Assembly (NCBI GenBank): GCA_030610995.1
Contig: JAUWQO010000014.1
Coordinates: 1 to 40,130, forward strand
Source: Desulfobacterales bacterium
GTDB lineage: Bacteria > Desulfobacterota > Desulfobacteria > Desulfobacterales > ETH-SRB1
Direction: 5' to 3'
Length of the DNA stretch: 40,130 nt
In this document: piece by piece, positions 1-40,130 of the stretch
Layout: each line of letters begins with the position of its first letter
How positions within the stretch are numbered: position 1 is the first letter of the stretch
Made by a program: the position numbers and the translations under genes
Notes under the pieces: model-generated
The model's database searches: none
What the model was told of the DNA's origin: nothing
What the model saw: only the letters and a program-made list of their open reading frames with translations

Positions 1-240
1 ATCGGCTATTAGAAGTCCCTGTCTCGGTGTACAAAAATCTTCAGGATAATTGGTGGCAATTCAAATATACCTAATTGATTTATCAGTACATTTTGCGATT
101 ATATTCAAAAAATATTTTTTCAAAGAGCGAAATGTAAGTTGTAAGAATTAATTTAGGGACAAACGCAAGGCAATTTGTGAAATCAAATTATAACTGGCAG
201 CAAAACATGAAAAAATTTGAAGAACTAATGGGACAAACAA
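1..240. other. AT-rich leading gap, no gene seen
   Basis: This is an AT-rich stretch with no convincing open reading frame on either strand. It ends where a GGAGGCTG-type minisatellite begins. I see nothing else that can be supported in it. Confidence 0.5.
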
Positions 241-306
241 TAGCTGGGAGGCCAGGAAGATAGGAGGCTGGAAAGCTGGGAGGCTATGATGCCGGGAGGC
301 TGGGAG
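241..306 (+). repeat. GGAGGCTGG minisatellite, left flank of the four-helix-bundle gene
   Basis: Degenerate tandem units of the type GGAGGCTGG run up to the start codon of the next gene. The last 13 nt (294-306, GGGAGGCTGGGAG) are perfectly complementary to 682-694 just after that gene, so the gene is bracketed by inverted repeats. The purine-rich unit also supplies the only Shine-Dalgarno-like sequence for the gene. The same family recurs at 676-756, 1484-1556, 4791-4871 and 39985-40025. Confidence 0.8.
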
Positions 307-308
307 AA

Positions 309-671
309 ATGAGTGAGGATCGTTGGAAGAGACTCGATGTATGGAAGTTAGCAGATGAGCTTGCTTACAAGACTTATTTAATCACACGTAAGTTTCCTAA
401 AGAAGAATTATATGGACTCACTTCACAGCTCCGAAGGGCGGCTTTGTCTATCCCAACTAACATCGTAGAAGGTTATTCACGAAAAGGGGATAAAGAGCTT
501 GCTCATTTTGTAAATATCAGCCTGGGTTCAATGGCTGAAACAAAGTATCTGCTATATTTTGCACACCGTTTAGGCTACTTGACTGATGAAGATTATAATG
601 AAGTAAGAGATGGTTATGAACGTTTAGGGAGACAACTTTGGAGGTTCTATGAAACAGTACGAAACAGATAA
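309..671 (+). CDS. Four-helix-bundle protein (23S rRNA intervening-sequence family)
   Basis: The 120-residue product matches the four-helix-bundle family first described from intervening sequences in bacterial 23S rRNA genes (S23/TIGR02436-like). Recognisable signatures are LDVWKLADELAYKTY near the N-terminus, FPKEELYGLTSQLRRAALSIP at about residues 29-49, and NIVEGYSRKG just after it, followed by amphipathic helices to the end. Length is typical of the family. Biochemical function is unknown; the family often sits in mobile or repeat-associated settings. Here it is bracketed by inverted GGAGGCTG/CAGCCTCC minisatellites, and its 3' end overlaps the next gene by 23 nt in another frame. The ATG at 309 follows GGGAG closely. 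The family call is strong; any role in this locus is unknown. Confidence 0.85.
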   Translation: MSEDRWKRLDVWKLADELAYKTYLITRKFPKEELYGLTSQLRRAALSIPTNIVEGYSRKGDKELAHFVNISLGSMAETKYLLYFAHRLGYLTDEDYNEVRDGYERLGRQLWRFYETVRNR

Positions 672-2019
672 GCATTTTGGCCTCCCAGCCTCCCAGCCTC
701 CCAGCCTTCAAGCTTCCAAGCCTTCAAGCTTCCCAGCCTCATCGCTTCCCAGCTTAAAGATTCTTCATATTCTTGACCATAGCCTTCCACTTCACGATGG
801 TTATAGTTTTCGTAGCCAGAATATCTTTCAGGCCCAACGCGATAGAGGCTGGGAGCCCGTAATTGTTACATCCCCAAAGCACGAAGGGAGCTGGAAAGGG
901 CGTTGGGCAAAGGATGAGCAAGTTGGTGGATTTCATTACTATCGAACAGGCGCAATCTCTCACAACGGTATTCCATTTGAAGCAGAACTTCGGCTCATGA
1001 CCGCACTTGCCAAACGCATTCGTGAAGTGGCCGAACGTGAAAGGCCCGATATACTGCACGCCCACTCACCAGTACTCAACGCTGTTCCTGCTCTTTGGGT
1101 GGGACGTAAACTCGGAATCCCGGTAGTTTATGAAATCCGTGCCTTTTGGGAAGACGCCGGTGTCGATCAGGGAACGTATACGCAGGACTCCTGCAAATAC
1201 AAGCTTGTCAGATCAATCGAAACGTGGGTGTGTAGGAAGGCAGACCAGGTTGTCGTTCTTTGCAATGGCCTCAAAAATGACCTTACCAAAAGAGACATTG
1301 CGGCTGAAAAGATTTCTGTCGTATACAATGGCATCAATCCGGACAACTTTAAATCCTGTAAGCCGGATGCAGAGTATCAGAAAGCATGGAACCTTAAAGG
1401 AAAAACAGTTATAGGTTTTATCGGGTCATTTTACCGATATGAGGGCCTTGATCTGCTCATCAACGCCTTCTCGCACCTGACCTCCAAGCCTACCAGCCTC
1501 CCAGTTTACCCCGTAGCTCCGGCAGATGGTACTGGGGCCTCCAAGCCTCCCAGCCTAACTTTGCTGTTGGTTGGTGGAGGCGAAATGGAAAATGAGCTGA
1601 AAGCACAAATAAAAAATCTGCATCTCGAAGACAAGGTTATTATGCCCGGCAGGATACCACATGACCGCATCCCCGGAGTATACACTTTAGTCGATATTCT
1701 GGCATATCCCCGTTATTCCATGTGTCTTACTGAACTGGTGACACCACTAAAGCCGCTGGAGGCAATGGCCATGGGTAAAGCTCTGGTGGCGAGCGATGTA
1801 GGTGGCCACAAAGAACTGATCCAGCATAACAAAACAGGTCTTCTATTTTCTGCCGGCAATGAAATGGCCCTGGCAAATGCTCTCAAACGTCTATTAGACG
1901 ATGATTCCCTGCGTAAAAATCTGGAATCCCAAGGCCCTGCTTGGGTACGCGAACACCACACATGGGAAAAAACGACCTCGGTTTATCAAGACATATACGC
2001 TAAAGCGCTTGCACCTTAA
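649..2019 (+). CDS. Group-4 glycosyltransferase, exosortase A-associated type
   Basis: A GT-B fold glycosyltransferase that probably moves a sugar from an NDP-sugar to a lipid-linked glycan on the cytoplasmic face of the membrane. The true domain starts near residue 37 (KILHILDHSLP), followed by GYSFRSQNIFQAQRDRGWEP, as remembered for the PEP-CTERM/exosortase A-associated TIGR04063 family. The acceptor half ends near VVYNGINPDNF, and the donor half carries the acidic PLEAMAMGKALVASDVGG motif near residue 371. Two oddities stand out. The first 36 residues are translated minisatellite, and no ATG, GTG or TTG in this frame lies between 649 and the domain, so the start appears to be borrowed from inside the preceding gene. 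About 26 further repeat-encoded residues (about 278-303) interrupt the domain before LTLLLVGGG, a position likely to be a surface loop. The gene may still be functional, because the frame is intact. Confidence 0.85.
   Translation: MKQYETDKHFGLPASQPPSLQASKPSSFPASSLPSLKILHILDHSLPLHDGYSFRSQNIFQAQRDRGWEPVIVTSPKHEGSWKGRWAKDEQVGGFHYYRTGAISHNGIPFEAELRLMTALAKRIREVAERERPDILHAHSPVLNAVPALWVGRKLGIPVVYEIRAFWEDAGVDQGTYTQDSCKYKLVRSIETWVCRKADQVVVLCNGLKNDLTKRDIAAEKISVVYNGINPDNFKSCKPDAEYQKAWNLKGKTVIGFIGSFYRYEGLDLLINAFSHLTSKPTSLPVYPVAPADGTGASKPPSLTLLLVGGGEMENELKAQIKNLHLEDKVIMPGRIPHDRIPGVYTLVDILAYPRYSMCLTELVTPLKPLEAMAMGKALVASDVGGHKELIQHNKTGLLFSAGNEMALANALKRLLDDDSLRKNLESQGPAWVREHHTWEKTTSVYQDIYAKALAP
676..756 (+). 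repeat. CAGCCTCC minisatellite, right flank, translated as the glycosyltransferase N-terminus
   Basis: Degenerate CCTCCCAGC / CTTCCAAGC units follow the four-helix-bundle gene in the orientation opposite to those at 241-306. They are read in frame as a Pro/Ser/Ala-rich leader of the downstream glycosyltransferase, giving stretches such as PASQPPSLQASKPSS. Confidence 0.8.
1484..1556 (+). repeat. Minisatellite plus imperfect palindrome inserted in frame in the glycosyltransferase
   Basis: CCTCCAAGCC/CCAGCCTCCC units on both sides enclose an imperfect palindrome at about 1509-1537 (CCCCGTA ... TACTGGGG). The whole insert keeps the reading frame and encodes a Pro/Ser/Ala-rich loop. A related CCCCGTAG...TACTGGGG segment appears at about 3726-3755. 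Confidence 0.7.
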
Positions 2020-2588
2020 AGACATTAAACCAGAAGGCTTAACCCTCTATCCAGGGGTAGGTTATGCTGTTGCCCTGGCAAGTTATTTACTTAATTATGG
2101 ATGCAGATCTCTAAACCAACATTAAAAAGAATAGATGCCCCTTCAATCTCACCATGGAGGGCTGTTTGAAAAGAGATATAAAAAAACCCTTAGCGTCCTC
2201 GGCGTCTTGGCGGTTCATCCTTCGCTTAAGTTCAAGGAAGGTGTCTGCCTCAGACTTCTGATCTCTGAACCTTATATCGTCTGCGTTCGTCTGCGGCTAA
2301 TTAATATCCTGAAAATCCTTTCGTTAAATTCCCCCTTTGAAGGGCATTTGGGGGATGTAATTCTTCAAAATTAGGATTGCTGAAAATATTGGATATCGTT
2401 TGACGCAATGTTTTATGTTAGGATGTCTGCAAAATTCATACTGTGACGTTGGCAACGTATGCCTTGCTATCTGAGACTATCTGGTTTATAATTTATTTAT
2501 TAGCGGATCTTGATCGCTCAAACATTTTACGAAGAAATTTCTATAATCTATCAGTTCGATCAACTCTTAGAAAACGGGAGGCCTTGAG
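2020..2588. other. Gap of about 570 nt holding several short repeats, no gene
   Basis: No credible gene is seen; short frames here look like chance. Recognisable pieces are TAGCGTCCTCGGCGTCTTGG with CGG following (2191-2213), the TCTGCGTTCGTCTGCGGCTA repeat with its ATTAATATCCTG tail (2279-2321), and CCCCCTTTGAAGGG...GGGGG (about 2330-2356), which could fold. The last 200 nt are AT-rich and may hold the promoter of the following toxin-antitoxin pair, but no clear -35/-10 pair could be assigned. Confidence 0.6.
2279..2321 (+). repeat. TCTGCGGCTAATTAATATCCTG repeat, copy 1
   Basis: This is the first of at least five copies of a scattered repeat with the core GTCTGCGGCTAATTAA and tail ATCCTGAAAATCCT. 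Others lie at 3563-3600 (partial), 3667-3720, 4905-4957 and, inverted, 40026-40077. Confidence 0.8.
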
Positions 2589-2867
2589 ATGAATGTGGAA
2601 GTACTTTTCCCTGAGGAACTTCTGCTCGCCTTGAGAGAAGACCCAGAGAGCTTTCGTAAAAAGGTTCTTATCTTCACGTTGGGCAAATTATATGAGGCGG
2701 GTCGCATCTCTGGAGGATTAGGCGCCAAAGTTCTTGGTTGCGACCGCTGGGAGTTCTACCGGCTTCTTTCGGATAACGGATTTTCCGTACTCGACTACCC
2801 AGACGAAGAGCTGAATCAGGAAGGCGAGGTAGGCAGTGAATGGCACAGACGGATTCAAGACCAATGA
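2589..2867 (+). CDS. UPF0175-family antitoxin
   Basis: The 92-residue protein has the UPF0175 layout: an N-terminal strand (MNVEVLFPEELL), a helical segment (FRKKVLIFTLGKLYEAGRIS) and a DNA-binding-like segment GLGAKVLGCDRWEFYRLLSD near residues 44-63. Family members are usually the antitoxin partner of a PIN-type (DUF3368) toxin and probably bind their own promoter. GGGAGG lies 8-9 nt before the ATG. The stop overlaps the start of the next gene as ATGA at 2864-2867, which fits translational coupling of a toxin-antitoxin operon. Confidence 0.82.
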   Translation: MNVEVLFPEELLLALREDPESFRKKVLIFTLGKLYEAGRISGGLGAKVLGCDRWEFYRLLSDNGFSVLDYPDEELNQEGEVGSEWHRRIQDQ

Positions 2868-3352
2868 AGGCAGTAGTCAATAGCACCCCGCTAATTGCTC
2901 TTTCTATGCTAAACCATCTGTTCGTCTTGAAAGCCCTTTTTGATGAGATATTTGTTCCTTCATCTGTTTACGAAGAGGTTGTTCTGAAGGGTGGGAATCG
3001 TCCGGGTTCGCAAGAAATGGCCAAAGCAGATTGGATTATAGTTAAAGAACCAGCCGAGTCATTCCCGTTGCCTCCCGAACTTTTAGGGCTTGATACCGGC
3101 GAAATGGATGTGATCTTACTCGCTCGCGAGGTCAAGACGGATTGGGTTTTGATAGATGAAAAACTCGCTCGAAGGGTAGCTAAAGGGCTGGGATTGAAAG
3201 TAAAAGGCACGTTAGGTCTTCTCTTAATCGCGTATCGAACTGGCCTGGTCTCAAAGGAAGAAGCGAGAGCTGCTGCTCAGGAATTGGCTTCGGGTTTATT
3301 TCGTATCAGCGATCGCTTGTTCCAATGGTTCGAAGATCAATTACGGATATGA
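2864..3352 (+). CDS. DUF3368 PIN-domain toxin (probable ribonuclease)
   Basis: A PIN-superfamily protein of about 162 residues if it starts at MKAVVNSTPLIAL (2864). An upstream in-frame ATG at 2840 exists, but the 2864 start gives the ATGA overlap with the antitoxin and begins at the conserved strand. Acidic and Asn/Ser/Thr residues expected for metal binding are visible: VNSTPLIAL at the start, GLDTGEMDVILLA in the middle and DWVLIDEKLARRVAKGLGL afterwards, with KGTLGLLL completing the fold. PIN toxins cleave RNA with Mg2+; the paired UPF0175 protein should neutralise it. Catalytic residues look intact. Confidence 0.82.
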   Translation: MKAVVNSTPLIALSMLNHLFVLKALFDEIFVPSSVYEEVVLKGGNRPGSQEMAKADWIIVKEPAESFPLPPELLGLDTGEMDVILLAREVKTDWVLIDEKLARRVAKGLGLKVKGTLGLLLIAYRTGLVSKEEARAAAQELASGLFRISDRLFQWFEDQLRI

Positions 3353-3611
3353 TGACCTCTATCAGACCTTACTCGGAGTGTATGAACATCCAAAAAGGCC
3401 ATTTAACTGGGACGTAGACCATTTCACCGAGACACGATAGTGACAGCTTGCCAAGTTTAAATTCATGTTAATGACAGCATGGCATATTTAACCAAGGCAA
3501 AGCGAATTTAACCTATCACCTATCACCTATCAGCTATGAGCTATGAGCTATTCCCTCTGGGGCGGCTAATTAATATCCTGCTAATCCTGAAAATCCTGTC
3601 AAAAGAAAAAA
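3353..3611. other. Gap with repeats and a possible short coding relic
   Basis: Between the toxin and the composite repeat, one frame (about 3340-3440) reads LYQTLLGVYEHPKRPFNWD before a stop. It looks protein-like, but I cannot place it in a family. CTATCACCTATCAGCTATGAG-type heptamer-like tandem repeats follow (3511-3552), then a partial copy of the GGCTAATTAATATCCTG repeat (3563-3600). Confidence 0.45.
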
Positions 3612-3720
3612 GGAATTTTGCCCAAAGGGCATGATAGTTTTTTATCTGTCAAGTCGACAGATTAAAATGTCCGCGTTAGTCCGCGCCTGTCTGCGGCTAA
3701 TTAATATCCTTAAAATCCTG
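3612..3720 (+). repeat. Composite repeat: two hairpins plus TCTGCGGCTAATTAA tail
   Basis: Left to right: hairpin 1 TGCCC-AAA-GGGCA (3619-3631), hairpin 2 ATCTGTC-AAGTC-GACAGAT (3644-3662), then TGTCCGCGTTAGTCCGCG and GTCTGCGGCTAATTAATATC. An inverted copy with the same order lies at 40130-40026. A partial copy with hairpin 1 and only the left arm of hairpin 2 lies at 4669-4710. Confidence 0.8.
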
Positions 3721-3754
3721 CCTGCCCCCGTAGGTAGTTTACTATCGTACTGGG

Positions 3755-4036
3755 GTCTAATAAAAACAGAAACGGCGGGAACTAATGAACGAAAGTGCCC
3801 CCTTATGCATAATATTTTTCCTTCTCCATCATCTGTTTCCATTGCTGATCGACGGCTTTTAAATGGGCATGGTGGAGGTCTGCTTTGTCCTATGAGAAAC
3901 CTGAACATCCCTCACTTATTATTGAGACAGACAAACTCGGTTTGCAGCAATGTGTGGATGAGGTGATTGAGTTTTTGCTAAAACAGGGCTTGATTAGCAC
4001 AGAGTTCCAGCACAAATTTAGTGGATCTGGAAAAAT
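3755..4036 (+). pseudogene. Internally deleted adenylylsulfate kinase relic, copy 1
   Basis: One frame reads NIFPSPSSVSIADRRLLNGH, which resembles the N-terminus of APS kinase (CysC: ...DRxxLNGH just before the P-loop). A second frame then reads YEKPEHPSLIIETDKLGLQQ followed by CVDEVIEFLLKQGLI, which resembles the CysC C-terminus. The central part, including the Walker A motif, is missing and the two ends are out of frame. It cannot encode an active kinase. A second copy with the same deletion is at 4956-5286, so the deletion came before the duplication. The family assignment is from motif memory. Confidence 0.6.
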
Positions 4037-4172
4037 AAAATCGTAAACAAAATTTTGAGTTATGCAATGTTCTCTACCCGACTTCGATAATTGACAAATG
4101 CCTAGGCATAGGGTAAGTTATTAAAAATGAAAACATAAAATATTTATTCCGAATCCTCACGGAGGTAAAGAT

Positions 4173-4412
4173 ATGTACGAAAAACCGTTGTTTGTGCGTG
4201 CCGAGTGGGACGAAGTTGCACGTGTCTGGGTGGCCACCAGTGACGATGTGCCAGGTTTAGCCACTGAAGAGGATAATTTAGAGGGCCTAATCGAAAAGCT
4301 GAAAGTAATGATTCCGGAACTTCTTGATGTTAATGAAGCGGAAGGGGAACGGGAGGTGCCGTTCGAGCTCCTAACCCGCCGCTTTGAGATCGCGCAACGC
4401 ACGAGTTACTGA
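4173..4412 (+). CDS. DUF1902/HicB-like antitoxin
   Basis: A 79-residue protein with a partial RNase-H-like HicB fold: strands FVRAEWDEVARVWVATSDDVPGL, then TEEDNLEGLIEKLKVMIPEL as the helix. This matches DUF1902 proteins that pair with HicA toxins. A strong GGAGG precedes the ATG by 8 nt. The stop and the following start overlap (TGATG, 4410-4414), so the two proteins are probably translationally coupled. The antitoxin-first order is the reverse of the classical hicAB layout. The operon is bracketed by direct copies of a CysC relic. Confidence 0.8.
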   Translation: MYEKPLFVRAEWDEVARVWVATSDDVPGLATEEDNLEGLIEKLKVMIPELLDVNEAEGEREVPFELLTRRFEIAQRTSY

Positions 4413-4606
4413 TGCCCTCTTTCACACCGAAGTTAAAACAACTTTTGCGAGATGCGGAATGCTCTTTCGAACGTCAAGGCAAGGGGGATCACGAGATCTG
4501 GTTTAGCCCGATAACCGGCATCAGATTTGTGGTTGATAATTCAATTAAGTCCCGACATACGGCCAACGCTGTCCTCAAACAAGCAGGGTTACCTAAGAAG
4601 TTCTGA
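4412..4606 (+). CDS. hicA: HicA-family mRNA interferase toxin
   Basis: The 64-residue product has the compact double-stranded-RNA-binding fold of HicA: KLKQLLRDAECSFERQGKGD then HEIWFSP with the expected catalytic His (about residue 27), a central strand IRFVVDN, and a C-terminal helix HTANAVLKQAGLPKKF. Such toxins cleave mRNA when the antitoxin is lost. Size and motif order are complete, so it is probably active. A 12-bp perfect inverted repeat starts 2 nt after its stop. Confidence 0.85.
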   Translation: MPSFTPKLKQLLRDAECSFERQGKGDHEIWFSPITGIRFVVDNSIKSRHTANAVLKQAGLPKKF

Positions 4607-4608
4607 TC

Positions 4609-4638
4609 CACATGCTTGATGAGCTAATCAAGCATGTG
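4609..4638 (+). repeat. Perfect 12-bp inverted repeat after hicA
   Basis: CACATGCTTGAT (4609-4620), a 6-nt loop, and ATCAAGCATGTG (4627-4638) form a perfect 12-bp stem beginning 2 nt after the hicA stop. There is no T-run behind it, so it is not a standard intrinsic terminator. It may stabilise the 3' end or be an operator-like site. Confidence 0.75.
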
Positions 4639-4668
4639 ACACCCGAGACTTCCGCTTTCGCGAATAAA

Positions 4669-4904
4669 GGAATTTTGCCCAAAGGGCACGATAGTTTTTT
4701 CTCTGCCAGCTACTTTCTCTCAGCTTCGTTCTCTTTGCTCTCAGCTCCCAGCTTTGAGCTTTGTTCTTTCACCTATGACCTATGAGCTTCTTCAAGCTTA
4801 CAAGCTTCCAACCTTCCAAGCTTCCAAGCTTCCTGGCTTCCTGGCTTTCAATCCTCCAAGCTTCCCAGCTTTTAACCAATGAGCTATCAGCTATGAGCTT
4901 TTTA
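4669..4904 (+). repeat. Mosaic of short repeats
   Basis: A partial composite repeat (TTTTGCCCAAAGGGCACGAT, 4675-4694), CTATGACCTATGAGC heptamer-like units (4769-4790), AAGCTTCCAA/CTTCCTGGCT minisatellite units (4791-4871) and CAATGAGCTATCAGCTATGAG (4877-4899) follow each other without a gene. Confidence 0.7.
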
Positions 4905-4957
4905 TGTCTGCGTCCGTCTGCGGCTAATTAATATCCTGCTAATCCCGTAAATCCTGT
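4905..4957 (+). repeat. TCTGCGGCTAATTAATATCCTG repeat abutting the second CysC relic
   Basis: GTCTGCGTCCGTCTGCGGCT followed by AATTAATATCC and ATCCTGTC runs directly into the relic at 4956. The first relic is preceded by the same kind of repeat, so repeat and relic were probably duplicated together. Confidence 0.8.
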
Positions 4958-5286
4958 CTAATAAAAACAGAAACGGCGGGAACTAATGAACGAAAGTGCC
5001 CCCTTATGCATAATATTTTTCCTTCTCCATCATCTGTTTCCATTGCTGATCGACGGTTTTTAAATGGGCATGGCGGAGGCCTGCTTTGCCCTATGAAAAA
5101 CCTGAATATCCCTCACTTATTATTGAGACAGACAAACTCGGTTTGCAGCAATGTGTGGATGAGGTGATTGAACCGCAAAAACGAGCGCATTCCCCGCAGA
5201 TTGCTGCGGGGAGCTTCAATTTTTGCTAAAACAGGGTTTGATTAGCACAGAGTTCCAGAACAAATTTAGTGGATCTGGAAAAATTA
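4956..5286 (+). pseudogene. Internally deleted adenylylsulfate kinase relic, copy 2, with inserted hairpin
   Basis: Near-identical to 3755-4036, including the missing kinase core and the same frame break, but about 49 nt longer. The extra DNA (5172-5218) contains CCCCGCAG-ATTG-CTGCGGGG (5192-5211), an 8-bp REP-like hairpin, and interrupts the C-terminal segment after CVDEVIE. It is non-functional as a kinase. Confidence 0.6.
5172..5218 (+). repeat. REP-like palindrome insertion
   Basis: A 47-nt sequence absent from copy 1 of the relic, with a perfect 8-bp stem (5192-5199 with 5204-5211) and the tail GGGGAGCTTCAA. The clean presence/absence difference between two copies defines it as a discrete inserted unit. 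Confidence 0.7.
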
Positions 5287-5366
5287 GTTAATCTGTGTTT
5301 CGAAAATTTTAACCGGACAGCAGTGATATTTTTTAAGCGAATGAGAAGATTAAAAGGAGGAAGATA

Positions 5367-5573
5367 ATGCGCTATTTTTTTATGTTTTTATTATTGTCTT
5401 TGCCGGTAAATGCCTATGCCTACCTGGATCCGGGCACAGGAAGTTATATTATCCAAATGCTTATAGCTGTATTTTTGGGAGGGCTTTATGCAGTTAAAAT
5501 ATATTGGCAAAAAATAAAACTCTATTTTTCAAAATTCTTTTCAAAGGGTTCCGAGGAAAACAAACAGAAATGA
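5367..5573 (+). CDS. Small membrane protein with YLDPGTGSYIIQ motif
   Basis: A 68-residue protein: signal-like hydrophobic N-terminus (about 1-18, ending NAYA), the motif AYLDPGTGSYIIQMLIA at residues 18-34, a second membrane segment (about 31-46) and a basic tail (KIYWQKIKLYFSKFFSKG). Proteins with this motif recur in polysaccharide loci, but I know of no assigned function. AAAGGAGGAAG is a strong ribosome-binding site 3-13 nt before the ATG. The stop overlaps the next start (ATGA, 5570-5573), so it is coupled to the methyltransferase. Confidence 0.75.
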   Translation: MRYFFMFLLLSLPVNAYAYLDPGTGSYIIQMLIAVFLGGLYAVKIYWQKIKLYFSKFFSKGSEENKQK

Positions 5574-6943
5574 AGACTTTAAGGCATCCTGCATCTTTCA
5601 GGGATCCAAGTGGGTTTATTTTTATAGAAGATAGTGTTGTTTTTCGCCAAATCAACCAATGCTATCGGAAAAATTATGACTACTTGATGGGTTCCGGGCT
5701 ATATGAGACTTTGGCGGGACAGAATCTTATCATCCCTCATATAGAATCGCCTTATATGAAGGTTGAGTCACCTGAAGCCTATAAAGTGATTAAACCTGAG
5801 CCCTTATCATTTATATCCTATCCTTATGAATGGTGTTTTGGCCAGCTTAAAGACGCTGCTTTGCTGACGCTCCGAATTCAGCGTAAAGCACTGGAATTTG
5901 AAATGGCTTTGAAAGATGCCAGTGCCTATAATATTCAATTTTGGAATGGGAAGCCGGTATTGATAGATACCCTTTCTTTTGATCGGTACAGGGCAGGAAG
6001 CCCTTGGATAGCTTACAGACAGTTTTGTCAGCATTTTCTTGCTCCTTTATCGCTGATGAAATATCGAGATATTCGCTTTGGCCAACTTTTAAGAGTCTAT
6101 TTGGATGGGATTCCTCTGGATTTTGCCAGTTCACAACTTCCATTACGATCCTGCTTTAGTCTTTCTCTGTATTCCCACATCCATCTTCACGCCAAATATC
6201 AGCGATCCTTTGCTGATAAAACATCTGATTCTAAAACAAAAAAAATCAGCCGCCTTGGGATATTGGGAATTATTGACAGTTTGGAGTCAGGAATTAAAAG
6301 GCTGGAGTGGCAAACGCCGGATACTGAGTGGGGAGATTATTATGATGATACTAATTATTCAGAAGCGGCCTTTGACCATAAGAAGAGGTTGATTGATGAA
6401 TACTTGGAAATGGCGCATCCGGGGCTGGTTTTTGATATGGGAGCAAACACCGGAGAATTTAGCAGGCTGGCAAGTGAAAGAGGAATTCAGACCATCTCCT
6501 TTGACATAGATCCGGTCGCTGTTGAAAAGAACTACCAAAATTCTATCAGGAACAAGGATACCTGCATACTTCCTTTGCTCTTAGATTTAACTAATCCCAG
6601 TCCTGGTCTCGGGTGGGCACATGAAGAGCGTTCTTCCTTAATGGAACGTGGCCCTGCGGATATGCTTTTGGCTCTTGCACTGATTCATCATCTTGCTATC
6701 TCCAATAATCTGCCATTTATCCATATCGCCAAATATTTTGCTACGTTAGGTAATAACATTATTATCGAATTTGTTCCTAAAGAAGACTCCCAGGTTCAAC
6801 GGCTTTTAACTACTCGTGAAGATATTTTTTCAACTTATCACCAAGATTCATTTGAAAAAGCTTTCAAAACTTATTTCGACATTAAAGAGATGGCAAAAAT
6901 TGAAGGCTCTCATCGGGTACTTTATTTGATGGAAAAGAGATGA
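5570..6943 (+). CDS. SAM-dependent methyltransferase, nodulation-protein-NoeA-like
   Basis: A 457-residue cytosolic protein if it starts at the ATG overlapping the previous stop; a longer reading from 5504 would lie inside the preceding gene and is unlikely. The N-terminal half (SFRDPSGFIFIEDSVVFRQI, then WCFGQLKDAALLTLRIQRKA) is a family-specific region. The C-terminal half is a class I methyltransferase with motif I VFDMGANTGEFSRLA near residue 287, the acidic strand end ISFDIDPVAVE, and LLALALIHHLAISNNLP further on. The likely role is methylating a sugar or lipid-linked intermediate. The stop overlaps the next start (6940-6943). Confidence 0.75.
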   Translation: MKTLRHPASFRDPSGFIFIEDSVVFRQINQCYRKNYDYLMGSGLYETLAGQNLIIPHIESPYMKVESPEAYKVIKPEPLSFISYPYEWCFGQLKDAALLTLRIQRKALEFEMALKDASAYNIQFWNGKPVLIDTLSFDRYRAGSPWIAYRQFCQHFLAPLSLMKYRDIRFGQLLRVYLDGIPLDFASSQLPLRSCFSLSLYSHIHLHAKYQRSFADKTSDSKTKKISRLGILGIIDSLESGIKRLEWQTPDTEWGDYYDDTNYSEAAFDHKKRLIDEYLEMAHPGLVFDMGANTGEFSRLASERGIQTISFDIDPVAVEKNYQNSIRNKDTCILPLLLDLTNPSPGLGWAHEERSSLMERGPADMLLALALIHHLAISNNLPFIHIAKYFATLGNNIIIEFVPKEDSQVQRLLTTREDIFSTYHQDSFEKAFKTYFDIKEMAKIEGSHRVLYLMEKR

Positions 6944-8427
6944 TGAATAAGCGAATATTTCACTATTTTTGCTTTGGACTGGCGTTAAGCAGTATGTTCT
7001 TTTATCCTCTGACAGCCTCCCTCAATGATTCTCCTTTTTATATGCATTGGAGAGCAATACATACTTATGAATTCCTCCTGTCTTGGTTGGGAATTGCGAT
7101 ACTGCTTTCTTTTGTATTATGGTTTTCTTTTGAAAAATTAAGTAGTCGTAGTGGGCTTTCTATCATATTTGCAGTTTCCATTTTGCCTTTCATTTCCATG
7201 GGAATTCATATATGCAGGCAGATTGGTTTGAAAAAAGAGCTAATTTGGTTGTTCCAAAACCGATTTTCCTATGGTTTCATTTTGGTAATTTTCCTTTTTA
7301 CGATGGTTATCCTCGTTCATCCGAAAATGGATAGTTGGCGAAAGAAAATTCAATCACTTTATACTATTGCACTGATCGTTCTTTCCCCGCTGTCTCTGCT
7401 ATCTTTATATACCGTCATAAACTTCGGTTTTTGCGAGCAGCCGGGGATAGAATTATTGACTGACAAGCCTGTTTTTTCATCGAACCCTGGAAAAAATACG
7501 CCAACAGATAATATTTACATACTATTGTTTGATGAAATGTCTTATGAATACCTTTATGATAATAATTTAATAAGAGAAATCTACCCAAACATCAGTGCAT
7601 TTGCATCCTCATCCGATAATTTCCACTCTGCCGATTCACCGGGTGGTGGCACCCTGTCTTCAATTCCTGCCCTGTTGCTGGGTAAAAATAAGTTGGAAAT
7701 TAAGACAGTGGGTAATGATATATTTTCAGTGAATGAACAAAACGAATTAATCCCTCTCAGACTTTATCCTGACAATTTATTTTCAATGGCTACGCATAAG
7801 GGATACTATACAGCTTTATTCGGTTGGTATCTTCAATATGAGAAGATTGTCGGAAATATTGCAGATGATTGCATCTCTTTCGGTATGTACAACTACTCAA
7901 GTCTAAGTGAAAAATTCTCTATATTAAACCCAATATTAACTACAATCTTTACTTGGCCGCAGAATTACCCCTTTGGCTTCTTTAAAAAGCCAATGTATGC
8001 TGTTTTCCATAAAAAAAATGTGGAAAATATTTTTAATCTAGGATTTACAGCCCTTTCCAGAACTGAGCCTTCTTTTATCTTTTTACACTTTCCGATTCCG
8101 CATAATCCCTTTGTCTATGATATCGGGGGATTTAATCCTGCGTTTGATCCTTTCTTAGAGACTGATGAAAATTATATAAACCAACTCAAATATGTTGACT
8201 GGATGGTCGGAAAATACCTGAAGGAGATGAAATCAAGGAATAAATTTGATAATTCGACAATCATACTTATGTCTGATCATAATTTCCGAAGCAAGACAGA
8301 GAAAGATAAGTGGTCGAGAATTCCTTTAATTATAAAACGAAAAGGACAGAATAAACGCCGAGATTTTTATGAGTCGGTGGCAGCCGTAAATTTAATTAAA
8401 GACCTTTTAGTGTATCCTCAGAGATAA
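6940..8427 (+). CDS. Membrane sulfatase-fold hydrolase/transferase
   Basis: A 495-residue protein with several N-terminal membrane helices (about the first 145 residues) and an extracytoplasmic alkaline-phosphatase/sulfatase-fold domain. Metal-site features are NIYILLFDEMSYEYLYD near residue 190, a probable Thr nucleophile in SPGGGTLSSIPALLLG near 237, FIFLHFPIPHNPF near 383 and TIILMSDHNF near 445. Membrane enzymes of this type (LtaS/EptA-like) transfer phospho-groups to lipids or glycans, but no specific substrate can be read from the sequence. It starts with overlapping ATGs at the end of the methyltransferase gene, so these are co-translated. Confidence 0.72.
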   Translation: MMNKRIFHYFCFGLALSSMFFYPLTASLNDSPFYMHWRAIHTYEFLLSWLGIAILLSFVLWFSFEKLSSRSGLSIIFAVSILPFISMGIHICRQIGLKKELIWLFQNRFSYGFILVIFLFTMVILVHPKMDSWRKKIQSLYTIALIVLSPLSLLSLYTVINFGFCEQPGIELLTDKPVFSSNPGKNTPTDNIYILLFDEMSYEYLYDNNLIREIYPNISAFASSSDNFHSADSPGGGTLSSIPALLLGKNKLEIKTVGNDIFSVNEQNELIPLRLYPDNLFSMATHKGYYTALFGWYLQYEKIVGNIADDCISFGMYNYSSLSEKFSILNPILTTIFTWPQNYPFGFFKKPMYAVFHKKNVENIFNLGFTALSRTEPSFIFLHFPIPHNPFVYDIGGFNPAFDPFLETDENYINQLKYVDWMVGKYLKEMKSRNKFDNSTIILMSDHNFRSKTEKDKWSRIPLIIKRKGQNKRRDFYESVAAVNLIKDLLVYPQR

Positions 8428-8431
8428 TTAC

Positions 8432-8617
8432 ATGAGTTTCCATCCATTTAGTTTTTATGCTCAAAAATATTATACCCAGATGGATGATGAAATTTTTGAA
8501 TTCTTTGCTGCATACTCTTTTTTTGTCTTTAGTATTATGAGTGGTGTGAAACATTACATTAAGAAGAGGCTGGATCTTAGTAGTCTTAACAAAACAGAAC
8601 GAGGTCTGAAATTTTAA
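8432..8617 (+). CDS. Hypothetical 61-residue protein
   Basis: A short frame 4 nt after the sulfatase-fold gene with a hydrophobic centre (FFAAYSFFVFSIM) and a basic tail. There is no clear ribosome-binding site and no recognised family. It may be a coupled small protein, a relic or chance. Confidence 0.3.
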   Translation: MSFHPFSFYAQKYYTQMDDEIFEFFAAYSFFVFSIMSGVKHYIKKRLDLSSLNKTERGLKF

Positions 8618-8650
8618 AACGCAAAGATTTATTTAAAGTTTTTTTTCTTG

Positions 8651-8675
8651 TCGCCCCTTGGCGTTCTTGGCGGTA
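8651..8675 (+). repeat. CTTGGCGTTCTTGGCGGTAA repeat
   Basis: This matches the TTGGCGGT core seen at 2191-2216 and, inverted, at 20453-20468. It lies just before the deacetylase start codon, where its GGCGG could serve as a weak ribosome-binding site. Confidence 0.6.
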
Positions 8676-8684
8676 ATCGTATAA

Positions 8685-9626
8685 ATGAATTCTCTAAAAC
8701 CTTTAATCAAACAGCTTCTATTTAAAGCCAGGTTCTACAAGCTAACCTCTCTACAGAATAGATTCTACATCATCCCCTATCACATGATAGTGGATAAAAC
8801 CAACGGGTTCTACCCGGAAACGTCAACCCGTGATTTTGAAAAGCAGATCGTCCATTTTGCCAAGAATTATAAAATCATATCCCTGAACGAAATCGTTGAA
8901 CGAATAAAAAACAAGAGATCCCTTCGCCGTTGCGTTGCTATTACCTTTGACGATGGATTTCGGGATAATTATGAAATTGCCTATCCGATTCTTAAAAAAT
9001 ATAACGTACCTGCTACTATTTTTTTGACAACCGGCTACATCAACAGCGGAACGGCTCCCTGGTTTATAAAATTGCGATACATTTTCATGCAAACAGCTAA
9101 AACTCATATCCACTTGTCTCACAACGGCGCTATCATCTCTCACCCCATGCATACAAAAGACGAAAAATTTGTAGCTTCTGATAGAGCAATGGTGCATCTG
9201 AAAAATTGTCCTGACAACGATAGGCTTCCACTTCTTGATAGATTGTGCGAACAGCTTGGAGTTAACGAATTCAATGGACTTAATAATTTAATGCTTACCT
9301 GGGATCAAATCAAGGAGATGGCAGAAAATGGAATTTCCTTTGGAACACACACCGTGAGCCATCCCATACTGAGCCGAACGTCTTTGGAAATGGCTGAAAG
9401 GGAAATTCGTGAATCGAAAAGAACGATTGAGGAGAAAATAGGAAAATCCGTTACCAGCTTTGCCTATCCGTTTGGCAAAAAATCACAATATAGCTCTGCA
9501 CTATTTCCGATCCTGCTGGATTTCGAATTCAAATGTGCGGTCACAACTGAAACAGAACCAAACACTCACAGGGTCAATCTCTTTGAACTCAACCGCCCTG
9601 TGCCCTGGGAATTTTCGTTACTGTAA
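8685..9626 (+). CDS. Polysaccharide deacetylase (CE4/NodB fold)
   Basis: A 313-residue CE4 enzyme. Motif 1 CVAITFDDGFRDNY lies near residue 83, the His pair GTHTVSHP near 219, and the later FAYPFGK motif near 257. The family removes N- or O-acetyl groups from glycans using a bound metal. No signal peptide is evident, although the basic N-terminus might be membrane-associated. It shares the strand and general direction of the acyltransferase genes that follow. Deacetylation could create the free amines that the FemAB-like enzymes farther along might use. Confidence 0.88.
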   Translation: MNSLKPLIKQLLFKARFYKLTSLQNRFYIIPYHMIVDKTNGFYPETSTRDFEKQIVHFAKNYKIISLNEIVERIKNKRSLRRCVAITFDDGFRDNYEIAYPILKKYNVPATIFLTTGYINSGTAPWFIKLRYIFMQTAKTHIHLSHNGAIISHPMHTKDEKFVASDRAMVHLKNCPDNDRLPLLDRLCEQLGVNEFNGLNNLMLTWDQIKEMAENGISFGTHTVSHPILSRTSLEMAEREIRESKRTIEEKIGKSVTSFAYPFGKKSQYSSALFPILLDFEFKCAVTTETEPNTHRVNLFELNRPVPWEFSLL

Positions 9627-9685
9627 CTTCAGATTCAGAAATTCCAAACATTGCCTTATATTAATGTTTTCCACTCATTGATTAT

Positions 9686-10792
9686 ATGTCTTTAGTCAAA
9701 ATCAACAATTTTGAGGTCGATAAACTACTTGTTAATCAACCCGATCTTACGAACCTTGCCATTTTGATAATCCTATTCATTATCGTCATTCTTTCATTAA
9801 AGAGAAGACGGACAACTTTTGGGGATGTTGCTCATTCCAACCAAGCCAAAGGCATAGCTATATTACTGATCATTGTCGGACACTTATGGGTCCATGTGTC
9901 GTCGCAAAAGCCTGCTTTGGTTTTTAGCGCAGAGGGTGTATCCTTGTTCCTTATTCTATCGGGATATGGTCTAACCAGGTCCCATCTTGTATCACCATAT
10001 TCCCTAAAGCAGTTTTTATCCAAGCGAATCAATAGGGTTTACTACCCATATTGGATTGCCACTGTGTTTATTATTGGCTTGGATTACCTGTTGTTAAATC
10101 GAACTTATTCGTCTTTTGATATACTGCTAACAACTGTGGGTGTAAACCTGAGTCAAACAACAAAACACCTTGATTACGCCAGGTGGTATATCACGTTTAT
10201 TCTTTTTTGGTATATCATCTTCTATCTGTCAACAAAATTACAGTCCAGGAACTATTCCATCTTATTGATATTTGCTATTTCATTGCTACTCTTTCCCCTT
10301 AACTATTATATCATGCACTTTGGATGGTACCAGATATACTCGTTCGCTACAGGATGTTTTATAGGATACAATTATGAATCCATACGTGATAGCTTACAAG
10401 CCCATCACGCGATATCCGTAATGGCTGCCGTTACAGGACTAATTATGGTAATACTTTGCAAACTCTACTTTTTTGGTATCTTAAAAGCTTCCTTGCCATA
10501 TTTAGTCTTTCTATTTATATATGAAGGCACAAGCATACTGTTCAGCCTGTCTGTCATAATCCTCATGTGGTACTGGGGACGGGTCAATTTAATAAGCCGA
10601 TTTTTATCCTTCACCGGAATTATTTCTTACGAATTGTTTCTTTTACACGGACTCCTGCTAATTAAATACAACTTTTTCATGAGCGGAGAAAATGTTATTT
10701 TCCCATTCTTCGTTTATCTGACAACAGTTTATATGCTTTCAATCGCCTTAAATAAATTTGCCAAAGCATTGCAACGGGTATCTATAAAATGA
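9686..10792 (+). CDS. Acyltransferase-3 family membrane protein
   Basis: A 368-residue integral membrane protein of about ten helices. The hallmark segment QAKGIAILLIIVGHLWVH carries the conserved His near residue 67, followed by EGVSLFLILSGYGLTRS and a basic loop (KRINRVYYPYW). This family moves acyl groups, usually acetyl, across the membrane to glycans. Its stop overlaps the start of an SGNH hydrolase-like gene (ATGA, 10789-10792), a pairing that fits a split O-acetylation machine. Confidence 0.87.
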   Translation: MSLVKINNFEVDKLLVNQPDLTNLAILIILFIIVILSLKRRRTTFGDVAHSNQAKGIAILLIIVGHLWVHVSSQKPALVFSAEGVSLFLILSGYGLTRSHLVSPYSLKQFLSKRINRVYYPYWIATVFIIGLDYLLLNRTYSSFDILLTTVGVNLSQTTKHLDYARWYITFILFWYIIFYLSTKLQSRNYSILLIFAISLLLFPLNYYIMHFGWYQIYSFATGCFIGYNYESIRDSLQAHHAISVMAAVTGLIMVILCKLYFFGILKASLPYLVFLFIYEGTSILFSLSVIILMWYWGRVNLISRFLSFTGIISYELFLLHGLLLIKYNFFMSGENVIFPFFVYLTTVYMLSIALNKFAKALQRVSIK

Positions 10793-11511
10793 AAGGTGTC
10801 ATGCGCAGGTGGGGCAATTCACTGCTGATATTGTTCCTCGCGGTGCTATTAGGTTTTAACACATATTATTTCTTTATTAGACGGGGAGTGGGTCTATCCT
10901 TCTATCTTAAGAAAGTCATTGAGAAACCTATAGATCCTATTTTGACTCATTCACTATACAAGGACTACAGGGCTGAATACGAATACCTTAATAGTGCTCA
11001 TCGAGGTTCTAAGTATATCGTTTTTCTGGGAGACAGCATTACGGCTCGCTTCAAAGTAAACGAATATTTCCCACACAAGAAACTATTAAACAGAGGAATC
11101 TTCTCTGATACAACCTGTGGTGTGCTCCAGCGGGTCGAAGCAAATTGCAATAACCTTGATGTCGCAAAATGCTTTATTTTGATTGGGTATAATGATTTGA
11201 AATACAGAACTGATGGGGAGATCTTAGAAAACTATGAAAAGATACTAAAAATCTTGAAGGCAGATGAGGTTTATGTGATGAGTTTGCTGCCTGTCAGTTC
11301 AAAATATCATGCCTTTGCAATAAAGATACCGCAACTGAATCAGCGTATCAAGGAAATAGCATTCAAGCACGGATGTACATACCTGGACATCTTCAGTAAA
11401 TTTGTTGGTTCTGATGGGTATATGCGAAAGGAATTTAGTACAGATGGAGTTCATCCTAACAAAGATGGCTACAGAGAACTTAGGAAAGTGCTTAAACCCT
11501 GGATCGAATGA
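10789..11511 (+). CDS. Membrane-anchored SGNH/GDSL-family esterase or acetyltransferase
   Basis: A 240-residue protein with one N-terminal membrane anchor (about residues 10-28) and an SGNH domain outside the membrane. Block I is IVFLGDSITARF near residue 80, block III is LIGYNDLK near 133, and block V is STDGVHPNKDGY near 220 with the catalytic Asp and His. SGNH domains coupled to acyltransferase-3 proteins transfer acetyl to polysaccharide. Translational overlap with the preceding gene supports that partnership. Confidence 0.85.
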   Translation: MKGVMRRWGNSLLILFLAVLLGFNTYYFFIRRGVGLSFYLKKVIEKPIDPILTHSLYKDYRAEYEYLNSAHRGSKYIVFLGDSITARFKVNEYFPHKKLLNRGIFSDTTCGVLQRVEANCNNLDVAKCFILIGYNDLKYRTDGEILENYEKILKILKADEVYVMSLLPVSSKYHAFAIKIPQLNQRIKEIAFKHGCTYLDIFSKFVGSDGYMRKEFSTDGVHPNKDGYRELRKVLKPWIE

Positions 11512-11588
11512 CAACAAACTGAGAACACCTGTGCAAGGTTGTATTATGCGGCGGATCAAAGAACAGAACAGGGAAGGATTGGTGGAAC

Positions 11589-11823
11589 ATGAAGCGTAAA
11601 AAGATCGAACAGACCCATTTCGACCAGCAGGTACAGGGGAAAAGCAAGGAAGCAACATTTTATGGCACCCCTTTTGTGCAAAAATGTACTATACAACCTG
11701 CATACCTATTCCATTTCCCAAATCGGCAATCCCCACGATAAAAGAATACTTTTTTACGGTTGCGGGGCAAGTTTTAGGACTGCCAGAGAGTTAGCGGAAC
11801 AACGAGAAAGAAACAAGGACTGA
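11589..11823 (+). pseudogene. Broken class I methyltransferase fragment
   Basis: The frame from the ATG at 11589 reads MKRKKIEQTHFDQQVQGKS and stops at about 11752. The continuation is in a second frame, where IGNPHDKRILFYGCGASFRT ARELAEQ resembles a methyltransferase motif I, and this ends at the TGA at 11821. The rest of the enzyme is absent. It is a frameshifted, truncated relic just before the rhodanese gene. The two frames join around 11725. Confidence 0.6.
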
Positions 11824-11837
11824 GGAGGTATGAGGAT

Positions 11838-12347
11838 ATGAGTACTAAGCATATGATAGTCATTATCGGCTTGATAGTGGTTCTTTTTTCATCTCTATGC
11901 TTGGCTGAAACAGCAGAAGAACAGAGAAGAAGACTGGCCCTGAAGTATGTTGACATTCCGAAAATAACTGCAAGAAAAGCCTATGCTCTATTTCAGCAAG
12001 GAAAATTGCTTATCGTAGATACCCACAGAGCAGGCCGTTTTAAAAGTCAACACTGTTCGGGTGCTATCAACATACCTGTAGATATTGTTGATAGAGTTAA
12101 GCTTACAGTCAAGAAAGATACTCCTATGGCTCTTTATTGAAGGTGACCTGGTCCAGGTGCCTCCGGTCCGGTGGCAAGAGAGCTAAGAAGGAAAGGTTTT
12201 AAGAAGATTTTTATCATTTCAGAAGGTGTCGATAAAGCTGGGGCTACAAGTGCTATGCAGAAAGCCGGGTTTATGTGGCAGTATGGCAACAAATTAGTAA
12301 AGTTTGACTCACAAGGGAAAGTAGTCCAAAAGATTCCCCTTCAATGA
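11838..12347 (+). CDS. Secreted rhodanese-like protein, probable selenoprotein with UxU motif (two in-frame TGA codons)
   Basis: Read conventionally the gene stops at TGA 12138-12140 after 100 codons. In the same frame, TGA codons 101 and 103 are followed by 66 open codons to a third TGA at 12345-12347, giving 169 residues. The protein has a signal peptide (about 1-23, ending SLCLAE), the rhodanese segments KITARKAYALFQQGKLLIVD and SGAINIPVDIVD, then the active-site strand MALY-U-R-U-PGPGASG and VARELRRKGFKKIFIISEGV. Rhodaneses I recall with a Y-C-x-C-P-N-E-A-S loop place Cys exactly where both TGAs fall. GGAGG lies about 10 nt before the ATG. A SECIS-like hairpin lies 11 nt after the second TGA. 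A decaying gene is the alternative; a broken methyltransferase lies next door. Confidence 0.62.
12158..12176 (+). promoter_or_regulatory. Candidate bacterial SECIS element
   Basis: TGCCTCCGGTCCGGTGGCA can form TGCC/GGCA (4 bp), a T-T mismatch, CCG/CGG (3 bp) and an apical GTC, so GGTC sits at the tip. The stem starts 11 nt after the second TGA, and 18 nt separate that TGA from GGTC. From memory, the E. coli fdhF element has the same spacing, a mid-stem U and an apical GGUC. An additional ACCTG-GTC-CAGGT hairpin (12146-12158) lies directly before it. Confidence 0.5.
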
Positions 12348-12393
12348 TTTCATGACAGTATTCATACGTTATTCTGAAAGATTAATCTAAGCA

Positions 12394-13935
12394 ATGAAAG
12401 CCAATATACTAAAAAACAGTTTTTTAAATAGCACCGGTTTTGTTTTCACGGCTGCGGTTACTTTTTTCATTACTCCGTTTGTCGTACACAGATTGGGTAA
12501 CGAACTCTACGGCATCTGGGTGTTGGTGATTGGTCTGACAGGATATCTCGGCCTATTGGATTTCGGTATGAGAACAGCCATAGTAAAATATGTATCTGAA
12601 TATCATGCCAAAGGGGATTATAGCGAACTGAATGGAATGAGCAGCACTGCCTTGACATTGTTTGCAACTATTGGCCTGATTTGCTGGTTAGTAGCTGTTC
12701 TGTTTTCCTTCTTCATAGAAGATGTTTTCAATGTCGGTACAGTAATGCAGATTAATTTTTTTCTATTATTGTTTATTATTGGCGCCGATGTATTTCTAAC
12801 TTTCAGCTTTATGATATTTCAAGGAAGCATAGCCGGATTTCAACGCTATGACATTTCGGTGCGAAATGGGCTCATTGCTTTTTCAGTGAGAAGTGCTTTG
12901 ATATTATTGCTATTGGGACTCGGTTACGGCATTATTGCACTCAGTATTATTGTGCTGGTTTCAAATCTGCTGGGATATCTCCTGAATTTCAAGTCCTGTG
13001 GATCTATTTGCCCTCAACTGTATTATTCGATCGGCAAGATTAGCAGGAAACACCTACACACGCTATGGCAATATTCCTGGAAGAGCTTTGTAACCAATAT
13101 ATCAGATAGAATAATATATTACTCCGATATTATTATTATAGGCATTTTTCTAGACCCTGCACATATTACTTTCTATGCGATAGCATCATCGCTCATAATT
13201 TATACGAGGCAGTTGATTCTATCTATTTCTGGAGTATTTGTACCAGCTATCAGCTCTGCCCATGCAAATGACGCTATCGCAGAAATCCATCAAATAGTTA
13301 TCGAAGGATCAAAGCTAATATTATTCGTGCTTATTCCGATATTCTGTGTTTTGGCTATAATGGGGCAGGAATTTATTCGATTGTGGATGGGGCCTGGCTA
13401 TGAAAAGACCTATCAGGTTTTGTTTATTCTATTGACTTCACAGTTTTTTGTCCTTTCACAATATGGAGTAACTCTTGTGCTATATGGTTTAGCAAAGCAT
13501 GAAGTACTTGCTCACATTAATATGGTCATAGCTGTTCTGAATATTATTTTGTCAGTGATTTTGGTTCAATACTGGGGAATCATCGGCGTTGCCTTAGGTT
13601 CTGCAATACCATTGGCTCTTCTAAGAATACTTTTAATACCAAAACGTGTGTTTAAACTGATAAATATGAAATTTGGTTTTTTTTATAAAGAGATTATACT
13701 ACGAGTTTCTATCGTATTTTTGTTCTACATTGTGTTATTGCTATGTCTGAAATATACAATTGACGCCAGTACATGGTTTGGATTCATCTCAATTTCAGGT
13801 ATATCTTTAATAGTATATCTTGTGATTTTCTATCTTGTTGGGCTGAAAACGCATGAACGATCAAAAATCAATGTTTTTGTCCTTTCACAACTCAAGAAAA
13901 TGCAATCCCTATACAAAGGAGGCACATACAGGTGA
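12394..13935 (+). CDS. Wzx-type polysaccharide flippase
   Basis: A 513-residue, strongly hydrophobic protein with about 12-14 membrane helices. The N-terminal region FFITPFVVHRLGNELYGIWV and GLLDFGMRTAIVKYVSEYHA is typical of the MATE-like oligosaccharide flippases that carry lipid-linked repeat units across the inner membrane. A C-terminal polysaccharide-biosynthesis region is also present. Its stop overlaps the next start (13932-13935). It opens the long export and decoration unit. Confidence 0.87.
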   Translation: MKANILKNSFLNSTGFVFTAAVTFFITPFVVHRLGNELYGIWVLVIGLTGYLGLLDFGMRTAIVKYVSEYHAKGDYSELNGMSSTALTLFATIGLICWLVAVLFSFFIEDVFNVGTVMQINFFLLLFIIGADVFLTFSFMIFQGSIAGFQRYDISVRNGLIAFSVRSALILLLLGLGYGIIALSIIVLVSNLLGYLLNFKSCGSICPQLYYSIGKISRKHLHTLWQYSWKSFVTNISDRIIYYSDIIIIGIFLDPAHITFYAIASSLIIYTRQLILSISGVFVPAISSAHANDAIAEIHQIVIEGSKLILFVLIPIFCVLAIMGQEFIRLWMGPGYEKTYQVLFILLTSQFFVLSQYGVTLVLYGLAKHEVLAHINMVIAVLNIILSVILVQYWGIIGVALGSAIPLALLRILLIPKRVFKLINMKFGFFYKEIILRVSIVFLFYIVLLLCLKYTIDASTWFGFISISGISLIVYLVIFYLVGLKTHERSKINVFVLSQLKKMQSLYKGGTYR

Positions 13936-15002
13936 TGCGAACGAGAGTCATTGACGTCTATGACGATGCAGTGTCCATAAAAAGAAAGTGGGATTATTTG
14001 GTTGAACATGGGAAATTGGATGTATCTGCATCATATCTGTGGACTATTGCTCTTTGGGAAAGCCATCTCAAAAAGAAGAATATGAATATCATATTAGTGG
14101 AAAATGGGAATGATATATCGGGCATCTTTCCTGTTTTCTTGAAAAAAAAGACTATGAGGAAGTTGCCAATCACAACTGTTTGTCCTGTTGCTTCTTTGTT
14201 CTGTTTACACAATGACTTGGTTGTCCATGAGCCGACACATGATATACTGTCTGCATTTTTTGAAGGACTAAAAAGTATCTCGGGCTTCAGAAAATGGAAC
14301 GTTATGGAAATCCCATCTGTTGTGGTCGGCGGCATTGCTGATCTAATGCTGAAGTCTTTTTTGTCTGCAAACGGATATAAATACATTGTTTCAAAAGGGC
14401 CTGTATCTCCATTCATAAGAACCAAGAATCTTTCTTGGGAGGAGTATCTAAAATCTTTAAAGAAAAAAGCCCGGGGCAACTTCAAGCGCAAACAAAATAT
14501 CATAAGAAGAGAAGGCGGAACAATTATAAAACAAATATCAGAGTATGATGAAATCCTACACATTATGACAACGGTCGAAAGTAGAAGTTGGAAACACCAA
14601 AGGGGTTCCGCAATAGTTGATAAAGACCATCAAATGACTTTCTATAAATTACTAATAAAAAATCTTGGTTCTCATTTCATATTCTTTGTTTTATTTTTTA
14701 ACGATAAACCGATATGTTACAGCATGGGGCTGCTACATCGCAAGAGGTATTACTCCCTGAAAACAAGCTATGATGATAATTACAAAAAGGTTTCGCCGGG
14801 GATCGTCTTGAGGTTGCATTTGCTCCAATATTGTTTTGAGAATGACTTTTGCGAATTTGATTTTTGCGGAGAAGAGGAGCAATGGAAGAAGGAATTTACC
14901 ATAGATCACAGAGAACACAAAAATTATATAATTTTCAATAAGGACATATATTCAAGATTTATCTATTTAATAAGCCAATTTATAAGAAAAAACCGAGATT
15001 AA
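13932..15002 (+). CDS. FemAB/CelD-like GNAT acyltransferase 1
   Basis: A 356-residue protein with the double-GNAT architecture of the CelD/BcsL (Acetyltransf_6) family. Diagnostic pieces are WEEYLKSLKKKARGNFKRKQ in the middle, RSWKHQRGSAIVDKDHQMTFY, and the C-terminal FCEFDFCGEEEQWKKEF. Related enzymes acylate amino or hydroxyl groups, including amino sugars and peptidoglycan side chains. It is one of four such genes in this locus. The ATGA overlap with the flippase gene points to co-translation. Confidence 0.8.
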   Translation: MMRTRVIDVYDDAVSIKRKWDYLVEHGKLDVSASYLWTIALWESHLKKKNMNIILVENGNDISGIFPVFLKKKTMRKLPITTVCPVASLFCLHNDLVVHEPTHDILSAFFEGLKSISGFRKWNVMEIPSVVVGGIADLMLKSFLSANGYKYIVSKGPVSPFIRTKNLSWEEYLKSLKKKARGNFKRKQNIIRREGGTIIKQISEYDEILHIMTTVESRSWKHQRGSAIVDKDHQMTFYKLLIKNLGSHFIFFVLFFNDKPICYSMGLLHRKRYYSLKTSYDDNYKKVSPGIVLRLHLLQYCFENDFCEFDFCGEEEQWKKEFTIDHREHKNYIIFNKDIYSRFIYLISQFIRKNRD

Positions 15003-15007
15003 TAAAC

Positions 15008-16165
15008 ATGAATATTTCGATGCAACCAAGACTAAATTTGGCGCTCTTCCGGTCGAATCGTAATGGCCAGATATTTTGTAAGAACCTCCAACCAATATAC
15101 CAGGGAAGATACGCCTTTTATCAAGCTTTAGCATTATCGGGTTTAGAAAAAAACGATAGGGTCTTGCTTCCGTCGTACCACTGTTTGTCAATGGTTGAGC
15201 CTGTATTGCGCTATGGTTGCAAAGTCAATTTTTATAAGATTCGAGGAAACTTGCAAACAACTGTGAATGATATACAAGACGCTATTACTACTGATACAAA
15301 AGCTGTGTTCTTGGTTCATTATTTTGGTTTATTTCAAAAAAAAATCGAACAGATAAAGGATTACTTGCTATCCAAGGATATATTTCTAATTGAGGACTGT
15401 GCACACGTCATCCCTCTGCGTCATCAAAAGGCAGGCACGATTGGTGATATTAGCATTTTTTCGCCGAGAAAATACCTCCCCCTCATTGATGGCGCATTCC
15501 TGCGCATAAACAATCCGAAGATCACAAAATCTCCTATCCTAAAAAACCTACCTTTGCTGCGAGAATTAAAAGTCGCCAAGAATACATTTGAACAACACCT
15601 CAATGCCTCTAAATATGAAAGGTTAAAACATTACTATTTCATGATTGACAATAATATTAACAGGAGCAGAAATATTCTCAAGCCGGCACCTATTCAAAAC
15701 CATACACGAAGACTGGTTTCCACTATCCCTATTGAGTTTGATATGAATCTCATAAACAGTCGTTGTTCGTGTTTAGCGCGTTATATTCTGAGCAGAGCCA
15801 ACTTTGAAGCCATATACGAAAAGAGGAAACGAGCTTTCAAATATCTCTACGACGAGTTATACATCGGTCATGGCCTGAAGCCGCCTGCTTTTTTGAATTC
15901 AGGCGGATCGGAATGTGTGTTTGGCTTCCCAATGCTGGCCAAAAACAAGCGCGATGTAATTTTCGAATTGAAAAAGAGAAACATCCAGACATTCACTTTC
16001 GGCGAGGAGATTCATAAGCATGTCGTACGGCATGGTAATTTGGTTGATGAACGGCTTTCCTCTCAACTCTTTTTCATGCCTATCCATCAGGATCTGGATT
16101 ACGATGAATTAAGATATATCTCTCGAAACTTAAAGGAGATTCTACGAATTGGACAGATTCACTAA
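15008..16165 (+). CDS. DegT/DnrJ/EryC1/StrS-type aminotransferase
   Basis: A 385-residue fold-type I PLP protein. LALSGLEKNDRVLLPSYHC is the early substrate loop, FLIEDCAHVIPLR near residue 127 carries the Asp that holds the PLP ring nitrogen, and ISIFSPRKYLPLIDGAFL near 150 holds the expected Lys in an atypical setting (families usually continue with a Gly-rich GGxxT segment). It probably makes an amino sugar from a keto-sugar nucleotide, supplying amines for the neighbouring FemAB-like acyltransferases. The atypical pocket leaves room for a non-catalytic role. Confidence 0.75.
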   Translation: MNISMQPRLNLALFRSNRNGQIFCKNLQPIYQGRYAFYQALALSGLEKNDRVLLPSYHCLSMVEPVLRYGCKVNFYKIRGNLQTTVNDIQDAITTDTKAVFLVHYFGLFQKKIEQIKDYLLSKDIFLIEDCAHVIPLRHQKAGTIGDISIFSPRKYLPLIDGAFLRINNPKITKSPILKNLPLLRELKVAKNTFEQHLNASKYERLKHYYFMIDNNINRSRNILKPAPIQNHTRRLVSTIPIEFDMNLINSRCSCLARYILSRANFEAIYEKRKRAFKYLYDELYIGHGLKPPAFLNSGGSECVFGFPMLAKNKRDVIFELKKRNIQTFTFGEEIHKHVVRHGNLVDERLSSQLFFMPIHQDLDYDELRYISRNLKEILRIGQIH

Positions 16166-16169
16166 TTCA

Positions 16170-17303
16170 ATGAAAATTACAATAGTAAACGATCTCACGG
16201 GATTTGACCGACTTCACGATAGTTGGAACCGATTGCTTGAGAGTTCAGATTTTGACTCTGTCTTTATGACGCACGAGTGGTTTTCATCATTCATAAGAGC
16301 CTTTAACCTAGAGAAACAAATGTCGATTGTATTAGTTTACGACTCTTGCGGTCTTGTGGGGATCCTACCGCTATACCGAGAGTATGTCAAATACGGTTTT
16401 CTAAGGTGTCTTGTCCTGAAATCGATAACAAATGTCCACACGCCCAAGTATAGCTTCATTTTTAGAAAGGGGGCCGGTGTCCTGCTTCCGAAGGTGTTGG
16501 CGCTTTTACAGCGGATGGTGCAATGGGATATGATTCAGGTTGACTACATAAGCCAAGACTTGTTCATCTTGAAGCATCCCTCATTAATGATCCAGCAACG
16601 ATTCCACACAGCAATTGTTCCCATTATGAAGAGTCCTCGTATTTTGCTCGGGGGCGATTGGAATACGTATTACAAGGAGTGTTTTTCGAAGTCTCTCAGA
16701 CAGAATATTGAAAAGTCAATCAGAAAGACTCAACGTTTTTATGAACTGTCCTGTGAAGTCATAGAAGGTGCCAAATTAACGAAAACTGATCTGGAAGAGG
16801 CATTCATTATTGAAGATAGAGGATGGAAGGGACAAAATGGCAGCTCCATAATAAAGAATGAGAGCTTCAGAAAATTCTACGAGCAGTTAGCTTTTCAAAC
16901 CAGTCATAATGGATGGTTTGCATTGAGATTTCTAAAGCTTGGCAGCAGAAGAGTCGCTTTTGATTACTGTTTGAAATACAAGACCTCTTATAATCTTTTG
17001 AAGACTGGATATGATGAAAAACTAAGCAAATACTCTCCCGGACATATTCTTAGAAAAAACTCAATCATGGACGCATTCGAATCTGGATACGCTATTTGCG
17101 ACCTATTGGGAGCATCAGACAATTACAAGTTAAAAATGGCAAACGGTTTGGATTGTCTTTATAGCATGTATATCTTTCATAATGGTGTAATCTCAAGAAT
17201 GATGAAATTTATACTTTTTGATGCCAAAGAAATTGCCGGAAAAATCGGAATCAAGGATTCCTTGAAGGAAATTTATTACAGACTCAGAAAACCGGTAGAA
17301 TGA
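16170..17303 (+). CDS. FemAB/CelD-like GNAT acyltransferase 2
   Basis: A 377-residue member of the CelD/FemAB-like group, starting at MKITIVNDLTGFDRLHDSW. An ATG at 16149 would overlap the preceding gene, and the 16170 start, just after the previous stop, gives a cleaner domain. Typical pieces are VFMTHEWFSSFIRAF near the N-terminus, CFSKSLRQNIEKSIRKTQRF mid-protein, and YAICDLLGASDNYKLKMANG near the end. Sequence layout resembles the next gene, suggesting duplication followed by specialisation. Confidence 0.8.
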   Translation: MKITIVNDLTGFDRLHDSWNRLLESSDFDSVFMTHEWFSSFIRAFNLEKQMSIVLVYDSCGLVGILPLYREYVKYGFLRCLVLKSITNVHTPKYSFIFRKGAGVLLPKVLALLQRMVQWDMIQVDYISQDLFILKHPSLMIQQRFHTAIVPIMKSPRILLGGDWNTYYKECFSKSLRQNIEKSIRKTQRFYELSCEVIEGAKLTKTDLEEAFIIEDRGWKGQNGSSIIKNESFRKFYEQLAFQTSHNGWFALRFLKLGSRRVAFDYCLKYKTSYNLLKTGYDEKLSKYSPGHILRKNSIMDAFESGYAICDLLGASDNYKLKMANGLDCLYSMYIFHNGVISRMMKFILFDAKEIAGKIGIKDSLKEIYYRLRKPVE

Positions 17304-17312
17304 GGCGAATAA

Positions 17313-18464
17313 GTGGTTATAGAAATCAGACAATATTCAGAACTTCTTAGCTTGCGTGATGAATGGGAACGACTGATCTTAAATTCTTGCAACCCGAGTA
17401 TCACTCAAAGTTGGGAATGGATGAAAACCTGGTGGGATGTATATGGTGAAGAGAGGAAGTTATTAGTTTTGTGTGGGTATAAGGACGGTAAATTAGTCGG
17501 AATAGCGCCACTATCAGTGGGAAGGAAACGAACGTATTACTTCAACTATCTTAAATACAAAACAATTTGGTTTTTGGGAAGCGGTAAAACGAAGGCCAGA
17601 GGTGTTGTGTCCGATTATCTTAACTTTATTGTTGAAAAAGGCAACGAAAAGCGCTGCATAAAGGGTTTTTTGGAATATTTGAGCAATCACATTGGCTGGG
17701 ATGAAATAATTCTTGAGAACATTTCCACTGAGTCAGCGCCACCGGTACTTTTGCAAAGGTTTGCTCAAGAGTATGGCCTGAAACTCAGTATTGTTAGTAG
17801 AACACCAAGCATTTTGATTAAGCTACCGGATTCATGGGATGAATATATAAAGTCAATATCCAGTAGTTTGCGTTATAAGATAAAACGAGGCAGGAATGAA
17901 TTCGGCAAGCTAAAAGGCACATATCATCTGGTGAAGAAAGAAAGTGAGTTGCCTAAGACATTTGCTGATTTGGGAAGACTGCATCAACATAGGTGGAATA
18001 GCAAAGGAAAGGCCGGGGCATTTTCAAGCCATGAATGGAAAACATTTCATCAAAGACTCATCCCCATGCTGTTTGACAAGGGATGGTTAAAATTGAGTTT
18101 TCTAAAACTAAACGGCCAAACAGTTGCTGTGAATTATAACTTCGCTTTCAATAAACGAATCCACTTTTTCCAGTCAGGCTTGATACCTCATAAAAACAAG
18201 CATGTTCGCCTCGGTCTGCTGCTGCATAGCTATTGCATTGAAGAAGCCATTAATGAAGGGTATGAGGAATATGACTTCTTACAAACAGGTGCATCTGGAC
18301 CAGGTTATAAAGGAATGTGGGGTAACTGTTCAAGAGACCTACTGACGATAAGAATAGCCAGAAAATCGGCTAAAGAAAAATTATATAGTTTGCTTAACCA
18401 TGGACTAATGTGCGGAAGAAATCTCAAGGCCAGGATTCAGATAAATACTCAAGGAGAGATATAG
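17313..18464 (+). CDS. FemAB/CelD-like GNAT acyltransferase 3
   Basis: A 383-residue paralogue using a GTG start at 17313, with a GAGG about 8 nt before it. Signature segments are SITQSWEWMKTWWDVYGEER near residue 30, YIKSISSSLRYKIKRGRNEF mid-protein, LHQHRWNSKGKAGAFSS, and the C-terminal YEEYDFLQTGASGPGYKGMW. It is close in layout to the two preceding acyltransferases, but each is distinct enough to suggest different donors or acceptors. Confidence 0.8.
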   Translation: MVIEIRQYSELLSLRDEWERLILNSCNPSITQSWEWMKTWWDVYGEERKLLVLCGYKDGKLVGIAPLSVGRKRTYYFNYLKYKTIWFLGSGKTKARGVVSDYLNFIVEKGNEKRCIKGFLEYLSNHIGWDEIILENISTESAPPVLLQRFAQEYGLKLSIVSRTPSILIKLPDSWDEYIKSISSSLRYKIKRGRNEFGKLKGTYHLVKKESELPKTFADLGRLHQHRWNSKGKAGAFSSHEWKTFHQRLIPMLFDKGWLKLSFLKLNGQTVAVNYNFAFNKRIHFFQSGLIPHKNKHVRLGLLLHSYCIEEAINEGYEEYDFLQTGASGPGYKGMWGNCSRDLLTIRIARKSAKEKLYSLLNHGLMCGRNLKARIQINTQGEI

Positions 18465-18535
18465 TGCCAGCAAAATCTGCGGAAGAATATCTCGAATCTG
18501 CATTGATTCTTCGTCTTGATGAACATTCTATTTAA
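18464..18535 (+). other. 23-codon micro-ORF with a strong ribosome-binding site
   Basis: A GTG at 18464 overlaps the preceding TAG stop and follows AAGGAG by about 7 nt. The frame encodes PAKSAEEYLESALILRLDEH and ends at 18535. It may be a relic of a lost gene's N-terminus or a true leader peptide; no family is recognised. Confidence 0.3.
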
Positions 18536-18565
18536 TATTAAGCGGTTGGATGATAGAGTCATTTT

Positions 18566-20452
18566 ATGAGCGCTATTGCAGGAATTTTTCAGGAAGAATC
18601 AGAAAAAAGCATCAGTTCTAAAAAAATTGATCGAATGCTCGCAATAATGAAACACAGAGGAGCTGCCTGCGCTACAGAGACTTCTCATGGTAAGTGTGCG
18701 TTTGGCGTTTGCTCCGACAATTTGAGCGATCTGTCAGCGATATTTGCCTTTAACCGTGCTGAAGATATCTGGGGTATGTTAATTGGTGACATTTTTGATA
18801 CAAAAATCAATGGGCCATCAAAAAATACCACACAAACTGACTGCGAATTGGTACTCTGCCTATATAGGACTTATGGTGCCAAATTTGTTCATAGGATTGA
18901 CGGCTCGTATGCCATCGCCATATACGATGGCCAGTTAAATGAGTTGCTGCTAATCCGAGACCGAGTTGGATCCAAACCTCTCTTTTATACCAAAGCAGAG
19001 AATACCCTGGTATTTGCTTCAGAGATCAAAGCCATTCTTGCCAGTGGTTTTTATGAAAAAAGCATCAATCTGCGGGCATTGAACTATTTCCTTTCCTCTG
19101 GGTATGTTCCCAACCCGCATACAATGTTTGATTCCATCAAGCAAGTTAAACCCGGGCATATACTCATCTGTAAGGACGGTAATATTGTTGAAAAGCCGTA
19201 TTGGAAATTTGTTTATAGACAGGATGAACAGAATAACCATGAGGACTATTGTAAGGAGAAATTTCTTGATGTTTTTGAAACCGCAGTTTCAAGATGCTTG
19301 AAAAAACATCCCGATGCCGGAGCATTTCTTAGCGGAGGACTTGACACGAGCGGAGTCGTTGCGGTCATGCACAAGTTGAAGCGGTCTCCCTTCAAGGTTT
19401 TTACCGCCGGCTTTGAAGAAGAACAGTACAGTGAGATTGCCGAAGCAAAGATGCTGGCTGATCATTTTGGCTTAGAACATCACACCATTACAGTAAAATT
19501 CGACAACGACTTTCCATCATTACTTGAAAAGCTCGTATGGCACCATGATACACCCTTTGCGGATACTTCGGCCATCCCATCTTATTATGCAGCCAAGCTC
19601 GCCAAAGAATATGTTGATGTGGTTTTAACAGGTGACTTTCCGGATCAACTGATTGGCGGGTCTGGCCACCATGCTATGGCGCTTTACAGAGAACTTCATG
19701 ATCCGGCATGGAAAAGAATGCTCAGAAATAGCAAGTTGAATCAGCTTATAGATAGGTTGCCCTGGAGTGCAGGAGAAAATACATTATCTGATAAAATAAA
19801 AAGGTTTCTTTATCGAGAGACTTTTTCTCTGGAAGAGCAACGCATCATTGCCAATATGCCCATCCCCCATCTTCTAAAAAGGTGTCTTTACAGTCCTGAC
19901 ATGCTGGAAGTGAACAAGAAATACGATCCGCTCAGTATTGCACAAGCTCTGTACGCTGAAGTACCTGATGCAAACTTGCTTGACAAGCTCCTTTATTTCG
20001 ATATCCATTCTTACGCGCCGGACGACCTTATGGTTAAGGTGGATCGAATGACACAGGCTCACGGCTTGACCGCAATCAGCCCGTTTCATGATCTTGAGTT
20101 CGTAGAATTTATGGCAACTGTGCCCCCTCATCTTAAGATAAGGGGCTCTGAACGAAAATACATCATGAGAGAAGCACTCAGGCCCCTGCTTCCCGAGCAG
20201 ACTTTGAATAAGAAAAAACAGGGGTTTGCCATGCCGATAGGCGAGTGGCTGATTAACAATTTATCAGATTATGTGCGTGACGTCTTGCTCGATTCCAGGA
20301 CGCTGAATCGGGGATATTTCAATAAGAAGTTCATGAGAAAAATGGTGGAGAACTTTCTTGATAGAAAAACTGATTATGCATCAGGGTCTGAGGCAGCCAT
20401 TATTTCATTGATAACGCTGGAGCTGTGGCACAGGATATTTATAGATAATTAA
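18566..20452 (+). CDS. Asparagine-synthase-like amidotransferase lacking the glutaminase Cys
   Basis: A 628-residue protein with the two AsnB domains: N-terminal glutamine amidotransferase (about 1-200) and C-terminal ATP-PPase synthetase (about 230-600). Active AsnB starts MCGI with Cys2 as nucleophile, but here the start is MSAIAGIF, so Cys is replaced by Ser. The NGEIYN substrate loop is also changed (LIGDIFDT). The synthetase P-loop is kept as FLSGGLDTSG near residue 255, but the usual SGxGGDE stretch reads LTGDFPDQLIGG near 354. It may use ammonia or another amine, or form an amide in the way beta-lactam-synthetase relatives do. The canonical paralogue is at 24792-26675. Confidence 0.78.
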   Translation: MSAIAGIFQEESEKSISSKKIDRMLAIMKHRGAACATETSHGKCAFGVCSDNLSDLSAIFAFNRAEDIWGMLIGDIFDTKINGPSKNTTQTDCELVLCLYRTYGAKFVHRIDGSYAIAIYDGQLNELLLIRDRVGSKPLFYTKAENTLVFASEIKAILASGFYEKSINLRALNYFLSSGYVPNPHTMFDSIKQVKPGHILICKDGNIVEKPYWKFVYRQDEQNNHEDYCKEKFLDVFETAVSRCLKKHPDAGAFLSGGLDTSGVVAVMHKLKRSPFKVFTAGFEEEQYSEIAEAKMLADHFGLEHHTITVKFDNDFPSLLEKLVWHHDTPFADTSAIPSYYAAKLAKEYVDVVLTGDFPDQLIGGSGHHAMALYRELHDPAWKRMLRNSKLNQLIDRLPWSAGENTLSDKIKRFLYRETFSLEEQRIIANMPIPHLLKRCLYSPDMLEVNKKYDPLSIAQALYAEVPDANLLDKLLYFDIHSYAPDDLMVKVDRMTQAHGLTAISPFHDLEFVEFMATVPPHLKIRGSERKYIMREALRPLLPEQTLNKKKQGFAMPIGEWLINNLSDYVRDVLLDSRTLNRGYFNKKFMRKMVENFLDRKTDYASGSEAAIISLITLELWHRIFIDN

Positions 20453-20468
20453 ACGCACCGCCAAGGGA
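20453..20468 (-). repeat. CGCCAAGG repeat before a GxxExxY relic
   Basis: ACGCACCGCCAAGGGA is the inverted form of the CTTGGCGG repeat seen at 2191 and 8651. It directly precedes the relic at 20485. Confidence 0.5.
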
Positions 20469-20484
20469 AAAGAAAGATAAAAAT

Positions 20485-20559
20485 ATGGCAGAAAATGAAA
20501 TAGCAAAAATTGTTGTTGATTCCGCAATCAAGGTTCACAAGCTCCTCGTGTCTGGATAA
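20485..20559 (+). pseudogene. N-terminal remnant of a GxxExxY protein
   Basis: ATG then AENEIAKIVVDSAIKVHKLL and a TAA after 24 codons. The sequence resembles the start of GxxExxY proteins (…ENEIGKIVVDAAIKVHKALGPGL…), but everything after the first helix, including the defining motif, is missing. The break falls just before the next gene at 20569. Confidence 0.6.
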
Positions 20560-20568
20560 TTAATAGTA

Positions 20569-22299
20569 ATGAAATTTGAAATTAAGATAGTAACAGATGA
20601 GAAAGCACTCCAGTTGATAGACAATGAAGAGTTTATTTCTGAATGGAAGGACTTATCTTGCGCAGACAGTAAGGTAACCGTTCTTCAAGAACCAGCTTTT
20701 GTTGTTACATGGTACAAACAGTATTATGACAAATACAGACCGGTACTATGTCTTGGTTACAATGATGCAAGCCGAGTTATTGGCCTTATGCCACTAGCCC
20801 TTTCATTAAAGAACGGCTATTTAACTCATGCTGGTGATCATCAAGCAGAGTATCATGGTTGGATTGTTACTAAAGATATCGATCATGATTTTCCCATCAA
20901 GGCATTAATTGCGCTTAGGAATCATTTTCATTTAAGAACATGGCAATGGCGTTGGATACCACCCAGAGCTCAAACTAGTTGGTTAAATTCACAGGCTTTA
21001 ACTAAGGAGAAGATTTTTGTTAAATGCAGGCAAGAAAGGTCTCCAATTTGGAACTTGAGTGATGAGAATAAATTCAAAAAGTTAATGAAAAACAAAGCGA
21101 TCAAGAATAACATGAATAGATACAAAAATAAGGGAGATTTCTATATTGAACGGATAAAAACGAAAGAAAGGATAGAAAGCTTAATTGATACAATTGCAAT
21201 GCAATGTGATTTTAGACAAGAAGCTATCCATATAGTTGCTCCATTTAAAAATGACCCTAATAAAAAAGGCTTCTATATTGAAAGAATGAACTATCCTAAC
21301 GATAACTACTTTACAGTTCTATGGTCTAATAATGACCCAATAGCTTTCCATCTTGGGACATGTGACAAGGACACGGTATGCTTAGGGCTTTCATGTTTTG
21401 ATCCTCTTGAAAGCAATAAATCTCCAGGAACCTTACTGTTGTTAAAATTAGCACGCTTACTTATGGATGAGGGATATAGGTATATTGATTTGACACCTGG
21501 TGGAGATGCATACAAACAACGATTTTCTAATGCAGAGCAGAACCTTATTACGCCGTGTTTTTATTTTTCCAGGCTAACAAAATTAAAGTCAGATCTACGA
21601 GAGGAGATAATCAGAATCGCAAAGAGATGTTTACTTGCAATAGGTTTTACACCTACTTTGGTTAGAAATAAATTAGCCAGTATAAGCGAATTATTTTATA
21701 AATTGCATAGGTTATCTTTATCCAAACTTGTAAGGAGGATCATTTCATTAATATATGAGAAAAGGATTTTCATATATTACAAATATACATATGATAAGTT
21801 CGGTTCAAACGAGATCCCAAACAGCAGCGATATTAGCATCCAAAAATATTCTGATCTCATGAATTATACTGGCTCTAATCCTTGGCTTTCCAGGTCTAAC
21901 CTTCTGTCAGAATCCTCACGCCGTTTTTCTACTGGAGAAGTTCTATATTCTGTACTTAAAAATGGAATGTTGGCCCATTATGGATGGATGGTAAAGGGTG
22001 GTCGAACTCATAAATTTACCGAAGTTGACATGGAATTTAAGTCTCCCAAAGGTTCCCTAGTTTTATATGATTTTTACACGGAACCAAAATTTCGGCGAAA
22101 AGGCTTGTATCAAACAAATCTTAAGAAGATGTTATATGATGGCTTTAGGGCTGGTGCGAATGAAGTTTATATTGGTGCTGCGTATCGAAATAATGCCTCA
22201 AGGGCAGCGATAGAAAAAACTGGATTCAAAATCTTTAAGACTTTTGTAAAAACAAGGTCTTTATGGATAGTTAAAAAAAAAGAGATCGATAATGAGTAG
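20569..22299 (+). CDS. CelD-like acyltransferase fused to a second GNAT domain
   Basis: A 576-residue protein. The first ~340 residues are a CelD/FemAB-like domain (WKDLSCADSKVTVLQEPAFV early, MKNKAIKNNMNRYKNKGDFY mid-domain, YIDLTPGGDAYKQRF at its end). The last ~180 residues form a separate GNAT acetyltransferase whose acetyl-CoA loop reads EPKFRRKGLYQTNLKKML, followed by NNASRAAIEKTGFKIF. Such a fusion could modify two groups on the same glycan or in two steps. The stop overlaps the next start by 8 nt. Confidence 0.78.
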   Translation: MKFEIKIVTDEKALQLIDNEEFISEWKDLSCADSKVTVLQEPAFVVTWYKQYYDKYRPVLCLGYNDASRVIGLMPLALSLKNGYLTHAGDHQAEYHGWIVTKDIDHDFPIKALIALRNHFHLRTWQWRWIPPRAQTSWLNSQALTKEKIFVKCRQERSPIWNLSDENKFKKLMKNKAIKNNMNRYKNKGDFYIERIKTKERIESLIDTIAMQCDFRQEAIHIVAPFKNDPNKKGFYIERMNYPNDNYFTVLWSNNDPIAFHLGTCDKDTVCLGLSCFDPLESNKSPGTLLLLKLARLLMDEGYRYIDLTPGGDAYKQRFSNAEQNLITPCFYFSRLTKLKSDLREEIIRIAKRCLLAIGFTPTLVRNKLASISELFYKLHRLSLSKLVRRIISLIYEKRIFIYYKYTYDKFGSNEIPNSSDISIQKYSDLMNYTGSNPWLSRSNLLSESSRRFSTGEVLYSVLKNGMLAHYGWMVKGGRTHKFTEVDMEFKSPKGSLVLYDFYTEPKFRRKGLYQTNLKKMLYDGFRAGANEVYIGAAYRNNASRAAIEKTGFKIFKTFVKTRSLWIVKKKEIDNE

Positions 22300-23458
22300 G
22301 TTATTCAAAATTACTTTTACCTTAAGTACTATTTTCAAGTACCTTAAATCATATAGGACCAGAGAGGTAGTTAAACAACAAACACCTATTCACATTGTGT
22401 TCTGTACAGTTGATCATTACGAACCAGGCACTCGTGGTGCTTCTCGGAACACCGAAATAGAACGCGTTGACATGCTCTTGAAAAAATATCCAGAGGTAGT
22501 AAAGGAACATGTTGATTCGGCAGGCAATCATCCTAAAAGAACCTGGTTTTTTCCTCCTCATTATCATAGGTATAACACTTTGCGAAAATTAGTGGCTCTT
22601 TGCGAAAAAGGGTATGGTGAAATTGAACTTCATCTCCACCATGGCAAAACCCGACCTGATACTTCGGGTAATTTAAAAAAAACTCTATTACAATGTGTTG
22701 AAGAATATGGGTGCTTTGGTATATTTGGTTCTGAAGATGGAGAAAAAAAATATGGGTTTATTCACGGTGATTGGGCTTTAGACAATTCGCTGAATGGCAA
22801 ATATTGCGGCGTAAATAACGAGTTGCAGATTCTTAATCAAACTGGATGTTATGCTGATTTTACGTTTCCCTCATTAATTAAATCTAACCCAAAGCAAATC
22901 AATTCAATATATTATGCCATCGATAATCCTAAAAAGCCAAAATCTTACGATAGAGGTGATTCTGTTAAAAAGGGGGGGGGGGAAAGCGGGGACTTGATGA
23001 TTATACAAGGCCCTCTTCATCCTTTTTTCTTTTCGAAAAAGCTTACAAGTCTCCGTACACCTGGAGATGCTATAAACGGTAATCCACCCGTAACAAAAAA
23101 ACGGGTGGATTTTTGGGTAAAGACTGGTATCCATATTAAAGGGAAGAATAACTGGATTTTTGTTAAAACGCACACCCATGGTGCAACAGATAGCAATGCT
23201 GTTTTAGGTAATGAGATAGACGGTATTTACAGTTATTTAGAGTCTAAATATAATGACGGTCAAAATTTTATACTTCACTATGTTACGGCAAGAGAATTGT
23301 ATAATATTATTAAAGCAGTGGAGGCAGGTAAAAGCTGCGAAAATCCTGAGGAATATCGTGACTATTTAATTAAAAAACCTTGTTATAATTCTTCACCGGA
23401 TATTTCAAAAGCATCGGATATATTAAAAGACCTTATAGCTAAAACTTATAATGGGTGA
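22292..23458 (+). CDS. Polysaccharide-deacetylase-like protein with an internal poly-G tract
   Basis: A 388-residue protein with hints of a metal-dependent deacetylase/(beta/alpha) barrel: CTVDHYEPGTRG near residue 37, EIELHLHHGKTRPDTS with closely spaced His residues near 110, FIHGDWALDNS near 155, and VKTHTHGATDSNA near 290. I recognise the pattern as a deacetylase-like family found in polysaccharide loci but cannot name the substrate. An 11-G run at 22972-22982 encodes part of KKGGGESG, so slippage there would truncate the protein. It starts inside the end of the preceding gene. Confidence 0.65.
   Translation: MSRLFKITFTLSTIFKYLKSYRTREVVKQQTPIHIVFCTVDHYEPGTRGASRNTEIERVDMLLKKYPEVVKEHVDSAGNHPKRTWFFPPHYHRYNTLRKLVALCEKGYGEIELHLHHGKTRPDTSGNLKKTLLQCVEEYGCFGIFGSEDGEKKYGFIHGDWALDNSLNGKYCGVNNELQILNQTGCYADFTFPSLIKSNPKQINSIYYAIDNPKKPKSYDRGDSVKKGGGESGDLMIIQGPLHPFFFSKKLTSLRTPGDAINGNPPVTKKRVDFWVKTGIHIKGKNNWIFVKTHTHGATDSNAVLGNEIDGIYSYLESKYNDGQNFILHYVTARELYNIIKAVEAGKSCENPEEYRDYLIKKPCYNSSPDISKASDILKDLIAKTYNG
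22972..22982 (+). repeat. Homopolymer of 11 G inside a coding region
   Basis: Five A residues are followed by eleven consecutive G residues in the deacetylase-like gene. Tracts of this length are prone to polymerase slippage and would switch the reading frame. Confidence 0.9.
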
Positions 23459-23558
23459 GGCTCATCCACAAAACAAGGTTTGAAAATACACCCGTCAATT
23501 TAACATTTTTTACTAAAGCTTTGATTTGAAAATAGTTCATTCTTGTATCGAGGCTATT

Positions 23559-24701
23559 ATGCCTAATATATCAAAAATTAAGATTCTTCATGTTTTTCAT
23601 TCATTCAACATGGGCGGATTAGAAAACGGAGTGGTCAACCTGATCAACCGTTCAGACCCGAACCTGTTTGAACATGAGATATGCTGTCTAACTACAACTG
23701 GATCAGCGGAGAAGAGACTTGAGAGGGGTCTCAGAATATATCAGATGCACAAGCGTGAAGGAAATGACTGGCGTATGATACCGAAACTTGTGAGGCTGAT
23801 AAAATCTGTCAAGCCTGATATCGTGCATACTCGAAATTGGGGAAGCATAGATGGGATTATCGCGGCAAAAATGGCGGGTATTTCCCGTGTAATTCACGGC
23901 GAGCACGGTTGGAACATGGATGATCCATACGGGCTATTGTTAAGAAGACGAATTGCCAGGCGAATACTATTTTTAGGGGTAGATCGTTTTGTTGCTGTTT
24001 CAAAAGATATTCGCCAGTGGCTACATAAAACTGTTGGTGTTAGATCAAGTAAGGTAAAAACAATTATCAATGGAGTTGATACGGAAAAGTTTTTTTCAAT
24101 GCCGGAAACTGATTCAAGAGCGGAATATGAGCTTGAAGGTTCAATAGTAATTGGAATCGTTAGCCGCCTTGATCCTATCAAAAGGCATGATTTATTGTTT
24201 CAGGCTTTTTCGAAACTTGATCATAAAAAATATAAACTAAAATTAATCGTGATTGGAGGAGGATCGGAAAATTCAAAACTTCAGGAATTAGCGAAAAAGC
24301 TACCATATTCTGAAAGAATCAAGTTTTTGGGTGAATGTGAAGAAGTAGCCAAGCTATATCGATTAATTGATATTTTTGTTCTTCCTTCCGAGAATGAAGG
24401 TATATCTAATACTATTCTTGAAGCTATGGCGTCCGGACTTCCGGTAATAGCAACAAAAGTAGGTGGGAGCCCAGAACTGGTTCAGCATGAGCACACTGGT
24501 CTTTTGATTTCGCCCAATGATTGCGATGAATTAGTCAATGCTCTTAATTTCTACCTTGAAAAAACCCCTGAAATGAGGAAAGTTCACGGATCGAACGCTC
24601 GGGAGAGAGCAGTTAGTGAATTCTCTTTAGATCGAATGATAAAGCAGTACGAATCACTTTATAAATCACTCTATTTTAAACGGTCAGGACAAATAAATTG
24701 A
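23559..24701 (+). CDS. Group-4 glycosyltransferase, PEP-CTERM/exosortase-associated type
   Basis: A 380-residue GT-B glycosyltransferase when started at the ATG at 23559; an upstream TTG at 23526 is possible but less likely. The N-terminus ILHVFHSFNMGGLENGVVNL and VIHGEHGWNMDDPYG resemble the sugar transferases TIGR defined as PEP-CTERM/EpsH1-associated (TIGR03088, from memory). The donor domain begins after INGVDTEKF and has the acidic ENEGISNTILEAMASGLP motif near residue 280. It probably adds a sugar to the lipid-linked repeat unit. Confidence 0.84.
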   Translation: MPNISKIKILHVFHSFNMGGLENGVVNLINRSDPNLFEHEICCLTTTGSAEKRLERGLRIYQMHKREGNDWRMIPKLVRLIKSVKPDIVHTRNWGSIDGIIAAKMAGISRVIHGEHGWNMDDPYGLLLRRRIARRILFLGVDRFVAVSKDIRQWLHKTVGVRSSKVKTIINGVDTEKFFSMPETDSRAEYELEGSIVIGIVSRLDPIKRHDLLFQAFSKLDHKKYKLKLIVIGGGSENSKLQELAKKLPYSERIKFLGECEEVAKLYRLIDIFVLPSENEGISNTILEAMASGLPVIATKVGGSPELVQHEHTGLLISPNDCDELVNALNFYLEKTPEMRKVHGSNARERAVSEFSLDRMIKQYESLYKSLYFKRSGQIN

Positions 24702-24715
24702 GCAAAAAACTCTCA

Positions 24716-24791
24716 ATTGTCAGTTATCCATAGCCAGTGGTCCATTGTTTGTAACCCTGAACCCAATACCCAGAACTCAGTACCCAACATT
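24716..24791 (+). repeat. Degenerate short tandem repeat before the second asparagine synthase
   Basis: TCAGTTATCCATAGCCAGTG and CCCAATACCCAGAACTCAGT-type units fill the gap before the true start at 24792. They extend an open frame upstream (to 24717) that is not likely to be translated as protein. Confidence 0.5.
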
Positions 24792-26675
24792 ATGTGCGGA
24801 ATTTGTGGAATATATAACCTGAATGGTCAACCTGTTGACAAGAATCTTCTTAAGAAGATGAACAGCACCATGGTCCACCGGGGCCCGGATGATGAGGGAT
24901 ATCATATTGAAGCTAACATTGGCCTGGGACATCGCCGTTTAAGCATTATCGACCTTAATACTGGTCATCAGCCGATTTATAACGAAGATAAAACAAAAGT
25001 AATTGTTTTTAATGGTGAGGTGTATAACTTTGAAGAACTGAGGGTATATCTGAAAAAGAAAGGGCATCAGTTTGAAACAAAGACCGATACAGAAGTCCTT
25101 TTACACGGTTATGAAGAATGGGGGGTTGAGTGTGTAAATCGTTTCCGAGGAATGTTTGCATTTGCCATCTGGGATGAGAAAGAAAAAAAACTTTTTTTGG
25201 CAAGGGACAGGCTAGGAATAAAACCATTGTACTATTATTGCGATGAATCAAGACTAATTTTCGCGTCGGAAATAAAAGCAATACTGGAAGTGAAAGATGT
25301 GAGCAAAGATATTGATCTTGAGGCGCTCTCGGATTATTTTTCATACGGATATGTTCCAGAGCCAAAGAGCATCTTTCGTTCCATACGAAAGCTCCCACCC
25401 GGTCATTTCATCATACATTCCAAACAGGGCACCACAATGCGACAATATTGGGATCTTAAATTTGAGCCGGATGACGGTGTTGCTGAGGAGCTTTTCTGTG
25501 ATCGTATTATTCAAACATTAAACGAATCAATCCGAATGCGATTAATAAGCGATGTGCCGTTTGGAGCCTTTTTGAGCGGGGGAATAGATTCGAGTTTGGT
25601 TGTGGCAATTATGTCCGGACTTGTGACTGAACCGGTTGTGACTAATAGTGTTGGGTTTGATAAAAGAGAATACAGCGAGCTTGAATATGCACAAACCACT
25701 TCAAAACTATTCGGTACAAACCATCATGAGTATGTTGTTAATCCTGATGCAGTTGAAATTATAAACAAACTTTCGTGGCATTATGACGAACCCTTTGCCG
25801 ATTCATCTTCGATTCCGACTTATTACGTTTCAAAAATGACTAAGCAGAATGTTACTGTAGCGCTTTCAGGAGATGGAGGCGACGAGAATTTTGCAGGCTA
25901 CAGAAGACATTTTTTTGATAGGTTGGAAAATCAGTTCCGTAATGTTATTCCTTCATCATTCAGACATCTTGTCATAGGAACATTGGCAAAAGTATATCCT
26001 AAGGCAGATTGGCTTCCACAAATTTTTCGTGCTAAAACCCTTTTGACAAATATTTCTCACGATCCTGTCTATGGATATTTTAATTCCATGTCTTACTTCT
26101 CTCCGGCTATGAAAGAAAATATATTCAGCCGGGATATGAAAAATGAACTTAACGGTTATGATTCAATTGAAGTGTTTCGGAATCACTACAATAGATGTAA
26201 TTCCCAAGATCCTCTCACTCGGACCCAGTACGTCGATTTTAAGACATATCTTGTGGGTGATATCTTGACAAAGGTGGATCGTTCCAGCATGGCAAACTCA
26301 CTTGAAGTGCGAGTGCCTCTATTAGATCACAAATTTGTGGAGTTGGTTGCATCAATACCCTCGCACTTAAAGTTAAAAGGTAAAAAATCGAAATATATTT
26401 TGAAGAAAGCCGCTTCTCGAATACTTCCAAATACAATCTTGAATCGAAAAAAAATGGGGTTTAGTATTCCTGTTGGGCGCTGGATGAAAAATGAACTAAA
26501 ACCATTGGTCTATGAATCTTTGCTCGGAAAGGAGTGCAAAGAAAGATCTCTGTTTAATGATAAATACATAAAATGGATGTGGAAACAGCATTTAAGCGGA
26601 TTACGCGATTTTACTCGTCCACTTTGGTGCCTTTTAAGTTTTGAACTCTGGGCGAAAAAATTTTATAAGGGCTGA
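24792..26675 (+). CDS. asnB: Asparagine synthase-type amidotransferase, exosortase A-associated
   Basis: A 627-residue glutamine-dependent amidotransferase. Starting at MCGICGIYNLNGQPV keeps Cys2, the glutaminase nucleophile; an upstream ATG would bury it and is rejected. HRGPDDEG, the NGEVYNFEEL loop and KTDTEVLLHGYEEWG complete the N-terminal domain, and the C-terminal ATP-PPase has FLSGGIDSSLVVA near residue 258 and ALSGDGGDENFAGYRRHFF near 358. It resembles the exosortase A-associated amidotransferase 1 family (TIGR03108, from memory). Such enzymes may amidate uronic-acid carboxyl groups of the exopolysaccharide rather than make free asparagine. Confidence 0.88.
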   Translation: MCGICGIYNLNGQPVDKNLLKKMNSTMVHRGPDDEGYHIEANIGLGHRRLSIIDLNTGHQPIYNEDKTKVIVFNGEVYNFEELRVYLKKKGHQFETKTDTEVLLHGYEEWGVECVNRFRGMFAFAIWDEKEKKLFLARDRLGIKPLYYYCDESRLIFASEIKAILEVKDVSKDIDLEALSDYFSYGYVPEPKSIFRSIRKLPPGHFIIHSKQGTTMRQYWDLKFEPDDGVAEELFCDRIIQTLNESIRMRLISDVPFGAFLSGGIDSSLVVAIMSGLVTEPVVTNSVGFDKREYSELEYAQTTSKLFGTNHHEYVVNPDAVEIINKLSWHYDEPFADSSSIPTYYVSKMTKQNVTVALSGDGGDENFAGYRRHFFDRLENQFRNVIPSSFRHLVIGTLAKVYPKADWLPQIFRAKTLLTNISHDPVYGYFNSMSYFSPAMKENIFSRDMKNELNGYDSIEVFRNHYNRCNSQDPLTRTQYVDFKTYLVGDILTKVDRSSMANSLEVRVPLLDHKFVELVASIPSHLKLKGKKSKYILKKAASRILPNTILNRKKMGFSIPVGRWMKNELKPLVYESLLGKECKERSLFNDKYIKWMWKQHLSGLRDFTRPLWCLLSFELWAKKFYKG

Positions 26676-26680
26676 TCGAT

Positions 26681-27868
26681 ATGAAAGTACTTGTTTACAC
26701 AACTCTCTTTCCGAATCATCTGCAGCCAAACAACGCTATATTCATCAAGCAGCGGATGTTTCACTTTGCTAAATTGAAGGACTGCGAGATCAAGGTAGTA
26801 GCGCCTATTCCGTACTGTCCCCCATGGCCCTCCCTTGGTAAGAGGTATCGGTATTCTCAAATCACAAAATATGAAATCATGGATGGGATTGAAGTATACC
26901 ATCCACGATACCCTTTAATTCCCAAGGTGAGTATGCCGCTACATAGCCTTTTACTCTTCTTGTCGTCAATAAACATTATAAAAAAAATAAATCAAACATT
27001 CCCCTTTGATCTGATAGACGGCCATTTCATTTATCCGGATGGCTTTGCCGCGGTTTTATTAGGTAAGGGGCTGAAGAAACCTGTGGTCCTGTCGGCAAGA
27101 GGCTCTGACATACATCAATTCACACGCTTCAAATCCATCAAACCAATGATACAATACGCACTCAGCCATGCAAAGCATGTAATTTCCGTATGCAATGCCT
27201 TAAAACAAGAAATACTTGCCCTTGACATTAATGGTGACAAGATTAGTGTCATTCCAAACGGGGTTGACTCTAAACAATTCTATTCTGTTGATAAAAATAA
27301 AGCGCGAAAGAAGCTTTCGTTGCCCCATAACAAGAAAATCATTCTCTCGGTCGGTTCACTAACGCCGAATAAAGGGTTTCATGTCATTTTGAATGCTTTT
27401 CCCAAGCTCTTACAAGAAGATACCAATATTTATCTTTACATAATTGGAGAAGGTCCCTTCCGTTCGTCACTGGAACGACAAATAGAAGCTCTGAATTTGA
27501 CTCAACATGTTACCCTTGTTGGTGAACGGCCTAACAGCGAATTGAGAATCTGGTACAGTGCTGCTGATGTGTTCTGTCTGGCCAGTTTCAGAGAAGGTTG
27601 GCCTAATGTTATTATGGAATCACTTGCCTGTGGTACACCAGTGGTAGCCACAAATGTCTGGGGCACCCCGGAAATACTGACTTCTCCACATGTGGGTTTT
27701 TTGGTCGAACGTACACCTGAATCCATTGCAAAAGGATTGCTTAACGCTCTCAATCGGCAATGGGATAGTACTCGTATCCAAGAGCATGTAGCATGGAGAA
27801 ATTGGGATTCGGTTGCATTGGAGGTAAAGAAAATATTTGATCTTGTATTAGGATACAATAAAAAATAG
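26681..27868 (+). CDS. Group-4 glycosyltransferase
   Basis: A 395-residue GT-B enzyme starting MKVLVYTTLFPNHLQPNNAI, with the acceptor-domain segment IDGHFIYPDGFAAVLLGKGL, the linker SVIPNGVDSKQFY, the donor-domain start ILSVGSLTPNKGFHVIL, and FREGWPNVIMESLACGTPVV as the E-x7-E region. This layout is frequent in exopolysaccharide loci. It follows the amidotransferase by 5 nt, so the two are probably in the same transcript. Confidence 0.87.
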   Translation: MKVLVYTTLFPNHLQPNNAIFIKQRMFHFAKLKDCEIKVVAPIPYCPPWPSLGKRYRYSQITKYEIMDGIEVYHPRYPLIPKVSMPLHSLLLFLSSINIIKKINQTFPFDLIDGHFIYPDGFAAVLLGKGLKKPVVLSARGSDIHQFTRFKSIKPMIQYALSHAKHVISVCNALKQEILALDINGDKISVIPNGVDSKQFYSVDKNKARKKLSLPHNKKIILSVGSLTPNKGFHVILNAFPKLLQEDTNIYLYIIGEGPFRSSLERQIEALNLTQHVTLVGERPNSELRIWYSAADVFCLASFREGWPNVIMESLACGTPVVATNVWGTPEILTSPHVGFLVERTPESIAKGLLNALNRQWDSTRIQEHVAWRNWDSVALEVKKIFDLVLGYNKK

Positions 27869-27975
27869 TTTCCTTTATGAAAAATCGTACCTGGTTCAAA
27901 ATTGCTCATGATATCAAAACCGTTTTTCAGATTTTTTTAAACTAAAGACAATAAATAGCAATACAGGAATAGGGT

Positions 27976-29286
27976 ATGCCCTTAACCGCGTTATTTGTAT
28001 ATACGATTCTTATCAGTTTATGGATAGGTGGACTAGTACGGCCAATATTTGGAGTAATGGGCTATCTTATTGTGTTTACGCTTTTCAATCCATACGATTG
28101 GTGGGTAGTTGCTACCCGGCAATATTTGCTAAGGCCTTCTTTAGTTGCTGTGGCCTTTATAATAGCGGGTGCACTTCTGAATGCAAAAAAAATTGACTGG
28201 ACAATTTCCAGGAGAGAATTTGAATTTTATTTATTTCTTGGATTGTGTTGGTTGAGTACCTTTGTTTTTGGCACAATTGTAGAAGCTGTTAATTGGCAAT
28301 TTGTGATGAAGATGACCAAGCTATTTGTTTTTATCTTTTTTTTCATTAGAATTGTTAGTTCTTTAAAAGATTATAAGCTGGTAGTTTGGACATTTATACT
28401 CTGCTCAATATGGTTATCTTATCAAGCTCATTTATTAACAGGTAGCGGGCGATTAGATACAATAGGTGGTGTTGATTTTGGTGAAGCAAATGGTTTTGCT
28501 GCCTTTATGTCTATTTCAGTTGTTCTTTTAGCATTTCAAATGATTCGTTTCCCTTGGATAAAACAGTTACCCTTTGTGATTGCTATAGCTTTTATGCTTA
28601 ATACCATTGTTCTTACAGAATCACGCGCTGTATTTATTGGCCTTTTTTTTGCAGTGCCATACGTCCTTTTTAAAGCGCCTACAAGAAAATTAAAGAAAAC
28701 AGTTTTATACACAATATTGGGTATTACACTTTTTTTTATGTTAGCCGATACAAGCTTCTTCAATAGGATGCAAACCATCGGTGACCATGTTGTGTCAACT
28801 CAGGCAAATATTATTGATATGGAAAAAAAAGTGGATAGATTTGATTATTGGAAGACTTCTATCGAAATTTTTAAAGATTATCCCTTAGGCATTGGTGTAA
28901 AAAATTTTGAAAAAATAGTTCAACTGTATGATCCCAGAAATCCAGGGATGGATGCTCACAATACTTATGTGCAGTGTTACAGTGAGATTGGAATTTTAGG
29001 GATTATTTTATTTATTGTTATTATTGTAGAAACCATGATGCAAATACGACGAATTCGGGTAAGCATAAAAGGCAAACTATGTGAAGATGAAGTGAGTTTT
29101 CATTTGGTTACAATAGGAACGATGCTCGTAATATATTTTACAGGCTACATGATGACTCATAGTAATTTGTATACGGAAATGCTCTGGATATTGCTTGCTA
29201 TGCCTATCTGTCTTGAGAATGCTACGCAGAAGTTGCTGGAAAGTGAAAACGAAACAATACTCAATCTTGAGGAATCAACATCATAG
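27976..29286 (+). CDS. O-antigen-ligase-like polymerase (Wzy/WaaL fold)
   Basis: A 436-residue membrane protein with about 10-12 helices. The large periplasmic loop ends with NPGMDAHNTYVQCYSEIGIL near residue 320, the hallmark of Wzy_C family polymerases and ligases; the His and neighbouring Arg/Asn residues matter for transfer in the family. NPYDWWVVATRQYLLRPSLV near the N-terminus resembles the exosortase A-associated O-glycosylation ligase group (TIGR03097-like), but this is less certain. It probably joins repeat units into polymer, or ligates them. Confidence 0.82.
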   Translation: MPLTALFVYTILISLWIGGLVRPIFGVMGYLIVFTLFNPYDWWVVATRQYLLRPSLVAVAFIIAGALLNAKKIDWTISRREFEFYLFLGLCWLSTFVFGTIVEAVNWQFVMKMTKLFVFIFFFIRIVSSLKDYKLVVWTFILCSIWLSYQAHLLTGSGRLDTIGGVDFGEANGFAAFMSISVVLLAFQMIRFPWIKQLPFVIAIAFMLNTIVLTESRAVFIGLFFAVPYVLFKAPTRKLKKTVLYTILGITLFFMLADTSFFNRMQTIGDHVVSTQANIIDMEKKVDRFDYWKTSIEIFKDYPLGIGVKNFEKIVQLYDPRNPGMDAHNTYVQCYSEIGILGIILFIVIIVETMMQIRRIRVSIKGKLCEDEVSFHLVTIGTMLVIYFTGYMMTHSNLYTEMLWILLAMPICLENATQKLLESENETILNLEESTS

Positions 29287-29358
29287 ACTTTGTGCTTCTG
29301 CAATCTTTGCGGTAAAACAAACATAATTTCACCGGCAGGGGCGCCAGAGAATCGAAAA

Positions 29359-30426
29359 ATGATAAAGAATGCTCGAAGGATTATTAAGTATCAAATATAT
29401 TTGACGATAATCGCGTTATTTTTAGGGGTTATTTTTTGTAATATTACAGAGGATCTATTAAGTAACCCCGCGAAAAAAATCATGAAACTAGTTACAGGAA
29501 GCGGGTTAAAGTCTCTAAAGATCGATAATAGTGAAATACCTAAAGTTTTCTATCCCAGATTGAGAAAAGCAGTTTATAACCCGCTATATATATCTGTCCG
29601 CGCTATAAGTATTTCGCGTAAGGTACAGGGTGAAAAAAACAGGGGCGAGAATTTAAAGTATTTCTTGAATCATGTAAACTGGCTAAGAGACAACCTGAGA
29701 TTGTCGACGCACGATGATGTGAAGTATGGAGTCTGGGAACACAATTTCCCTTATCCCTATGGCATTTATGAGTTAGAGGTACCCTGGAGGTCCGGAATGT
29801 CTCAAGGATTTGGTATCTCAGCTTTAAACAAAGCCTATGAGATCACCAGTGATGTTTCATATCTTGAACATGCGAAATATGCTCTTAACGCATTTTTTAT
29901 CGATGTTAAAAATGGCGGTGTAACTTATAAAGACAGCGAAAATGATTGGTGGTTTGAAGAGTATGCTGGAGCATTAGACGGGGTCGAACCCAGAGTTTTA
30001 AATGGCGCGATATATGCGGTTATTGATGTTTATGAATTTTGGAAAACCACCGGAGACCAGGATGCACGAACTCTCTTTGTAAAAGGAATAAATGGCATTA
30101 AAAATCGTCTCGATCAATATGACACTGGCCGGTGGACGTATTACGATGCTATTGGTACAATCGCTCCCAAACACTATCAAGGTGTTCATATAAAACTTAC
30201 CCAGAAATTATATGAGATTACTGGTGATAAAATATTTTTAGAGTACAGTAAAAAGTGGTCGGTGTATAAAATACCTTACTTTATCCGGGAATTCTTAAAG
30301 CAGAAACCTGATTACCATGACATTGTGATCTTAGGGTTAAATGTCTTTGGTGTTTTAGTGTTGGAATATTTTTTTGTCGGACTATTCTTTCTTTTAAAAA
30401 GGGACATGGGTCGTAAAAGAATTTAA
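29359..30426 (+). CDS. D-glucuronyl C5-epimerase-like membrane protein
   Basis: A 355-residue protein starting at MIKNARRIIKYQIYLTIIAL; an upstream TTG at 29290 would add a stretch that looks like a repeat and is unlikely. It has an N-terminal membrane helix, a soluble domain and a C-terminal helix (VILGLNVFGVLVLEYFFVGL). The soluble part carries the C5-epimerase C-terminal signature: GGVTYKDSENDWWFEEYAG near residue 190, VEPRVLNGAIYAVIDVYEFW and a Trp/Tyr-rich RWTYYDAIG near 257. The family epimerises uronic acids in heparosan/alginate-type chains, so the polymer made here probably contains uronic acid. Confidence 0.78.
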   Translation: MIKNARRIIKYQIYLTIIALFLGVIFCNITEDLLSNPAKKIMKLVTGSGLKSLKIDNSEIPKVFYPRLRKAVYNPLYISVRAISISRKVQGEKNRGENLKYFLNHVNWLRDNLRLSTHDDVKYGVWEHNFPYPYGIYELEVPWRSGMSQGFGISALNKAYEITSDVSYLEHAKYALNAFFIDVKNGGVTYKDSENDWWFEEYAGALDGVEPRVLNGAIYAVIDVYEFWKTTGDQDARTLFVKGINGIKNRLDQYDTGRWTYYDAIGTIAPKHYQGVHIKLTQKLYEITGDKIFLEYSKKWSVYKIPYFIREFLKQKPDYHDIVILGLNVFGVLVLEYFFVGLFFLLKRDMGRKRI

Positions 30427-30437
30427 ACTCTTTTTGT

Positions 30438-30918
30438 ATGCTAAAAAACGGAAATCATAATATGCCTGTTGCCGTTGTTGTCAATTCGGAAACTCCAAAT
30501 GGTTATGGAGTAATAGTGAATTTAGGGCGAGAAGGTGTTCCTGCATTATCGGTTGATTAGAATTCCAAGAATGTATCTTTCCTTTCAAGATATGCCAAAA
30601 AAGTTCTTTGTCCCAATTATACCATTTCAGAAGATAAATTTATAGACTTCCTTAATTATTCAACAAGAACTTGCCAGCACAGAAAGGTATCTAATGTATA
30701 TGTACTTTAATCGGGATTCAAAACCTTTGGCGGTATGCTGTTATAAAAAGATGCGTATCTTACCGATAGACTATGGTAATGCATGTGCCTGCAAAGCGGT
30801 ATGGGAACCCGATGTAGTAAATATCTGCCTAAATTTATTACAAACAATAGGTTACTACGGCCTGGCGGAGGCGGAAATTTTAGAGCCTAACAGCGTTTTA
30901 TTTGTTAGGTTTGAATGA
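30438..30918 (+). pseudogene. Internally deleted ATP-grasp ligase relic
   Basis: The frame from the ATG at 30438 reads VVVNSETPNGYGVIVNLGRE, has an amber stop at 30558, then continues in frame (NVSFLSRYAKKVLCPNYTIS) to a TAA at 30708. A second frame from 30694 reads MYMYFNRDSKPLAVCCYKK, then WEPDVVNICLNLLQTIGYYG and LAEAEILEP. These match the start and end of ATP-grasp carboxylate-amine ligases, with the central ATP-grasp lost. It is non-functional as an enzyme; it suggests that an aminoacyl-ligating activity was once encoded here. Confidence 0.65.
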
Positions 30919-30994
30919 ATTATTGTGAATACCAAATATGCAACGGTGTCAGATTATGCGGATGAGCATATTTTTTTAATTCCGAGGACATTAA

Positions 30995-31753
30995 ATGAAT
31001 GATGATAGAATAACACGTGAGAAAGACTTCCACGATGATCGATTTGGCGGTGATGACAATGTGAGAAAAGGAGCAGCGAAATATTATTCAATTATGGTGA
31101 CTGCCCGAAAATACTATATGGAAATTGCCTCTGGATATTGCAAAGGAAAACATCTTCTTGAATTTGGTTGTGGTACCGGTAGCCCCATAACATGGGTAAA
31201 AAAACAAGCAATTGTAACAGGTATTGATATTTCTTCCGCAGCTATTAAGAAAGCAAATGAAAAGGCAATAACCAATGATATAAAGGCTAATTACTATGTT
31301 ATGAATGCTGAAAAAACAGAATTTAATGATAATTCTTTTGATGTTGTTGTTGGTACCGGGATTCTTCATCATTTGGACATTGATAAGGCTTATGCTGAGT
31401 TATCGAGAATTTTGAATATACAAGGACATTCGTTTTTCATTGAGCCACTCGGTCACAATCCATTTATCAATCTATATCGGCAACTTACACCGACTATGAG
31501 GACAGAAGATGAGCATCCATTGACCATAGATGATATTCAATTGTCTAAAAAATATTTTGATAATGTTAGTGTAAGATACTTTAATATATTATCTATTTTA
31601 GCTGTGCCTTTTCGAAACACTAAGTATTTTTCAAAAATTAAAAATTTTTTGGAGGAATTGGATGGAGTTTTGATGTTTTTGCTACCTTTTATAAAAAAAT
31701 ATGCTTGGGTGGTTGTTATTTGTCTTAGTTCTCCCAAAAAGCGTGATATATAA
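30995..31753 (+). CDS. Class I SAM-dependent methyltransferase
   Basis: A 252-residue methyltransferase with motif I HLLEFGCGTGSP near residue 53, the acidic VTGIDISSAAIKKANEKA following strand, and FDVVVGTGILHHLDIDKAY further on, consistent with Methyltransf_11/25 enzymes. The N-terminal REKDFHDDRFGG segment is typical of methyltransferases in polysaccharide loci. It is probably cytosolic, methylating a sugar nucleotide or a lipid-linked sugar. C-terminal hydrophobic residues may help membrane contact. Confidence 0.85.
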   Translation: MNDDRITREKDFHDDRFGGDDNVRKGAAKYYSIMVTARKYYMEIASGYCKGKHLLEFGCGTGSPITWVKKQAIVTGIDISSAAIKKANEKAITNDIKANYYVMNAEKTEFNDNSFDVVVGTGILHHLDIDKAYAELSRILNIQGHSFFIEPLGHNPFINLYRQLTPTMRTEDEHPLTIDDIQLSKKYFDNVSVRYFNILSILAVPFRNTKYFSKIKNFLEELDGVLMFLLPFIKKYAWVVVICLSSPKKRDI

Positions 31754-31794
31754 ATTAAAAAAATGGCTATCCAATTCGCTTTTGTTGTAAGATA

Positions 31795-34700
31795 ATGTTT
31801 AGCATGAATAGAAGACAATTAATAAGGCAAGTTCTGATCCGGCTCTTGCTTTTTTTATTTATTTTATGGCCCATTGGTATCCTCGCTGAAGATCTAAAAA
31901 CCCGCGATGTGATTTCGTTAACAGCGCCAAAGCAATTTTGGCCACCAACTGGTCAAAGCGTTAAATGTCCTGTTACAAAAGACACTTGGGTTTCAGCAGT
32001 GGGTAATGAAAAAATCGGGAATAATGGAGGGGCAAAAAAGCTTAAGGTCAAGGGACAACAAGAATATTTTCTTTTTGATATTGATCCCTCAACCCTGAAA
32101 GGCAAGATCATCACTGGAGCCTTGTTGCACATACGTTCTGCAACACCCGTAAAAGCGCCGCTTGCACGTCTCGGTATCTCAACTTTAGCAACAAGATGGG
32201 TGGAGGGCACTTCAAGTAGCTACCGCCCTCAGAAGGGAAGCTCTTGTTTTAATCAAGCCGGGTTTAAAAAACAGGACTGGTCCTATCCCGGCAGTACTGT
32301 TATGGATGTGACATTCAGCCGTGGTCACACAATTTGGAAATTTGCTGATTGTTCGCCGCCCGATGAGCAATACTGGCAGACCTGCGCCGTTGATCCGGAT
32401 GTGGTCGCGGCTCGTATCGCAGGTCTAAGTCACGGCTTTTTTGGCTATGATGAAGTGGGTAACATTTGGTCTTTAAAAAAGGGAAAGTTCAACTACATTA
32501 AATACCCGAATCGTTTTTGTTATAGTCGTGAAACCAAAAAGAGCGCTCCATGGATGGAAGTCTGGGTTAAAGGAAGGGATTCAATTGCCCCTGAACAGGT
32601 CAAGTCAATTGATGTTGATATTAGTGACTTCCCCAGTGGAGAAGCTCTTGTTCGCTGGAAATCACCTGAAGACTCCGGCGGCGGGAAAACTCTGGGATTC
32701 ATGGTCACATATGGACAGGGTCACCGTCAGAAACCCATGCCCCGGTATTTGATCCCCATGGCAGGTAAGGCAGGAGAAGAAGTCAAGATGCATATCAGAG
32801 GCCTCACCTTTCAGCCGGGCGAGCAGATTGATTTGACTATTAAGCCCGTGGACAGTGCCGGTAATGTTGGCAAATCTTTTACCAAAAAGATACAACTGTC
32901 TTCAAATTCTCGTTCCGTAAATATACCGGAAGCCAAAATAAAATCTTTCCCATCAAATAGTAGTCTTCCAACTGTGGGCAGCTTAAAGATCGGAGTCGTT
33001 GACCTGTTGGATAAAATTAACCCTCAAACCGGAAAGATGATTCCGGGCCATACAAGAGGCTATAAAGGTGGAAATCATATCTATTCTGCAAAGAAGAAAC
33101 TGATCAGATTGCAGGCAGCACGTAACGAGCACGTAGCTTTCCAGCTCAACCTTGAGGGAAAGGCTGAAGAAGTTTTCATCAAGTATGTATTTAATCAAAA
33201 TCCGAACTTACAGCCTAAGATATTTGAGTTTGCATATCTGAATGTGAAGAAAACTAAAGAAGAAATATCGACTATACTTCCCGATCCACTCATCCAATTG
33301 AACGGTCATTTCTCTATTCCTTCAAATGCAGGAAAAGTGACTGTCCCGAATCAAAAAAATCATTCTTTAATCTGCGAGCTTTATGTCCCGCATGAAGAAT
33401 TATCTGGCAAGAAAAAGGGCAAGGTGACGATTGCCGTGGGCGGAGAGGTTCTTGAATTGGATGTGGATTTGACTGTGTGGAATTTTACTTTGCCAAATAA
33501 ACTTTCCTTTATCCCTGAGATGAACGCCTATGGCAAAGTATTTCCTTTCAATAATTATGAATATTATCAATTGGCCCATGAACATAGAACCTGTATCAAC
33601 CGCCTTCCGTATGGGTGGAAAGGTAGACCATATTTTGCGCCTCAGTGGAAAGATAAGGAATTTGATTGGTCAAAATGGGATAAAAATATTGGGCCACTTC
33701 TTAATGGGGCGGCATTTGAGGATTTGCCGCGCAGGAATGAACCTGTGGATGTTTTGTACCTTCCATTTAACGAAAATTGGCCTGTGAACATTTTCGAGAA
33801 CTACAAGCCGTCTTATTGGGCTGATGAGGCCTTTGCGCCACAATATGGCGAGGAATTGAAAAAGGCTTTTTCAGCTTTTGCAAGACATTGTGAAGAAAAG
33901 AAATGGCAAGATACGATTTTTCAGTTTTACCTTAACAATAAAGTTTATCGCCGAAAAAATTGCAACAAAAATTCTGCCCCATGGGTTTTTGATGAACCTA
34001 TGAACACACAAGATTTCTGGGCGCTCAGATGGTATGGAGTCTTGTGGCGTTCAGCAGTTGACCCTGTGAAGGGAAATACCAAGATGTGGTACAGGGGTGA
34101 CATATCGTACAGTCAGTTTGAGCGGGATATGTTTAGAGGTATCATGGACATAGAGTACATTGGGGGTAATAACACGCAAAAGACTCGCATGAAACATGAT
34201 GAACAGATATTATGGGGCAAATCTTATTTTTCAGAATACGGCACTGCAAATCCCATCGAGACGTCAAACATACAACCGACAGTCTGGTGTCTTTCAGCCT
34301 GGTCAAATGGAGCCATGGGTGTTTTGCCGTGGCAAACAATAGGGAATCAAAAATCCTGGAAGAATGCTGAGCAAACTGCTCTATTTTATCCTTACTCCGA
34401 TGGGCCTAAACCCTCTGTTCGTCTCAAGGCCTTTAGCCGAGGCCAGCAAGATGTTGAATACCTGACGTTGCTCTGCGATGTTTATCAAAAGCCCCGCTAT
34501 GCCGTTGCTGCATGGCTGAATGAGGTTATCGATTTCAGAAGCAGGACATTACGGTCTTCTGAGACAGATGCGGGCATGGTGGAGTTTGATAAAATAGATG
34601 CGACGAAATTGTGGGAAATAAGATACCGTATGGGAAAGATGATTTCAGACAAAAGTCCGAAATACAAGCGGGCACTTGTGAACTGGAAAACGTCTCGCCG

Positions 34701-34806
34701 GTATAGGGCGAAACTGCCTGATATCGGTTATGTTCCTGTAGCGCCTGAAGTTGACAGTTACAAGCCTGACTGTGACAGCTTTAGACCTGCGGAACATCAC
34801 AAATGA
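31795..34806 (+). CDS. Large secreted DUF4091-type protein
   Basis: A 1003-residue protein with a signal peptide (about 10-32, LLLFLFILWPIGILAE). The first ~220 residues resemble a DNRLRE-like beta-sandwich (KDTWVSAVGNEKIGNNGG, LHIRSATPVKAPLARLGIST). A fibronectin-like stretch follows (about 260-375), then a catalytic-barrel-like part, and the C-terminal half ends with SNGAMGVLPWQ near residue 840 and VRLKAFSRGQQDVEYLTLL near 880, a DUF4091 signature. DUF4091 proteins resemble glycoside hydrolases, so this could act on the exopolysaccharide or a surface glycan outside the cell. It starts 41 nt after the methyltransferase. Confidence 0.7.
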   Translation: MFSMNRRQLIRQVLIRLLLFLFILWPIGILAEDLKTRDVISLTAPKQFWPPTGQSVKCPVTKDTWVSAVGNEKIGNNGGAKKLKVKGQQEYFLFDIDPSTLKGKIITGALLHIRSATPVKAPLARLGISTLATRWVEGTSSSYRPQKGSSCFNQAGFKKQDWSYPGSTVMDVTFSRGHTIWKFADCSPPDEQYWQTCAVDPDVVAARIAGLSHGFFGYDEVGNIWSLKKGKFNYIKYPNRFCYSRETKKSAPWMEVWVKGRDSIAPEQVKSIDVDISDFPSGEALVRWKSPEDSGGGKTLGFMVTYGQGHRQKPMPRYLIPMAGKAGEEVKMHIRGLTFQPGEQIDLTIKPVDSAGNVGKSFTKKIQLSSNSRSVNIPEAKIKSFPSNSSLPTVGSLKIGVVDLLDKINPQTGKMIPGHTRGYKGGNHIYSAKKKLIRLQAARNEHVAFQLNLEGKAEEVFIKYVFNQNPNLQPKIFEFAYLNVKKTKEEISTILPDPLIQLNGHFSIPSNAGKVTVPNQKNHSLICELYVPHEELSGKKKGKVTIAVGGEVLELDVDLTVWNFTLPNKLSFIPEMNAYGKVFPFNNYEYYQLAHEHRTCINRLPYGWKGRPYFAPQWKDKEFDWSKWDKNIGPLLNGAAFEDLPRRNEPVDVLYLPFNENWPVNIFENYKPSYWADEAFAPQYGEELKKAFSAFARHCEEKKWQDTIFQFYLNNKVYRRKNCNKNSAPWVFDEPMNTQDFWALRWYGVLWRSAVDPVKGNTKMWYRGDISYSQFERDMFRGIMDIEYIGGNNTQKTRMKHDEQILWGKSYFSEYGTANPIETSNIQPTVWCLSAWSNGAMGVLPWQTIGNQKSWKNAEQTALFYPYSDGPKPSVRLKAFSRGQQDVEYLTLLCDVYQKPRYAVAAWLNEVIDFRSRTLRSSETDAGMVEFDKIDATKLWEIRYRMGKMISDKSPKYKRALVNWKTSRRYRAKLPDIGYVPVAPEVDSYKPDCDSFRPAEHHK

Positions 34807-35082
34807 AATCAAATACATTACGAACTTGCCGGTAAAGGAACAATGTTTGACAGGCTGTCATGGGAGGGCTGAGGTAGCGGCTGCGGGACGGGTAGGGGCG
34901 CGGGACATCCATAAGTAAGTAAATAACTTATTCAAGCAATTGATATTCATGATTCTTAGTAGTTGCTTTGGGTCAAATTTTTCCTCTTGAGAAATGGTTC
35001 TTTTCATATTCCCTGAGAAGGATGCAATGCCCTTATGATTTAAACTCAAGAATCAGGAGACATAATTCTGGGGTTGGTTGTG
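34807..35082. other. Gap holding a copied VanZ start site
   Basis: 34823-34860 repeats 38481-38518 with two mismatches, including the Shine-Dalgarno-like GGTAAAGGAACA, the ATG and the first six codons (MFDRLS vs MLDRLS), then diverges and stops. The rest shows no gene. It is probably a leftover of a duplication. Confidence 0.7.
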
Positions 35083-35433
35083 TTGTCAAAAGCAAAAACA
35101 GACATTTTTTTCACTCTACCCATTCTCCTGTTAGTTTTTCTGGTGCAAAGTTGCATTACTTCTCATGCCAAAGCATCCCTGACACCCTTCCGGGCATCTC
35201 CGGATCAAGTATTAGTTCTCTACAACGCTGACTGGCAAAAGGACGTAGACGGCTCCGAGCCTGGACAGGATTCAAAGGAGGTTGCCGAATATTACGTCAG
35301 GATGCACACTGATTCGATTACAGGGAAAAAGCCGTACCTGTTAGGTTTGAGATGCGTGCATCGAGAGAAACATTTGAACCAGTGGGTTATCAGGGAAAAA
35401 AGCCAGGTTAGGGGGACGTCCTTAAATACTTAA
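35083..35433 (+). pseudogene. Truncated N-terminal copy of the TIGR03790-like gene
   Basis: A TTG start at 35083 (homologous to the GTG at 35795) gives a signal peptide (about 8-28) and ASPDQVLVLYNADWQKDVDG through LNQWVIREKSQ, almost identical to the full protein, then an unrelated tail VRGTSLNT and a stop. The 5' leader differs a good deal from 35795, whereas 35190-35406 is nearly identical, so the copy is mosaic. The junction at about 35406 meets a GGGGACGTCCTTAA-type repeat. It is too short to be the full protein. Confidence 0.75.
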
Positions 35434-35794
35434 ATAACTGGTTTCCGGAACATATTAAAAGATGAACGTCCAACGTCCAACGTCGAATTAGGGCAGGGAA
35501 GCTGGGAAGCAATAAAAGGGGTCACCCATTAAAGGGTCTGTCAAGAGAAAAAAACACCTCTCCCTCCAAAAAAAATACATCTTTTTTTCGCTTGTCCTCT
35601 TACTTTCGCGCCAGCACAGCCTCGCTTTATTGTCACCTTTTTCGCACCCGCTACTTCTATCTTTTTGGTTCTCGGCCAGCATGCTCATACTGATCCGCAC
35701 CAGTCACCCATCGGGATCAAGGCTGGTGCGCTTTAGGCAGAATGCTTAAAGCGACGAAGGAAAAGCGATAGAAACAATTGTAAAGAGGCGTCTT
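35434..35794. other. Gap of about 360 nt with repeat fragments
   Basis: AACGTCCAACGTCCAACGTCG tandem units (35465-35487), minisatellite-like GGGAAGCTGGGAAGC (35496-35510) and an AGGGTC/GACAGA-type segment near 35535 precede the big gene. No convincing coding frame is seen on either strand; the reverse-strand frame here has no recognised family. Confidence 0.45.
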
Positions 35795-38482
35795 GTGTCA
35801 AAACAAAAGATAGGCATATTTTTTTCTTTTCTCATTTTCCTGCTGATATTACTTGCGCAAATTCCCCCTTCTTCTCATGCACAAGCATCCCTAACCCCCT
35901 TTCAAGCATCTCCGGATCAAGTATTAGTTCTCTACAACGCTGACTGGCAAAAGGACGTAGACGGCTCCGAGCCTGGACAGGATTCAAAGGAGGTTGCCGA
36001 ATATTACGTCAGGATGCACACAAATTCGATTACAGGGAGAAAGCCTTATCTGTTAGGTTTGAGGTGCATGCATCGAGAGAAACACTTGAACCAGTGGGTT
36101 ATCAGGGAAAAAAGCCAGGACAACAAAGACGGTATCATTTTTGTCGGGAATGGCAAGGGACCAAAGGCCGGGGAGTGGGCCAGGGATTCGAGACATGTGG
36201 AAATTGTTATCGATTCCGGCAAGGAGTTAATTGACTGGGACTCGGTGGAGATATGGTGCAGCTCTGATCAAAGCAAAGAGAAAAAATTTGCTTCACCGAC
36301 AGTCACAGGTATCCCCCGGAAAGAGGGAAGGAAATTCATCTATCCCGATATTGAAGAAGATAATGGCCGATGCTATCGTTTTGATGCGCACGAGATTTTT
36401 AAGGGAACGGTTTGGGTAACATTTAAGGCGAAGAATAAGTCGGGCAAATTTATCCGGAAGTTAAAATTAAAATATTACGATCGAGATGATTTTAGATTCT
36501 CATTACGCGGACAGGACGGAATTGTAGATGAGAAGCATTTTCAGGAAGATGTTGCCATTCCGGTCAAGCAGTTTCTTGAAGATCCTGACAACGCTCTTGC
36601 TGATAGGACACTGTTAAAGGATCATATTCTCTATATTGTAATTTGCCACGGCCTGCCTTTTTCCTGCGAAGGGGTATTGGGAATCGAAAGAGGGGTGACT
36701 CCAAGCCCTGGAAATCATGGAGATTTGGGTTCTCTGGAACAACGACTCCAGACTTTGTTTTACGATTGGGGCCGCAAGATTGTTCCTCCTGTAATCTCAA
36801 TGTATATGTCCGGGGGCCCGGATTCAAAAAACGGAGTTAGAAATTATCGTATTACAACTGCCATGCGATATCCCATGGTTGGCCGGCGGTGGAATCCATA
36901 CATGCATCCGGATACTTATTCTTTCCTCGGCAAAAAAAAGGAGCCTCGATTTATTAATATCCCGCCTTTCCAGGAAGCAAGGAAAAAGGTTTCGCCTTTT
37001 TTGTTTGCATACGGTGTGAGTCGCATTGACGGGCAGGGGCCGAGAGATGCCAAGCGCCTTATCGACTACTCTCTCTATGCGTCTAAATTTCTTAGGCCGG
37101 AAATGGACAGTTCCGTTCGAGAACGTTTAAAAAAAGAGAACAAAAACAAGATTCAAGACCTTTCTGACAGGCTCAAAAAGGCAGAGCAGGAAAACAGGTG
37201 GGGATCTGATGAACAGGAATGTCTCGGTTTCAGGGTGCTTTCCCGATACGGCGGGCAAGGCGTCCCTTTTGGGGGGCGACCACTCGAAGATATTGACGGC
37301 TCAGTTTTGGATTCAGAAAACACCAGGACTAAGTTCCTGGGGTACTATCCGGGAGGAATGGACCGGACTGTTGTAAGTTCCAATGGATGGAACATAAGTC
37401 GGTCTGAGCCGATATGGCGACAGGTGGATCAGGGGGTCACCATAAGCGCCTGCGGGGGCCCGGCTTACGGCGGAGGGCCGCACATTACCAACGCCACGTT
37501 TTGGGACAATCGTATACTCTTGAGGTACCTTTTTCGAGGACGTGATCTCGGTGAGTGCTTTCTGCTCTCCACCTATTATGTAAACTGGTCCACCTCGCTT
37601 TTGGGAGACCCGCTTCTACATCCTGACCTTTCAAAGACCATTTTGGATGAGACCCCGCCAACGGTGGCCACAAAAGAAAGTATAAGAATTGCTCTGGAAC
37701 CTGCAATGGGTAAGTATACGGGAACCATGACAATCCCTGTTATCTCAACGAAGATTAATCCTGAGGTAGCCAAGCTTACTGTTTTCTACTCAAAGCAAGG
37801 TGAGAATATTGAACAGGTTGCCCGTTGGCCGATTTATTCCACGCGGCCTTATGTGATATTGCGGAATCTTGAACCCGAAACCATCTATATCTATCGACCT
37901 GTACTTACAGACCCTTATGGAAACAGCACGGATATTACAACAATCTTCGGGCGGCTTTCTTTTCGGACCGGTCCCGTTCCTGACAGGAAAGTTGTGGTGC
38001 GCAAAGCCAAAAAAAGAAGTAAGGGCTGGGAAATAGATCTCCTCAGGCTGACTAAATTATCTGAACATGGAACGATTGAAGTCAAATTTATTGCTGGTGA
38101 GGATAGCCTCATGCCGTCCATTGTTTCCGAAAACCTGAATCTTAAGATTAGCAAGGGCTCTAAGGGGAAAATTTGGGTTTCCATGCAAATAGGGGGGCCT
38201 CCCCAAAAATGGCATCTGAAATCACCTCTGCAAAAAGGAGAAAAGGCAACCCTTATTCTCCGCTGGCGTCGTTTTCCCCTTACGCGTGAGGCGCTGTTAC
38301 AGGCTGAAGATGGTACGGAGTCAACTTTGGCAGCCGATGTCAGAACACCGTGGGAAGAAAAGAAGTTGAGAGGTTCCATTATGATCACAGAGCGAAATCA
38401 GGTGAAAATACTTAGCGCAACAATCTTGAACGACTCGCTTCCTGCGTCATCGGTGGCATGCGGGATCACGGTCCATTGGTAA
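35795..38482 (+). CDS. Large secreted TIGR03790-like protein
   Basis: An 895-residue protein with a GTG start and a signal peptide (about 8-30, LIFLLILLAQIPPSSHAQAS). The N-terminal block DQVLVLYNADWQKDVDGSEP and SKEVAEYYVRMHTNSI resembles the TIGR03790 family of uncharacterised secreted proteins, here with an additional middle domain (YIVICHGLPFSCEGVLGIER near residue 280, AMRYPMVGRRW near 355), SACGGPAYGGGPHITNATFW near 550 and a conserved LLGDPLLHPD near 605. The last ~280 residues look like beta-sandwich (fibronectin-like) modules. No enzymatic role can be assigned. A cell-surface or secreted function is likely from the signal peptide. Confidence 0.65.
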   Translation: MSKQKIGIFFSFLIFLLILLAQIPPSSHAQASLTPFQASPDQVLVLYNADWQKDVDGSEPGQDSKEVAEYYVRMHTNSITGRKPYLLGLRCMHREKHLNQWVIREKSQDNKDGIIFVGNGKGPKAGEWARDSRHVEIVIDSGKELIDWDSVEIWCSSDQSKEKKFASPTVTGIPRKEGRKFIYPDIEEDNGRCYRFDAHEIFKGTVWVTFKAKNKSGKFIRKLKLKYYDRDDFRFSLRGQDGIVDEKHFQEDVAIPVKQFLEDPDNALADRTLLKDHILYIVICHGLPFSCEGVLGIERGVTPSPGNHGDLGSLEQRLQTLFYDWGRKIVPPVISMYMSGGPDSKNGVRNYRITTAMRYPMVGRRWNPYMHPDTYSFLGKKKEPRFINIPPFQEARKKVSPFLFAYGVSRIDGQGPRDAKRLIDYSLYASKFLRPEMDSSVRERLKKENKNKIQDLSDRLKKAEQENRWGSDEQECLGFRVLSRYGGQGVPFGGRPLEDIDGSVLDSENTRTKFLGYYPGGMDRTVVSSNGWNISRSEPIWRQVDQGVTISACGGPAYGGGPHITNATFWDNRILLRYLFRGRDLGECFLLSTYYVNWSTSLLGDPLLHPDLSKTILDETPPTVATKESIRIALEPAMGKYTGTMTIPVISTKINPEVAKLTVFYSKQGENIEQVARWPIYSTRPYVILRNLEPETIYIYRPVLTDPYGNSTDITTIFGRLSFRTGPVPDRKVVVRKAKKRSKGWEIDLLRLTKLSEHGTIEVKFIAGEDSLMPSIVSENLNLKISKGSKGKIWVSMQIGGPPQKWHLKSPLQKGEKATLILRWRRFPLTREALLQAEDGTESTLAADVRTPWEEKKLRGSIMITERNQVKILSATILNDSLPASSVACGITVHW

Positions 38483-38500
38483 CTTGCCGGTAAAGGAACA

Positions 38501-39874
38501 ATGTTAGACAGGCTATCAGTCAGACAAGCATATACGATTCTCAGTCTTTGCTATCTTGCATTTGTAATCTATGGCAGCCTTATCCCCTTTCAATTTCGAT
38601 CTCTTCCAATAGCGGAAGCAATAGACCGCTTTCGTCATCTGCCATATCTTAATCTCGGCATCCAATCACGGGCCGATTTTGTCGCAAACATCCTTCTTTT
38701 TATACCCCTAAGCTTTTTTCTTATGGGCGTATGGTTTAGGCAGATTCGGCCCCGGTATGTGAAAGTCCTCGACACACTCCTGGTACTCTCATTTTGCTGC
38801 TTTCTTGCTGCAGTAATTGAATTTCTCCAACACTTCTTTCCTGCCAGAACAGTTTCTCTGAACGATATTATCGCAGAGACCGCCGGTGCGTGTATCGGCG
38901 TAGTCATCTGGTTATCGCATGGGCAGAGGCTTACTGCTTGGGCGCAAAATGTCATATCGGAACACCGCCCTCGCTCTCTGGCTGAGCAAGCCCTGTATGG
39001 ATACATAGTTGCCTTAATATTTTTCAGCGTTTTTCCTTTGGATTTGACGATCAGCCCTGTTGAAATCTATCACAAGTGGAAAGAAGGGAAACTCGTCTTT
39101 ATTCCGTTTACCGGAGCATACGAGTCAAGCCGGCAATTCTTTTATGATATTTTCACTGACATAGCCCTATTTATACCTATTGGTTTCTTGGCGGGAAAAA
39201 CCATAGGAACTGACCCGCGAAAATCATCCAAACTATGGATGGGGGCATGGCTTGGCTTTGCAGTTGTGTCAGTAATCGAGTTTTTACAGATCTTTGTATA
39301 TTCTCGCTTTACGGATGTTACGGATGTCATAACAGGAGGCGCAGGCGGCGCCTTCGGATTTTTCCTGTCACAGGTGACAGCAGACAGGCCGGCTACTACT
39401 GATAGAGTCCGGACAGACCCGAGGCCAAGGCCATTTCCCTGGTTGAACTCCGTAATTGTACTCATTTATGTTGGCATTCTCGTTTCGCTTTACTGGAGTC
39501 CCTTCAACTTTACCGCAGATAAAATCTTAATTAAATCCCGCCTGAAAGACATCAGCCTTATACCATTTTACAGCTACTATTATACCAGCGAATTTCACGC
39601 TATGACCGAAGCGCTACGCAGGTTCCTCTTCTTTCTCCCATTAGGCGTTCTGATTGAGCGGTTTTGGAAAAATACTGTTGGCAAAGCGCACCTTATCATA
39701 AATTTATTTATTCTCGGACTCCTGGCCGGCGGCATTGAATTTGGCCAGGTTTTCTTGCCGGGGCGTTATCCCGACATTACCGATGCGCTCATAGGACTGA
39801 CCGGCGGGATGGCAGGTGTATGGATTTTTAGAAGGATATTCCAAGCTCCGGCCTACTCCGAAAAAAAAGAATAA
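38501..39874 (+). CDS. VanZ-family membrane protein
   Basis: A 457-residue integral membrane protein with about ten helices in three VanZ-like units, each with a pattern of a charged loop and a G-rich end. Examples are DFVANILLFIPLSFFLMGVW and ARTVSLNDIIAETAGACIGV (unit 1), FYDIFTDIALFIPIGFLAG and RFTDVTDVITGGAGGAFGF (unit 2), RRFLFFLPLGVLIERFW and GRYPDITDALIGLTGGMAGV (unit 3). VanZ-like proteins occur beside exosortase and exopolysaccharide genes, and their function is uncertain. It starts 18 nt after the TIGR03790-like gene. Confidence 0.82.
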   Translation: MLDRLSVRQAYTILSLCYLAFVIYGSLIPFQFRSLPIAEAIDRFRHLPYLNLGIQSRADFVANILLFIPLSFFLMGVWFRQIRPRYVKVLDTLLVLSFCCFLAAVIEFLQHFFPARTVSLNDIIAETAGACIGVVIWLSHGQRLTAWAQNVISEHRPRSLAEQALYGYIVALIFFSVFPLDLTISPVEIYHKWKEGKLVFIPFTGAYESSRQFFYDIFTDIALFIPIGFLAGKTIGTDPRKSSKLWMGAWLGFAVVSVIEFLQIFVYSRFTDVTDVITGGAGGAFGFFLSQVTADRPATTDRVRTDPRPRPFPWLNSVIVLIYVGILVSLYWSPFNFTADKILIKSRLKDISLIPFYSYYYTSEFHAMTEALRRFLFFLPLGVLIERFWKNTVGKAHLIINLFILGLLAGGIEFGQVFLPGRYPDITDALIGLTGGMAGVWIFRRIFQAPAYSEKKE

Positions 39875-39885
39875 AGTGCGTCCTT

Positions 39886-39916
39886 AAGGTCTCGGGGACG
39901 TAAGGTCTCGGGGACG
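39886..39916 (+). repeat. Two tandem 15-16-nt units
   Basis: AAGGTCTCGGGGACG occurs at 39886-39900 and again at 39902-39916. A related GGGGACGTCCTTAA motif occurs at about 35411-35424. Confidence 0.7.
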
Positions 39917-39984
39917 CCCTTTACATTTACAGTTTTGAAATGATTAAAAAATAGGGGTCGCGTCTTCATTCTTCACGGAATAGT

Positions 39985-40025
39985 TGGGAAGCTTGGAGGC
40001 AAAAAGGCTGGGAGGCTGGGCAAGC
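39985..40025 (+). repeat. GGAGGCTGG minisatellite at the right end
   Basis: GGGAAGCTTGGAGGC and AAAGGCTGGGAGGCTGGG belong to the same family that flanks the four-helix-bundle gene at the left end. They run straight into the inverted composite repeat. Confidence 0.75.
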
Positions 40026-40130
40026 AGGATTTACGGGATTTTAATTAGCCGCAGACTTACGCGGACTTACGCGGACATTTTTCTCTGCCGACCTGGCAGA
40101 GTGAATATTGTCATGCCCTCCGGGCAAATT
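40026..40130 (-). repeat. Inverted copy of the composite hairpin repeat
   Basis: Read on the minus strand it follows the order of 3612-3720: TGCCC-GGA-GGGCA (40126-40114), CTCTGCC-AGGTC-GGCAGAG (40101-40083), TGTCCGCGTAAGTCCGCG, GTCTGCGGCTAATTAA. The second stem differs in sequence from 3644-3662 but is still perfectly paired. Confidence 0.8.

Follow-up and report, generated by a model that had tools for sequence, protein, structure and literature searches.

Two in-frame UGA codons in the active-site loop of a predicted exported rhodanese selenoprotein from a Desulfobacterales bacterium

A rhodanese gene whose reading frame is crossed by two TGA codons, six bases apart, raises the question of whether the gene is damaged or encodes a protein with two selenocysteine (Sec) residues. 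The gene lies at positions 11838-12347 on the forward strand of the window, the whole stretch of 40,130 nucleotides of Desulfobacterales DNA that was analysed, and it comprises 169 codons followed by a TGA stop. An earlier note on this DNA had proposed that the gene encodes a selenoprotein with a Sec-x-Sec (UxU) loop. The observation holds, and the proposal is largely borne out. We put the probability at about 0.8 that this is a functional gene for an exported, single-domain rhodanese selenoprotein with Sec at both UGAs, codons 101 and 103, and that the protein was derived from rhodaneses with a Cys-x-Sec (CxU) loop.

The reading frame and the predicted active-site loop

When TGA is translated as U, the frame at 11838-12347 reads MSTKHMIV...ALYURUPGPGASGPVARELRRKGFKKIFII...KIPLQ(U). 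No internal stops occur other than the TGAs at codon 101 (12138-12140) and codon 103 (12144-12146), and a third TGA, codon 170, closes the frame. The frame is therefore open to codon 169 apart from these two codons, as the earlier note had claimed. The strong GGAGG ribosome-binding site that it described is present at 11824-11828 on the same strand, nine bases before the ATG. The N-terminal segment at 11838-11907 (+) resembles a signal peptide (MSTKHMIVIIGLIVVLFSSLCLA), and the structural model has a helix at residues 3-21. Because standard gene callers halt UxU rhodanese genes at codon 101, such genes are likely to be mis-annotated or missed.

The read-through product matches the Pfam rhodanese family (PF00581) with 34.3 bits, against a gathering cut-off of 22.2, and the match covers residues 44-133 (11967-12236, +), extending across both TGAs. 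The codon usage of the 66 codons from 104 to 169 gives a score of 0.154, compared with a coding mean of 0.119 for the other genes of the window and a wrong-frame mean of 0.038. This score is attained by just 0.7% of wrong-frame windows. Both results support the view that the continuation is a good C-terminal half of a rhodanese and is coding-like. An AlphaFold model, for which the window protein was aligned with loci taken from named genomes, reaches a mean pLDDT of 86. Foldseek gives a probability of 1.00 for its match to many solved rhodaneses, GlpE and PspE among them. The rhodanese domain at residues 44-133 is thus found by both sequence and model.

In the model, a strand at residues 97-100 leads into a loop at 101-108 and a helix at 109-118. 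The predicted active-site loop is Y-U-R-U-P (Y-Sec-Arg-Sec-Pro). Codon 101 aligns in sequence with the Cys of the PspE YCNAG loop, which we take to be the catalytic residue, and would place a Sec at the position of the catalytic nucleophile. Codon 103 aligns with the Sec position of the LYCxU (CxU) rhodaneses. Every homologue of this loop has either Cys or Sec in both of the aligned columns, and the alignment bears out the proposal that the TGAs stand at both Cys positions of the loop. Arithmetic that assumes random placement gives a chance of ~7e-5 that two nonsense mutations fall on exactly codons 101 and 103 of 169. With no other damage to the frame, the argument that such a pair is unlikely to arise by chance holds.

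In-frame TGAs would also be tolerated in the window gene if TGA had been generally reassigned to a sense codon such as Trp or Cys rather than Sec. This is extremely improbable, since the window gene itself terminates at the TGA of codon 170 and the in-frame TGA of the family occurs only on Cys-type active-site columns. In addition, the order uses tRNA-Sec, and selA, selB and selD are present.

Relatives and the recurrence of the UxU loop

Relatives were sought first in 58 related genomes and afterwards in about 390 genomes from across the order, and these searches yielded many exported rhodaneses whose loop reads Y-[C/U]-x-[C/U]. One set of 70 distinct rhodaneses contains 47 with a CxU loop, 17 with UxU and 6 with CxC. 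Besides the window gene, the order has 16 loci with UxU rhodaneses, spread over 15 other genomes and 8 families (G017, G234, G268, G380, G076, G131, G278, G312, G351, G125, G108, G385 with two loci, G375, G142 and G392). A scan of named genomes re-found several of these loci, for example in Desulfobacteraceae bacterium UBA2156 and Desulfobacterales bacterium SF_100_bin76, and added two, in Deltaproteobacteria ALJrbin.12 and Syntrophaceae L.E.D.62. A search of a plasmid collection returned ordinary distant rhodaneses only.

Parsimony on the tree of the 70 sequences accounts for UxU with 8 changes, of which at least 4 are forced by well-supported branches, although the number of origins is rough because the alignment columns are few and many forks of the tree are open. 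On this tree, CxU gave rise to UxU more than once. The earlier note had suggested looking for related genomes with TGC/TGT or TGA at these codons. Genomes with TGA at both exist, and UxU recurs independently in the order.

The window protein itself clusters (support 98/91) with three CxU proteins (L093 in G091, L094 in G088, and L051), and within this immediate clade UxU is confined to the window genome. Since these nearest relatives are CxU, a single step from TGC or TGT to TGA suffices. The clade looks like a case of one recent change, from Cys to Sec, at codon 101 alone.

The CxU ancestry of the window clade also bears on whether the protein contains a single Sec, with UGA 103 alone decoded efficiently and codon 101 being a sequencing or assembly error or inefficiently read. 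The hairpin described below is compatible with this, since its spacing from UGA 103 is the usual one, with the loop centre at +23 as in E. coli fdhF. However, UxU occurs in 18 other loci of independent assemblies, including four loci of family f22 and three of family f54, and the first-position TGA is therefore not an isolated error. We consider a single-Sec protein to be very unlikely.

Substitution rates were compared downstream of the UGAs. Over the 40 codons 3' of both UGAs in the all-UxU clades, dN/dS is 0.13-0.33 in six of seven pairs. Judged by these rates, the all-UxU clades are constrained by purifying selection past both UGAs. No orthologue near enough for dN/dS on the window gene itself was found. 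A pair consisting of one UxU and one CxU gene (L113/L150) gave a dN/dS of 1.26 with a dS of 0.08 and was set aside, as the divergence is too small.

Two further groups of rhodaneses were noted. Four proteins (L035, L042, L056 and L059) represent another class of Sec rhodaneses, in which the catalytic position is occupied by Sec (YUAxGGRSR); this is probably the known UxxG form. A third group (L157, L162-L168, L171, L173 and L174) consists of small CxU rhodaneses in which the second strand is followed by VCAY where DVR is usual, and many of them lack an obvious signal peptide.

The SECIS hairpin and the decoding machinery

The CxU and UxU rhodaneses have a hairpin at a fixed spot, 19-33 bases past the start of the second UGA. 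Of 46 Sec rhodaneses, 45 form a perfect 5-bp stem, compared with 1.4 expected from synonymous codon shuffling, and GGUCU is the commonest loop in the first set of Sec rhodaneses. When the set was enlarged to 90 sequences, all five stem pairs were present in 80, the second loop base was G in 88, and two of the stem pairs vary on both sides (G-C to C-G and U-A to C-G). The position of the hairpin is identical in UxU and CxU genes, and there is no space for a hairpin between the two UGAs. From this we infer that one SECIS serves both, and a single SECIS thus apparently decodes two UGAs 6 nt apart in UxU rhodaneses.

In the window gene, a SECIS-like hairpin with the predicted fold UGCC-U-CCG[GUC]CGG-U-GGCA (-8.7 kcal/mol) is situated at 12158-12176 (+). 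Its GGUC is at +21 to +24 from UGA 103, the interval at which the hairpin of E. coli fdhF has GGUC after its own UGA. The window hairpin is 3 nt off the family position, at which two of the five pairs form. Of 300 synonymous randomisations, 107 reach the energy of -8.7 kcal/mol, which by itself is not significant, so a SECIS in the window copy is plausible rather than proven, and the hairpin was dropped as independent proof. A second small hairpin, ACCUG[GUC]CAGGU, is predicted at 12146-12158 (+) and overlaps the last base of UGA 103. An Rfam search of the window gave nothing at gathering score.

A CxC rhodanese that falls among CxU proteins (L078 in G194, ~435-510) keeps a perfect SECIS-type hairpin (GTGCCGGTCTGGCAC) after its TGC codon. 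This hairpin looks like a fossil SECIS left by a Sec-to-Cys reversion.

The search for the Sec machinery that the earlier note had called for was successful for the protein genes and unsuccessful for the tRNA. The window's own assembly consists of 3.02 Mb in 200 contigs (93.5% complete, 4.6% estimated contamination). It contains selB and selA, with scores of 369.5 and 613.3 bits respectively, together with a selD whose GSGUxSK motif includes an in-frame TGA (Sec). A tRNA-Sec was not found in this 93.5%-complete assembly, either with the covariance model or by a DNA search with a same-genus tRNA-Sec. In the relatives search, 23 of 29 genomes (own genome counted) have a tRNA-Sec above the cut-off, including same-genus genomes.

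In one genome of the same genus (G001), tRNA-Sec adjoins recD2, which is followed by tRNA-Sec and a peptidase gene. The recD2 of the window genome (G000:C134:8703-10876; L138/L142) is 91% identical to the G001 copy. An adenylate-cyclase-like gene stands 3' of it, where G001 has tRNA-Sec and the peptidase gene, and the next gene of G001 was not found in the window genome. The segment with tRNA-Sec may have moved into an assembly gap, or it may have been lost; the former is favoured because the Sec-containing selD is intact.

The absence of tRNA-Sec from the assembly and the broken gene order at its usual site would be expected if the window gene were a pseudogene, that is, a former CxU gene that recently acquired a nonsense codon at position 101, or whose tRNA-Sec was lost, and that now yields only a 100-residue fragment. 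The CxU loops of the close relatives and the displaced window hairpin fit such a history as well. A random nonsense mutation, however, falls on codon 101 in one of 169 cases, and the frame is otherwise undamaged. The genes selA, selB and Sec-selD are intact, and UxU recurs in other genomes, where it is kept by selection. A pseudogene is accordingly an unlikely explanation.

In the preferred reading, that of a double-Sec rhodanese, SelB and Sec-tRNA would read both UGAs as Sec via one hairpin 3' of the second UGA, presumably also in the window copy, and the protein would be exported.

Genomic setting and comparison with known systems

The window rhodanese gene lies inside a long exopolysaccharide cluster. 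Pfam assigns the genes at 8685-18464 (+) to a polysaccharide deacetylase, an acyltransferase, a GDSL lipase, a flippase (12394-13935, +), GNAT-type acetyltransferases and an aminotransferase. Homologues of exosortase (XrtA)/PEP-CTERM-type amidotransferase, glycosyltransferase and ligase are found at 18566-29286. The CxU relatives of the window clade have neighbours of a similar kind, named by eye from their sequences: glycosyltransferases, a flippase, a polysaccharide deacetylase and ligase-like proteins in G091, an amidotransferase in G088, and glycosyltransferases on contig C73. UxU rhodaneses beyond the window clade have different neighbours, for example NrfD and outer-membrane transport proteins (L185). 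At one locus (L053 in G017, 2403-3980, reverse strand), the UxU rhodanese is fused to a multihaem c-type cytochrome in a single frame of 500+ residues with many CxxCH motifs.

The first 19.9 kb of the window have their best longer DNA matches in genomes of its own family, with the exception of one mobile segment. This segment contains a toxin-antitoxin pair of a small HicB-like protein (DUF1902) and HicA at 4131-4606, and its 95-97% identity to genomes of other families indicates that it was recently mobile. Near-duplicate short open stretches (...IIETDKLGLQQCVDEVIE...) at 3849-4046 and 5050-5229 lie on either side of the segment. They resemble remnants of a duplicated gene end, and the part at 3805-4076 also matches same-genus genomes.

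The CxU rhodanese on C73 was considered as a paralogue within the window's own genome. It was dropped as proof, because G000:C73 (L051) and G357:C158 (L155) share 6.3 kb at 99.98% identity in metagenome-assembled genomes of different families, which indicates contamination in one of the bins. The shared piece bears the CxU rhodanese in a polysaccharide locus.

The window protein would be an extracytoplasmic redox or sulfur-transfer enzyme of the exopolysaccharide locus. It probably originated from a CxU rhodanese selenoprotein, among the relatives of NF041203, through a change from Cys to Sec at the catalytic residue. The two Sec side chains probably pair as a selenolate/diselenide or per-selenosulfide centre on the rhodanese scaffold. 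Outside the cytoplasm, such a pair could accept sulfane sulfur, or could reduce or transfer thiols, polysulfides or selenium compounds. More generally, the UxU rhodaneses would be a recurrent class in which one SECIS serves two UGAs six bases apart, with the window copy recruited to exopolysaccharide loci, and we judge the balance to lie somewhat in favour of this broader picture.

If true, the tight Sec-x-Sec pair would add a new redox centre to the sulfurtransferase fold, and the genes would represent natural double UGA decoding by one SECIS. At least 19 UxU loci with several origins would show that selection has repeatedly favoured two neighbouring selenols in the rhodanese active site. SECIS decoding is otherwise thought to be spacing-sensitive, and the UxU genes would be a natural system to ask how one bacterial SECIS decodes UGAs at different distances.

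In reviews of the prokaryotic selenoproteome, rhodanese form 3 (NF041203, rhodanese_LYCAU) is a CxU protein with one Sec (PMC9312934, PMC13188914). No UxU or two-Sec UxU rhodanese was found in the openly available literature searched, including these reviews, in line with the remark in the earlier note that none had been described. Like form 3, the window protein is predicted to be an exported single rhodanese domain with Sec at the second position of a Y-[CU]-x-U loop, and both come from the same bacterial order; the hairpin that follows the UGA in form 3 has a plausible counterpart in the window gene. The window protein differs in that it scores 40.1 bits with NF041203, below the curated cut-off of 115, and has UGA at both loop positions (URU) in place of the Cys-first/Sec-second pattern. 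Further differences are the displaced hairpin, an additional strand at the C-terminus and the surrounding exopolysaccharide genes. Its score below the cut-off, together with the lack of UxU in the reviews, suggests that it is a divergent relative, with two Sec residues, of the CxU rhodanese selenoproteins. Those UxU rhodaneses that do score as NF041203 (for example L175 in UBA2156 and L114 in G131) resemble it in the two UGAs six bases apart, the loop and the fold, but they are nearer to the LYCAU core, with scores above the cut-off and the hairpin at the family position, and some are lipoprotein-like.

The E. coli single-domain rhodaneses GlpE and PspE are alike in fold and in the position of the catalytic loop, but they have Cys where the window protein would have Sec, and they lack a further chalcogen residue two positions later. 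A redox protein known to contain two Sec residues is the rhodanese/DsbD fusion TsoB (NF045694, UxxxxU; PMC13188914), in which the spacing and architecture are different; its profile gives a weak match of 12.3 bits to the window protein. Another redox protein with two Sec residues is the Prx-like UxxU protein (PMC13188914), and a diselenide has a precedent in SelL (PMC2398784); these two likewise differ from the window protein in spacing and architecture. The extHIJKL cluster of Geobacter, which includes an outer-membrane rhodanese lipoprotein and is tied to selenite reduction via ExtI (PMC5877670, PMC6148476), offers a loose parallel of extracytoplasmic rhodaneses near electron-transfer proteins.
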